From positions 875,501 to 939,500 of the forward strand of contig CM076947.1 of assembly GCA_039566865.1 (NCBI GenBank): a stretch of 64,000 bases of DNA, written 5' to 3'. Made by a program: the position numbers and the translations under genes. Positions 1 to 64,000 of this stretch are shown one piece after another. Source of the stretch: Aurelia coerulea (lineage: Eukaryota; Cnidaria; Scyphozoa; Semaeostomeae; Ulmaridae). Below the pieces are notes generated by a model, which saw only the letters and a list, made by a program, of their open reading frames with translations, was not told the DNA's origin and did not search any database. The stretch's first letter is position 1; every line of letters begins with the position of its first letter.

Positions 1-3000
1 AACGAAGAAATACCTATATTTGTGGGGGCCGAGGGCCGAGCGCCATGGTGCCGAGGGCCGGGGCCGGTGATTTCTAATAGCCCTGTGGGGTGTGCTACGT
101 ATAGCTAGTAGCACATTTGATAAATTCTCTCTCCATTGTAATCCATCCTTTATTCCGACTTGTAACAAATTCTTGATAGTTTGGTTAAGACGCTCGACAG
201 CTCCATTTGATTGAGGGCTGTATATTGGTGTAGGCTTATGCTCTATACCATAAACTTTCATGAAGGACTCAAACTCTTCACTTATAAATTGAGGTCCATT
301 GTCTGATACAACTTTTTCTGGAACTCCCCATGTTGCAAACCGATTCTGTAAGAAATCAGTTATAACTTTTGTATCAACGTTATCTGACGCTAGGGCTTCT
401 GGCCATTTTGAATAAAAATCATGCAGCACCACCAAATATCTGAAACCTCTTGGTGCAGACTCAATTGGGCCCATAATATCAATGCTCAACTCCTTCCAGG
501 GACTGTCTGGAAAAGGAGTAGGTTTCAATGGTACTGTTGACTGAGAAGCTGATTTATCAGAATTTGCGCAAGCAATACAATTTCTGACAAAACTCTCACA
601 ATGTTCATCTACTTTAGGCCACCAAGCTAGTGCTCTCATTCTTTGTTTGCATTTAACTATGCCAAAATGACCCTCGTGTATTAATTGTAGCACTTGTCCT
701 TGTAACGATGCAGGTATTACTGCCCTCGTCCCTCTTCCTATACATTGATCTCCCCACAGGTAAAGTTCATTTCGAATATTGTAATATGGCAAAATTTCCT
801 TTGGAATTTCCTTTCTCTCTGGCCACTTTGTTTGCAAAATGTCCACAACTTGTTTCAGTACAGGATCCGAAATGGTCTCCTTTGAAAGCTGTTCTGGTAA
901 AATTGCAAGTGGTTGAGAAAGAATACTGCAAATCGCTGCTTCATCATCCATAGATTCATCACTCACAGGTGTTGGAATCGGCAGCCTTGATAGTGCATCA
1001 GCAACAACATTCTGAGTTGAACTTTTGTACACTACTCTGAAAGTATACCGCAATAATCGTGCGGACCATCTTGCTAAACGTAAAGGTTTGCAACCATTGC
1101 CTTCTGATGATTGTAGCAAAGTGACTAATGACTTATGATCAGTGATGAGCACAAATGGCTTGCCCATCAAATATCTATCCCATTTTTCACAAGCCGAAAT
1201 GCATGCTAAGGCTTCAAGCTCTCCAATGATGTATTTCCTCTCTGTAGTTGAAAGTGTCCTTGATGCAAATGCAACTGGTCGTATTGTACCATCTTCTTGA
1301 CGCTGCGAAAGTTCAGCTCCTAGGCCAACAACAGAAGCATCTGTTGTTACAAAAGTCTCAGCTTTTGGGTTGAAAAATGCAAGGACTGGTGGCTTAATGA
1401 TTTGTGATTTTACTTTTTGCAAGCATTCTTTCTGTTCCTCTCCCCAAACCCATGGTGTCTCTGCCCTAGTTAACTTCCTTACTGGCTCAATCAATTCTGA
1501 ATACTTAGGAGGCAGGAACTTAGCATAGTGATTGAGTAACCCCAGTAGTGATCTTAACTCTGTGACACCTTTGGGTTCTCTTATCTCTTCAATTGCCTTG
1601 ATATTGTCAGGTAACATTGAAATTCCTTTGCTAGATATCTTAACACCTAGCCATTCTAGCTCTTCAGCACAAAACACACATTTTTCTTTGTTCAACGTTA
1701 GTCCATTATCTGATAGTCGTGTAAAAACTTCCTTCAGTCGCTGCAAATGTTGCTCCTTTGTAGCACTTACAACTATGATGTCATCAAGAAACCACAATGC
1801 TCCTTCGCACCCAGCAAGAATAATATCCATCATTCTTTGAAAAGATCCAGGCATATCACTTAGGCCAAATGTCCCTCTACAATACCTGAAGTTTCCTAAG
1901 GGAGTAGTAAAAGCCATCAACTTCTTTGTATCCTCATGAAGGGGAAGCTGGTGGTACGCCGACTTTAAATCTAATTTTGTTACATAATTTGCATCTTTTA
2001 CTGAAGCGAGCAGTGTTTCAATATTTGGCAGTGGATATCTCATTTGCACGATGTTTTGATTCACAGATCTCAAGTCCACACAAAGACGTATTTTGCCATT
2101 TTTACGCTTGGTCAGGACAATTGGACTAATCCAATCAGCAGTACCAATTTTCTCGATAATTCCTTCATCAAGTAGTGCATTGATTTCCTGATCAAGTTCC
2201 TCTTGAAGAGCAAATGGTATGGGTCTTGCCTTATGAGCTACTGGAACTGCTTCTGAGAGTAGCTCAGAACGATGCTGAAACTTAGTTGCACATCCTATTC
2301 CTTCAAACAGTTGATTAAACTCTTGTAACAATCCTTCCGTATCATCCATTTTAACAGTTTGGACTCCCTTTGATTCTATCTGTAACCCCAATGCTTTAAA
2401 TATGTCTAATCCCAGCAAGGATGGCCCATTTGCTATGTAAAGATTGCAATCTATTGTTTTGTCATTATATGTAAGGGAAGTATTGAAGCAGCCCTTAACT
2501 TCTAGGTTTGAATGATCATAATTCACCAGGTTCACTGTTGCTGGTTGCAGTTTGAATTCAGAAAAATGTCTCTTGTAAAGCTTTTCATTCAATATTGAGA
2601 CAGCTGCACCAGTGTCTATAACCATAAACAAAGGCTTTCCGTTGACAAGAACTTGGCAATTAAGATATGGCATTTTGTTGGGTTGATCCCCAACTTTCAA
2701 AATTTGGGGTGAAGAAAACTTATCCATATCCTCATTGTTGGCAGTTGTAGAAATTCTCCTTATTTGGCTAACAGACCTGCAAATTCTTTCAAAGTGCCCC
2801 TTTTTGTTGCATTTCCTGCATACTGCATTTAGAGCTGGACAGTTAGGGTTTTTTGCAAAGTGACCCCCCAGTCCACAGCAAAAACATTTCTGATTTACTT
2901 TACCCAAGCTATTTTTTGAACTAACAACTTGTATACTTTCTGTACAATCTGGAATTTCCACTTTAGATTCCGACAGTAACTTCGCTTCTTTCATCCCACT

Positions 3001-3507
3001 TTCAAGTTGTCTTGCAATTTCTATAGCTTTATCCAACGAATAAGTTTCCAATAACAATCTCTCCCGAATTCTTTGATGTGCTGTCTTTTCAATAAATTGA
3101 TCACAAATCATTTCATTTTCCATTGATTTAAAGTTGCATGTCGACGCCAATTCACGTAGAGCGGCAACGTAATTGTCAACAGACTCCCCTGGGAATTGTT
3201 CTCTTTTTCGAAATTTAAATCTTTCAGCTACCACGTTGACCTTTGGCATAAACTGAATAGCAAGTAACTCCAGTATTTCTTCATATTTTGTCGCTGCAAT
3301 TTTCTCCTCTGAATTTGATGCGTAAACCAATCTTTGGCCTTCTCTCCCCAAGCTGTACAGCAACAAAGATTTCTTCCGATCGGGAGAAAATTCCGAGGCT
3401 CCAGATGCAACCATAAACGTTTCAAACATCCGTATCTATCGACGCCATGGTATCGGTGGCTCACCAGGAGTAATAAGGAACGGGTCCGAAAACGTACTCG
3501 TCGCCAT
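1..3507 (-). CDS. Ty3/gypsy retrotransposon gag-pol polyprotein, cut by window edge
   Basis: Capsid, processing and copying proteins of an LTR retrotransposon. On the minus strand one frame stays open from ATG at 3429 to base 1. Domains in order: gag (about 3420-2900), two zinc knuckles (CxxC..H..C near 2880-2840 and CRKCNKKGHFERIC near 2820-2780), aspartic protease with DTGA near 2616, reverse transcriptase with FLDD at 1791-1780, RNase H with TTDAS near 1345, an H2C2 integrase finger near 670-560, and the integrase core to TPH at 87-85. A better start is ATG at 3507 (MATSTFSDP); between the two lies one TAG at 3438-3436 where the family would have Trp (PWRR*IRMFE). After TPH the frame passes into GC-rich sequence unlike integrase, so the 3' end is probably lost near base 85. 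A TGTTATG-type LTR start may lie at 3654 on the minus strand, unproven. Order PR-RT-RH-IN fits Ty3/gypsy, probably the Mag/K02A2.6-like group. Confidence 0.93.
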
Positions 3508-3726
3508 GTTAAGTATGTAAGCAGTAACTACTCATTTTGTAAACGCAACTATAATCACTTCATCATCGAAGGCCGACATGCCAGACACGCGTTTCATTCA
3601 ACAACCACAACAACACTTGTTCGTTCCCAGTCCATACAACAACAACACATAACACCCCCTGGACTTCATATAATGTTGGGGATTGTTCTTAATATTTACT
3701 TGATGCTTTTGGAAGAATGCAGGTCA

Positions 3727-4392
3727 ATGGATCAAGCTGCCGATGATAAAACTATAGCAGCAGATAGATATGATGTTTCAGATGAAGGGGATGTAAAGAG
3801 TTTAAAATTGAGCGACAAAGTAAGCCAGTTAAGGGAGTTAGGAGAAGCAGTAGTCGACATTGAAAATCGTTTTGCTCGTTTAGATGCCATTATTTCTGGA
3901 GACAATAAGAGAAAAAAGGAACTTTCAGAATTGAGTGACACACGGAAACGAAAAACGAAAAAAAAAAAAGGAAGAGAAATGTGCATCGAAACATTGCTGC
4001 ATCACATTGCAAGACGATAACATAAATTGGGTTCGCAATGGTTCCATACCTTTTGTGAATGTTTCAGCCCACAAGAGGAGCTGGAAATATCGGATGAACG
4101 ATCCTACACGTGTCTGGATTGCCAAGAAGTAAGTTTGTTTGACAGGAAAGATTTGTTTGTTGACAACATTGGCAAAATTATTGAAGAAGAAAATAAAATC
4201 AAAATTGATTCCGTCAATCTGCAAATTCAATGTGACAACCTGAAATCCAAATTTGAGGAGAAGATTGGTGAAAACGAACGAAAGCCGCTTAGTGCGCTAC
4301 ATACCCTGAAAATTGTTCGTAAAGCTCAAATTGTTCGGTCAGCAGCATCGTTTGCACCAGTACTTCCACTGATGACACTTCCATTGGACTAG
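3727..4392 (+). pseudogene. PHD-finger plus coiled-coil fragment, possibly LINE ORF1
   Basis: Two overlapping frames read as one broken protein. The first (to 4020) is acidic then lysine-rich (LGEAVVDIENRFARLDAII, a likely coiled coil). The second (4027-4392) has WFHTFCECFS then YTCLDCQE, the second half of a PHD-type finger, followed by another coiled coil (IGKIIEEENKIKIDSVNLQ). PHD plus coiled coil is known from ORF1 proteins of some CR1-type LINEs, so I infer a 5' relic of such an element. A frameshift lies near the run of A at 3957-3968. No reverse transcriptase follows, and the Ser/Thr/Pro-rich frame at 4401-4730 may or may not belong. Confidence 0.4.
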
Positions 4393-4739
4393 ATGATTCT
4401 TTGGACTTCATCATGGACATTCAAGACAGCCTAGATAATAAACAAGGAGGACCCCTTTCCGGAAGCCTGTTTGAATCCTCCCACCCAAAACTTCCCTCCC
4501 TCCTCTCCTTTAGACCCACAGTTAGCCATAAAATGAATAAATCTCGTCTGTCTAACACAAACAACAGGGAAAGTACGTTAAGAACCAACATAAATAAACC
4601 AACAACACCGTTCCCTTATAGTCACAGACCAACAGACAGCACCTCCACCCCCCCCCCCCCCTTACTAAATCAAGCTACAACCAACGACAAGAATAAACCA
4701 AGCTTTTTGTCAGCAGTTTATTCAGCATAGCGATAACGC

Positions 4740-5560
4740 TCAGCTATTTATATGGACTCAATTCCTTTAAAATGCAGAACATTTTTAAAAAAGCACCAGT
4801 TTGGGTTAAAATCTTACTTACTGACTTGGAAAATCATTGAAACCTAAAAAATGCAGCATCATGTTAAGTCTATTTGCATTTTAGAAACTTATGCCAAAAC
4901 TCATCCGTCCATCCACAAGAGATAAGGCAGGATTTAAAACAACTTGAAGCATGTATTTCAATTTCCAAAATTCGAAGTTTAGGTTGATTCTTGTTGATAT
5001 TTTTGTGTTTAAAGTACCCAATGATAAACAAATAACAGCAATTAAAACTGTTTTTCTTTCAAAATCTTTTACCGGAGAGGAGTGTTACTTGTTTGTCCTG
5101 CGGCCATAATGGGCGACGCTTGAAGAAAATTACGTTTTTACCCCCTTCTTTAAAATCTCCTAAAATCAGTATGAAGAGTTTAAATAAAACATTTTTAATA
5201 ATCTGTGATATTTTTTGCATTATTAGTTGGTGATATAGAGTATTCCGGCTACTTGTTTTTTCATTTATTGCTCTTTTAAGATTTCACTCAGAACTTTGCA
5301 ACGACATGGGCATAATGGGCGACAGTATTTTCTTTTAATTCTTTATTACAAAATCCACTTCAAAAATCTAAGAAGTTGCTCCATGTTGAGAAACCACATT
5401 TGAGGCACAAGTTATCCTCTACTCTATAGCAAAATTTGATGTCTGCTTATCTCATGTTGGGTAGATTTGAGACTATAAGATTGATAAATCTCTATGATAC
5501 CCTGATAAAACAACAAACTTACCAGAGTTGACACATTCTTGACCTTATTGACCGCTTAAT
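4740..5560. other. No gene recognised
   Basis: AT-rich spacer. The phrase cataatgggcgac occurs twice (about 5106 and 5310), so an old interspersed repeat may be present. I see no coding frame, RNA gene or clear terminal repeats. Confidence 0.5.
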
Positions 5561-5573
5561 TGTGTTTTTAACA

Positions 5574-5890
5574 GATGCTGGAAGTAGCAGATATGGTAAT
5601 GATGAACTGCTCATATGTGATAATCATGCCGTGGTCAAGACTGATGTTTTGGTTGCTGCAGAGAAACATGCAATGACTTTGGCATATGAGGAAGGGAATG
5701 AGAATTTAAAGAAATTCAGGGAAATGTTTGTAAGTCAAAAAGAATCCGCATGGAGAAAGAAAATGCTGAAGTCTTTTCCAGCATTTCACATTTGGTTGCA
5801 ACAACAGAAGTTGTTCGAATTTGAGAAGAGTTGGTTTGAGGAGGGTTTTGATGACACTGTCAAAATTGTAAACAGAGCCAAGTTTAAGAA
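5574..5890 (+). CDS. Hypothetical exon, about 100 aa
   Basis: An open frame follows a good acceptor (tgtgtttttaacag, ending 5574). It encodes a charged, probably helical segment (KKFREMFVSQKESAWRKKML ... FHIWLQQQKLFEFEKSWFEEG). It ends by running into a TGTAT microsatellite, so the natural 3' boundary is lost or lies just before about 5890. I do not recognise the family. It may belong with the 7352-7563 exon on the same strand, but I cannot show the splice. Confidence 0.3.
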
Positions 5891-5907
5891 TGCATTGTAC
5901 ATGTACT

Positions 5908-5970
5908 GTCGACTGTATTGTATATGTATTGTATTGTATGTATGTATTGTATGTATTGTATATGTACTGT
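5908..5970. repeat. TGTAT-rich microsatellite
   Basis: Imperfect iterations of tgtattgta and tgtatgta. The repeat fills the downstream end of the preceding open frame, so the Tyr/Cys/Val-rich tail of that frame is repeat and not protein. Confidence 0.8.
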
Positions 5971-6007
5971 TGACTTTAGATTTTTTTATATAATCATCAA
6001 TTGGGAG

Positions 6008-6707
6008 TGTTGGAAATATGATGATTCTATTAGAATAATAATATTTGTGTTTACCCCCCCCCCCCTCCTCTATCCAGAGACAATAGACTTGATTGGATAA
6101 GAAGACACAGGACCTATTTCATCGCATTGTGATTGGACGATAAAACCCGTTGTTACTGTTGTTATTGTATCAATGCTAGTAGATAATGAAAATGATGCAA
6201 TTCCTGCGGCAAATGTTATTACCTCCGAGAACAATGATTGCAGTGATGGTAATGATAGTGATGGGGATGAAGTCATTCGTGCAACAGCTAGCATTGATGA
6301 GATTGAAGAAGGTACAGATGAAGATGAGGACAGTTTTCAAGAAGAAGAAAGAAGTGTTGGAAAGATGATGATTCTATTAGAATAATAATATTTGTGTTTA
6401 CCCCCCCCCCCCCCCCTCCTCTATCCAGAGACAATAGACTTGATTGGATAAGAAAACACAGGACCTATTTCATCGCATTGTGATTGGATGATAAAAGCCG
6501 TTGTTACTGTTGTTATTGTATCAATGATAGTAGATAATGAAAATGATGCAATTCCTGCAGCAAATGTTATTACCTCAGAGAACAATGATTGCAGTGATAG
6601 TAATGATAGTGATGGGGATGAAGTCATTCGTGCAACAGCTAGCATTGATGAGATTGAAGAAGGTACAGATGAAGATGAGGACAGTTTTCAAGAAGAAGAA
6701 AGAAGAA
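6008..6707 (+). repeat. Head-to-tail duplication of a ~351-bp unit
   Basis: The unit beginning tgttggaaatatgatgatt at 6008 recurs at 6355, and both copies end in the same acidic coding stretch (DNENDAIPAANVITSENN ... EEGTDEDEDSFQEEER). The copies differ by a few substitutions and by the length of an internal C-run (12 versus 16), which accounts for the changed spacing inside the unit. Near-identity implies a recent tandem duplication. In each copy the Asp/Glu-rich frame is open, but it is interrupted at the unit start, so the array probably duplicates one exon of an unidentified gene and its upstream intron. Confidence 0.85.
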
Positions 6708-6987
6708 GTTGGTTTGCCTGCTGTTTCAACACCTGGTTCTGGCACAAATCTGATATTGAAGCTGGTGCAGATGCTGGAAAGCTGACGAAATGCTGTGGAA
6801 GAGGAACAGAAGTAGCAGGCGTCTGAAACTGCTGCAGAAGCTGATGCAAAAGGCTCATCATTTGTGCAGGATTGGATGTGGCTGGAAAACTTGGTGGCTG
6901 GGGTGGAGGAGCGACTGCACCGGAGGCAAACTGCGGAGGAGCAACCGGTACAGGCAGAAACGAGGTCACAATTCCTTTGGCGGCCAT
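6688..6987 (-). CDS. Hypothetical Pro/Gln/Ala-rich ORF
   Basis: 99 codons from ATG at 6987. The composition is low-complexity and biased (VAPPPQPPSFPATSNPAQMM, then LLHQLLQQFQTP). It reads like a disordered activation-type or ORF1-like N-terminus, but no domain is recognisable. Frames on the opposite strand are also open, so coding direction is uncertain. It could be a first exon with a donor near its end. Confidence 0.2.
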   Translation of the reverse strand: MAAKGIVTSFLPVPVAPPQFASGAVAPPPQPPSFPATSNPAQMMSLLHQLLQQFQTPATSVPLPQHFVSFPASAPASISDLCQNQVLKQQANQLLLSSS

Positions 6988-7351
6988 TTTGGGAAACGTG
7001 CAAGCTGTGCAGGTGGCTGGAACGGAAGATGTGGGCCTATATAACAGATAACTTTTAAGCCAGTTACTTTCACATCAACAGTACAGCACTTCAAATTAAA
7101 AATGAAACTGCCAAATGCAACTGGTGGAAGCGATTGAAACAAATACAAACGGGTTGATGGTAAAACTAGCGTTATCATTGACTCATTTTAAAAACGATTA
7201 CTTTTATCACATGTTTGTTTTAACGCGGGGCAGTGAAATGCAGCCTTGATATGCTGTTTAGATAGCAGTTAGCTTAGATGTCTGTTCAATCATTTTAGCA
7301 GGATAAATTTATGTAATTGTAATATATCATTAATTTCATTCAAAGCTGCAG

Positions 7352-7563
7352 GGAAGATACCCAATTCGTACCTAAGAAACATCATCGTCAACGTGGTGTT
7401 GGAAGGCAATGTTGGTCAAAAGGGCATATGGGGTGATGAAAGTTTTTGTCCCTCGTGGTGGCCAAGGACGGTTGAATTCATGTCACCAAACTATAGGAAT
7501 CGAGATGGTGAGGATTTCGTTCTTTTAAATGTCATAGATATCAGAGATGGCAATTTTAATTGA
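7352..7563 (+). CDS. Hypothetical 3' exon with WWP motif
   Basis: After a possible acceptor (agctgcag, ending 7351), 70 codons are open to TGA at 7561-7563. The peptide looks like real protein (IPNSYLRNIIVNVVLEGNVG, then CPSWWPRTVEFMSPNY). WWP followed by a short terminal segment resembles the end of unnamed repeat-derived proteins in invertebrate genomes, from memory only. It is probably the last exon of the gene whose acidic exon is duplicated at 6.0-6.7 kb. Confidence 0.3.
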
Positions 7564-7698
7564 AAGTGTTTTGAACTGCAGCATCCCCTTTCCCCGTAAT
7601 TTCTGCCAAAATGCGATGCAATTGAAGATGTGTACATAAATAAATATAAACAGCGTTATCAAATAACTGCTGAAACATGAATATTGAATTTTGTCAGC

Positions 7699-8258
7699 TT
7701 AACCCTATCTGACCTGGGTGTTTTGAAACACTCAATGCCTAGGGGGGGGGGGGGCGGATTCCACCCCCCCTGTTTATCTCTGTTGTCATATGGCAGCCAA
7801 ACTTGGCACAAAGGTAGTTCATTATATAAACAATGAAGATTTGAAATCATAATCCAATTAGCGATGTTGTTGTTGTTGCTAGAGCATGATGATCATTATG
7901 ATGTCATATGACGTCATATAAATGAAAGGTTGCTAAAAGGTCATGAAACTTTATCGTTCATAAAGAAACGAAAGATATAGATCAAAATATATATAAATTC
8001 TTAATTTAGACTTAATTGGACCAATTAAACATAATCAAGAGAGATACAAAGTATGTTTTTCACAGAGTGCCGTATGAAAAATTGGTAACCATGGAGACAA
8101 GGCTAAAAATAGAATGTCCAAATTGTTGCAATTTTATTGCTCTATGATACAAAGTTAAACTTACGAAGTATCAGAGGCCTGCTGCATGTGTGGAAAACGG
8201 TGTAAACAAAAATGTACTAGGGGGGGCGGATTCGGCCCCCCAGGTCAGATAGGGTTAA
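7699..8258. mobile_element. TTAA-flanked non-autonomous DNA transposon with G/C-run ends
   Basis: Terminal inverted repeats CCCTATCTGACCTGGG (7703) and CCAGGTCAGATAGGG (ending 8254) are flanked on both sides by TTAA (7699-7702 and 8255-8258). A G-run/C-run pair sits just inside the left end and again near the right end. TTAA duplication is the signature of piggyBac or Kolobok transposases; none is encoded in these 560 bp, so the copy depends on another element. Relatives start at 12,861, 19,657, 25,834, 26,243 and 42,468. Confidence 0.85.
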
Positions 8259-8920
8259 GACGATGCAACTACTATTCAAACAATTTTGCAGAGCAATGAC
8301 TTAAGGTGCTACATACCAAATTATTACACATTGCTCTATTTTGGTTATTATAACAGATATTGACTTCAAACTTTGACAGGTTGTCATAATTAATATTTTG
8401 TCACACTGAAGATTTCAAAAGTTTAAAATGCATGCATAAATTAAGGTGGTCGCTTGCGTAAAGTTTGAAACTTTTGTAAATTCTAGAAAATCTTCCCTTT
8501 AACATACAAAGTTTATTTTCGGCAAAAACAAGGTCCTTGATGCACTGCAGACCCTAGACCTGTTTTGGTGTTTATATCTTGCTCGGTTGTTGAAAAATTT
8601 AGGTTTTATGAAAATCTCACATTGGGCCGCAGCCGCAACCTTGATTAATTTGATTTTCACTTGTACTTTTGAAAAAAAAGTTGGTCTAGGATTCAATTTC
8701 TCTTGGCAGACCGCTGCCGGAACCCCTTTTTCTCTAACTCTTCCAAATTTCAACCAAAAAGGTAAAGGCTTCTTTATGCTACACTGTACAAAACTTTTTA
8801 GTGCCGAAAAAATCTTATTTTGAGAAAAACACAGTTAAAGTTTCGTCCTTCCATTTTCCACACATAAATGTCTTCAGTTTGTTCAGAATGCTCCACTTTG
8901 ATAAACTTCTTCTTCCTGCT
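8259..8920. other. No gene recognised
   Basis: AT-rich sequence between the TTAA element and the 3' end of the Mutator-like transposase. The small open frames on both strands overlap each other and have no recognisable protein character. It may contain the 3' end of that transposon, but I see no terminal repeat. Confidence 0.4.
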
Positions 8921-8921
8921 C

Positions 8922-9953
8922 TTATTCCACATCCTCATAACCTCTTTTTATCGATCTTAACTTTCTTCTTCTCTGATTCCCTTTATCACTGGCCTGCCTC
9001 TGACTGTCATTTACGCGTCTTGAATCTCTCCTTCTAATTCCATCTATCATGTTCTTACCGGGATTTATGCCCAGTTTCAGGAGAACCTTGCAAATTCCTT
9101 TAGCCCCATCATTAAAATTTATTACAGCTGAAGCTGTACCAATTTCCATCGTATGCCTTGAGCAATATACCTGTTTAGGACATTTTTGCCATATTACGCC
9201 ATGCAGAGATTCATTAACATTTTGCGTTTGTCCATGTGTGCACTTTTTCAACAAATCATCATTGCTAAGGTCAGTGAAAACAGGGGTGACAGCTTCTTTC
9301 ACTGCAACTGGCAATGTAATGTGCTCTTTATAGGTAATCTTGCCAGTCTCTTTGTCTGATTGGTACTTGCACCAACTGCCCTTTCCCCTAGGACAATATT
9401 TGTGCCTTTCTGTAGTGTTTGTATGTTCTGAGCAATGAAAGAGTATTGCAATGATTGACTTTTTCATTGCATACACATTATTAACATTTTGCCTTATGGC
9501 CATGCCATAGTAGTTCTGCAAGGCATTTATAACTTTTTTTGTTAATCTTTTCTTTCCAGACAATTTCTTACCATCCGATAACAATTCACCTCTTTTGTGT
9601 GCAACTAGGTTTCACAAACGAGTCCCCATCCTCTTCTGGACGTGACCAACACATCCTAATTTATCTATAGTGCAATTATCATATGGAGCAGACTCCACAA
9701 CACTTTGGTGAGCTTTGGTGTCACCATCCCCAACCAGACATCTAATGCTAGACAGGCCACAGTCATCGCTTTTTTTTTTTTTAGCATTGTTTGTAGCATC
9801 TATGTAAAATTGTATGCAGTTTAGCATTTTTTTTAAACAATGCCATGGGGTAGACATAGACTTTTGCTCCTCGTGGCATCGTCCTTGTAGTATTGTAAAG
9901 TAGTTTGTAGGTAAAGTAGTCTGTAACATTTATTGTAAAATTTTAATTGAAAA

Positions 9954-9988
<35 letters not shown>

Positions 9989-11044
9989 CAATGTAACCAA
10001 CATATCGCAGATTCAGATATGGTATAGATCTTTTAAACATGTTTATTGCTACTGCTACTTCCATAGCCCCTGAAGATTCTCTGTGGTTTATTGCACATTT
10101 TTCTTGGTGTTTCATCTTCCATTTATCATATTGATCTGTTCCTTTCCTTGCTTCCCAATGCTGACAGCTTTTGCAGGTCTTTGTCATTACATAAGTGTCA
10201 AGGCACTTGCCATTCTCTCTTGACATAAGAGTTACGATCCCATTCAGATATGCGTAACCCCTTCTCTGCCATGTGCCATCAACTGAGACATGACAGTCTG
10301 CAATAATAGTATCATCAAGAACCCCTAGCTTTTCCCTTGTTTCCTTTGCTGCAACCTTTTGACTTGTTTGAGAAACATCAGAATAACAACTATGCAGGGT
10401 TTTATTAAGGGAATCATACGATTTTTGAGTGATGCATGCAGGCATATTCATGCAGCTTGCAAATGTCTCGATACCTCTGAGGCCTTTTCCAACTTCACGA
10501 AAGGCAACTGATGCTCTTGCGTTGACTTCAAAAGTATTTGGCCCTTGCTGATCACAATCCAAGATCTTCTTGGATGAGTACATTTTATTTGTCCATTGGC
10601 ACACCAAACACTCAAGCTCTAGTAATAATGAGAATCCTTTCCTGCAGCCAGCACTGGAAGATAGTTTCAATTTGCTGGAACAATTTTATCATTTTTCAAC
10701 TAATTTGATAATTGAAAACAAAACTGTCAGGTCAAGTAAGATAAAACCTTCCTTAATGTCCGATGTTGCCCCCTCATCATCAAGTTGTGATTCATAGTCA
10801 TCCAAATGCAGCTTCTTTTTGGAGGCTGATGACACTTCATTTGGTTAACTTCTCGATCATTTTGTTTTGGTGTTTCAGCTGTTGATTGACCTGTTAGGCC
10901 TTCTTTTCCATCATGCTCAGTACTGTTAACCACCTCTCCCACCAAAGCATCAGTAGTAATCTTTGATGGAATTATGGTATGTTGGTTTCCTTTGAACCTA
11001 TACTTCCTTGGGTGAACTTTCCTCCTTCTTTCTTTGTTTCCCAT
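8922..11044 (-). pseudogene. Mutator-like DDE transposase, broken
   Basis: Would have catalysed cut-and-paste movement of a Mutator-type element. Minus-strand pieces in order: N-terminus from 11044 (MGNKERRRKVHPRKYRFKG), core with DCHVSVDGTWQRRGY (first Asp, about 10290), HRESSGAMEVAVAINMF, VGDGDTKAH (second Asp, near 9740), CVGHVQKRMGTRL, and the 9584-8922 segment with QTQNVNESLHGVIW carrying the likely catalytic Glu. The layout matches the Mutator-like transposase domain common in animal genomes. Damage: a frameshift near 10,850-10,670, a 250-bp retroposon at 9734-9983, and TGA at 9614-9612 where Arg is expected. The rest of the frame is open, so decay is fairly recent. Confidence 0.85.
9734..9983 (+). 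mobile_element. Poly(A) retroposon inserted in the Mutator-like transposase
   Basis: The insert ends on the plus strand with about 24-27 A (to 9984) and is flanked by an 8-bp direct repeat atccccaa (9726-9733 and 9984-9991). Insert plus one repeat is 258 bp, a multiple of three. Removing it joins the disrupted transposase as RYVGYIGD-GDTKAH, the expected motif. The poly(A) tail and target duplication point to LINE-driven retroposition of a SINE or short RNA. I recognise no Pol III boxes and cannot name the source RNA. Confidence 0.75.
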
Positions 11045-11414
11045 ACCAATTCAAGTCAGCCATCATCCATTGGTTCATTTGAAACCAATGGTAAGATTGC
11101 AAATGAAGCTGCAAAGACGACTACATGACCGACATCACCCTCCAGCCTCCCTTTAGAATAACCTCCTTTGGATTGAAATAATGGAATATGTCTCTGTGAG
11201 CCTAGGAACTCAAGAGCATTGAACATAAAAAAGTCAAAAGCCATTGCTAAGTGGTTGCTAAGGTAGTTTTCCTGGCATACTGTTACAATTTTGTAATAAT
11301 TTAGAATAAAGAGACAAGATACGTGAATTGTCTTAATATTAAATGATTCTACGATAATTTGGTAAAATATTAAAACATTGATGAAACATACGAAATTTTG
11401 GTCCATGATTAGGT
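11045..11414. other. No gene recognised
   Basis: AT-rich spacer between the divergent transposase relic (minus) and the plus-strand coding relic at 11,415. Promoters of either could lie here; I see no clear motif. Confidence 0.4.
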
Positions 11415-12494
11415 ATGCAGCACCTTAAACATATGAACCGTGAGTTGGAAGAGCTAGGCACTGGCACAAACGAAACCAATCGTGACATAAATGCTGAAGC
11501 TTATACATCATGGCCTACATTGTCAAGAAATATTAACGAAATATCGGAGGGAAAATTCAAAGGAATATCCACAATTGAAGGAGAAAGACGCACACGCCGA
11601 TCAGCTACAGATGAAGGGGACATGACTCATTTCACTACTGTTCACAATAGACTCCAAAGTTTTTCAAAAAATTATGCACAACTTATCGAAATCCGTGTAC
11701 TGCAAAATGAGAAGCATCCATATCCGAGTGTGATAAAGTCGATGGCAGGCTGTTTTGACTTGAATCTGCTTTATGAAGCCTCAAATAACAATGATTTCTT
11801 ACAGCATGAATATGGCGTACAGTCCTTGAAGACCATTATGGGTTTTACAAAGATCCAAGAAGTACAACGACAGATCATCATAGCACAATACAGCATATTT
11901 AAGCAGCAATTGCTGGAAATCATAAGCGATGATGATCCAACTTGTCCTGGCAACAACGTCTATCTGTACGAGGCTCATCGTTGCTCAAAATTGTGCACGA
12001 GTTCAAGGCCACAACAGTGCAAAGATTGTCGGTCAATCGAATTGCCAAAAAAGCTAATAACAATGAAATTTCTGCATATGTTTTTAAAGTAGAGTTCACT
12101 GTATTCTGGGATAGAAGATTTATTGCACCTGTTCCTTCGTTGCGCTCTAAAAACACACGTTGAATCAGTTGCAGAATCTATGGGCAGCAGCATCGACTTT
12201 CACAGTGATAAAAGAAGGAGGATTGATGTAAGAGTCGTTGGAGAGGAAAGTATGATCCACTGGAATGGTCCTCCTGTTAATAAAGCCAATGATCAGTTAG
12301 AATCAGCTCTTGATAGACATTTTGGTGGAAGAAGAAACTGGCATTTCATTACACGGCAAAACAAGCCAGAATCGACTGTCATTTCACGTCTGAAAAGAGA
12401 CACTGTTCGTGTTCCATGGGTATCTCAAGCGTATCACAAAAAACTTCTTTGTCCTCCCAAGTTGATCCTCGGCCTATTCTTCCTCGATTCATAG
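11415..12494 (+). pseudogene. Unassigned repeat-associated protein, one nonsense codon
   Basis: One reading frame covers 360 codons with a single TAG at 12,090-12,092. Upstream: helical sequence (IIAQYSIFKQQLLEIISDDD) and a Cys-rich stretch (CSKLCTSSRPQQCKDC). Downstream of the stop it continues in frame as LYSGIEDLLHLFLRC, then HVESVAESMGSSID and IHWNGPPVNKANDQLESALD. The ESVAESMGS...WNGPP...RxFGG...WHF layout recalls an unnamed C-terminal domain seen with transposon-like genes in invertebrates, from memory only; I do not know its function. The first codon is unlikely to be the true start, since the frame probably continues an exon. Confidence 0.5.
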
Positions 12495-12559
12495 CGTATA
12501 GAATGACCAAATTAATATGAATAACAGTTTAGAAGGAATAAATATATGTGAAGATAACA

Positions 12560-12800
12560 CAACTTCAGTGCATGAGGTCCGAATCTAACCTAGTTTCGCC
12601 CCAGGTTTGCGTTTACACAACATTTTCCAAAACTAACCCAGGTTCGACCCAGGGCGAACCCACCTCCTAAGGTTGGTTAGTTTAACCTGGGGCAAACCCA
12701 GGTTAGTAGCGTTCACACTACAAAAATCTAACCTAGGTTATTTTAACCCAGGTCCGCCACGGGTTAGTTTGTGTTGTGAGAACAGGGCTCATGTTCAAAT
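12560..12800. repeat. AACCCAGGTT-rich repeat
   Basis: Short motifs such as aacccaggtt, taacctgggg and ctaacctaggtta alternate in both orientations, with the phrase gcgttcacac between them. This palindromic spacing is typical of a small satellite-like or foldback element. I see no target duplication. Confidence 0.5.
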
Positions 12801-12860
12801 GATTTGCCTGAATGAAATTGGCATTTTAATTCCCAAAATTTTCTCAAGAAACAAAGCCCC

Positions 12861-13555
12861 TTAACCCTATCCAGACAAGGGGGGGGGCACAAAGTGCCCC
12901 CCAAGTAAACTTTTCCACACAGCTTGTCAAGTATCTCTAGAATAGTCTAGCTTTTTTGTGACTTTTAGGTTTCTATCTAGGAGACATCTTTTCATGTCAA
13001 TTTCAAACATTTTTGACACTGATTCCAGGGGCCAACACATGACTTTAAATTGAGTGCTCTGCAAAATAAATACCTTTTAAGTCATAGCTTTGGAACCACT
13101 GGCTCTATGACAATGAGACAAACATTGTTGAACTCGTTTTGAAACAAGCTTTCATTTGATATATAGTTTATTGATTTTATATGATGTCATCAACAATTGG
13201 TTGTTGTGCATGCGTACTAATGAAAAACCATGTTATGCTTCATTTAAAAAAAAAATGAGTGACATAATATGATGCAGCAGGTCTTTTTATGTATATTTAG
13301 CATTTTTTTTTTTAAAGTAATTTATAATCAATTTTAGACAAAATTGCTCCTTTTTTCGCACAAAATAAATAAATGCTGACATCAGCAAAAATATCAGTGT
13401 TATAAAGCACAAATTTCAAAATAAGAATTGCAAGGATATAATCCTTCTATGTTTCAAATATCACATCGATATATTTTATCAATTTGGAGATACAATGCGA
13501 CAAAGTGCTTGTGGTTTTACACCCAAATTAGCAACATTTGCTGACGTCAGCACTT
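12861..13555. mobile_element. TTAA-type element, left end present, right end not seen
   Basis: TTAA followed by CCCTATCCAGACAAGGGGG and a G-run/C-run hairpin (ggggggggcacaaagtgcccccc, in part), the same left end as the 19.7-kb element. The body holds tgacatcagca/tgacgtcagca motifs shared with the relatives. No matching GGATAGGG right end is visible before 13,560, where a different repeat begins, so the copy is probably truncated. Confidence 0.6.
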
Positions 13556-13559
13556 AACC

Positions 13560-13773
13560 ACGTGACATAAACAAAAACAAATGACTCCATTGGCAATGTG
13601 TTATCTATAATTTGACATTGCCTATTGAAATATGTGTTCATGCTAATCAACTGCTTTCTACTTTTCCACAAAATTGCTGCTGCTTTTTGCACCAGCACTT
13701 TTTTTGAAACTTCACATGTAGAACAGTGAGGCACACCAACATCCTTATCATTTATGTTCAGCGCATTTAGCAG
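13560..13773 (-). repeat. Interspersed repeat, inverted copy of 34.2-34.5 kb
   Basis: Read on the minus strand, this matches 34,215-34,460 closely (caatgtcaaattatagataa, gctaaatgcgctgaacataa, aaaagcagcagcaatttt). Relative to the 34-kb copy it lacks about 60 bp between the two halves. It stops within a few bases of the 28S fragment, so the rRNA/R2 insertion lies at or in a copy of this repeat. No function recognised. Confidence 0.75.
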
Positions 13774-14016
13774 AATTGGCTCTAAGGATTGGGTCTGTTG
13801 GGCTGGGACTTGAAGCAGGTGGTCTGGTCCTTGACTGGCTGTGGCTCGCAAGAGCTACTGCTGGACTCGGAAGAGACTGTCGGTGAATGGGCCCAGCTTT
13901 GCCAGTGATGGCAGTTCGGCAGGCAATTAACAACCAACTTAGAACTGGTACGGACAAGGGGAATCCGACTGTTTAATTAAAACAAAGCATTGCGATGGCC
14001 GGAAACCATGTTGACG

Positions 14017-14050
<34 letters not shown>

Positions 14051-14066
14051 AGTGAAGAAATTCAAC

Positions 14067-14104
<38 letters not shown>

Positions 14105-14105
14105 C
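13774..14105 (+). rRNA. 28S rRNA gene fragment up to the R2 target
   Basis: From ttggctctaaggattgggtc through cttagaactggtacggacaa, gactgtttaattaaaacaaa, gtgatttctgcccagtgctc and cgcgggtaaacggcgggagt to aactatgactctct, this is the conserved 28S region just upstream of the R2 insertion site. The next bases of 28S (taaggtagcc) are absent. Instead the last 12 bases, ctatgactctct, are repeated (14,105-14,116) and R2-like sequence follows. About 330 bp only, so not a functional rRNA gene. Confidence 0.93.
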
Positions 14106-17100
14106 TATGACTCTCTCTTCGTCGCCAAAGCCTTGTCGCATTGAACAAAATGTTCGATCAGTGAAGCTGATGGAGTGGCCTGGGGGAGATGTGCCTGTGG
14201 GTACTTCGCCTGATGGCGAAAACAGAGTATAACCTTCTTTCATTAGGCGGACATACTGGGAACCTCATTAATGATTGACAGATAGACCGGAGTTGCTCCC
14301 CGTCCTGCTGGAGTTTGAGATATGAGTGGGTCAGGCGTTGTGCCTGAAAGGAAACATCTAGAATAGTAAAAGTCTTGGTACATGATACTACTCCGTAAGC
14401 AGGCAAGAAGAAGCACACGGTGACTGAAAGTGTACCCGAGTGGCGTAAAGAACCTCAAGTACACACAGCAATTAATCAATACTATGTTCGTCCATGATTG
14501 GTGCACCCAAAAGGAATCTGTGTGTTCCTGCCTTAACCTGATCCGTGGTCTATGAGGACGTTCAAATCACTTGTTGGTCAGAATATCCTCAGACCTTCTC
14601 CTCACTTACAGTCTGTTCCAAAGGCAGAGGTTGGTAATCATCTGTGTTGTTCCGGCTGAGAGGGCTCCCGTGTACGTCTCTATGTTCTATAGAAGGTACC
14701 ATGGTCTAACCCATCTATAGGGGGGTGACAAATAGGCGGGGCTAACCCCCCTTCCTGTTAAATATCGGGTTCCAAGACGAGATAATAGAGAAAGTGTCGG
14801 TGCTGCCGCCGCGGCATCACCCAATGTGACAATGGTACCTGAGGCAGATCCTGCCACACAATTCGGTTGTGCACTTTGCGGAAGTGTGTACAAAAGTAAA
14901 AGTGGGTTAAGCCTGCACCAGCGACGGGCGCACCCGGAGTATTACCACTCCAAAAACCTTCCAACAGAACGTACTAAAGGCAGGTACTCATGTGAGACCC
15001 TGCTAATGATTGCGCGAGAAGAAGTGCGGATTACGCAGCTGATTTCAAAAACGTCCACCATGTATCAGCTGCTCCGAACCGCATTTCCTAACTTCTCGGT
15101 GGACCAATTGAAATACGTAAGAAACAAGCAAGGGCTTTACAAGGAATTGCTTGTCGAAATTCGAACAAAACAGCTAACCGAAATCACAGCTCCGGTTGCT
15201 GATGATGAGTGTCATACAATCGGATGCCGTACCAGATGATTGGGCGCAGCAATTGCGCGCTTCGATCTCAGATGACCATCTTCACTGCGATATTGACTGG
15301 GAGAATATAAAGCCCGGTCAACCTACCACGCAGTCTCGAGAAATCATCGATAAAGAGTTTGAGGCATGGGTCCTTTCGTTGGCAATTCCTGCCCCTAAGG
15401 ATGCGCCGGCATTCCAACGCCGAACAAACGCTCCCAAGACAGGCAGAGCGTTGCGTAGACATCAGTACACCCAGGTACAACGGTTGTACAAGAAGGATCG
15501 GAAACGGTGTGCACAAGAGGTGCTTTCTGGGAATTGGAGAGCAGAAAAGACAACTTCTGTTCCGCTCGATGAGATGGAACAACCTTGGCGTGAGATAATG
15601 GAAACTCCTCCATTGGCGGATGACAGGACTCCGCCATCTGCAGGACCAATTTTATGAGATTTAGTAGCTCCGGTTACATGTGATGACGTCAAGAAAGTGC
15701 TCAAGGTGATGAATAAGAGTTCACCTGGACCTGACAGGTTGCCGTATGCGGCATTTAAGAAGATGGACCCTGAAGTGTTGGCAAGCCACTTCAATCTGTG
15801 GCAATACGCTTCAACACCTCCAGACATGCTCTGCATTGGCAGAACCATCTTCTTGGAAAAGGTGATGAATACAAATCGTCCCTTGGAGCACAGACCTATT
15901 ACGATAGCATCATTTATCATTAGATGCTATCACAAGGTTATGGCTAATAGACTTGAGCAAAGACTCCCATTCAATGTCCGGCAGAAAGGTTCCATGAAAG
16001 GGGATGGAGCGGCTCAGAATGTGTGGCTGCTAGGATCCATTCTCAGCGAGTGTAAGGAAAAGTTGAAACCAGTTCCACTGTGTTTCATCGATGTGAAGAA
16101 AGCTTTCGATTCCGTAAGTCATCAGTCACTATTGTTAGCAGCTCAGCATTTGGGTGTCCCTCCACCTTTGTTGGAGTACCTTCGAGAGTTCAACGGTAAA
16201 TCTCGAACGGTATTTGAGATCAATGGTGCTCGGAGTAGTACCGTAAAAGTGGCCCTAGGAGTGAAGCAAGGAGACCCTCTATCAAGTTATCTTTTTAACT
16301 CGGTATTGGATATGGCCCTCGCGGATCTCTATGAAGGTATAGGCGTTGAGGTAAACAGCTGTAGGATTAACAACTTGGCTTACGCTGATGACGTTATTCT
16401 ACTGGCCAGCACTCCAGAAGGTCTTCAGAGTCAAATGGATGCATTAGTAGTCAACTTGGAGATGGGTGGCCTCAGAATCAGTGCCGGCGCTGATGGTAAG
16501 TCCGCGAGCATGAGAGTTGTTGTAGACGGGAAGGCGAAAAAGTGGTGGGTTGATGCAAATGGTTCCGGCAATGTCTGTCACTGCAGAATGCAAATACTTT
16601 GGCATTCAGGTATCTGCTACTGGCAACCGCTTGAAGGTCACGGAGGTGTTAGACGAAAGGTCGAGTAACCTCTCAAGAGTTCCTTTGAAGCCAGAGCAGA
16701 GGCTGTATTTATTAAGTACATATCTCTTGCCCAAGCTCTATCACCAGTTGGTGCTCACCGGACCGTCGGACAAGCTACTTCAGTGGCTTGACGTCTGCAT
16801 TCGATCTGCAGTGCGGAATGGCTAAGGCTACCAAGAGATACACCGACTGCCTACTTTCACGCCAATAGCGAGGATGGTGGACTAAAAATCCAATCCCTCC
16901 GATGCTCAGTACCACTCATGGGAAAACAAAGGCTGGAAAAACTTATTGCAAGTAATGACCCAGCCGTATTAGCAACGAGGAGTACTCTTCGCCACTTGAA
17001 GATTCTCAGGAGGAGTGAGAAAGTTCCTGCCATTGGCCAGGCTATAGCTACATCCAAAGTGGCACAGCGTATCGCTTGGAGGAATCTTCTGATCTCGAGT

Positions 17101-17700
17101 GTTGATGGTCAAGGGTTGGCATCTCATCGCAAAGTCCCCAATATCCATAATTGGATTACTAGTGGAAGCTCGCTCATGACTGGAAAGGAGTTCATTGGTT
17201 GCATCCAGGTGCGTGGTAACACCTTACAAACTGGTCTCAGAAGTACTCGAGGAAGAAACAGAACATCTACCAGCTAACCATTAACCAAGAGTCTGTCATA
17301 GCGATTGAAACCGGTATCTGAAAACCGGATCTTGTCGTATGGAAGGATGAGAATGCATGGGTTGTTGATGTCACCATTGTTGCCGATGACGCTAACTTGA
17401 ATGAGTGCTGTGATAGGAAAGCTAAATACTATGAATCACCCAAAATTACATCTTGGGTGAAGAGTCTAACTGGTTCGAATTTGGTTGTATACAAAAGACT
17501 GGCGATCAATTGGCGAAGAGCGATGGCTCCTGATGCCTTCAAGCTCTTGAGGGAGGCGTTCTATCTGTGAATGGATGATATACAGATCTTATCTGTGACG
17601 ACATTGACGGGTGGCTTTTACTCGTACATGGCCTTCAAAAGGGGCACGTATATCGTGTTGGTCATGCATGTATAATTGATATGTATAGAAATCTTGGAAG
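14106..17700 (+). mobile_element. R2-like non-LTR retrotransposon, decayed
   Basis: Element body: a 5' leader (14,106 to about 14,735), a coding region with N-terminal zinc finger, reverse transcriptase and C-terminal restriction-like endonuclease (to 17,570), and a short 3' leader. Its 5' end abuts 28S rRNA at the canonical R2 target, but the downstream 28S sequence (tagccaaatgcctcg) is not found after the 3' end. So this is not a normal insertion in an rDNA unit. The 3' boundary is approximate. R2 leaders often start with an HDV-like ribozyme; the leader has hairpins (ttcgcctgatggcgaa near 14,206), but I could not fold it. Confidence 0.85.
14736..17570 (+). pseudogene. R2-like ORF: zinc finger, RT, RLE endonuclease
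   Basis: Encodes the protein that nicks the 28S gene and primes reverse transcription there. A C2H2 finger (CALCGSVYKSKSGLSLHQ, then H) at about 14,865 is followed by a Myb-like stretch. RT motifs run from NKSSPGPDRLPYAAF (15,711) through CFIDVKKAFDSVSHQS, GVKQGDPLSSYLFN and LAYADDVILLAS (about 16,375). The endonuclease is KPDLVVWK...WVVDVTIV (17,322-17,390) with K following, ending at TGA 17,568-17,570. Damage: frameshifts near 15,195-15,235, 16,560-16,660 and 16,815; TGA at 15,655 and 17,319. Only about 25 codons separate TRGR from KPDLV, so the CCHC knuckle usual there appears deleted. No clear ATG opens the frame; upstream it is closed by TAG just before 14,736. Confidence 0.88.
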
Positions 17701-17778
17701 CATGCAGTGGTTGCAGGAGATCTATGTTTCAAAGGACGGCCCAGATAATCCAACGCATCACCGAAAGAGTGAAAACAT

Positions 17779-18156
17779 TTGGAAAACGGACATAAAGAGC
17801 CAGATGTAAAGCCTGGCATGCGCAGATTTCCTTCTGACAGGGAAATGGAGCAAGCTTGGAACAGTGGATACATTGACAGCCGTGATGTATTGAAGAAGAT
17901 TAAAAACCAACATCTGGACAAGCTGCATGATGAAAGGGAAGAAGGAAATGTTCTCGACGAAATGTTGACCAACAGTGATTACCCAGATGATAGTCAGAAA
18001 CCAAGTGCAGCAGAAAGTCTTCCAGGTGATGACACAGTTTCAGATTTTTCCGAACTTGCATTGCATCTGAGGATGACATCTGATCAGGACCTTGGGAATA
18101 GCCAAGATCCAGAGTCCAACAAAGGAGTTCTAATGAAACATCACATAAAAATGTAG
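17779..18156 (+). CDS. Hypothetical acidic ORF
   Basis: 125 codons, charged and probably largely disordered (FPSDREMEQAWNSGYIDSRD, then HLRMTSDQDLGNSQDPESN). No domain recognised. It lies just downstream of the R2-like element and upstream of a second unassigned ORF on the same strand; a short TACG-rich repeat separates them. The two could be exons of one gene, but I see no convincing donor and acceptor pair. Confidence 0.25.
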   Translation: MENGHKEPDVKPGMRRFPSDREMEQAWNSGYIDSRDVLKKIKNQHLDKLHDEREEGNVLDEMLTNSDYPDDSQKPSAAESLPGDDTVSDFSELALHLRMTSDQDLGNSQDPESNKGVLMKHHIKM

Positions 18157-18187
18157 CACAGGAAAAACAAAGATGTGTCAGCTTAAC

Positions 18188-18236
18188 AGACGACGTACGT
18201 AGTATGTACGTAGCAGTAGTACGACGTACGTAGCAG
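18188..18236. repeat. GACGTACGTAG-type short repeat
   Basis: Three or four copies of the self-complementary motif acgtacgtag, spaced by agtatg or cagtag. Likely a small simple-sequence expansion. Confidence 0.7.
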
Positions 18237-18271
18237 TTGGTGCTGCACACAAATCAACAATTTGTTCTATC

Positions 18272-18610
18272 TTGAACTCAAACCCAGACTCAATTTCCAA
18301 GGATCGACTTAAACGAGTAAAGAGCAAATTCTCTGGTAATCAAAAGATAGATGATGTGATACTACCAGAAAGTGTGGCGTTGTTTGATGATGTAGCAGTG
18401 CATGTAAGAGAGAAGGGAAAGGCCTCAGTGTATAGACTAGGTCGTGTAGTAAGGATGAGAAACCAAGCAAGAGGATGTGTTGAGTACAAAAGGCCAGCGA
18501 GTCTACCACAGCCTGAAACTTACTCAGAATTAGCATTGATTTTGAATTTATATCAGCAAGTAGAATATGGGGCATTTGTTTATACAGCCACCAAAAGCTG
18601 TTCTGCTTAA
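18272..18610 (+). CDS. Hypothetical ORF, small beta-rich domain
   Basis: 112 codons. The central part (VALFDDVAVHVREKGKASVY, then RLGRVVRMRNQARGCVEYKR) alternates hydrophobic and charged residues as in small Tudor- or SH3-like folds near the end of some transposon-encoded proteins. That is inference from pattern; I do not recognise a named family. The start ATG may be internal because the frame could continue an exon upstream. Confidence 0.3.
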   Translation: MNSNPDSISKDRLKRVKSKFSGNQKIDDVILPESVALFDDVAVHVREKGKASVYRLGRVVRMRNQARGCVEYKRPASLPQPETYSELALILNLYQQVEYGAFVYTATKSCSA

Positions 18611-18738
18611 TATATGATAGGAGTTATGATTACAAAGGTGAAGTTGATCTTTCAAGACATAGTCACAGGAGAAATATAGTCGTGAAACGAACAAAAGGCT
18701 ATTGAATTCAGCTATTGTTCGCTCTCCGATGTTGATAC

Positions 18739-19656
18739 GTGCTCGTTCCAAGTTTTCTACGTGCACACAAAATCCAAAACATGGCGTCTGCTAGTGGGAA
18801 TGACAGTGATTTTTTCTTTGGTGATGATTTGGATGCAGTTTTAGCACTTCTTGGCAAAGATTTACCTGCGGAAAATATTGATCTTGATGCAGACTTGAAT
18901 ATCCTTCTTGAAGAAATTGAGTCTGTTGCTCCTGCTGAAGGATTTTCATACGATAACTGTGGTAAAGTATGCAAAACGAAGCAAGGATTGAACCAGCACA
19001 CAGATGCAGCTCATGTTCAGTGAGATGTAGAGGCTCCTGCTCCTTTCAAACGAAAAACACCAGAACAAATGCTCCATCCACTATCTTTCAAGAAATTTAT
19101 GGAAACCAGCGTTGCTAAATTGGCTTCTCGTGAATGTTATTCAGATAAATTGCGCGCTGAGTTCTCCAACTATACAGAGGATCTCAACGATGCAGCCTCG
19201 TCCTACCAATATGTAAGAGATGTGATTGGCAGTTTCAAGGGGAATGCTGAGAAGTTCTACCCATAATCTTACAAGTGTGTGTCCTTTGAGGAGATTGTTT
19301 TCAAGGATCTTTCTCGGAGAGGCTCAATCATCTTGGGATTTGAAATTGCCAATCATGTCTTGGAAAATCTAACGGGTGCAACTGTCAAGGAAGGAAATGT
19401 TGCTTTCTGTGGTCCTATTTCCTTTTCACCTAAAGAAGTCAACATTATACAGTATCTGAGTGGCTATGTTTTTGGTACTGTTTATCGGCGCATCAGGAGA
19501 TCAAAACCTGCCAGAACTATGCTTGGACTTCAGAGTGTGAGCATTTTGCTTGCTGGAAAATCAGCTTTGGAAAGCAGCTCATCTGAATGGAATAAATTCA
19601 CAAATGCAAAGGATAGAGGAGGGCTTTGGACTGTTTCATCTGAAGTATTGAATTGT
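18739..19656 (+). pseudogene. C2H2-finger repeat-derived protein, two stops, cut by TTAA element
   Basis: One frame runs 306 codons with stops at 19,021 (TGA) and 19,264 (TAA). MASASGNDSDFFFGDD at 18,781 is a good start. An acidic N-terminus precedes a degenerate finger (YDNCGKVCKTKQGLNQHTDA, first Cys replaced by Tyr). Later segments include GYVFGTVYRRIRRSKPARTM and KDRGGLWTVSSEVLN. The family looks transposon-related, but I cannot name it. It stops at the TTAA element; joining across that element continues the frame as NC-FKISKQIHS, so the gene once extended to at least about 20,940. Confidence 0.5.
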
Positions 19657-20918
19657 TTAACCCTATCCAAACTGGGCTTTTTGAGCTACCAGAAGACTGG
19701 GGGGGCTCATTCAGCCCCCCTCTCTAAAATCGCCATTCCTTCACTTACGAAGAGGAAACTCACCATGCAGGTAGCCGTGCTTATGATCTATCATTTCTCA
19801 CAAAAAAAATTCTTAAAATAGATATGACGTCATAATTATTCAAGACCAACTGGCACGTGTCCACGAAAAAAATGAAGAAACAACTTTTTTTTAAATCTTC
19901 ATAATTTTCTAAGATTGATTCATGAAACCAAATTATGCCAATTAAAGCATTGTTATAAGGTTAAAATATACTTATAAAGTGACAAATTTGATTTTCGCAA
20001 ATCCAAGATGGCGGACACAGAGATTAAAAATCTTGTTTTTCTGAAAAATGAAAAATGCAGCTATAAAGGAGAATTTCTCCATATATTACGATGAAAACTA
20101 CTTAGATGATAAGTGATTGTTGCATACTTCATTTTTCCTTTTGAAACTTTTGTTTTAATTATTGCGAAAAATGCTGACATCAGCATTTTTTCCCAGTAGT
20201 AAGTAAATGAGTTGGAAAGAAGAAGGAAGGTGGAAATAAGGGGTTGAAGATAGTTATTTGGTGAAATTTTGATAATATCTTGACAAACTAAACATTTTCA
20301 AGTCAAAAAATTCTCACTGTAAAACAAATTCTCAAGATATGCATGAAAACTGATCGTGAATAGTACTATCTGAGGATACCCCCGGGGAATCTTATACCGT
20401 TTGCAACCAATGAGGCACAAAATTCAAACAAAATTACACAGCTTAGGTGGAAACAACCCTGTTGATCAGTTTTAGTCTATTTATTGCCGCTGTAAAACAT
20501 TTGGGGTCAAAATATCCTTGCAGAAAGACCACTAACTAATTTTTGCCATTTTCTTAAAGATGACGTCATTGATGAGGTCACGTGACACATAATTGTTCTA
20601 TTGTTCCTGGAAAAAATTAAGGAGACCTTACAAATTATAAGTTCACAACTGAAAAAGGATACTATCGAAGGATTATGAGGTGATCTGGAATTACATCCAC
20701 AAGCAGATTACCTAAAAGTTGAACTCTGAAAAAACAGCCACCCCCCCCCCCGGCCCCCTGAATTTTTTTCAAAGTTTCACACAAATTCACACTTCAAAAG
20801 GATAGAAACTAAAAGTAAAAAAACCATTTCCTGGTTCGTTGAACCAATTTGGAGCAGTGCTCAGTTAAGTAGATGGGGGGGGGGGCTGAATGAGCCCCCC
20901 CAGTCTGGATAGGGTTCA
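19657..20918. mobile_element. TTAA-type non-autonomous transposon, 1.25 kb, complete
   Basis: Inverted ends CCCTATCCAAACTGGG (19,661) and CCCAGTCTGGATAGGG (ending 20,914), each followed inward by matching G/C-run hairpins with the loop ctcattcagcc / ctgaatgag. Left flank TTAA (19,657-19,660), right flank TTCA (20,915-20,918), one mutation from a perfect TTAA duplication. The body is AT-rich without coding potential. It interrupts the preceding coding relic. Confidence 0.85.
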
Positions 20919-20940
20919 AAATAAGCAAACAAATTCACAG

Positions 20941-21484
20941 TCAGTTGGTTGTATTTTGTTCTTGGGTTAGTCTTACTTTAGATTTACTCAAAATTTCATT
21001 TTCTAGATTTCTATTTGTTGGACCAGCCTGGAATAGTTTATCATAATATTGTTTGGTTATATCCAGAATTTTTGGTGTGGTTGAATGTAATACTCCGTTT
21101 TGATCATACAAGGAAAGAATACTGTTTCCTTCGGACTTTATTTTTTCCATCCTTGAATAGTACGAAATGTTCGGTTCGTTTTCTTCAAATTTTGGTAAAC
21201 AAGCTCTTATGTTCTTTTGATTTATTAAGAAGGAGTTTCTTTTGTCTTTTTAGGATACAGACCAATTCCTTTTCTGCTTGTATTGAGAAGTTTTGATCTA
21301 ACAATGTTTTCAGTCTTGACCTTTCATTTTGTAGAGTTTTCTCAAGGTCTAAAGAAACACGTTTTTTCTGAATGGAAAACATAATGGCTATCGTTTTAAC
21401 CAGTTCTTTTGCTCTGTCCCAAAAACTCCAAGATTGATAACAATTTTCTTTTGGCCTGTCGGAAATACTTCCATTGCTCTTCAA
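20941..21484 (-). pseudogene. LINE ORF2 fragment upstream of RT
   Basis: Two minus-strand frames with a shift between them. First: SFWDRAKELVKTIAIMFSIQ then QAEKELVCILKRQKKLLLNK, the basic helical linker. Second: MEKIKSEGNSILSLYDQNGV, ITKQYYDKLFQAG, the 'expected product/ditch' stretch just before the reverse transcriptase in L1- and Tx1-like LINEs. Both the endonuclease side and the RT side are missing, so this is a short internal fragment. The clade call is tentative. Confidence 0.6.
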
Positions 21485-22424
21485 TTTCCCTTAACATTCT
21501 TTTGGCATTTTAAATTCTCGGATTTCTTAGGAAAACACTAAATTTGCCACCATTGCATTTTCGCAAATCCCTCTCGGTGTCTCTATGAATTGTTCAAACA
21601 AACTGTTCAAAAACAGCCAAATTTCCACCAATTATGTACAGTGATAGTGTAATTAAGAGTGACTTTGTGTGCTAGGATAACTTGTACACCTTTCACTTTG
21701 AAACCTTCTATCATGATTTACTTCTTTTTGTTATTTTTTCGCTGCCAACTTTGAGATTTTCAATGCGATTTTAAGGATCAATTGTCAAAAAAATAGTTGT
21801 TTCCTTTGTTTATTCATGCTTTTCCAATTACGGCCAAAATTCTGCCAACTTTTACCTTTTCGGCCAAATCATGTTAGATGGCCAAGGGTATTGAAAAAAC
21901 AACCAGGATCGAGAAAATTGGCCGTCAAATCGGCCAAATTGCAACCCTGAACAGGACTTTCACCATTAGCAGCTGAAATGCTTGCAAATCTGATAGATTT
22001 TGAGATGGTCTTTGCCGTCTTCTTTTGGTTTGGAAGAGTGTTCTGCGCATTTTGTGTTTCTGTGCTTGGATTGCCATTTTGCTCTTGCTGCAAGTCCCTG
22101 AGTCCTGCACTTGCTTTTGACGGACCAGGTCTTGAAACTGGCTTTTGTGCTGGCTGAGCGGAGCCCCTATTCGCAACCAAGGGTGTGTGGCTTGCATGCA
22201 TTATAACAAACTTCTCATCATCGTGGGGAAAATTACGTTGTTTGAGGGATCCCTCAAAGTGATGCAGTAGCTTGGAACCTGAACAGAGCTACTTAAAACT
22301 GATAGACATAATTTAGAAATGTGAAGCTTCTGTAAAAAATAGAATATTGTTCTGAAGGCACTCAATCAAAAATGACTTGTGAGGAAAATCTCTCCTTGAA
22401 ACGTAACAGTGAAATATTTGGCCT
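21485..22424. other. No gene recognised
   Basis: AT-rich spacer. A minus-strand frame at 22,201-21,869 encodes a Ser/Gln/Pro-rich peptide (AQKPVSRPGPSKASAGLRDL) that may be disordered coding sequence or chance. The phrases cggccaaaat and ttttcggccaa recur around 21,830-21,940, suggesting an old repeat. Confidence 0.4.
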
Positions 22425-23340
22425 CTTTTTCTCTTACTTTGTAGCAAGGTAGCTGGAAAATATTAGGCCTCTACCGGGTGAGCCAGAAAAAGTTCCCACT
22501 TTCGAAAATTCGTAGCACCACAAGTACTTCGTGGATTTGAATGATTCAAATTCTAGTTAAAAGCCAAAAGATCAAAGTATTTTTTTGATTTTTCTCGTCT
22601 TCTTACAAGCACTGCAAATATAAGTAAATCCAGCTTTACAAAAATGTCATGGTTGCAAAATGACTGAAAAGGGCCTAAAACACTTAATCAAATCATTAGG
22701 ACGCTCCTCACAAATAACAATACACACAGGCGTTTCACCTCTCTCAAGAGTCATAAGACATATATTTTCAAACAGATACTGCGGATTTTCAATCCCATGG
22801 CAGTAGATGTGCAGACGATATCTCTCACCCATGAGAAATTGCATTTTCTCTATTGTTCTTAGTGAGGAGTCCGTTATGATTTGATCAAGCATTTTAGGCC
22901 TTTTTCAGTCATTTTGCAACCATCAAGTTTTTGTAAACTTGAATTTGTAAAGTTTTCCAGTGCTCGTAAGAAGGTGAGAAAAATCACAAAAATACTTCAA
23001 TCTTTTGGCTGTGAAACAAATATTGATTCATTCCAATCCATCCAGTACTCTTGATGCTATGAATTTTCAAAAGTGGGAACTTTTTTCTGGCTCACCCGGT
23101 ATGTCTATGATTATGGAGCAGCATAGCAACGCAGTAGTAAAATATTAGGCCTCTAATTCTCTGAATTTGTAGCAGCGTAGCAGTTTTTTTACCTTCATTT
23201 CTCTAACTTTGTAGCAGTGTAGCAGGAAAATATTACGCCTCTATTTCTCTGACTATAGAGCAGCATAGCAATGTTGTAGTAAAATATTCTTACCTCATTG
23301 CAGCATAGCAACATAATAGGAATATATTAGGTCCTAATTT
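22425..23340 (+). repeat. ~60-bp minisatellite split by a foldback element
   Basis: Degenerate units of the form tctctgaatttgtagcagca then tagcaatgtagtagtaaaat, ending ttaggcc, lie at 22,425-22,471 and continue at 23,102-23,340 (about four more units). The intervening 626 bp is the foldback element at 22,474-23,099, inserted into the array. Confidence 0.75.
22474..23099. mobile_element. TA-flanked foldback element (Tc1/mariner-like MITE)
   Basis: Ends CCGGGTGAGCCAGAAAAA and its complement TTCTGGCTCACCCGG, flanked by TA on both sides (22,472-22,473 and 23,100-23,101). Homology between arms continues inward: gttgcaaaatgactgaaaa at 22,651 pairs with ttttcagtcattttgcaac near 22,902. So arms of about 220 bp flank a core of about 180 bp. 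TA duplication and the CCGGGTG end fit a Tc1/mariner-mobilised element; no transposase is present. Confidence 0.85.
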
Positions 23341-23543
23341 GATTGAATTTTGAAACCTTTTAACTGTTATTGTGTTATAGAACTTAAATTTTCAAGTGTA
23401 TCCAAGTTAAAAAAAGTATAGATTGTATGATTATCTTTAATTTTTTTAGCTAAACTTTTATAAAATGTAATAAAGCAAGTCAGTAGAGTAGCGCATGCAA
23501 AGGGTGTCCTTTTTCTTACAATGAACATTAGTATAGATCTCCT

Positions 23544-23932
23544 ATGTCATTGCTTTTCAACCTTCAGAAAGGTTTGTCTTTTGAATTTGCGTGGGGTAAT
23601 CTTGAATCGCTCCAGATAGTAGCTGTTTCTGCAGTGTCCTGCAATGCAATCTTTGCACCTTATCCATCTGGAAGCATCATCAACATCTTTCCTGTGACAA
23701 GAATTAAGGATGACATACCAGGGACAACATATCCATGTATGCCAGGTTATGCAATGACAATTTCCAAAATTCAAGGTTAAACACTGCAGAAAGCTATTAT
23801 CTGGCTGGACACAGATTCCACCCCACCTGGAACGGCACAAGTTGCTCTTTTGCGAGTGAACAACTTGAAGAATTTACTGTTTATGACATTTTTACGACAT
23901 GAGCAATTTACACCAGCAGCTCATAAACAGTG
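23544..23932 (+). pseudogene. Pif1/Helitron-type helicase C-terminal fragment
   Basis: The frame includes PCMPGYAMTISKIQG, then TAA at 23,778-23,780 in place of the usual Gln, then TLQKAIIWLDTDSTPPGTAQ and VALLRVNNLKNLLFM. This corresponds to the final motifs of superfamily 1B helicases (family form: LAYASTIHKIQGQTL...VALSRV). Such helicases are carried by Helitron rolling-circle transposons and by some large transposons. Everything upstream (Walker motifs) is absent, so origin cannot be settled. Confidence 0.7.
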
Positions 23933-24225
23933 AACTTAGGACATGGAAATATGCGAGCATTGTAAATTAACTCTTTATGTAAGATAGTTGTGCCATACAC
24001 CTTATCAACATATGCAATAAAAAACTAAAAACAAAAAAAACACTTCCTTTTCGACCACCACTTTGGCGCAGTAAGGAAGCTTAATAGGCCTGAGCCTACA
24101 CCAAGAGTGGTCATTTGATGATAACACCGCGTACCCTTGTGATGTAAGTACACGATACTTATCTACAACGTTTATTTCTTTCAGATGTCTCAACAATACC
24201 AAAAAAGACACTGGGGGTTGGATTT

Positions 24226-24898
24226 TTGCAGCACTTCCCAAAAAATTTCCTCTCACCGTATGGCCAACAAAAGCCTCTCCCACCTACCGATGACAAGGTA
24301 TTCGAACGCCTGCGCCCAGAGGGCTGTGAATGGTTCTGTCGGCCAAATACTGCGATATCCGAATTAGGTAGCGCATTGAATGACAATTTCCTGGTACTGC
24401 AGGGAGACACCCGCTTTCTGGATCAAAAGAAAGTACAGGAGTTCATTTCAGAAGTACAGCCGTTGGGAGAGATGTTGAAGAAGTTTCATAGAGACTATGA
24501 AGGCCCTACCACCATCGAGGATAAAAGAGCTGCTGCACTGGGCATCCTCAATCCTTCCCCTGAGCTCAAAGAGTTGATGTTGGCTGCCATAGAAGTTGGT
24601 GGTGCCCTGTTTTCCATGGGCATCAACTACATGGCGGCCAACAGGCTCTTTAGCAACCCTGTGAACTTTGCCAATGGCATGACCTTTGCCCCTCTGCCAG
24701 ATCCAGTATTTAAGACCAGTAAAAACCTACTGGATCTGTTACCCCCGGTTTCATGTACCTAAGAGTGGAGTGAGAGCAATGGCGCAAATCCAGAAGATCC
24801 TCGGTTTCACCACACAAATGCTCTTGACATGCACTGGGATGAGCAAACTGACGCCTATCTGGAATTTTGTCTGACGTGTTCTCCAGATAATCTCATCG
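24226..24898 (+). pseudogene. Copy 1 of an unassigned protein family (GALFSMGINYM)
   Basis: ATG at 24,226 opens 178 codons: FCRPNTAISELGSALNDNFL, then LGEMLKKFHRDYEG, IEVGGALFSMGINYMAANRL and PVNFANGMTFAPLPDP. The same protein occurs at 33,000-34,082 with about 80% identity by eye. Here a +1 shift near 24,745 turns HVPKSG into a stop. Past it, coding continues (NPEDPRFHHTNALDMHWDEQ) to TAA at 24,896. Helical, non-secreted and of unknown function. Multicopy spread implies carriage by a mobile element. It is convergent with the DUF6729-like relic on the other strand. Confidence 0.5.
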
Positions 24899-25640
24899 CA
24901 TAATGCCAGATGTATGTACAGGCATTGCAAGTGCAGGAGGTACACAGCACCATTTATCCACCCATCTTAACTTTGGCGTGTCTACCTCCGCAAATGAAAA
25001 CCTCCTCTCGAAGCCAGCGTAACATGATTTGAGTGTCTTCTCAGATTCTGACTCCACCATGACCCAACTGACGATTTCCCAGAACTCGTTCATGATGCTG
25101 TAGCTCCACATGGCACCACTGTGCATTTCGACTTTCTTAGCCAAGGTTCTTGTGTGTTTGGCGCAAATGTAACTGCCGAAGGATGCCTTCAACAGGCTGT
25201 AGATGGCCGGTTTCTGTTCCTCGTATTCATCGACAAGGCAATTCGCGATAAAAGCTGGAGAAACTTTCACCCCACAATAGCGATTGGCATTATAAAAAAC
25301 TGCCAAAATCAATGCTGGGAGCTTCAACATCAAAACCCAAGTAGACATCAAGGTTACTTTTAGCTTGTTCTCAGACCCCCTGGAGGAGTAGCAGGTACCG
25401 AAGATGCTTGCACAGGAATTTCTGCCTGGCCAACTCATTCACCTCGTTAGCTACAACTGCAGGACTTCTTCCACTGTGTCGGATTCTGTCAATGAGACCA
25501 ACATTGACGGCTTTCCAATAGGTCATATAAGCAGGGAATATGTTTCGTACACAGTACGGCAGAAGTGGCAAATACTTTGATGAATCGGCTGACCACGGTC
25601 TGTTGTTACAGGTGTCACACATCAGCTACGATGCAAAGAT
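24893..25640 (-). pseudogene. DUF6729-like transposon protein, frameshifted
   Basis: Two overlapping minus-strand frames. Upstream (25,622-25,371): KYLPLLPYCVRNIFPAYMTY, typical of the LP.xVR..FPAY segment. Downstream (25,438-24,893): CLVDEYEEQKPAIYSLLKA, HTRTLAKKVEMHSGAMWSYS, then NEFWEIVSWVMVESESEKTL and RWVDKWCCVPPAL. The D-H-T, DxxCC and spacing recall the catalytic part of DUF6729-type proteins, which are probably RNase H-fold transposases. That assignment is from memory of the pattern. The C-terminus is lost, and the frameshift near 25,400 makes it non-functional. Confidence 0.55.
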
Positions 25641-25833
25641 TTAATGCTGCCCGGCTTCAGCAACGACGGGACAGGGCTTTCCAAGCCCTCTTTGTTTGGC
25701 ATGGCCATGTCAGTCCTTGTCAATGCATGGCAGTGATGAGCAAATCGGCGTGCAAACCGATTCAGGAATTCAAACAAACACAGGATGAAGATAAAATGGC
25801 TCTGGCTGAGGCAACGCAGATGGATGGTGTTTC

Positions 25834-26270
25834 TTAACCCTATTACTACCGGGGGGGGGGCACAAAGTGCCTGCGGCAAAGTTTATTTGATGTAGTGTTG
25901 TCAGTTCTAAAGATAAAGAGCTGAAACTTTGCAGTTGGAACCATTGATGAAAATTGACCCTATCCCCTATTTTTAGACAGATATTCTCATGCCCAGTCCC
26001 CATAAGAAGATACAACATTTTCTATAGTCTAGAAACAGATATTATCACAACATTTGGTACATATAGACAATTTGATGTACAGAGCAAGTTTAGAGTTTAA
26101 AAAATTCTCAACAGAGAAAACACTCTTGCAAAAAAGCCAAAGCCTTGGCACATATCTTTCCTCCTTGAGGTTTTGTATGGTGGATGGCTTCTTGTTCGTG
26201 ATGCCATAATGTCAGTCTTTGTTAGTCCAGTATCTGGTTTTGTTAACCCTATCCAGACTGTGAGGGGAAG
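25834..26270. mobile_element. Two TTAA-type left ends in the same orientation
   Basis: TTAA-CCCTATTACTACCGGGGG at 25,834 and TTAA-CCCTATCCAGACTG at 26,243. The first is followed by the cacaaagtgcc hairpin loop also seen at 12.9 kb. No right ends are visible, so these are truncated copies, or the second copy landed in the first. Confidence 0.55.
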
Positions 26271-26348
26271 TCTCAAAAAGCTTTGGAAAAATCTGAGAGA
26301 TAATTTCTCAGTGTTTTAAGAAGAGAGAGTTGATGACGGGAGTCCCTA

Positions 26349-26789
26349 ATATAAGATTCAAGATCCAAGATCCAAAGATCCGGAATTCAAGATTCAAAAT
26401 GAAACATCCTAATTCAAGATCCAGAATTCAAGATTCAAAATGAAACACCCTAATGCAAGATCCGGAATTCAAGATTCAAAATGAAACACCCTAATTCAAG
26501 ATCCGGAATTCAAGATTCAAAATGAAACACCCTAATTCAAGATCCGGAATTCAAGATTCAAAGTGAAACACCCTAATTCAAGATCCAGAATTCAAGATTC
26601 AAAATGAAACACCCTAATTCAAGATCCAGAATTCAAGATTCAAAATGAAACACCCTAATTCAAGATCCGGAATTCAAGATTCAAAATGAAACACCCTAAT
26701 TCAAGATCCAGAATTCAAGATTCAAAATGAAACACCCTAATTCAAGATCCGGAATTCAAGATTCAAAGTGAAACACCCTAATTCAAGAA
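26349..26789 (+). repeat. 41-bp satellite, about ten copies
   Basis: Units read aatgaaacaccctaattcaa then gatccagaattcaagattca, repeating every 41 bp (the gaaaca phrase at 26,401, 26,442, 26,483 ... 26,770). Units differ at few positions (ccagaattc versus ccggaattc), and some alternate, hinting at a higher-order 82-bp unit. No ORF and no spacers. Confidence 0.93.
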
Positions 26790-27194
26790 AACATTAAAAT
26801 TATTAAAAAATTGAAAGTTGCTAATCTTTCGTCTTATATCTTGAACCACTTCATTCTCGTAATTACTACTTTTTGACAGCAATTGGATAGGCTGCATGAA
26901 AGAGGATTGAATTGTACCATGCTAGACTCATTTATTTTTATAAGAAACCGCTTATAAGAAACAATAGGCTCAATTTTTCGAAAGTTAAGAGACGACCCTA
27001 CCTGAATTGAAAAAGCTAAGAAACAACTTCTGTAATTTACAATTTAAATTTTCCTATCGCACTAAAAAATGTTTTGACAGCGTAGAGTTATAGCAACTGT
27101 TTGGACAATATTTTGATGTGCAAATTGTGTTATTTACTTGTTTTGAGATCTTACTAAGTAATTTGGGGACCCTTTACTTCCGACATTAGAAATA
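26790..27194. other. No gene recognised
   Basis: AT-rich spacer. Around 26,940 the phrase ataagaaaccgcttataaga resembles aagaaac-type repeats at 40.46, 46.50, 54.70 and 57.98 kb, so an old repeat copy may be present. Confidence 0.4.
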
Positions 27195-27196
27195 TA

Positions 27197-27985
27197 CCGG
27201 GTGTCTCAGAAAAAAGTACCCCCGTTTGACTGGAAATAGGAACCAAGCCATAAGATATCATTGCTCCCCGACTTCAGAGCTAAATTTATCAATTTTCAAC
27301 TTAGATGCACATACCTTGCATTTAAAAATCGTACACCAAACACCGGAGATACAGGTTCACAAAGTCAAAATTTACAGTGCACCCAAAACCAGAGGTTTTG
27401 AAAAAGGGCCTAGTCATGATTTGTATCGTGGACATTTTCCAAAGTACCTGTAGACTTTAAGTTTCCTTGTTTTGTTTTTGAAAAGAATAACAGATGCATG
27501 GACATGGCGCTGATTAAACAAATATAGTCAAAATGTTGTAAGAGTGATAAAGTCGTGCCACATCTCCAAAATAAGCGTGCATGTGCTCCTTTTCCTCTTC
27601 TTTAATACAAAACACTTGGGATCGAATACAATGCAAGGACCGTTACTTCAAAAGAAAGTCACTTCAAGAACAATTGATTTAATTCAATGTATAAATCTTT
27701 TCAAACATGAAAAGTAAAGGTCAAAGTCGAAAATTTGTTTGCAAAATGCCTGTTTGCTGTCAAATTATGGCTAGGCCATTTCTCAAAACCTCTGGTTTCA
27801 GGTGCACTCCAAATTTTGACCTTGTGAACTCATATCTCCCGTGTTTGGTGGTCGATTTCTAAATGCAAGGTATGGGCATTTAAGTTGAAGACCAACAAAT
27901 GTAGCCATGAATTCAAAAAGTCCCGAAATATTATCGTTTTGTTGCCTTGTTGAGTCAAAAGGGGGTACTTTTTTGAGACACCCAG
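27197..27985. mobile_element. TA-flanked foldback element (CCGGGTGTCTCAG family)
   Basis: CCGGGTGTCTCAGAAAAAAG at the left pairs with CTTTTTTGAGACACCCAG at the right; TA flanks both (27,195-27,196 and 27,986-27,987). Arms stay complementary for about 180 bp: accttgcatttaaaaatcg with cgatttctaaatgcaaggt, and caaaaccagaggttttg with caaaacctctggttt. A close relative lies at 38.5 kb. No transposase. Confidence 0.85.
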
Positions 27986-28103
27986 TAGAAACACACAAGA
28001 AACTTTTGGTAGCACAATGGCTCAAAATTTAAAAAACTGCCTACCAGCACCGGACCTTCATTTCTTATAAGAAAATGAGTGTATTCATATTCTTTCACCA
28101 TAG

Positions 28104-28244
28104 ATCATACGTGATGCTCTCCGGGAAGAAATAGCTGTGCCCATGCCCTCAACATCAGCAGATATTTGCACGACAAAGCACGCTCTTGAACAAAGTGGCT
28201 GTGGGGAGACAGAAATAGAAACTACCCTGGCTGAAATTGAACCA
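28104..28244 (+). CDS. Candidate exon, spliced to 29,431 exon
   Basis: 47 codons between accatag (acceptor) and gtaagt (donor after 28,244), in phase 0 at both ends: ALREEIAVPMPSTSADIC, then LEQSGCGETEIETTLAEIEP. The next phase-0 acceptor (cttgttgcag, ending 29,430) continues with IIDSSTQTEACVGC. Ser/Thr/Glu-rich linker character; no domain. Presumably an internal exon of a transposon-derived gene. Confidence 0.45.
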
Positions 28245-28531
28245 GTAAGTATGCAGGGTTTGGCTATATGACAGGACAGGGTGATTGATATATGTACATA
28301 TGTGCATAAAATGTGCATGGGTGTGTACAAAGCCAGGGCATGGACCCCCCCCCCCCCTAGATGTAGTGAATTGAAGAAACAATAAGCTGTACTTGGGCAA
28401 AAGATCCACCCTTAGTTTGGCAAAATGTTCATGATGATAGACTTCTGCAGGCCATTTTATTTTCCTAATGTAATTTGTGGCTTGAGTTAGATTTATATTT
28501 GCTGCAGAGCCATTAACCCAATGGATCGATG

Positions 28532-28981
28532 CCCAGGGGGGGTACTCTGGTATATTCAGGATAGGGATGTTCAGGTTACTTTTTTGGGTCTAAAATTTAG
28601 GCAAGGATTATTTTTTTGGGTCAATGATTTGTACAGTTATTTTTTTGGGTTCAAAAAATTCTGGCTTACTTTTTTGGGTCTCAAATATGAGAAAAAGTAA
28701 AAAAATCGGGGAAAATATAATTTACAAACAAAATTAGAGTCAAGTAACAGTACTAAAATAAAACAACATAAATATCCAAACACACTATGAGAAATCTAAT
28801 CAGTTAGGGCATTTTTATGCAGATTTAAGATACTCACTTCATAACTTTTGGGTATGTAAGGTCCTTAAAAATTATTTTTTTGGGTCTATTTTCATGCTAG
28901 AAATTACTTTTTTGGGTTGATGCGTTGTACCCCAGCCTGAGCACCCCTATCCTAAATATACCTGAGTACCCCCCCCCTGGG
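28532..28981. mobile_element. hAT-type MITE with 8-bp duplication GATCGATG
   Basis: Inverted ends CCCAGGGGGGGTACTC and GAGTACCCCCCCCCTGGG are flanked by gatcgatg at 28,524-28,531 and again at 28,982-28,989. An 8-bp duplication and a CAGGG-like end are typical of hAT elements. The 450-bp body repeats ttacttttttgggtc several times and encodes nothing. It sits in the intron between the 28,104 and 29,431 exons. Confidence 0.85.
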
Positions 28982-29430
28982 GATCGATGCAGCAGTGTCC
29001 TAAGATTAGTGAATTAAAAAGAGATGGACCTGTAATTGCTTAAAAACTCCAAAAAGCTATGGGACACCAGGTGACACCATGCTCTCAATATGTGGTGCCT
29101 GTTTTCCGTATGTTGCTTTTTATGGTGCAGAGGAAGAAATCTCCTGATTTAGTTTAAATGAAAATGACAATTATTCTTCATTTTTCTGTTTGATTTTCAA
29201 AACATGAGATTTGTGTTTGCGAAGGTGAAGTTGCATCAGCCAATTCATTTTCTGTCAAGCAGGACAAGTCTTCTAGAAACAACAGCAGCTCATGGCATAC
29301 TCAGTTTGCCATACAAACCAATGTAAACAATTTAAACAAAAGATTGAGTATAGCAATGGACTGCCATGAAGACACATCAGCATCAAACATCTTTTCATTG
29401 TGATCTTAAAAAATGATTTTCTTGTTGCAG

Positions 29431-29787
29431 ATCATTGATTCTTCAACTCAGACAGAAGCCTGTGTTGGTTGTATACACCTTTCTAAAGAGAATAGGAGGC
29501 TCAATAGCTAGTGGGTGACTGCAAAAATAAAACTTGATGCTGAGAGGAGAGAAACAGCTAGGTTGCATGCAGTCTTAGCTAGCATCTCATTGCAGCACAT
29601 ACCTGAAGATGAGTTGGATGAATTTGAGCAGGAAATAGAAAAGGAAGCAGAGGAGGAAATAGATGTTGACGAAATTATGAATGAAAGTGGGGATGTTATA
29701 GAGGATGATGATTATGTTGTGGAGGATGATGGTTATATTGAAGGGGGTGAAAATGAAGAGGGTCTCAATGAAACAATTGCCAGCTAG
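29431..29787 (+). CDS. Candidate last exon: coiled coil and acidic tail, one TAG
   Basis: Starts at a good acceptor in phase with the 28,104 exon. IIDSSTQTEACVGCIHLSKE, coiled-coil helix, TAG at 29,509-29,511, then AKIKLDAERRETARLHAVLA and a long Glu/Asp-rich tail (EDELDEFEQEIEKEAEEEID). It ends at TAG 29,785-29,787. The STQTE-plus-helix pattern is common behind N-terminal DNA-binding domains of transposase-derived proteins. The internal stop suggests a pseudogene. Not identified further. Confidence 0.4.
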
Positions 29788-29821
29788 TGAGTATTTGAGT
29801 TTCTTGAATAATTTCGACACA

Positions 29822-30453
29822 ATATCTCCAAAGAATGATATGATAAACAGTATATATTCTCTCCTTCATAGAATTGTATACCTCCCCCAAAAGTCATTAT
29901 TCATGGTCAAATCCCTTTCACAGATTTTTGATTTAATTTAAAATCAAAAGCACTTATTTTTGACCAGAAATATTTGGATGCTGAATCTGAGGGCATACAG
30001 TAAAAACCAGACCCTAGGACCCTAGGACCATTAAGTACCAATGTGTGATAGGACCCTTAACACCGGAGGGTCATCACCCTCAAGAGAGAACAGAATATCA
30101 ATATTTCCTCATAAAATACTACCATTTCTGCTGTTTTTATTACATAAGATGAGGTCAAGAGTAGATTTAGAGAATCTTGTTCATGCTACATGTGAATTTA
30201 TTCCTTGGAAAAGGAAGGTTTCATGTTTCACAGTGCATTTCAGCAATGAAACGTTTCTACCCTTTTCATTGCTCATCGTGGACAAACTTCCTATCTCCAT
30301 GGGTGTTCATACTGAAGAAAACAAATGATTATTTACGGTGGAATGACGCCATTATTGCTCTCTGTTCTAAATTGCAATGAAATTATATTGTATGTTTTCT
30401 AACTTTTTAATGCTTTACAAGTAAACGAGCGAGAGTAGGGCAAATGAAAGAAG
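29822..30453. other. No gene recognised
   Basis: AT-rich sequence upstream of the candidate start exon at 30,454. Small frames at 30,041-30,380 look like chance. The promoter of the gene starting at 30,454 should lie here if that model is right; I see no clear core motif. Confidence 0.35.
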
Positions 30454-30533
30454 ATGGACGATTTGGTGGAGTCTCTAAATCTCCTAGAGTCTCCATCAAA
30501 GCGCAAGAAAGAAGAAGAGAGCGTACACAGCAG
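30454..30533 (+). CDS. Candidate first exon of the split transposase-like gene
   Basis: ATG at 30,454 gives 26 codons (MDDLVESLNLLESPSKRKKE ...) then two bases and a donor (cacagcag|gtaagc). The split codon fits the next exon at 32,217, which starts with one base. A short acidic opening with a basic KRKK patch is plausible as an N-terminus with a nuclear localisation signal. Assignment to the gene at 36 kb is inference. Confidence 0.4.
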
Positions 30534-30890
30534 GTAAGCGAACACTTTCAATAACAATTTGTTATCATTCCAAGATACCTGTGCCTAACTGCTAGTGCTA
30601 CGTTTCTCATCAACTATGCAAGGGTAAGATGGGCGGGGTGTTTCACACGTTACCTAAAATCATTTCCCACATTACTAAAATCACAAATGGGATATTCTCA
30701 AGAGGGGGGTGGTCACAAATATTTACTGACATCCTCATATGGACCCCTTGTTAGAGGATGTGATGTTTGGGGAATATTTTCTAAAAAAAAACTTTAAAAA
30801 TAAATATATCCGCTTTCTTTTCTATTGACTGATTTTGAAAATGTTTGGAACTCATTAACCCCAAGATCATGCTCCATGAAGCCAGCCCAG

Positions 30891-31404
30891 CAGGGCCGTC
30901 GAGAGGGGGGATTGAAGGGGGTAAAAGGTCCGGGGCCCGGGCCCTCGAAGGGGCCTGTAAAAATATCATTCAACAAAAATTAGTTATTGCTGTAAATCTC
31001 CTTACAGCAACTTTTATGGCACTCTAGGTACCTGCCTTAAAACATAGACATAAGAAAATAGTTTTCTTATGTAGCTATGTTTAAAAGTTTTTGTGTCCGT
31101 ACCTTATACGAGGTGACTTTTTCATAGTCACCTCGTAGAAGGGAATCTTTTCATTGTTTACCGTAAATACTGCTTCCTTGATAACATTTTCATGGAATAT
31201 CTAAACAATTTTTTCTGAAGTAGCTTTCTTAAAAAGGGTGTTTCCCTCTTCTCCGAGAGTCTGAAGGGCGTGGCCCCAGTAAATTTTCAGTAAATTACCC
31301 TCCTTAAATATTTGAAATGAATGGGGCTTCGCCCCCAAGGCCCCCCCCCTAAGGCCCGATCCTAACAATCGGTCCAGGGCCCGAGCTGGCTCTCGACGGC
31401 CCTG
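30891..31404. mobile_element. hAT-type MITE with 8-bp duplication CAGCCCAG
   Basis: CAGGGCCGTCGAGAG at the left end is exactly complementary to CTCTCGACGGCCCTG at the right. The flanking bases are cagcccag on both sides (30,883-30,890 and 31,405-31,412). The subterminal regions are G/C-rich. 514 bp, no coding capacity. It lies in the intron between the 30,454 and 32,217 exons. Confidence 0.88.
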
Positions 31405-31739
31405 CAGCCCAGCCCAGCCCAGCCCAATAGCAGAACTTAATTTTTTGGCATTATTAGATGAAAGGGCCTAATAGATCACAGTGCAATGGGTTCAAAAAGC
31501 TTTCTTGGATTTCCCCTGCAATTTTATTTACTTACACAAGACGGCTTACACTCATTGCGTTGTTGTTGTTATTCTCCTAGGATTTTTTGATTCGTTCATA
31601 TATCTATACACAATCTATCATATCATAAGCGCATTGGAAGAGAAAACCTGGAGAATCATATTCAAAAAAAGATTCAAATTTAAAATAAGGAAATCAGATT
31701 AGAAGAGCGGTTCTTACCCTCATAGAACCTATAGAGTCA

Positions 31740-32060
31740 ACCAAATGATTCTTATTACAAGTGTCTAAAATATCGAAGAAGGCAAATGCAACTAGTTTCA
31801 GCACAACATCATTTGTGGTTTTTCTGGAAAAACGTGGTTTATGAGTGTTTACCTACATAAAAGGGCAATGGCCTAAATTGATCTTAGTTCAAAGAACGAA
31901 CAGCAGTGAAAAATAACTCTTATTACAAGTATCTACACGTAAAATATCCAAGTAATCGTTAATCGAATGGCACAAGTTTAAGCAAAAATCTTTTGTGTTT
32001 CTCTTTCTGGAAAAACGGGATTTATGAGTGTTAATTAACACAATACTGGCTTAAACAATG
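31740..32060 (+). repeat. Imperfect ~175-bp direct duplication
   Basis: Two adjacent copies share cttattacaag..tctaaaatatc and, further on, tctggaaaaacgtggtttat / tctggaaaaacgggatttat followed by gagtgtt. The copies have diverged considerably. No coding role seen. Confidence 0.6.
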
Positions 32061-32216
32061 TCTACAATTTCAACCCAGACAGGAAAATGACAGGAAAATG
32101 CCCTTGTAACTCATCATGCAGATATAACCAATGTTATTCAGTGGACGTCTGACCCTTTCCTGCTTCTGGAAAATCGTCTAGTTAGTCAAAAAATCCCTCA
32201 CGTTTTTTATCTGTAG

Positions 32217-32384
32217 AGCTGAAGATACAATTGAATGGTCTGGAGATGAGTCGTGCAGACCAAAATTGACGCTGTCTTCAACACCTGGCTGTGAGGAAAT
32301 GATATTCCCGCCGCTTCTTCCATTATCGCCACTCTCATCCCAAGGATCATCCACAAGTGGACCAATTTGCATTGAAATCGAGAG
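32217..32384 (+). CDS. Candidate second exon, Ser/Pro-rich
   Basis: 168 bases between acceptor (ttttttatctgtag) and donor (gagag|gtgagt). Completing the split codon from 30,533 reads R-AEDTIEWSGDESCRP then STPGCEEMIFPPLLPLSPLS, a disordered Ser/Pro linker. It ends with two bases of a codon. The next good acceptor (ttattttcag, ending 35,995) opens a frame that needs phase 0, so the join is off by one base, or an unseen exon or an indel intervenes. Confidence 0.4.
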
Positions 32385-32999
32385 GTGAGTGCCTTTTATG
32401 AACTTCCTTTTATGAAACTAGGTTTCAGTACAATTTTCTTCATTTATAATAGTCGAAACACGAAATAAAGACGACAGTCATGCCCTGAAACAGAACTGAA
32501 TTTTCTGGGATTGGGGTTGACTGTTGTACTGAAAATTCTGGCAATGGGTGTCGAATGTCCCCATTGATTCAGAACAGATTTATTTGTTCTGCTTGTTTTT
32601 TTTTTATATATTCAACATAAAAATTTACAACAAAATTACCTAAACACTACCTTCAATCTACTATACCACACTACAAGAACGGGGACCAGGAGGAGCAAAA
32701 TGTCATGTCTACCCCCTGGAATTAATATAAATTAAAATACAACTAATACAAACTACTATACATACGCTACAACTAATACAGATAGAAATTCTAATTATAA
32801 AAACATTTTACAAATAAACATTTGAGCCGGTTTCACATTGGATGTCAGGCTTGCGACCATAACTGAGAGGAAATCCTTTTTTCGCCTTGAAATTGAATGG
32901 TATTTAATGTTGAATTGTTTTTGTTACCTCGTCAGAATTCTGGTAATGGGTATCAATATCTGACAAATATTCTGGTATTGGGTATTTCGTAAATCGCGC
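32385..32999. other. No gene; possible LINE 3' tail
   Basis: AT-rich. The run of T at about 32,598-32,607 followed by aacggggaccaggaggagca and the taatacaaact... iterations resemble the reversed 3' untranslated end of a LINE. No reverse transcriptase motif is visible. Confidence 0.35.
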
Positions 33000-34082
33000 T
33001 TGTTAAAAAAATTTCATAGGGACTACGAGGGATCCAACACCTTCCAGGACAAGCAAGCTGCTGCACTGGGCATTTTAAATCCCTCCCCCCAGCTGAAGGA
33101 GTCCATGTTGGCTGCCATTGAAGTTGGCGGTGCCCTGTTTTCCATGGGCATCAACTACATGGTGGCCAACAGGCTTTTCAGCAATCCCGTCAATTTTGCT
33201 AATGGCATGACCTTTGCGCCTCGGCCTGATCCACTCTTCAATACCACTAAAAACCTAGTGGATCTTTTGCCTTTGTTGCATGTACCAAAGAGTGGAGCAG
33301 CAGCAGAGGCGCAAGGAGGCTCAGTGCAGCATCTTGTGGATGTCCTCACTGCTGCAGGTCCTGCACACCACCCACAACAACAACAAGCAATGCAACCACC
33401 ACCATCAGCCCGGGCAGCAGAACGCAGATATGCACATCCAATAACACCAGCCGCACCATACTATCCACCAGCAAGACCTCTCCAATCTCCCTATTACCCA
33501 TCACCAGCACCAACAGGACCACCAGCACCACCAGCTGCAGGATACATGGCACCACCCTCACGATATTATCCCTCACCAATCCCATCACAGTTCACTCCAC
33601 GTCAATATCACATGTCACCATCAGCACCAGCACCCACGTCACCTGCACCACCACCAATACCACCACGAGAACCAAGACACTCTGGATATCAACGGCAAAT
33701 GCACGACCCTATCACACTCTTACAACTGGCACAAGAACCACCACCACCAGCATCCCACCCACTGTACATTGACACCAGCACCCACACACACAGCCGAACA
33801 GCACCACCACCATCACCAACACCAACACTACCACAATCATCACCTCACCTCCCACATCTCTCCGAATACACTGACCAGCGGTTCTTTCACGGCAACCCCA
33901 TCTCCATTCCTCCGTATCATCACATCGAAGAAGAATTTCACAACGTACCATTGTCATTGCCACAAAAACGCCGCTATACAGCACCATCTCCACAAACAGA
34001 TCCTTTACTGAATTTCAACGCATTACCAACCCACTCACAATCTCCTAATTTGTCATTTCGCTACTTCGTCGAATACCGTTAG
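33000..34082 (+). CDS. Copy 2 of the GALFSMGINYM family, with Pro-rich C-terminus
   Basis: 360 codons open from 33,000; the copy is 5'-truncated, beginning at LKKFHRDYEG where copy 1 has about 80 further N-terminal residues. Residues 1-100 are the conserved helical part (IEVGGALFSMGINYMVANRL, NFANGMTFAPRPDP, LHVPKSG). Residues about 125-320 are Pro/Tyr/Ser/His-rich (PYYPPARPLQSPYYPSP), probably disordered. It ends FRYFVEYR at TAG. Intact over 1 kb despite the codon bias of the Pro-rich tract, so the insertion is young or the frame conserved. The function is unknown; a helical head plus disordered tail would suit a structural or nucleic-acid-coating protein of a mobile element. It lies in the putative intron 32,385-35,995. 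Confidence 0.55.
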   Translation: MLKKFHRDYEGSNTFQDKQAAALGILNPSPQLKESMLAAIEVGGALFSMGINYMVANRLFSNPVNFANGMTFAPRPDPLFNTTKNLVDLLPLLHVPKSGAAAEAQGGSVQHLVDVLTAAGPAHHPQQQQAMQPPPSARAAERRYAHPITPAAPYYPPARPLQSPYYPSPAPTGPPAPPAAGYMAPPSRYYPSPIPSQFTPRQYHMSPSAPAPTSPAPPPIPPREPRHSGYQRQMHDPITLLQLAQEPPPPASHPLYIDTSTHTHSRTAPPPSPTPTLPQSSPHLPHLSEYTDQRFFHGNPISIPPYHHIEEEFHNVPLSLPQKRRYTAPSPQTDPLLNFNALPTHSQSPNLSFRYFVEYR

Positions 34083-34490
34083 CCTCTATAGGTAACCTTA
34101 CAAACAAGTGGCGAAGGCAATGGTGCAAACAATAGCAGCGATTGTAAGGAAAAGTAGATATGGCTCTCAATAAAGAAGTACTTTATTGGCAACTATAGGA
34201 ACATATTTCACTAGGCAATGTCAAATTGTAGATAACACATTGCTAATGGAGTCATGTAGCAGTAGCCTCTCGATGGCTGGACCCTTTTGGATTCACTCAG
34301 GAGGAACCAAGGTCTTTCTGCTAAATGTGCTGAACGGAAATGATAAAGACTCTGGTGTACCTCGTTGTTCTACAGGTGAAGTTTCAAAAAAGTGCTGAAG
34401 GCAATGGTGCAAAAAGCAGCAGCAATTTTATGGAAAAGTAGAAAGCAGTTGATTAGCATGATCACATATTTCAATGAGTGATGAGTAGGC
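34083..34490 (+). repeat. Interspersed repeat, two related half-units
   Basis: gaaggcaatggtgcaaacaa (34,109) and gaaggcaatggtgcaaaaag (34,398) start similar stretches, so the repeat contains an internal duplication. The whole is inverted at 13,560-13,773. The phrase gataacacattgctaatgga is shared by both loci. The repeat directly follows the Pro-rich ORF and may be the 3' part of the same mobile unit. Confidence 0.7.
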
Positions 34491-34679
34491 CATGCCATTT
34501 GCATGTCAAAAATTTGTGAAAATGAGTTGTCAAGAAATACAAACAAAGCAGCCTTGATTGCATCCTGCAACTTGGTCAAACACCAGAAATGCATGCCAAA
34601 AAATATGTTCAAACGAACAGTTTAGCCCAGCATTTTGCCAATTTGTTTCACCACAGTGCAAACAAGGCGGACAAACTTT

Positions 34680-34855
34680 TTTCCGGGTTTCGGGTTCAGG
34701 TCTCGGGTTCAAGGTTTCGGGTTTAAGGTTTCGGGTTTAAGGTTTCGGGTTTCGGGCTTAAGGTTTCGGGTTCAAGGTTTCAATTTGTAAATACTTGGAA
34801 TTGCTTGGAATTGCTTGGAATTACTTGGAATTACTTGGAATTTGTAATTATTTGG
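34680..34855 (+). repeat. Two adjacent simple arrays
   Basis: 34,680-34,787: units of ggtttcgggttyaa, about 15 bp, roughly eight copies. 34,793-34,855: units of cttggaattac/gc, 11 bp, about six copies. The arrays have different units and abut, so they expanded independently. Confidence 0.85.
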
Positions 34856-34859
34856 AATT

Positions 34860-35995
34860 GGCAGCTCTAGAAAAGTGACGAATGTACACCAACCTTGTTT
34901 TCTTACCATTTAACATCAAGTAATAAACTATAAGAGCGAAAAAGAAAATAGTCTTCTTTGCAATCAACCGTGAACTGAAACGATAATAATAGGGGAGACT
35001 TGACTATTGGATCACACTGGTGTGTATGCGCCAGAATGATAATGATTTATGATCGAAGAATTTTACAAAAATCAAAGAATTTAAGAAATTATATGACCTT
35101 CTCTCAAAATTGATTAATTAGTCAAAATAATGGTTATCCAAAAGGATTAGCAGAGCATTCTTTGGTTAATTTAATGGGAAAATGATATTGGTTTTGATAG
35201 GTACTTGCAAATAAATAACTTACGCGAAAACATTGTGTGACCGCACACGTATCGCCAGTTGTGACCGCGCGCCAGCGCGAGGTTCACTTTTTGGGCAATC
35301 TTTCTTCAGCCTCCCTTAGGTCCCATAGCCTCGTATCTGGCCCAGATTGGCGCCAAAGACTTTGAACTCATTCACCGCGAAGAGAATTTTCAAATCGGGT
35401 AAGTAATTTTCATTTTATGGCATTTTAAAGTCCTTTTTCGCATTTTTTTTGTTGAAAATAGAAAGATTTCAGATTTTTTTCAATAAAATCTATTAATTTA
35501 GTGTCTCTAGATGTAAAATAGTTGATTTTAAAGTGGACTAGGCCATGCGCAAGCCTAAAAAACGAGCAAGAACGGAACGCAATCTTCGTGAATTTTCAAA
35601 TCGAAGCGCGAATTCTGGAAAGGCGTTGTTCGTATGCCTGTCTTTGAGAAACAGTCTCATGCAGGTCAAGTTGTTGTCAATATGAGTTTGGGAATAGTAT
35701 TCTGGTGCAATGAAATGTTCTTTGTAAAAAGCAATTTCATCAACAAGAAGGGAGACGAGACTTTCGTATATATATATATGTGTGTGTGTGTCCTTCTTTA
35801 CACATCAGCCAAAAAGTTGAGAGTAGAAGATGACTCATGTACTTTTATTTACAGAATCTGCCCTTTTTTTCAAGTAACTTTCAAGCAATTTTCATTGTTG
35901 ATATTTGATTTCTACTCTTTAGCTTTGGCATATCATTCTTCATGACCTTAGAATCTATCTCCAGCTTTAGTCTTTGATAAAAATTTTATTTTCAG
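34860..35995. other. Spacer with a CpG-rich patch before the 36-kb gene
   Basis: Mostly AT-rich. 35,235-35,340 is unusually CpG-rich for the window (cgcacacgtatcgccag..gaccgcgcgccagcgcgagg, in parts), followed by a possible exon ending tcaaatcgg|gtaagt at 35,399. This could be an alternative promoter and non-coding first exon for the gene at 35,996; the evidence is compositional only. A (TA)n(TG)n microsatellite lies at 35,767-35,790. Confidence 0.3.
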
Positions 35996-37060
35996 GAATT
36001 GTTAACAGTGAGAATGAAAATCGTTGAAATTTTAAGCCTGATTAAAAAAGGGAATGCAATCAATAAAATTCAAGTCATACTGGAAGAAAACGGATACCCT
36101 TTTGTAAATGTAAGATCTTTGCGGACAGTAATAGACCGCTTGAAAAAAACAAAAAAATCTGAAGAAGAGCAAACGAAATGAAGTACAATTACAAGCATTC
36201 TATAACAGCCAATTTGTTGCACCAAAGGCAGTTGCGACAGAAAATAAACAACAATATAATTTATGTGAAGAGCTCAAATCAAGAGGTAAGAACCTACAAA
36301 AGGAAGCGGCAGAAGAAAGAGCCACATCATCCCACCTTGCAAAAGAAAACAGGGCCCTTAAAGCAAAGCACATGGCATACCAGCCTAAAAGAGTCAATCA
36401 AATGCTAAAACGAAAAGATCAAAGAATATCTGGATTGATGAAACAAGTAAGAGAACTGAAAGAAAATACTAAGAAACTGGAAAAAACAAAGCATATGTTT
36501 GTTGCTACAGAAATAGAAAGAATTAAGAGACAACAAGTATCAAATGCCAGCTATTGGAAAAACAATAAAAGTAAGATTATAAAGGGTTTAAAGGAGAGAG
36601 TATGCAAGCTAAAGGAATATAATTTTAATTTGCAAGAAGAAAACAGTTACATGGCTGTTAAAATTGAGGAATTGGCTCAAAATATTAGTGCTCCCATTGT
36701 CACCAAGGAAAATTCTAAAACCTATGGCTCACCAATTCGAAAATGCATTTATTTCTGCTTACAGAAACAAGTTCCTGTAACACATGCTGCTGACATTGTA
36801 AAATTTGTGGTAAAAGAAATGACAGGCAGGGAACTGACAATTAGTCCTAGCAAACATTGTGTCAGCAGAATGGCCAGAGAAATGGGTGTCATTGCAGACT
36901 TACAAGGGGGAGAAAGTCTCTTGTCCAACAAAGATTCTACTCTTAGCTGGGATGGGACAACAGTAAAAGGGATTCACCTCAACAAAGTCCACACTACAAC
37001 TGAAGAGGGAAACCTTCTGCTATCTGTATCAAGTCTTGCTGGAGGAAAAACTGGCGACTA
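35996..37060 (+). CDS. Transposase-like gene, upstream half (split by the 22.7-kb insert)
   Basis: After acceptor ttattttcag the frame reads MKIVEILSLIKKGNAINKIQ and ENGYPFVNVRSLRTVIDRL. A one-base shift near 36,176 leads into the main frame. Main frame: long coiled coil (about 36,290-36,700), then PIRKCIYFCLQKQVPVTHAA, SPSKHCVSRMAREMGVIADL and TLSWDGTTVKGIHLNKVHTT, probably the first catalytic Asp of an RNase H-like fold. It reaches SSLAGGKTGDY at the insertion. This layout is a recurrent unnamed family in invertebrate genomes; transposase function is inferred. It continues at 59,788. From ATG 36,372 the joined frame is 753 codons plus stop. Confidence 0.7.
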
Positions 37061-37540
37061 CACTCAAAGAAATAAAGGTGCTGAGAAAAACCCGTAAAGG
37101 TTTATTAGCAGCGTACAAATACGTTACCCCTGGAGGTGCTCGAAAAAACCCTTAGCTAGAGGTTTCATAAAAAAACCCTCTTCAAGGGTTTTCTAAACAA
37201 CCCATTTCAAAGGGTTTTTATAACACCCCTTTGAAGCGTTTTCGGAAAAACGCTCTCGAAGGGTTTTTCAAAAAACCTCCTTGAAAGGGTTTTCTAACAA
37301 CCCTTTTCAAAAGGTTTTTTAATAAACCTCTTTAAGAGGTTTCCTGAAAAACCCTCACAAAAAGGTTTCTTCAAGCCCCTCCAGGGGTAACGTATTTGTA
37401 CGCTGCTGATAAACCTTTACGGGTTCTTCTCGGCACCTGTATTAGCACCTTAAATCGTGTTTGAAACAACCCGATTCATAGGGTTTCTAGAGAAACCCAT
37501 TATCTTGCCTTCTTTAGGGACCCGCCAACCCTGAAACGTT
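37061..37540. repeat. Left terminal region: palindrome filled with GGGTTT hairpins
   Basis: ggtgctgagaaaaacccgta at 37,078 through gttacccctggagg at about 37,137 is the complement of 37,377-37,438 (about 90% over 60 bp). Between these arms lie seven or eight short inverted motifs of the type aaaccctt...aagggttt with small loops. Motifs of the same kind continue to about 37,540. The RNA or single strand would fold into a branched cluster of stems. Confidence 0.8.
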
Positions 37541-38487
37541 TTGGGGTTTTCAAAATTTTAAAACTCTGATTGGTAAGCTGCCCCTGCAAAAGTACTTTGA
37601 AGAAACTTTAAGATTTTCAAACGCACACAAAATTCATTAATGATACATATTCAAAAGAACCGTCATAATAGAACAGAGACACATTGTAGAAAACTTTAAA
37701 TTAAACTTTGCTTCTTGTGAATTTATCAAAAATTCGTTAACTTTTCAATTCATATCAACGTTGTTGCATTAAAACCCAAAAGTGCTTCGGACGGAAAAGT
37801 TTCGGATAAAAACGTAAGACAAAAGAGGATATAGTTATTATTTATCAAATCTTTTGCATGTATAGAATAAACCTAATGTTAACCAAAGAACAGCACTGAA
37901 TGCTTCAAATGGAAATTTCATAAGCAAAAATATAAACAAAGAATGTTCGATGTTTTTCAAAGGTGATTAGACAAAAAACTTTCAGAGAAAATTTTGCAGG
38001 AAATTTTAACCGTCCGAAGCTTTTTAGATTTTAATGTGTACTGTACTTGTTACAAGTCTTAATTAAAACTACGAATGCAAAGTTATAAAGCGTTATCAAC
38101 AATTCCATTCTGATTTACAACTGATTACGACTTATCAGTGTCATACAAGGGAAGAAGAAATTCAAAACATGTACTGTCAATACACTCATTTCTTTAGAAA
38201 CTTGACTTTTTAATTGGGCTGGAATTAGTAGTTGGCTTTGCTAATTCTAGGTATAAAAGTTGTTAAAACTTTATCACAGAGCTTCTTGAATTTTCGTAAA
38301 ATTGAGTTCCACAATTTTTCATCATTTATTCAATACCACTGTTACAGTACTAATTTTCCTTTCAAAGACATGAGTGTATTCTAATATCTTTTAAAGTCAA
38401 TCGAAGCCTGCAACTAATCAAGGATGACTTCTAAAGTTCATTAACAAAGATTTCGGCTGTCTTTATAACGCATCTATACAGTAGCTA
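37541..38487. other. No gene recognised
   Basis: AT-rich sequence just inside the left terminal region of the 22.7-kb insert. No open frame, no repeat shared with other parts of the window that I can see. Confidence 0.45.
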
Positions 38488-39224
38488 ACAGGTGTCCAAA
38501 AAATTGCCCCCTTTTGACTAAACAAGGGAACAAAACGATAAAACAACGGGACTTTTTGAGTTCATAGTTACATTTGTTGATCCTCAACTTAAATTCACAT
38601 ACCTTGCATTTTAAAATCGTCCATCAAACACCGGAGATGGAGTGCACTTGAAACCAGAGGTTTTGCGAAAGGGCCTAGCCATGATTTAATTTTACAGGCA
38701 TGTTACAAAAGAGTTTTCAGCTTTGACCTTTAGTTCTTACTTTTGAAAAGAATTAGAATTATACGTTGAAATGCTTCAAGTGTTCTTGAAAATACGTTTA
38801 CTTTTGAGGAATCGGTGATTGCATTGCATTCTATCCAAAGTGTTATTTGTACCAAAGAAGAGAAAATGGAGCACATGCACGCTTATTTTGGAGGTGTGAC
38901 ACGACTTTATCATTTTTACCTCATTTTTATTACATTCGTTTTAATCAAGGCAATGTCAATTCTTTTCAAAAATGAAAAACTGATAATTAAAGTGAACAGG
39001 TGCTTTTGAAAATTTCCATGTTTTTGGGTGCACTGTAAATTTTGACTTTGTCTGTATCTCTGAGCCTGTATCTCTGGTATTTGGTGGAAGACTTTCAAAA
39101 GCAAGGTATGTACATCTAAGTTGAAGATTGATGAATTTAGCTGTGCAATCAAAGAGTAATGATATCTTGTGGTTTTGTTCCTATTTATAGTCAAAAGGGA
39201 GTAGCTACTTTTTGAGACACCAGG
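38488..39224. mobile_element. TA-type foldback element, relative of 27.2-28.0 kb
   Basis: Left end acaggtgtccaaaaaattgc and right end ctactttttgagacaccagg are degenerate versions of the CCGGGTGTCTCAG ends; TA precedes the left end, and the right flank has decayed. Body shares accttgcatttt, caaacaccggagat and gaaaccagaggttttg with the 27-kb element, again in complementary arms. Older than its relative, judging by mismatches. Confidence 0.7.
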
Positions 39225-40454
39225 GAGTTCCATCATAGTGTTGGTACTTGATTTTTTGACATGTTGTCACCTTGAAAGTATGCAGATCTTGTGTTGGTTT
39301 TTTCTTCAAGCCTTTAAAAGAGAAATTGAGCATCAATTCATGAACATGTCTTAGTTTTTAACAAGAATTTCAACAGAACTGCGGATGCACTGTCTGGGCT
39401 GTCTGTGAAATATTTCCTAAGGCAGGGGCGGGGGCGGGCAAGTACTGTAAAATATTTGACCCCATGTTTGTGCAAGGAATTGGAAAAAACCGGTTCAACC
39501 AGTTTATGGGACAAAGGTTAACTTTCTAAATCGACTTCCTATTCCATCAGTTGTTCACCAAAAACAAGTTTCCTGAAGTTTCCTGACCTCCCTACCAAAG
39601 CGGTTCTACCATTTTTCGGCAAATTTCCGAAGAAAAGACCATTAGTCAGGATTTCCATTTTTTGTACCAAAGCGGTTCTACCTTTGTCTGGCGGGACACT
39701 TGTACTTTTGTACTTTCATGGCTACAATTACTACTTGCTTTCGAAAACAGTAGTTGGTTGAGACAAATATACTAAGTACACCCCCCCCCCCCCCCGGGTA
39801 AAAACTGATGATTTTAAGAAATTTTCAGTACTTAGTCAGTTTCTCAATTTCTAGTTTTTAAAGAAACTGAATTTTGATGACAATTTAAGACCACCCTTGG
39901 AAAAGCGTGAAAAAATCTGTGCTTATGAGGTAAGAACCTGTGATGTTCTATATTTCAAATAATGAAATGATTCTTGAACATTAATTCGAATAACTATGTG
40001 ATTTGTAACTTCAAACTAAAAATCCAATGGCTGGTCTTAAACTTATGGCCATAGCTGTGTACTGAAGGCCCTCTGCTACCTTTTTCTCTGAAGCAATATT
40101 CTTCGTGGAGTTTCAATATTTTGCAAACAAATCATAGAAATGAACTGTGCATAGATTGATGTAAAATCCAGCTGAGTAACACAATTTTGGGGTACACCCC
40201 TTGTTTGTGGGCAGAACCACTGTAATTTCCGAGAATTTCTATAGATTTCATTGTGATGTCATAGCAAAATGGCGCCGAAATTTAAAAAACAACATCAAAA
40301 TTTGGAATCTACACGGAAAGTTAATCTGAATGAATTGCAAGAGAGTAAAATAAGCAGAGTGGTAGGGTTTCATATCGTTAGGCCAAGAAACGTTGTTGAC
40401 AAAAATGTGGTTTTAAACTTTTGGCCACGACTGTATGTGCATGTATGTATCTTT
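39225..40454. other. No gene recognised
   Basis: AT-rich, with a C-run at 39,781-39,795 and the repeated phrase accaaagcggttctacc (about 39,595 and 39,664). An 87-codon frame at 40,269 (MAPKFKKQHQ) lacks any recognisable domain. Confidence 0.4.
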
Positions 40455-40760
40455 TATAAAGAAACCGCTCATAAGAAACTCAACTCTCAGATCGTCAAAA
40501 AATTAATAAGAGATTTCAGTACTGGAAAATGAAAGAAGTCTTGGGCCAGGCCGAAAACACGGAGACGTCGGAGATGTCGGAGATGTCGGAGATGTCGGAG
40601 TTGTCGGAGATGTCGGAGATAATCTCGGAGATGTCGGAGATAATCTCGGAGATGTCGGAGATGTCGGAGATAATCTCGGAGATGTCGGAGATGTCGGAGA
40701 TAATCTCGGAGATGTCGGAGATGTCGGAGATAATCTCGGAGTTGTCGGAGATAGTCTCAG
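40455..40760 (+). repeat. TCGGAGA minisatellite with aagaaac flank, left member of an inverted pair
   Basis: The flank (ataagaaactcaactctcag ...) leads to ggccaggccgaaaacacgga, then units gagatgtcg and gagataatctcg repeated about 20 times. The same flank, the same ggccaggccgaaaacacgga junction and the same two unit types occur at 57,716-58,010 in reverse orientation. So these are inverted repeats of about 300 bp, 17 kb apart, with the kinase-MULE gene between. All frames in the array are open and should not be read as genes. Confidence 0.85.
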
Positions 40761-40774
40761 AAATGTTTCATTTT

Positions 40775-41165
40775 TCATTTTAAATTCATTTCATTTTTTC
40801 ATTTCATTTATTTATAGGAGGGTAACCCTTCAGCAAAGGCTGATTTACAAGGGGCCCTCCGTCAAAAATCTTACAATTTATGGAATATACCTACTATTAA
40901 AATAATTACAATATATGATTTCAAAATGAAAATCTAAAATACAAAATTGTTCTAATTTACAGAAGAAAAAAAAACAAAAAGTGCAAAAAAGAAACATATC
41001 CTAAATTGTTGTTTTAAAACTATTGAGTTTTACGGCTTGCTTCGACTCAGCTGGGAGGCTGTTCCAATATTTTACTCCTCTGAACGAAAAACACCTTTGA
41101 CCATTTCCACTTTTCATTAATGGTATCTTTAGGTCAGTAGAAGTATTTCGGAGGGTGTGAAGGTC
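40775..41165 (-). pseudogene. LINE 3' end, 5'-truncated
   Basis: On the minus strand the C-terminal residues of a LINE ORF2 are readable (CFSFRGVKYWNSLPAESKQA, then VKLNSF), followed by a 3' untranslated region containing ggagggccccttgtaaatca and a repetitive tail (aaatgaaatgaaaaaatgaa) toward 40,775. Typical of a CR1/L2-type insertion that stopped after a few hundred bases. It abuts the minisatellite. Confidence 0.7.
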
Positions 41166-41229
41166 TGGTTATCAGGCTACCTATGATGGTATTTATCCCA
41201 AAGGCTAAATGTTGGAAATGTCGGTTATA

Positions 41230-41780
41230 TCAGCTGGGTTTGTTTTGGGGCAAATTTGGACACGAAGTTTTTGCCTTGGTACCCACCTTAATGATGCAAA
41301 TTTTAGCGAAACTCAACTCCCCTCGCACTGAAAATTCAGCTTGGCGTCTTTGGCGCCCTCTTTGCAAGTTGCCCCCCCCCCCTTCAACTTCGGGCTCGAT
41401 CCCATGTTTATGGAAAATCTGCCGAAAAAAGGAGATGGGCCGGTAAGAGTATCCACCGTCAATGCAAAGCGCATTGCCCAGGGGGGGGGGGTACATGACT
41501 TGAGGATGGATGGGGGTCTGCAGCCCGGTTTTCAGAATGCTTCCCCCTTCTAAGTACCCAGACTTGCTTTTGATACCTACTTTTATGATGAATTTTGGCG
41601 AAAAACTGTCCATTTTAACAATTTTTGCGAATCTCAGCGAAACCCGGGCAAAACCCCACCCTTGTTTATGGAAAATCTGCCGAAAAGAACCCTTTTTTAG
41701 AGAATTTTGGGCCCAAAAACCCACTCATATGGGCGGCACATACCCATACCCTAAATATGTTATGTACCCCCCCCGGGGCA
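41230..41780. mobile_element. CCCAGGGGGGG-ended MITE and a partial relative
   Basis: CCCAGGGGGGGGGGGTACAT at 41,477 and ATGTACCCCCCCCGGG near 41,762-41,777 are inverted ends resembling the hAT MITE at 28.5 kb. The outer 8 bp (gcgcattg / gcacgctg) match only in part. The stretch before it, 41,230-41,470, repeats the interior (atggaaaatctgccgaaaa at 41,409 and 41,668). So a second, end-less copy lies next to it. Confidence 0.6.
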
Positions 41781-42467
41781 CGCTGAAACTACACTGGAGC
41801 GACAACAACTACACCAATTCACATCAATTTGATGAGCGTAAGTTGATGGTCCCTGTGTAGTGAGGCTAGTGCTGCCACGCCACCATGTGCACGCCATCCA
41901 CGCCTTTGATCAATTTAGGCGCGAAAAAGATTACCCAGCTGGATCTTTCCAGGATCGTTAGATGAGAGGTGGACGCCATACATTTGACGAAGGTATGTCT
42001 CTATTTTTATCATTTCTTTAGGTATTTGGCGCTAAAAGCTGCAACTTTACCTGTTACGCTGGGCTGGAACTCAACAGTCAGTAGTTTACATGGAATTTGA
42101 TTTACAACACCCAGTCAATTAGGTAGGCCCATACAAATACCTGTTAGGCCTCAGATTTCCATCCATCATGGCGCGGAGCGCCAGAATATAGAGAAGCCAG
42201 AGCGGAGAGAAATTCTGTTTTGGCCAGAATATGGAGAAAATCTATATAGAACGTACTATTTTATCAAATCTCGTCGTTTGTAGATTTGTAGATAAAGTAG
42301 ATTAACGAGATTAACTTGTTAATTGTAATGTAAATTTTTGTCATGGCCCCCTGCCTGCAAAGTGACCTCTTTGTCGACAGGGTTGCCTGTTAAAATGAAT
42401 GAATGAAAGTATCCATTATTAGACATTTCTATGGCTTGTTTTAGCTGATTTACCATGAGCTGGCTCT
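41781..42467. other. No gene recognised
   Basis: Moderately AT-rich spacer with no convincing frame. The phrase agaatat(a)gagaa repeats around 42,184-42,240. Confidence 0.4.
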
Positions 42468-43198
42468 TTAACCTATTCGTACTGGGGGGGGGGCTTTTTC
42501 GCCCCCCCCCCCCTACCAGACTTTACTGCGTTACGCTAAAACTACAAGAGATATAACCACCAGTTTTGGTGATTTTTACTCAAATTTCATAGGCAATTAA
42601 ATTCTTAACATTTCATTGTTCTACCTCTATCATGTGACCACAGTAATACCATATTTGGAGAGTAGTCAACAATAAAAAACTTAAAATTTCCATAGTTTTC
42701 GTGTCGTTTGCTTGATCGATCTCAAACATGCACCATTCGATTGCATTTCATGATTACTTTCACTTGATATATAAATATTTTTCATATTTGTTGATGTCAG
42801 CAAAATTTTATATCTATGACGTCATTCACATTTATGATGTCATTGCTCTAATAAAGAAGTGTAAAATATAAATTTCTTTAGTCTAATTTGCTTCATCTTA
42901 TTAATTTGATTCATTTTAAGTCTATATTTACCAGATAAAAGGACAGGACTGGCAAAAACCTGCTATGAAAATAAAGCATGCAACAAAAGGCTAATTTAAA
43001 GCTAATTGTGCTAAAAATAGAAACTAAAAAATTGTGTAAAGTATATATTTTTGAACTATGACATGTTTCCTACTATTTGAAAGAAATTTGGAGAAAATCG
43101 GTTGAGTGGTTGATTAAATAGAATTTTTCTGGTTAAGAAGGTATAAATTTGCCAATTTTCCTCAGTTTTTCGGTTGCCTAGCAACGAATCACGTGACT
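42468..43198. mobile_element. TTAA-type element, left end only
   Basis: TTAA-CCTATTCGTACTGGGGG at 42,468 followed by a G-run/C-run hairpin with loop gctttttcgcc. The body contains tgttgatgtcagcaaaat and gacgtcat motifs shared with the copies at 7.7, 12.9 and 19.7 kb. A right end is not visible; similarity seems to fade near 43,190. Confidence 0.55.
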
Positions 43199-43399
43199 TA
43201 TTAATTGTCATTGTTACATTTCAATAGCCAATTGTCTAAAGAACAATAGGGGTAAGACTTATTGTTATATCGTTTGTAGTTTCGGAGAAAAAGAGGGAAG
43301 GTGAAAAACGCCCCCCCCCCAGTACAAAGTACATAAAAAATCGCCCAGTACAGATTGCCTGCAGATAGATGCCTGCTTGTAAATCGTTTTCCTCCTTCT

Positions 43400-43880
43400 T
43401 GTAAAGGAAAAGAGAAATGCACTCAAAATTAGTTTTTCCAAAGTTTTGTTGGATTATGATTTGTAGGAATATACTTTTTAAAAGACATATAATCATTTTT
43501 TGTAATTTAATTTTTTTAAATAATTTTCGTGAAAGACATAAATAAAATACTGGCCGTTTATTGCACATTTTTATCCTGAACAGGCCCGCAGAATATGATT
43601 TCTCCATTTTCTGGCCAAAGAGAAATATACTCAAAAATTAATTTTTCCTAAGTTTGTTCGGATTATTCCAAAGTAAATATATTTTTCCCCATTGCTTTAG
43701 CTCCCTTAGAAAGACAAATAAATAAAAAATCAGCCATTTATCACACATTTCTATCCTGAACAGGCCCCCAGAATGAAATGTCTTCATTTGCTGACCAAAG
43801 AGAAATACACTCAACAATTAGTTTTTCCAAAGTTTTGTTGGATTATTTCGCAGTAAATATGTTTTTTATACCTTCTCTTT
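43400..43880 (+). repeat. Three degenerate ~180-210-bp tandem units
   Basis: ccaaagagaaatayactcaa with attagtttttccaaagttttgttgg..att occurs at about 43,410, 43,615 and 43,797. The phrase atcctgaacaggcccscaga precedes the second and third. The array lies at the 3' side of the minus-strand LINE and does not encode anything I recognise. Confidence 0.7.
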
Positions 43881-43914
43881 AGCTTTCTCTTTATCCACCT
43901 GGGCCTCCTGTGTT

Positions 43915-45900
43915 TTGGGTAGATGATCATAAAAAAGTTAATAATATAATAATATAAGTAATTAAGGGAGTGGAAGGTCGTGAGACCTAAAAAGCCCTGC
44001 TACGTTCTATCACACACGACTAAATCGTGTACGAGAATCTGTCTACGTGTTTTAGTCGATCATATGCTCGTTCAAATTGTTGCACTGTCGAACAGTTGAT
44101 AACCTCGCTTGATAAATTATTCCAGTCATTAATGACCCGTTGCGTGAAAAATTTTTTACGAACGTTTAAGTTACACCTCTTCTTTAATAGCTTCAGTTTA
44201 TGTCCTCTTGTATTGCTTTGTTTCAATTCGAAGAGCAAGGACGGATCAGTGTCCATAAAGCCCTTTAATAGTTTAAAGGTCAGAATCATGTCTCCGCGTT
44301 TTCTTCTGTATTCTAGTGATGGCAGGTCTAATGCTCTTAATCGATCACCGTATGACTTGTCCTTAATCGTTTTTACTAGTTTCGTGGCTCTGCGCTGTAC
44401 GCTTTCAAGCCTTTTGACGTGTTTGATTAGATAAGGGCTCCATATAGCTCCAGCAGACTCCAGTAAGGGTCTAACTAAACTCTTGTATAAAATTAAAAAA
44501 GACTTCTTTATTAATGAATTTGATTGTTCGTTTTATTGACGCGAGGACTCCATTTGCTTTCTTTACGCATTCGGCAACTTGTTTTTCAAACGTAAGTTTA
44601 CTATCTACAAAAACACCAAGGTCTTTTACATCTGCTGATATTGAGATGTTCGTTTCACATTTGTTCTTTTCGTCCTGAACATGATATCTCGGCGATGTGT
44701 CGAGCTGATTGCCAAGATAGAGTACATGGCATTTGTCTGTATTAAGTGGAAGTTGCCACTGTTTCGACCATTTTCCAACATTTGTTATATCCGACTGGAT
44801 TTGGACTTTATTTCCAGCGCTTGATGAATAGAGTTTCAAATCATCAGCAAACATTTTCACTTTGCATTCATCTAAGATGTCAGGTAAATCATTTATGTAC
44901 AGTACAAAAAGTAATGGTCCTAGCACACTTCCCTGTGGTACACCGCTTAATACGTTACTCCAATTCGATTTGTAACCGTTTAGAACGACGCGTTGTTTCC
45001 GATCTATTAGAAAAGATGATATCCAGGCAAGGATCTTTCCGTCAATTCCGTAACATTTCAGTTTGAGTAATAATCTTTCATGTGGTACCGAGTCGAATGC
45101 TTTCGCAAAATCAAAATAGATAACGTCAACGCATTTTCCTTGATCTAACAATGAAGTTACTTCTTCAAAAAATTCGAGTAGTTGCAATACGCAGGATCTT
45201 TTGCAACGGAATCCGAATTGATCAGGTGAAAAAAGGTTATGTTCGTCTAAATGATTTACGATACCGTTTTTTATTATTCTTTCCATCACTCTACATATAA
45301 TCGAGGTAAGGCTAATCGGTCTATAGTTTTCTCTAGCATGTTTGTTACCTTTCTTGAATATAGGGGAGACATTGGCTAATTTCCACGTGTTGGGAAGAAC
45401 CCCTGTGTCAAGGCTACTTTTGAAAATTAAATGCAATGGATGGGCGATGACATCCGCAGTTTCTTTTAGTACTCTAGGATGTATGTTATCTGGTCCAGGA
45501 GATTTCGATGTATTCAGAGATTTAATTATCTCGAGAATCGCTTCTTCACTAATTTCAACATTGGCTAAGACAGAACAACGATTGGAATTTGTTACGTTTG
45601 GCAGGCTTGATAAATCTTCTTTTGTGAATACTGAAGTAAAGAACTCATTTAAGATATCGACTTTCTGTTGTTCCGAGGATGTGTAAGAATTATCATCAGT
45701 TTTCAAATCAGGTACTTTTGACTTTGTTTTTAATTTAGAATTTGCATACTTCCAATATTTTTTGCTGTTCGATTTTATCGTAGTAGCGATGTTTTTCTCA
45801 AACTCCTTTATCTTTTTGCGAACTTTTGACTTTATATTGTTTGAATGTCTTTTAAACCTGTCGTAATCTTTTCCTGTTTTTGTTACAAACAATATAAATA
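43915..45900 (-). pseudogene. CR1-like LINE ORF2: reverse transcriptase and C-terminus
   Basis: Copies LINE RNA into DNA at a nicked site. Frame from 45,892 to 44,471 (473 codons): SLNTSKSPGPDNIHPRVLKE, GNKHARENYRPISLTSIICR, DFAKAFDSVPHERLLLKLKC, LSGVPQGSVLGPLLFVLYIN and FADDLKLYSSS are RT motifs 1-5. A shift near 44,480 leads to LVRPLLESAGAIWSPYL and a second frame ending at 44,020 (TQRVINDWNNLSSEVINCST). The endonuclease is missing because the copy is 5'-truncated near 45,900. A taatataataatata tail lies near 43,945. The CR1/Jockey-group call comes from the motif style. Confidence 0.88.
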
Positions 45901-47043
45901 TAAACCAGTCTTGGGTGGCCTTTTCAAATTTTTATCCCCAGCTTTGTCTGGGTCACCTACTGAGGCCGGGGTGAAACCCTCACCCAAAGTTTGGAAAGCC
46001 TCAACTCTGGGGTTGCAAAGTGCTTGAACAGAAAATGCATTACCATCTCAATTGTCCAAGGGGGTTACTGGTATATGAAATGGGCTACTTTTTTCTGTAT
46101 AAACCTTTTCCAAGAATTGTTGTTGGGGTCATATGATTACCAAATTGAAATCAAGCAACATTTACCAAAATCAAAATATTTAACTATCTAAAAATGTATA
46201 ATGTGAAGTCTACAAGTAGGGCAATTTTCCATAGATGCAAACATAATTTTTGAGTATCCACATATTTCTTTGAGAATTGCCTGAAATAACAGACTCATCA
46301 TATCAAACCCATAAATGCAACACAAATATTGTAATCTCTAGAAAGGAGACTATTAACTCATGTGATCATGTAGAACAACAACAACCAACTGCAACTGCAA
46401 CTGCAACCTGCAACTAGAGGGAAAATCGTTTAAATCTTGCAAAAGAGAAAAAGAAGTTAATCTCAAGAGCTGAAAGGAAAGAAATAATAAAAAACGGAAT
46501 TATAAGAAACTCTTCTCTAAGATTGCCAAAAATCAAGGAACTTCAGTGCTTGGAGAATATAATAACTTATCTTGTTAGTTCCAGATTATTTTGATAAAGA
46601 AAATTTGTCACATACTGTATTTTACTTTAGTTTTACTTATTTTTTCTGTGTCATATTACTTGACAGGTGCTTGAGTAATGCCTAAAAAGTGGAAGGGCTT
46701 CAAAAACCTTTGTTTTAAATGTTCATGAGGGCAAAAGTAGTTAACATTCAGCTCGAGTCCCCCCTCCATGGGCCCAAATGATACTATATCCATATTGGAC
46801 TCCCTGTGGACAAAAGTATTCCCTTAATTGCGGAAGCCATAGCAACAGGGTTTCAAAAGCCATGTGCTTAATGGTGTATGGCCTGGCATATTCAGGTTTT
46901 CAGTGATTGTTTAACAAAGTGATTTCTTCAATTAATGAATTTTCAAGTCCTTTTCCATGTGTGCTGGCAATTCTTCTTGTTTAAGTCCACTTTGGCCACT
47001 TCGTCCGTCCTAGGGTTCTCAAAGTGTTTTTCTTCTCAATCAG
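45901..47043. other. Upstream region of the kinase-MULE gene; no gene recognised
   Basis: Should hold the promoter and any 5' untranslated exon of the gene at 47,044, which starts right after acceptor-like cttctcaatcag. 46,386-46,415 is a tgcaac hexamer run. 46,495-46,740 shares two phrases with 54,580-54,760: aagaaactct..caaggaacttcagt and taatgcctaaaaagtggaa. They lie on the same strand but in reverse order, so the gene is bracketed by related repeats. Confidence 0.45.
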
Positions 47044-50000
47044 ATGTTCAAATTTCCACAACTCATCCAGAAGAGGCCTCAGCCTAAGAAAACACAAAGG
47101 TCTTTACAAGGCATTCCATGTTTCGTTTATGATGACATCAAGAAGGAACATCTAATTGGAGCTGGGTCTTATGGCAAAGTTTTTAAGGCCAAGCATGACA
47201 GCAAGGATGTCGTATTGAAGGAGCTTGATGATGTTGAGGAAAAAGATTTGATTAAGGAAGCTAAGTTCCATAATGAACTGTCCCACCCCAACGTCGTAAA
47301 ATTCTTCGCCATCTGCAAGGAACCAAAAGCTCTGATGCTTGAATATGTCTTTTTCAACATGTCTCCATTTGGTGGGCATGATAGAATTTCCAGTCTTGAT
47401 GGCTTGCTGTTGGAACTCGACAAGATGCATTTTGCTGGATTTGAGCATTTGGTACCAAAAATTGCAATGGGTATAATAGCTGGCCTTCACTTTCTACACA
47501 ACAAAGGAGTCGCCCATAGGGATTTGAAACCAGGGAACATTCTTGTGAGTAACCAGCACCTTGAGGATTGCAAGACGCAAGAACAACGAGTGCTGATATG
47601 GAGAGACAACCCATGTGTCGTCAAACTCACAGATTTTGGTGAGAGTTGGGGTACGATCTGTCAAACTGCTGCAGTAGCTAAATCTCACACTGTCAATATA
47701 TACAAAGGCACTCCTGCCTTTATGGCTCCTGAGGTCCTGGACCCAAAAAAACGACCCACAGAGATGAAAGTGGAACAACTTATGCTTGCAGACATATGGA
47801 GCCTCTCAATGGTTTTTTTCTGCTTGGTCAATCCCAACCTTAAGGTTCCATTTTTTAAAGAAGCACGGGAAACTGGTAATGTTCGCAATTGGCAAAACTT
47901 CCTCATTGAAAAAGTTTCAAGCGGCTCAATACCATCCGGAGAAAATTCCTATGATCATTTGAAAGCTACCAGCTGGATCCAAGTCAATGAGGCTTTTAAA
48001 CTTGGTATTCAACAGAAAGCAGACAAGCGTCCAAGCTTACAAGACCTAGATTGCATATTAAAGAAAACAAATGATTCATCATCATATCCTTTAGCTGTCC
48101 ACCAAGGCACTGCCCTTGAAAATGCCTTCCCATTTGGAGAAGAAGGAGACTTTCAAGAGCCAAAGAATGACGGGACAAATGCTTGCACCTTTCTTGCTTG
48201 CAAGTTCACTGAAACCATCCTGAAGAAGGGCTTTACTGACTGGCAGAGCCTTGCTAGTGATGTGGAGCAGATTATCAGAGAATTTCCAGTCTCAGTTAAT
48301 AAGATTCGTGACAAGGGAATCAATTATGACATACCAACAGCATATGAACTGATGCACAAAAGCGGACTTATTTCAAAGTTGAAGTTCGCTGAGAAGGGCT
48401 GTGGCCATTCTGTTTTCTCTGATTCTGGAAGAGAAGATCTATTGCAGCTCCTAACAAGGATGGACAGGGCCGCTGTTATGACTGTTCCCCCATATACGTT
48501 TCTGATTGGAAGGAAAGACCAAAATTACTACCTAGTAGACTCCCATAGCATTGGACCAGAGTGTGATGGTAATGGAATGGGAATTCTAAAGGTTTTCACA
48601 GATGCTCATACAATGGGGAGATGGCTTTGGAAACGATTGCACATATGTGGAATAAAGAAGGAGCGGCAACAAATGTTTGAAGTTGCCCTCATATGTAGAG
48701 AGAGTGACCAAGAAGATCATGTAATGATAGTTGATTCATCTGAAGAAAATGACATGAAAACGGACGCAAGTAACAGAAGTGCAGAAGATCTGAGGAGTGT
48801 TGCATCAATTTCCCCAATGAAACCATTGACGATGAGCGCCAGTAATTCAACTGCAGAGGAAAATATTGAAGTTGCAAAGTCATGTTGGATGACTGACTTT
48901 TCAAATCCGGCTAACTGGAAAGAGAGAGAACAAAGCAAATGGGGACCCTATGGATTACCTTACATCTCAACACAAGATAGTAAACTCAAATTTTCGGAAC
49001 AGTTAGCTGTCATCAAGGCTCGCTTGCCAAAGGCCGTCAGGATCCCACAAGGATGCAGACGAAATGCTATTTTCATCATCGACAGCCAAAATGTGAAACA
49101 CCTCAGTGATATTCAAAGTGATTTAAATGGAGTTTTCAAGAAATGTTTGGAGATAAAGCGGTATGTGGTTGATGTTTCTAGGAGCGCAACTGGTAGTCAG
49201 AATGTGAAGGTCCATAGAGGAAAAAAAGAATTAGGACCAGGGCAACTTTACTTGCAAGTGAATCGAAAACAAAACGAGTTTGGTCTCACGCGGGATATTT
49301 CTTACCTACTTGACAACGAAGGGAAAGTATTTGAAAACTCAGTTGTGCTTCAATACATTGTGAACAAGAACATCTGTGGTGACGTTGAAGAGGTATCATA
49401 CAAGGTTGCACAACACGGAAATGCCAAAGGAATTGCATGTGGCTCTTTTCATCCACTAAAGAAAAGCACTCTGAAAAGATTACGAGATGAGACATGCTCC
49501 AATGCAAGGATGTCGCATGCTAATTTTGAAGCTGGCGAAGACTTCGGTGATATACCACGGTCCAAAAAACAAATCAGCGACCTTGTAAGATCTAACCCAC
49601 ATAGGAATCATGATAGTCCTGCAAACGAGGTTGAATCTATCTTAGCATATGATGAAGAGCTGCAAGAAGACAGAATTGTGTGGAGCCATTCAGACATACC
49701 TGAAGACTTGTGGGTGTTGGGGACAAAACGAATGTTGAATGATCTATCCCATGCAGAAGGAGGTCAGCCCATTTCCATTGACCCTACATTTAACCATGGC
49801 AAGTTCGAAGTTACCCCAATCACCTATCGCCACCAATCTATTATGGCAAAATCTAAAAACATAGCTGGTCAGTGGAATAATGCAATCATGCTTGGTCCAA
49901 CCATAGTTCATCATGGCAAAAGTGACGAAACATATGACCGGGCCCTCAAAGAAGTATGTCGAAAGACGAAGCTCACAGCAAAGAAAATTGGTATTGTGAC

Positions 50001-50642
50001 AGACGGCGAACAGGCTTTGATCAATGCCTGTAAGGCCAACTTACCAAAGTCTGTTCGTATGAGGTGTACGAAACATTTCCGTGAAAATTGTCAAGAGTAC
50101 CTGCGATCTATTGGCATCAAGAGTGACATATCGCAGGCACCGTTCTTAGAAGCAGTATTTGGCGAGAATGGTTTGGTTGAGTCTACTGACAAAGTAGACT
50201 TGGAACAAAAACTGAAAGAAAAATCAAAGATTCTTGATGAGATGGAGACAGAAGTTTTAGGAAGAGCCGAAGGGAAGTTCTCAGCATTTTTGCAGAAAAG
50301 GGAGAAGACCGTTTTGAGACAAATGATCCAAGGAAGAAGGAAGAAAGGAGGGATGCCTATAAATGCCAATGGTGTACCCTATCGGGTGTACACCAATCAG
50401 TCAGAGAGCATAAACTCTATGCTTGCTGCAAAGAAGCAATCATTAGGTTTCACTAAAAAGGATGACTTGTCCAAAGCACAATTTATTTGCAAAGTGTGGG
50501 AAGCAGTGGTATCAGAACAGAACCAGGAAATTGAGCGTGCACTGTATGGGCAAAGTGAACGCTTTCGACTGGCAGATGAAGCGGATTATTTGAAGGTAGA
50601 AGTAGAAGAATGGTACAACTGGAGTGCAACGAAGAGGAAACG
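47044..50642 (+). CDS. Kinase-peptidase-MULE transposase fusion, exon 1
   Basis: 1,199 codons plus two bases. Residues 35-340: complete protein kinase, with GAGSYGKV 39-46, VVLKE Lys59, HRDLKPGN 158-165, DFG 197-199, APE 228-230, Asp250 and Arg329, so probably active. Residues 360-550: Cys-peptidase-like, NDGTNACTFLA (Cys381) and YYLVDSHS (Asp499, His501), the Cys..DxH order of C76-type deubiquitinases; weak fold evidence. Residues 905-1200: MULE DDE core, SIDPTFNHGKFEV (Asp913), GIVTDGEQAL (Asp987), RCTKHFRENCQEYL, TNQSESINSML (Glu1121). The terminal TAA is in fact a donor (aaacg|gtaagt), giving a phase-2 join to 52,011. No stop or frameshift. Kinase plus transposase in one protein is, to my knowledge, not a described architecture. 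Confidence 0.85.
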
Positions 50643-52010
50643 GTAAGTTTTATATTTTAAGATTATACATTTGTCTAACCTCTATGATTGAATCAAAAAT
50701 TGCTGCATGAGTCACGTAACAGCTCCCACAGACATGACTTTAGTTACTCAAATTTTCAGCATGTTGAGTGAGCAAATTCGTGCATGGTTGGAAATTTTAT
50801 TTATTATGATCAATTTGGAGAGGGACACTTCATACCTTTCATAACGGATTTTTCTTCTTCCTATAGGCTTATTTCTAGTTGGTGGAATTTCCCAAAAGGG
50901 CGGAATTTTGCACAACAAATGGTTCCTCAGCCGTTCCTTTCTATTCAATTTGAGAGCGACATTTTCTCTTGTGAACAATAGAATTTCCACCCGCTCGGAA
51001 AATCCACTGGCTGTAAATCAACAGTAAATGAGTTTTTTTGCTGAAATACATATGTCAGCATTTTAAACAGTAGGCTGAAGAATAAGTTGCCTTTCTTTTG
51101 CATATTTACAAGCCCAAAAGCATGCTGGTAACCTTTTGAATTACATTTAGCTGCCGAGAGGCTCCGTAGACAATCCAAGGAAAGTTATTTCTGCGGCAAA
51201 ATTGAGGTGTATAGGTAACAGAGTACCCCTGAATAAGTTTCAAATCGATGTCAATTACTATTACGTTTTCCATGGCAAGTCTATTTCAAAGCCTGTCCTT
51301 TTTAAGATTTCTGGAGTCTATCAATTCACAGTCACTGAATCTTGCGTTGTGTATAATCTGTACTCATCAGATGTTATTTGATGCATTGACTGTGGTTGTT
51401 TCGTACAAAGATTTAGAAGATTTTTCCGACACCCATGCACATAACCAAGCAAAGAAATTTAGTCTTTAGGAGATTGTTCTGCTGAAATTTCCACATTTTG
51501 CACTATCCATTTTACCATTGTATGCCTTCGACGATTTTTGTCCAAGAAAATCGCAATCTGGCACACTGTGGGGCGGTGCTAACGTGTAAAATTATGAAAA
51601 ATGAAATGAGAAATGAAATTATTTACGTAATTGAAAGTCCTAAAATATAACTCATTGGAAGTTGTGCTTCTAGAAGCTAGCTGTTCTAGTAGCATTCTCT
51701 GAAGTGAAAACTAATTATGGCAGTAGTTCCTTGGACCCCAAACTCAAGATTTTTTTAATCAGGATGTCAATTTTCTTATATCTTTAAAAGAGTTTGACAA
51801 ATTTCTGGTATGTCCAATTCTCAGATCATGCTAAATATTAGGCCGAGTCATGTTCAAACATAAATTCCAGATGACTCTGTCTTGGTCGTGTAAGTGTGTA
51901 CGTGTATGTGTCGATGGAAGCATCAATGTGAACAAATGGAAGTTACTACTATTTGCAACGCTTGATCTGAGCACGAAAATCGTTTCTAAAGCTTTTACTA
52001 TCTTTTGTAG
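50643..52010 (+). other. Intron 1 of the kinase-MULE gene
   Basis: Runs from gtaagt to tcttttgtag. It contains no recognisable element; the phrase tggtggaatttcccaaaag is flanked by AT-rich sequence. The splice is supported by exact reading-frame continuity (cg|c, Arg) and by the family layout, in which transposase core is followed by a SWIM finger. Confidence 0.6.
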
Positions 52011-52343
52011 CTATTTTGAAGAATTTAGTAAACTTTCAATTGATGATGTTAAAAGCAGAAAAGCCGTACACGCTGAAGTCTGTGAAGCAGAATTTCCCGA
52101 AGCAGTGATGAGGATCGATAACTTGGCAGTGGACCTACAAAGTGAATTACCACGAATATTTCATGCAGCAACAATACAAAAGAAAGCACTGCAACTGCTG
52201 AATAGCAAAGAATCTATTGTCTTATACCCAGCGTTAGAGGTGCAAGAGAATTGCAAGCAATTTATGGTGGCAGGCTTTGCAGGCCAATTTCATGTTGTAA
52301 AGATACGTCAGACTAAAGTAACATGTGACTGCAAAGGATTCAG
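52011..52343 (+). CDS. Kinase-MULE gene, exon 2 (first half of SWIM finger)
   Basis: 333 bases, 111 codons in phase. YFEEFSKLSIDDVKSRKAVH, a helical linker (AVMRIDNLAVDLQSELPRIF), then VVKIRQTKVTCDCKGF with the first two ligands of a SWIM finger (CxC). The donor (ttcag|gtaagt) splits an Arg codon. Exons 1-3 sum to 4,518 bases, exactly 1,506 codons, which supports the splice choices. Confidence 0.78.
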
Positions 52344-52987
52344 GTAAGTTCTAAGAACTTTTCTCTTCTGACCTTGAACCCAATGGACAATTCTAAAATT
52401 GATACTTTTATGGTGCCAAGATCATGTGGTAGGAAATTCTGCTGAAACAAATGTTTTGGAAAAAACTGTTGCATAAGTTTTCCTGGTAGAAGAGGTGTTG
52501 ATTTTGCTCCTACTACGTGGTGTATTATAAATTAAATGATGAGTACTTACATTACTGTATGCAAATTGCATATCATCAGAAAGAAGACAGATTGTACTTT
52601 CAGGCCGCGTACATCAAATCTTCTCAAATTTTATCAATTTGTAGGGTAAGGTAGGGGTAATTTGAGTCTAAAATGGGCATTTTTGAAAATAAGCAGAGTA
52701 CCCTCTTGGAACACCTTTGCTGATTTGCCTTGTTTCGCGATTTTCACCCTCTCTCCCCCTCAAAACGATGTTGTATTTTGACGACAAATGAGGACAGGGC
52801 AATTTCGCGACTTTGATGAAATGCTAGGAAATTAACCGTGCAAGTTAGTGTCGTTTTTGGGGGAGGGGATGCTTCAACTAATCACCATGGATTGAAATTG
52901 CGGGAAAGTGTGTCATTACCAAGATATAGCCTAAGTGTTCCTAGGACCTTTGGCAGGCATTGTATGTTATTGATGTCTCCGTTACAG
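52344..52987 (+). other. Intron 2 of the kinase-MULE gene
   Basis: Runs from gtaagt to tccgttacag. AT-rich with a short G-run region near 52,860. Nothing coding. The position between CxC and CxH of the zinc finger is unusual and diagnostic for this gene. Confidence 0.6.
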
Positions 52988-53573
52988 GTTTGCAAAGATT
53001 TGTAGCCATTCAGTCGCAGTGGCCAACCGAGAAAATATTCTGCCTGCTCATGTCAAAGGAGTCCGTGTTGGATACAGATCCTCAATCACCTATCCACAAG
53101 ATGCCAAAGGAGCCGGGAGAAAAGGTGGAAGAAATCGCCGGTCAAGAGTGTACTTATCTCGACCAAAGCAGGATGACATTGATCACGGTTCCACGTCCCC
53201 TTTCAGTAAAGTGTGGCACAACAATGAGCCATTGATCATTACTAGCATCAAGGAAGTACCAAAAGAAAAAAGCAATTGCAAATATTGTGGAAATGAATTC
53301 CCCCGTGGTAAGCTGTGTATCATTCCATTTGATGTAGTGATCAGCCATAAAGAAAGATGGGAATACCGCAACCCAAATAAGGATCCAAAGGAGCCAAAGT
53401 TTCTCAAGTCACCGTATGGAAAGTATACAGTAAATTACTACTGCGTAAAGCGAGAATGTATCCAAGGAAGGTTCCCTTACTTCATCCCAGCCCTACTGGA
53501 AGTTTCAGTGGGCTTGAATTTGCATGCTGGTCATAAGAAGGTACTCAAAGAACAGTTAGACTTGCAGTTATAA
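52988..53573 (+). CDS. Kinase-MULE gene, exon 3 (SWIM end and Cys-rich C-terminus)
   Basis: Continues the SWIM finger as FAKICSHSVAVANRENILPA (CxH ligands), giving CDC...CSH across the splice. Then a basic Gly/Arg tract (KGAGRKGGRNRRSRVYLSR) and a second metal-binding-like segment (NCKYCGNEFPRGKLC, later NYYCVKRECIQG). It ends at TAA 53,571-53,573. MULE proteins commonly carry a SWIM finger after the catalytic core for DNA contact, so this completes a full-length transposase. No 3' repeat signal recognised; a foldback element begins 250 bp downstream. Confidence 0.78.
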
Positions 53574-53827
53574 CTCATTTTTTTGTAGCGCAAATGACAG
53601 CTTTTGTTAGTTTCAATGTTTTTGTTGTTATGTGGATGTTGAACATCATTTTTGGAGCCCGACACGCATTGTTTTACCTAGGGTGGGCACTTCACTGTCC
53701 AGTCAGATTGTGATGTGCGCCTGTTTTGTGGTAGTTTTTCGTACGAAAATTCTTGCAATGGAATACACGTATTTTTTATCCAAAACTAAGAAACTCCAGT
53801 ACTGGGAGAACGCAAGTTAAGAAGCTA

Positions 53828-54522
53828 CTGGGTGAGTCAGAAAAAAGAATCCCCGTTTGAAAGGTCACGGCTCCCTGGACATCAAGAGAATGATGTCGGC
53901 AAATGTATAGTTTAATGGTAGAAATGTTCAAATCTACTATAAAGTCTACCTAACTGAAATCGGCCACTCCATTCTAAAATTATGAGGGATTTTCTCCAGA
54001 AAGCCTCTTCAAAAAACCTTCAAAACGTGTCCAAAATCATGAACAAATTTCCCTAACATTTCTGCCTTACAATGGCCTTACAGCAATGACTTGTGGACAC
54101 TTTAAGCACGTGCTATCCTCTTGGGAGGATGAACAAGTTCTCCCCCTGGTATCGATGACTTATTTATTCAGGGGGATTCCATTCTCCCAAGAGGACAAAA
54201 TACATGAATTTATGTGAGTGTCATCATTCATTGTTTTCATTGGTTTTGCATGTTTTTGGAAGGGGCTTTCTGCAGAAAATCACCCGTATCCACGGGAAGG
54301 AATGGCCGATTAAGGCCGGGTAAATTACTGAACCTAATTATTGAACATATTAGCATTGGCAATATGCTCGGAGATTATATAGCAATATAGCATTAGCAAT
54401 ATATCTAAGATATTGGCAATAAATCAAGACAGTTTTCAGTATTATTGCTTTGATATTCATGGATCTTTTAATCCACAAGAAGTGGCCTTCCAAGCGGTGA
54501 TTCTTTTTTCTGACTCACCCAA
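53828..54522. mobile_element. TA-flanked foldback element (CTGGGTGAGTCAG end)
   Basis: CTGGGTGAGTCAGAAAAAAG at the left and TTTTTTCTGACTCACCC at the right, with TA outside both (53,826-53,827 and 54,523-54,524). Inner arms pair partly (aaatcggccactccattc with gaatggccgatt). The core has its own hairpin: tcctcttgggag near 54,115 with ctcccaagagga near 54,195. Fourth member of the family in this window. Confidence 0.82.
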
Positions 54523-54904
54523 TATTTACTTTGAAAAAGGAAATCCTTGAAATCTTTCACTTTGCTTTCACTTGTTGCCTGTATCATGTTACTCGTAAGA
54601 TACTTCAGTAATGTCTAAGCATTGGAAAGGCTCAAAAAATATTGCTTTGAAATCTTCACGTGGTCACAGGTAGCAAACATGAAGATTGTTATGGAACCCC
54701 TAAGAAACTCGTAAGAAACTCTGAGTACTCAAACTCTAATGATTTTAAGGAACGTTCAGTACTGGCCCAAATTCTTCGTTTCTTATCTCAGTGGGGCAAA
54801 ATTCACGAAACATGACCCATAACACGAGAAAAATATCGCAAATATGCCCATAACCCAGGCAGGCCCAATATAGGAGTTACCCCCCCCCCCCCCCGGTTAG
54901 GAAG

Positions 54905-57118
54905 TATAATAATAATAATAACAATAATAATTTATTTATTTACAGTTGGTGGAGGCAATAGTTTTAAAGAAAACTAATAAATACCAACTATTTACACTAC
55001 AAAGTTCAAATATAATAAACGTAAAATAAAAACATGAATCTATGTACACATCATCTGCAGATGTTGCAACTGCAAGTGTCTCCTTTCCAGTTCTTAATCA
55101 TATTTTTGAATTGCTCTGTGTTTTGAGCAGCTTTTATCGTGTCAGATAACGTGTTCCACAAAATGCTTCCTCTGAATGATAAAGAATTGTTCCCATAAAC
55201 TAATGTATTGGTTTTAGCAGTGACGCATTTACCCATGGGCCCACTGGGCCTGGGCCCAGGGGCCCCCTAGAATTCTTAAATCTAGGAGGCCCCGAGCAAA
55301 ATTTGAAAACACCTATGAAGTGCTGTTGATTTCACTCTTGTATTTGAAATGATTGTTAAAAAGCCTCTCGAAAAGTTCATCGATAAAAGGAGGAATCTCG
55401 TTGATACCGAAGCTGAAGTCCATAAAAAGAAAGAAATGGAAGAGGCGACAACCCCATGAAACACAAAAGCCTATTTTGGATAATCTATTAGAGCAAATTG
55501 TGAAAGGAGATGAAGCTGCAACTTCCCAAAGGCAATTACCGCACATAGATTGTTGCTCAATGCAATGACCGCACTTTGCCATGCAGAGTTTCCTCCAGTG
55601 AAAGAAGTTTCTCCATGCTGAAAGGGTCAAGAGTCAGGTGTCAACTAAGGTCCACAATGTCACAAGAGCGCGTTGTTGCCTTTTGCCTAATGAATGGCAG
55701 CAAATTTTGATGTCCCGAGTCACGAGGGGGGGGGGGGATTGCCCCCACTTTGTCCAAAGCTGGGTATAGGTTGGGAAAGAACTTTCTGAGAAATGTCAAA
55801 ACTTCCATTTTAGCACTGGCATTTTGTAGGATAACCATCACAAAATATCAAATTTTTCTTGTCGCTGATGGCAAGCATGATATCAGGAGATGCATTCTAA
55901 GCCAAAGTAAAGGGCGTAGCCCCACAAATTTTCTGGGGGCTTCGCCTCCAGGCTCTTCATTTGGTTCCCCTCATTTAATTTACCCTGGCCACGCCACTGT
56001 CGTGATGTTTTTAGACCCCAGGAATATCATCCGAAATTTTGCAGCAGTGAAGGCAAGACGAAAATCATGAAAAACCATTGGACAAGGGGAGTTTTCTTGG
56101 GATTGTACGGACATGTATATATCTGTACAAGTTTACTCATTTCTTCGAGTTTTCCACTTTCAAAATGTTTAGTTAATATTAACCTGTTTGGCTACGGCTG
56201 AATCTGGTGGCCTTATCCATACATGGCATACATGCTAACAGGGTATCGCGAGTACTATGATACAACTTTTTTTAGGTATATTCTAAGGGGCCCCAACCAG
56301 TTTTGGGCCCAGGGCCCCAACAGACTTAAATGCGGCCCTGGGTTTTAGGGAGCTGCAGGAGGTTATTTGTTCGTAGGTCATATTGAATGTCCTTTGGTGT
56401 GAAGAACTCAAACATGAAGGAGGGGCAAGCCGCATTTATGCATTTATATATTTCAAGCATTAGTTTTTGCAAATTTTTGCAGTGGATCGTTAGCTCACCC
56501 GACCTTCTCAAGAGATCTTCAAACGATGCATCATAGTCACTATACAGAACTCTCAGTGCACGTTTGTGCAAACGGTTGATTGTGTTGTTTGCAGTCTTCC
56601 CACAGAACATCCAAATTAACGGGCAGTAGTTGAAGTTTGAAAGATTAAATGCATGGTAGAGTATTTTGGCCTTGTCTACATCGAGATATCGTGCAATCCG
56701 AGAAAAAGCCCCTGTTTTCTGATTCATCTCTTTACAAATGTGTGTTACGTGATCCCGAAAATTCAACTTTGAATCAATCGTAACTCCTAAGAGCTTTACC
56801 GTGTCTGCATTGACTTTAATGTTTCCATTTATGTCAAGACAGTATCTTTTGCTCTCTTTGAGACCAAGAAACATCATTTGAAATTTATCCGGGTTTGCTA
56901 CCCTGTTGTTTTCCCTAAACCAGGAGATTGCATTTTCAATATCAAACTCAAGACATGCGATTACTTCCTCAACATTTTTGCCACATGCGAATACCGTGTT
57001 ATCATCAGCAAAATTGCATACCTGGGAGCTCTGTATAGCGAAAACAAAGTCGTTGATGAATATATTGAACAATAAGGGCCCAAGGATTGAACCTTGAGGA
57101 ACACCAGACACTGTGCAC
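54905..57118 (-). pseudogene. LINE ORF2 fragment interrupted by a hAT element
   Basis: Minus-strand RT frame 57,111-56,326: MSGVPQGSILGPLLFNIFIN, FADDNTVFACG, VKLLGVTIDSKLNF, IARYLDVDKAKILYHAF, with the C-terminal tail after the hAT insert (55,236-55,051: NNSLSFRGSILWNTLSDTIK, then CSCNICR and stop). Excising 55,218-56,340 with one GGTTTTAG joins LPKT to NTLVYG and makes one frame. 5'-truncated at about 57,118 (only RT motif 4 onward). 3' tail is an AAT-type microsatellite at 54,907-54,935, usual for CR1/L2-like LINEs. Confidence 0.85.
55218..56340 (+). mobile_element. hAT element relic, 1,123 bp, 8-bp duplication GGTTTTAG
   Basis: Ends CAGTGACGCATTTA and (complement) CAGGGCCGCATTTA, flanked by ggttttag at 55,210-55,217 and 56,341-56,348. 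Subterminal regions are G/C-rich (gggcccaggggccccc). A piece of a plus-strand hAT/ZMYM-type transposase survives near 55,585-55,720: SSSERSFSMLK, a short insertion, then LRSTMSQERVVAFCLMNGS, the C-terminal dimerisation region. An internal deletion removed most of the transposase. Confidence 0.85.
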
Positions 57119-57457
57119 TAAAAGTACTGTTTATCTTGACCCTCTGTTAAGTAATATCGTTAATCTGTTTTGTTAGTGATAAAACTAAATTATATACTGT
57201 TTTCCGTTTTTACAAGGATCATTTCCATAGAAGTAGATCATATCATATCGAAATCTACAAAAACTGTTCTTTTTCTTGGCGTTTCTTCCGATAACAACAT
57301 TTATGTTCATTTTCAATGGATAATTTTTCAGATTTATGTTCTTTTTTTATTATATTTTTCAGATTTTGCAGGTTTCGCAGGTTTTACAAATCATGTTAAT
57401 TTCAAAATTTCATATTATATTTCATACTTCATTCTTTTAAGTTTTCAAGGGGCCCTC
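57119..57457. other. No gene; probable LINE 3' sequence
   Basis: AT-rich. The boundary phrase aaggggccctc at the right end matches acaaggggccctcc in the 3' untranslated region of the LINE at 40.8 kb, so a related LINE tail lies here and continues beyond the small MITE. Confidence 0.4.
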
Positions 57458-57594
57458 TAGACTTGCCCCAAGTCTGTTTTGTCAACTGTAATAAGTCTAC
57501 CGGAAAGTATATTACAAAACAATTTCGCTCTTCACTTTTCCCTTCAATTTTTTTGACGAATTCTTTTTGACGAAATAGACTTGGAGCAAGTCTA
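57458..57594. mobile_element. 137-bp MITE with 9-bp duplication GGGGCCCTC
   Basis: TAGACTTGCCCCAAGTCT and its near-complement AGACTTGGAGCAAGTCTA are the ends; ggggccctc flanks both sides (57,449-57,457 and 57,595-57,603). A 9-bp duplication is the usual length for Mutator transposases, so this could be a non-autonomous partner of a MULE such as the one 4 kb away. That link is only by duplication length. Confidence 0.8.
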
Positions 57595-57715
57595 GGGGCC
57601 CTCCGATAAAAACTTGATTACAATATACAGATTTAAAATTCACTAAAAAACCATTATTTTAAATGCCTATTTACAATCATATTAAGTGGGTACCAAGGCA
57701 AGATACAAATTATCC

Positions 57716-58010
57716 CAAATTTCTTGACATCTCCGAGATTATCTCCGACAACTCCGAGATTATCTCCGACAACTCCGAGATTATCTCCGACATCTCCGAG
57801 ATTATCTCCGACATCTCCGACATCTCCGAGATTATCTCCGACATCTCCGAGATTATCTCCGACATCTCCGACAACTCCGACATCTCCGACATCTCCGACG
57901 TCTCCGTGTTTTCGGCCTGGCCGAAGTCTTGGCACATTCTTTTAAATAACGCTTCTTAAAATTATCAGAGTTGAGTACTTGAAGTTTCTCACAAGAAGTT
58001 TCTTAAAGTC
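57716..58010 (-). repeat. TCGGAGA minisatellite, right member of the inverted pair
   Basis: Read on the minus strand from 58,010: taagaaacttcttgtgagaa, acttcaagtactcaactctg, then ggccaggccgaaaacacgga and gagatgtcg/gagataatctcg units to 57,716. This parallels 40,455-40,760 in order and orientation outward to inward. Arms agree best at the ggccaggccg junction and in the array; the outer 90 bp has diverged. Confidence 0.85.
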
Positions 58011-59080
58011 TCAATCAATGAAAATTTCTACAGTGACTAGATACCAGTGCCATTGTGGATATTCAAAACAAAATTTTTAAAGCCTTTCCAATAATTTTTA
58101 GACATTCAATTCAATTACCTTCCGATAGCTATTACCCTATATAGGGTGATATAGCAAACAAGTGAAAATAAAATAAAACTATGCTGAGGATTTCCTTTCG
58201 TATTAATAGTTTCTTAAGTTATATCAGGTCTGTTCTTTTTGCAAAAACCTATCACACTCTACCACAGTATACCTAGGTCGACCTGGAAGCACTATTGGTC
58301 ACGACAAAGAGTGTTTGACGCCAGATCAAATTCGAAAATTCCAGATCGAATTCGAAAATTCGTGCAAGTGAAAACGCTGATGGGCAAGAAGATTCATCCG
58401 AGAAGATATGAAGCTTGAGCTTTACGAAGAAAGAGTTTCAAAAATTTTACGGGGAAAATAATTCAACCATAGCCTGAAAGAATTTAAATTCGTATGGTTT
58501 ACATGGTTTCTTTTTGTAGCCAGCGCCATCAACGTACAATTTCCCTCAATTTTATCGATTCATACATGTCAGACCGGGCAGACATTCACAACACGAAATT
58601 TCGCTCGCCAACTTGAAATTGAACTGAAAATCAACACAGCATCTTATAGTTGGCTTCTTCAAAACAAACATAATTTTCTTTTGTAACAAAGTTAAACGAA
58701 CAAGGAACAATAAAAGATAGTGTGTCTTTTCCATATGAATATTTGTACTAAGCTCCATCAAGAAACAGTCCACAGTTGGGAAACTTGATGAAGATGAGGA
58801 GGCATCACTACCTAGGCGCCAAAAAACATCCTTAAGTCTTTGTGGTTCTCTGCAAGAAATTTTCACGCAGCAAATATCTGGGAATAAAAGCAATGCTGTG
58901 AAGAAACTTACCAATGTTTTATTAGGACTTGCTTGCATTTTATTTATCTGTTTCTTCATTTTATTCTTGTGTATTGAAAGCGTTCTTGTGAGTTCTTGAA
59001 AGGCAGTGATTTCTCGCTCGAAAATCGATCAAAGAGAAAAAAATTTCGTGCCGACGCCAGATCGAAGACTTGCTTGGATT
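58011..59080. other. No gene recognised
   Basis: AT-rich spacer. 58,318-58,360 carries two units of the 20-bp gaattcgaaaattccagatc repeat that is amplified at 59,081, preceded in both places by gacgccagatc. The two loci therefore derive from one repeat. Confidence 0.45.
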
Positions 59081-59160
59081 CGAAAATTCCAGATCGAATT
59101 CGAAAATTCCAGATCGAATTCGAAAATTCCAGATCGAATTCGAAAATTCCAGATCGAATT
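59081..59160 (+). repeat. Perfect 20-bp tandem repeat, four copies
   Basis: cgaaaattccagatcgaatt repeats exactly from 59,081 to 59,160; the next unit is mutated. Each unit contains a near-palindromic ttcgaa/gaattcgaa core, so several frames on both strands are open. These frames are not genes. Confidence 0.95.
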
Positions 59161-59566
59161 CGAAAGTTTGCACTGCTTCAGTCACATGACTCATATGCGT
59201 CCCGACATGTCCCAACAGGTCCCAATAAAAGCAACGTCGCAAGACAAAACGCAGTTTGAGGGATTTTGACTTGGTTCCTGATCACTGAATTTCTATTTCC
59301 CGCTTTATGCTTTGCGGGGCAAATGAAAGGTTTACATTGTTGTTAGTGCAACATTCCCAGTTATCTGTTTTCGTCAATGCAAACTTTCGCACAATCAGTG
59401 TTGATACATACCTTTGAGACGAGGCCATTAAGGTTTCCTAGCATTATACGTCTTGAAAACGCAAACGCAGACGGAGATAAATCTCCCCAACTGATGATAA
59501 GCTTCATATTTGAAGGCATTCAGTGTATTGGTAGAAGTAAAAGTGGAACGCGAATCTTTGCGATCA
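59161..59566. other. No gene recognised
   Basis: Low-information sequence inside the right end of the 22.7-kb insert. A 68-codon frame at 59,377 has no recognisable motif. Confidence 0.4.
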
Positions 59567-59787
59567 TGAAATACCCCAAATAACCTTTGCAGGTTTTCCC
59601 AAGACCAAAGGTGCTGAACAAAAAAAAACCCCAAAAGGTTTTTAAAGAGTCTGAAAAACCTCTGGGTTATTGAAGAAACCCCAACCAATGACCCGTTCTC
59701 CAAAAAAACCTTTGAGGGTTTCTATGAGCATGAACAACCCCAAGGTTTTTTCAAACACCCTATGTAGCACCCTTATTTTTTTGAGTG
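59567..59787. repeat. Right terminal region of the 22.7-kb insert, GGTTT hairpins
   Basis: Alternating aaccccaaaaggttttt, aaaacctctgggtt, aaaaacctttgagggtttc and aaccccaaggttttt motifs form a chain of small stems, mirroring the left end at 37.1-37.5 kb. ggtgct (59,612) and agcacc (59,766) bracket the chain as ggtgct does at the left end. The last 22 bases are the terminal inverted repeat. Confidence 0.8.
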
Positions 59788-61362
59788 TATGCTCAAGACA
59801 TAGTGCAAACTGTCAATAATATAATGGGGAGCTATAGTGAATTTAATAAGATGAATGTAGATGATGCAGCAAAAAAAGTGAAGGAGAGCATAAGTAACAC
59901 GCTAACGGACAGAGTAGCGGTTAATCACTGTGTCGTAAAAGAATTGAGTAACAACTTTGGCAAGGAACTTAATGAGCTCAACTGTAATGTTCATCCATTG
60001 GATAGCCTTGCCAAAGAAGCAAAGAAAGTTCTTAAGAAAACGGAAAAAGATAAAGGAATTAAGACAAATTTGTTTGGAAAAGAAGCAGTTGCACTCAATA
60101 TTATCCTAGCAGTTTCAAAGCTTAAGCATAAAAATGGAAGTGGAGATCCTAGCTCTTTCAACTCCTTCATGAGAAGCAACAAGATTGACTCCACACTTTT
60201 GCCCAGATTTGTTGGAAACCGTTTCCATGTCATGTTCAAGCTTGCAGGATCAATCTATCATCTGCAAGGAAAGTTGACGGAGTACTTGGAAAGGTGGTGC
60301 CCTGCAGTAAAATTAGGGCAAGCACTACTTGCTGATCTGAAGACCGAAGAAGCGCGCTCAAAGTTGCAAGCACTTGGGCTTCTAGGAAAACTTGTCACTG
60401 GCCCATGGATGACTAACGTGTATGGCAACAAAGAAAATATCCATCATTTAGAGATGACACCACTTTTTAAGAAGGTTTTGGAATCCCTTCATGCATATAA
60501 GTCATCTCCTGAGTCAGTCCTAAGCTCAATGAATGATGCTTTTGCCAAGCCTTTGGACTTGTCTGATGAAGTTTTGGTATCCCTGAGAAAAGATACAGAG
60601 AATAAAGAAGAGTTATACAAGATAGTGGCAGCAATTTGTGAAGGTTTTATCACAGTTCTCCAGAGGCAACTTAAATCTTACCTTGAAGGGGAGCTATCAA
60701 ACCCCTCAGAAGAATTATCGAGGGAAACAAAATCTGCTCCCAATCACAACATGCATGCAGAGCGTGTTCTTCCTGTGGACAGAGTCAGCTCTGTGTGTAG
60801 AAGAGCACCAAATGCCAAAATAGATTTTGTCAGTTCAAAAGTGCGATTCACATTGAGTAGATCAATGGACTGGCTGCAAGAGCAACCAAATTCCAAAGCA
60901 ATGGTAGATTTTGCAATCAAAGAAGGAAGAGAGCTAACAAGGAAGAGAAAGGCAAATTATATCATTGTAGAAGACACAAAGATTAAGAGAATAAAGGAGA
61001 AATACCAACACAAAGAGTCAAGAGCAAGGAACATAATCCAAAAGAAGGTTAAAGTTTTGGTGCTGAAATCAGAAATTAATGAAGCAGAGCTAAAAGAAAT
61101 AGATGATAGTCTGTCAAATGATAAGGTTCAGCAATGTTTATGTCTAATGAAAGAACCAGAAAAATTCAAAGGAAAAGGCATTTTGCATACATGGTACGAT
61201 GGGGAAACCAATGAAAATGAGCAATACATTGGAAGAATCTGTAATGTTAGAAACAAGGACAAAGATTTCATCATGCAATATGAAGGAGATGAGGAAAAAT
61301 TCAATTTGAAAAGACATGAATTTATCACAGACTTTATCCTTGCAGACCTTGAGATAATATAA
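59788..61362 (+). CDS. Transposase-like gene, downstream half
   Basis: 524 intact codons continuing from 37,060: AQDIVQTVNNIMGSYSEFNK, ISNTLTDRVAVNHCVVKEL (probable second catalytic Asp), LNCNVHPLDSLAKEAKKVL, GNRFHVMFKLAGSIYHL, then a helical domain and, near the end, GILHTWYDGETNENEQYIGR, resembling a Tudor/chromo-like module. Stop TAA at 61,360-61,362; aataaa at about 61,503 may be its poly(A) signal. No stop or shift interrupts this half, so the 22.7-kb insert is probably recent relative to decay. Function unproven; transposon origin is inferred from the Asp-containing motifs and recurrence in memory. Confidence 0.7.
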   Translation, partial: YAQDIVQTVNNIMGSYSEFNKMNVDDAAKKVKESISNTLTDRVAVNHCVVKELSNNFGKELNELNCNVHPLDSLAKEAKKVLKKTEKDKGIKTNLFGKEAVALNIILAVSKLKHKNGSGDPSSFNSFMRSNKIDSTLLPRFVGNRFHVMFKLAGSIYHLQGKLTEYLERWCPAVKLGQALLADLKTEEARSKLQALGLLGKLVTGPWMTNVYGNKENIHHLEMTPLFKKVLESLHAYKSSPESVLSSMNDAFAKPLDLSDEVLVSLRKDTENKEELYKIVAAICEGFITVLQRQLKSYLEGELSNPSEELSRETKSAPNHNMHAERVLPVDRVSSVCRRAPNAKIDFVSSKVRFTLSRSMDWLQEQPNSKAMVDFAIKEGRELTRKRKANYIIVEDTKIKRIKEKYQHKESRARNIIQKKVKVLVLKSEINEAELKEIDDSLSNDKVQQCLCLMKEPEKFKGKGILHTWYDGETNENEQYIGRICNVRNKDKDFIMQYEGDEEKFNLKRHEFITDFILADLEII

Positions 61363-62839
61363 ACAATGTTTTCAGTTTGTAGTTAAAGGCCCTGTGTCAA
61401 ACAACAAATCTATTAACAAACAAACTCACTCTTCCATTGTTTTAAAGGATGTGCCATGAATTTTCCATACTTCTTTAAACAGAAAACATTAAAGAATATT
61501 TAAATAAAAGGTGAGGCCCGGACAATCCTGAGATATGGGTGCTGATTTTATTAGTTGACACAGGGTCTTTGTAAAGTCTGTGATAAATTCATGTCGTTTA
61601 GTGACATTAACTGACTCATCTGGACCATTAAAAATTATATTTGTTTTAAAGAAGAAATTTCAAGTATGCATATATTTGAAGGCTACAGTACCCATTTCTG
61701 GCCAATGCCATTGGCACATTTATAGAAAAATAGTGAAATTTCCAAATGACTATGGTTTTTGCCCCAACCCTAAACTCTTTTTTGCCCCAACCACTCTTAA
61801 AGATCAATGAATGGTATCAGACATAACTGAAAATTTCTGGCTGAAAAAGTGGGGGACAATTCCAACATGGCAATGATAATAATAATTTGTTGGTTCCATT
61901 GTTGTTTTGATAAAGGGATATAGTTGTTATTTTAAATATTTGGGGATTGCATCAGGTGCATCAAAGTAAGGAAGGTGGCTATGGCCCCTGTATTCTCTAG
62001 GTGCCAAAAAGACGCCCCCCTATTTATTATTGAATTTTGATAGACTTTCCCACCCCCAAGTATTATCAGCACCCCTCCCTTCAAAATCGATTTCATGGAA
62101 AATATGAGGAACAATTTTCATTTGCTTTTGCAGGCAAATTTTGTCTTTGACTTGTTAAAGTCCCAGTCCCATTTGATCATCTGGTCTATGCAAGAGTGAC
62201 TTACTCGACTTACTCACAGAACTGTTTTTCACCCCCCCCCCAACTATTAAGATTGTCTTCTATTTGGCACCTGGCAGTAAGATTAAGCATTTCAAGGTTA
62301 GGAAATTAACATTTGCTGAAATTAATGATTGTAAGCTGATAATGATAATGTCAATACAATGGTCAGAGAGAAAATTTTTTGTCAGGGAGCGCTCCCAAAT
62401 ATGATGGTCCCCCTGGGTCCTTGACCCCCATACTGATATGTCATCACTCATACAGTTCTTTTTAGACTTTCTAGGTAATTGTATCCCATAATGAGATTGT
62501 CCTACACTGGATTGTGCACTTTTCCTAAAATCAAGAATAAACTGATTATGATGATTATAATGATTATGGTCACAACACTGAAGCTTTTTATAATTGCGAA
62601 AATAGAAACAGACAAATGTAGATAACTTTTCTTCAAGTGAAGCCATGAACATGGAATAAACACCTATCTTCATTTTTTCATGCTCTTTCCCATAAGAAAT
62701 AGTTTGGGAGGCAATCTCTGACTTTTTTTTTTTTGCCAGTGCCTACTGAGATATGTGAGGAATCAGATTGAATGTGCGTTTGGGAGGCTAATGGCACGGT
62801 GGAGAATTCTTAAAGGCATTGAGTCATGTTAAGTAGACC
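61363..62839. other. 3' flank; no gene recognised
   Basis: Contains the probable poly(A) signal of the preceding gene, then AT-rich sequence with C-runs (62,231-62,241) and two stretches of ataatgattat-type simple sequence near 62,540-62,570. Open frames here are short and lack protein character. Confidence 0.45.
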
Positions 62840-62867
62840 GCATATACCCAAACTTCAAGAATCTGCT

Positions 62868-63012
62868 GACGGCCAGGTCTATAACGCGGACCTCGCGGAC
62901 CACGCGGACCTCGCGGACCAAGACCAAGGAGGTAAAATGGTCCGCGAAAAAAGGTCCGCGTTTTAGGATTTTGCATAGGGGCAAATCCTAAAGCGCGGAC
63001 CTCGCGGACCTT
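62868..63012. repeat. CGCGGACC hairpin repeat, copy 1
   Basis: ggtccgcgttttaggattt and aaatcctaaagcgcggacc form a near-perfect stem around tgcataggggc (62,952-63,012). Extra gcggacctcgcggacc units sit on both sides (62,886-62,920 and 63,000-63,012). CpG-rich against an AT-rich background. Confidence 0.85.
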
Positions 63013-63507
63013 TTTTTGTTTTATTTCCTGCTTCCAACGCTGATTTGCAAATTCATCACGATGTTGTTTCTTGCCGAGATGAAAAAGATCTGTACTAATC
63101 ACATTTCACTCCCAGTATGTGCAAGTCTCTCGTCGCCAGTTAGGGTCTGAAAAATCTTGGACGAAGCTAGTAAATGAAATATCAACACCAACGATATCCT
63201 GATTCATTTCTTTACCTGTATACGTGGCATATTTGTAGTGATGCAATCCGAATCATCTCCAAGTAAAACCCGTTTCTCGCAATAGCCATGAGTTTGATAT
63301 GACTTCCTCATTAGGCCTAAAAGCGGGCCTAAGCTTATCACCCCTCGGAAATCAATAACACCATGTGCGAAATGAGATCGAAGTCCAATTTCACGAGAGC
63401 TGAGAATTACGACTAGAGCACAATAATGTGAAAAGAAATGGCAAAAGACACGTTGGTTTTTCCTCTCCTGAAAGATTGGGGCCTGATAAACATGCAATAA
63501 AAAAGTC

Positions 63508-63578
63508 CGCGAAGAAAAGGTCCGCGTTTTAGGATTTTGCATAGGGGCAAATCCTAAAGCGCGGACCTCGCGGACCTA
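63508..63578. repeat. CGCGGACC hairpin repeat, copy 2
   Basis: The same stem-loop, essentially identical to copy 1 over about 65 bp (tccgcg.agaaaaggtccgcg, then ttttaggattttgcatag, then cgcggacctcgcggacc). The 500 bp between the copies is unrelated AT-rich sequence. Near-identity implies recent spread or conversion. Confidence 0.85.
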
Positions 63579-63629
63579 AATAATTTTCTATCCTACATGC
63601 ATGAGTAAATCCAATCATGAATGCGTGTT

Positions 63630-64000
63630 CAATTTTTATTATCCCCAATGTCGTATTTCTTGACATAGCTTCGCATTTCAAACCTTTTTGAGTGTATATT
63701 TCTCGAACGAAAAATTTTTACTGCAAAGCGAATCGAAAGACCCCACACAATGCACATTTGAAACTACGACAGTGTGGGGTTTTTTTTCAATTCATTTTTC
63801 ACTTTTCAATTTTCAATTCTGATAACAATTCACTGATTGAGAAAAATAGTCACACTGTAGTCGTAGTCTCAAATGTGCAGTGTGTGGGGTTTTTCGATTC
63901 GCTTTGCAGTAAAAAAATTTCGTTCGAGAAATATACACTCAAAAAGGTTTGAAATGCGAAGCTATGTCAAGAAATACGACATTGGGGATAATAAAAATTG
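63630..64000. repeat. Long palindrome reaching the window edge
   Basis: caatttttattatccccaat at 63,630 pairs with attggggataataaaaattg ending at 64,000. The arms remain complementary for about 160 bp (tatttcttgacatagcttcg, tcgaacgaaa, ttactgcaaagcgaatcgaa, ccccaca, tttgaaactacga) with few mismatches. The spacer is about 50 bp of attttca-type sequence. A foldback element is likely; its outer flanks and any target duplication may lie past the window. Confidence 0.9.

What the first reader, a model, noticed from the sequence alone, without database searches (positions are those of the whole stretch)
47044..53573. A protein kinase, a Cys/DxH peptidase-like domain, a MULE transposase and a SWIM finger in one gene
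Seen: one 3,603-bp frame with every kinase signature residue and, 700 residues later, a MULE core with D913, D987 and E1121. Two further exons add a SWIM finger split by an intron, and the three exons total exactly 1,506 codons. Known: MULE cores followed by SWIM fingers are standard; kinases fused to them are not, to my knowledge. Inference: the transposon carries its own phosphorylation and perhaps deubiquitination activity, possibly to evade host control or time transposition.
Basis: partly seen in the sequence, partly recalled or inferred. Interest (0 to 1): 0.92.

Follow-up and report, generated by a model that had tools for sequence, protein, structure and literature searches.

The report
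Transposon fusing kinase, deubiquitinase and transposase
A jumping gene encodes one protein that joins a cut-and-paste transposase to a protein kinase and to a domain that looks like the ubiquitin-removing enzymes of herpesviruses; relatives with the same order exist in other invertebrates, so it seems a real and undescribed kind of transposon, though its activities are untested.

The parts
40535..40543 (.). left copy of the 9-bp target-site duplication GAAGTCTTG
40544..40766 (+). left terminal inverted repeat, starts GGCCAGGCCGAAAACACGGAGACG, mostly a TCGGAGATG-type minisatellite
40544..57922 (+). whole MULE-type element, 17,379 bp, with two reverse-transcriptase ORFs inside
47044..50642 (+). 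exon 1: kinase, VTD-like domain, linker, MULE N-terminal region and DDE core
47134..48063 (+). protein kinase domain, residues 31-340
   Evidence: Pfam 5.7e-33; residues
48076..48723 (+). viral tegument-like deubiquitinase (VTD-like) domain, residues 345-560; Q354, C381, D499, H501
48709..48939 (+). Ser/Thr- and acid-rich linker, residues 556-632 (17 S/T and 15 D/E of 77)
   Evidence: least conserved part in the two closest relatives
48940..49623 (+). conserved MULE N-terminal region, residues 633-860, function unknown
49624..50642 (+). MULE DDE core, residues 861-1200 (last codon split by intron 1); D913, D987, C1008xxH1011, E1121
50643..52010 (+). intron 1, GT-AG
52011..52343 (+). exon 2, ends inside the SWIM finger
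52344..52987 (+). intron 2, GT-AG
52988..53573 (+). exon 3: rest of SWIM finger and conserved C-terminal region, stop codon
57726..57922 (-). right terminal inverted repeat
57923..57931 (.). right copy of the 9-bp target-site duplication GAAGTCTTG

Best explanation
This is the transposase gene of a Mutator-like (MULE) DNA transposon whose transposase carries, at its N-terminus, a protein kinase and a viral tegument-like deubiquitinase. Shown by sequence and models: the four-domain order, its conservation, the element's ends, the intact catalytic residues and the predicted folds. Inferred: all three enzymes work. The MULE core with its SWIM finger binds and cuts the terminal repeats. The deubiquitinase removes degradative ubiquitin chains from the transposase, or from proteins bound to it at the element ends, as Erven et al. 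propose for Helitron VTDs. The kinase phosphorylates the same complex, most likely the Ser/acid-rich linker, to switch transposase activity or stability with the cell's state. Kinase and deubiquitinase probably form one functional unit, because they are also found together in reading frames that have no transposase part.
Confidence: 0.55

Rival explanations
1. The kinase-VTD unit acts in trans on host proteins (silencing, DNA repair or cell-cycle factors) and the transposase merely carries it; it is an on-board counter-defence or repair-signalling module rather than a regulator of the transposase itself.
For: Kinase-VTD occurs without a MULE part in the same frame in 77 clusters, many ending shortly after the VTD domain; these may be separate proteins, or exons followed by an intron. 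Plant MULEs can carry anti-silencing proteins (VANC; passages of PMC6446971). Ginger authors suggest that Ulp1 and OTU domains act on repair factors (passage of PMC2836005).
Against: In the fused clade the unit stays in cis over deep divergence (down to 34% identity), with one unfused row inside that clade in each tree, which favours action on or near the transposase.
Confidence: 0.3
2. The Cys/DxH domain is not a deubiquitinase but cleaves another ubiquitin-like modifier (UFSP2 and ATG4 also use Asp-x-His), or another protein as YopT-type proteases do.
Confidence: 0.2
3. A host gene: a kinase gene that captured a transposase, or a domesticated transposase, not a transposon gene.
For: Some database gene models of relatives bear host kinase names (TAO1, mitogen-activated protein kinase); [quoted passage not shown]
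Against: TIRs and a 9-bp TSD enclose this copy; the same order recurs in diverged proteins with the transposase catalytic residues intact.
Confidence: 0.07
4. Chance fusion, pseudogene or assembly artefact.
For: Only one copy seen here; the MULE Pfam match is below cutoff.
Against: An identical 1,200-aa frame in a Logan contig (P0002; possibly from the same raw reads) and 14 diverged fused relatives; exon joins fit collinear relatives.
Confidence: 0.01

Closest known systems
Mutator-like elements (MULEs), as surveyed by Dupeyron et al. 2019 (PMC6446971)
   Same: MULE core, SWIM finger in many groups, TIRs, 9-bp TSD in many groups; one cnidarian element (MuDR-6_HM) is listed with an Ovarian Tumour (OTU) gene
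   Different: that text has no occurrence of 'kinase', 'protease', 'ubiquitin' or 'tegument'; this family adds a kinase and a VTD-like domain
Viral tegument-like deubiquitinases (VTD), Erven et al. 2022 (PMC9741609)
   Same: predicted fold; Cys then Asp-x-His at similar spacing (118 here; 129 and 121 from the residue numbers of DrT1-VTD2 and Wc-VTD1); transposon setting
   Different: the transposon VTDs described in the passages seen are in Helitrons; the text has no 'kinase', 'MULE', 'Mutator' or 'MuDR', though it says cnidarians have VTDs fused to transposon-associated domains, which could include this family
Ginger1 and Mutator elements with Ulp1 or OTU domains (PMC2836005)
   Same: a transposon protein with a cysteine protease of the ubiquitin/SUMO system
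   Different: other protease classes, C-terminal in Ginger1; no 'kinase' in that text
ISCth4 transposase (IS256 family: recalled)
   Same: best fold match of the DDE core
   Different: bacterial, without these accessory domains (recalled)
Rehavkus elements
   Same: 9-bp TSD and a minisatellite near one end (PMC6446971); here the minisatellite is in both TIRs
   Different: they have a PHD finger; none found here

Membership tests
MULE (Mutator-like) transposon | RNase H-like DDE core with D, D, E and CxxH between | tested here: met
   D913, D987, C1008xxH1011, E1121; best fold match ISCth4
MULE (Mutator-like) transposon | Pfam MULE model above its cutoff | tested here: inconclusive
   22.8 bits against 27.6 for the query; precomputed PF10551 is listed for the 87% relative P0003
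MULE (Mutator-like) transposon | SWIM finger downstream of the core (common, not universal) | tested here: met
   PF04434 19.6 bits at cutoff 19.6; 29.5 bits in relative P0009
MULE (Mutator-like) transposon | TIRs with 8-11 bp target-site duplication | tested here: met
   9-bp GAAGTCTTG and ~200-bp TIRs
MULE (Mutator-like) transposon | mobility (several copies, empty sites) | not tested
   The genome search gave no answer in 10 tries
VTD deubiquitinase | papain-like fold closest to M48 / VTD structures | tested here: met
VTD deubiquitinase | Cys with a C-terminal Asp-x-His (and upstream Gln) | tested here: met
   15 of 15 in the fused family; C/D/H 66 of 73, Gln 68 of 73 with 5 gaps, in the wider set
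VTD deubiquitinase | significant sequence-profile match to a known VTD | tested here: inconclusive
   8ADB is the top PDB sequence with the wider profile but E 0.17; fourth, E 1.1, with the narrow one
VTD deubiquitinase | cleaves ubiquitin | not testable with these tools
   needs purified protein
eukaryotic protein kinase | Pkinase model above cutoff and catalytic motifs present | tested here: met
   114.9 bits against 31.7; residues; best solved relative TAK1, E 3.4e-13
eukaryotic protein kinase | phosphotransfer activity | not testable with these tools
   needs assay
Rehavkus | PHD finger in the transposase | tested here: not met
   no PHD hit up to E 1 in P0001 or exons 2+3
Pack-MULE | host gene fragment inside MULE ends without a transposase | tested here: not met
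   transposase is present with D/D/E

The most novel reading that the evidence does not exclude
An undescribed lineage of animal MULEs encodes a self-regulating 'signalling transposase': transposase, kinase and deubiquitinase in one polypeptide, with kinase and deubiquitinase as a co-inherited unit that reads and rewrites phosphate and ubiquitin marks on the transposition complex. Herpesviruses also carry both a VTD-type deubiquitinase and their own kinase (the kinase is recalled), so this would be a transposon parallel to that pairing.
Probability: 0.4. Interest if true: 0.9.

Novelty: new variant of a known kind. Interest (0 to 1): 0.8.

Why it matters
In the papers I could see, no transposase is reported with its own protein kinase. 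If active, this is a transposon that controls two host signalling marks from one protein, a testable system for how elements resist degradation and time their jumps. It would add a second transposon superfamily with the herpesvirus-type deubiquitinase, which bears on where the herpesvirus domain came from. It also suggests that some database proteins named as kinases (a sea cucumber 'TAO1', two EukProt records) are transposon proteins.

Tried and rejected
Assembly artefact or chance fusion: rejected. Recent capture of a host kinase (Pack-MULE style): rejected, since fused relatives go down to 34% identity and lie on one side of a well supported branch. Smaller inner transposon: no closer TIR pair found; of 16,035 / 4,761 / 1,480 exact 8 / 9 / 10-bp pairs that enclose the gene, 1 / 1 / 0 had 15 or more of 20 TIR bases; the 8-bp case is a 15/20 match of a T-rich stretch (35431 to 59639); controls 0 of 13,521 / 3,906 / 1,190, one reversal of the right part only. 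A dispersed repeat of 66-71% identity flanks gene and element, but the copies next to the gene are direct, not inverted. OTU/Ulp1 identity of the Cys domain: no Pfam hit in the query; among 14 members 3 families matched by 1 member each, best E 0.024; this does not exclude a distant relation. Sequence-only link to solved VTDs stayed non-significant. Two-gene elements (kinase-VTD gene beside a MULE gene) among unfused relatives: not testable; a third protein search listed 61 MULE-type proteins and, comparing the printed longest-contig lengths by eye, I saw none shared with the kinase-VTD list, which proves nothing. Three viral-contig scans found no relative. One search listed 120 of 142 hits; the other 22 were not seen. 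Host species: not identified. Named sources among the hits are sea cucumbers, a sea urchin, a nemertean, a hydrozoan, octocorals, stony corals and a mussel, plus a diatom, an ostracod and a plant among the weakest kinase hits; that the 'Seg' records are moon jelly is recalled.

Literature searches: (all 10 allowed). Seen of each paper: PMC6446971 abstract, passages, section 8; PMC9741609 abstract, passages, Discussion part 1 of 2; PMC2836005, PMC12062965 and PMC10027918 passages only; no supplements. [quoted passage not shown] Repbase itself was not searchable.

Full report
Observation. ORF 47044-50646 is 1,200 aa. Ten GT-AG splice combinations near the expected sites stay open; 50642|52011 with 52343|52988 has consensus-like sites and gives 1,505 aa plus stop. 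The joins fit relatives: P0009, P0014, P0015 and P0016, the four of the 15 aligned rows that extend through the SWIM finger to a C-terminal end, run through both junctions at 34-43% identity over exon 2 and 39-46% over exon 3; 4 of 4 keep the SWIM cysteines and histidine and end near our stop. P0009 is a database gene model and may itself be spliced. 10 of the 15 rows begin M-F-x-F/L-P, so the start codon is also likely right.

Relatives. A search of about 5.8 billion proteins gave 33 hits at E <= 1e-5. One (P0002) is this same sequence from a Logan contig. Profile scanning of all 153 proteins held by then (P0001 and the hits) gives 16 with kinase, VTD-like and MULE parts (query and P0002 included), 77 with kinase and VTD-like domain but no MULE part, 17 with MULE parts only, 42 with kinase alone or kinase with a stray MULE match, and 1 with VTD-like stretches only. 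These proportions mean little: each search admits only proteins of 0.55 to 1.75 times the query's length, the second list was cut at 120 of 142, several clusters are near copies, and a frame without a MULE part may be an exon. P0013 lacks part of its kinase, P0011, P0015 and P0016 start late, P0010 has a duplication, and P0010 and P0012 end inside the core. Named sources of fused proteins are Holothuria leucospilota (P0009, named TAO1 kinase) and two EukProt 'Seg' records (P0010, P0013).

Conservation. In the 15-row alignment (query included) Q354, C381, D499 and H501 are in 15 of 15; K59, D160 and D197 in 13 of 13 rows that reach them; D913 in 15 of 15, D987 in 14 of 14, E1121 in 13 of 13. 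P0004 has Gly for D250 and P0014 has DYG for DFG. In the wider set C/D/H is complete in 66 of 73 VTD domains longer than 170 residues; the exceptions are five with Glu for Asp and two with Asn for His, and one of the latter, P0067, is closest (54%) to fused P0009. The kinase K/D/N/D set is complete in 105 of 110 kinase domains longer than 270 residues and above 150 bits, the other five being gaps. For the two closest relatives identity is 87 and 85% in the kinase, 82 and 80% in the VTD-like domain, 72 and 62% in the linker, 94 and 91% in the core, which suggests that the enzymes, not only the transposase, are being kept. dN/dS was not computed, as no DNA of relatives was to hand.

The kinase. 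Its best solved sequence relatives are TAK1 entries (E 3.4e-13); only the best 60 of 1,155 were shown, so I draw no closer kinship.

The element. Both ends of a 17.4-kb stretch carry the same inverted repeat of about 200 bp, mostly a TCGGAGATG-type minisatellite after the start GGCCAGGCCGAAAACACGGAGACG, directly flanked by GAAGTCTTG on each side. Of 4,761 exact 9-bp repeat pairs that enclose the gene, one has 15 or more of 20 inverted bases, and it has 20 of 20; with the right part reversed, 0 of 3,906. Nine bases is the length most often listed in the part of the MULE table that I saw (PMC6446971). Two reverse-transcriptase ORFs (44471-45892 and 56326-57111, minus strand) lie inside, probably later insertions, so the original element was probably shorter.

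How it probably works. Shown: anatomy, ends, conservation, predicted folds. Inferred: activity and purpose. Kinase and VTD-like domain are found together both with and without the transposase, which suggests that they serve one task. In the fused lineage they stay tied to the transposase, which makes the transposition complex the likeliest substrate: ubiquitin removal would protect it from the proteasome, phosphorylation (perhaps of the 77-residue linker with 17 Ser/Thr and 15 Asp/Glu) would gate it. Action in trans on host silencing or repair proteins remains a serious rival.

Known or new. Ubiquitin/SUMO-type proteases in transposons are established: Ulp1 in Mutator elements, OTU or Ulp1 in Ginger1 (passages of PMC2836005), OTU in a cnidarian MULE (table in PMC6446971), VTD in Helitrons (PMC9741609). 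A kinase fused to a MULE transposase, and a VTD in a MULE, appear in none of the passages seen; the word 'kinase' has no occurrence in the main text of four papers, and 'MULE', 'Mutator' and 'MuDR' none in the VTD paper, which does say that cnidarians have VTDs fused to transposon-associated domains. My ten searches cover only openly licensed papers; Repbase and supplements were not seen, and a bulk screen of UniProt (PMC12062965) may hold members in its table. I therefore call it a new variant of a known kind.

Noticed in passing
window 8922-10670, minus strand: A second, different Mutator-type transposase: Pfam Mutator (PF20700) at 5e-37 and 4.7e-10 over two separate ORFs, probably decayed or with an intron.
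   Followed up: no
window 44471-45892 and 56326-57111, minus strand; 15697-16668, plus strand: Reverse-transcriptase ORFs (RVT_1); the first two lie inside the 17.4-kb element and are probably nested insertions.
   Followed up: partly
window 40456-40537, 46487-46747, 54526-54756, 57948-58198: An old dispersed repeat (66-71% identity between copies) lies on both sides of the gene in the same direction, and also just outside both ends of the element, the right outer copy inverted. Unexplained.
   Followed up: partly
window 53819-53868 and 54482-54531: Inverted pair just downstream of the gene, with further matches at 27186-27229 and 23060-23101; looks like a small MITE.
   Followed up: no
P0017 (protein): A MULE core that falls on the fused side of the tree but whose N-terminus has no kinase or VTD match, only a weak C2HC zinc-finger match (E 0.039), as if the front module had been swapped.
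   Followed up: partly
P0010 (protein): A fused relative with the kinase and the start of the VTD domain duplicated; may be real or a gene-model fault.
   Followed up: no
window 6006-6712 and 26375-26788: A roughly 350-bp tandem duplication and a 41-bp tandem array.
   Followed up: no
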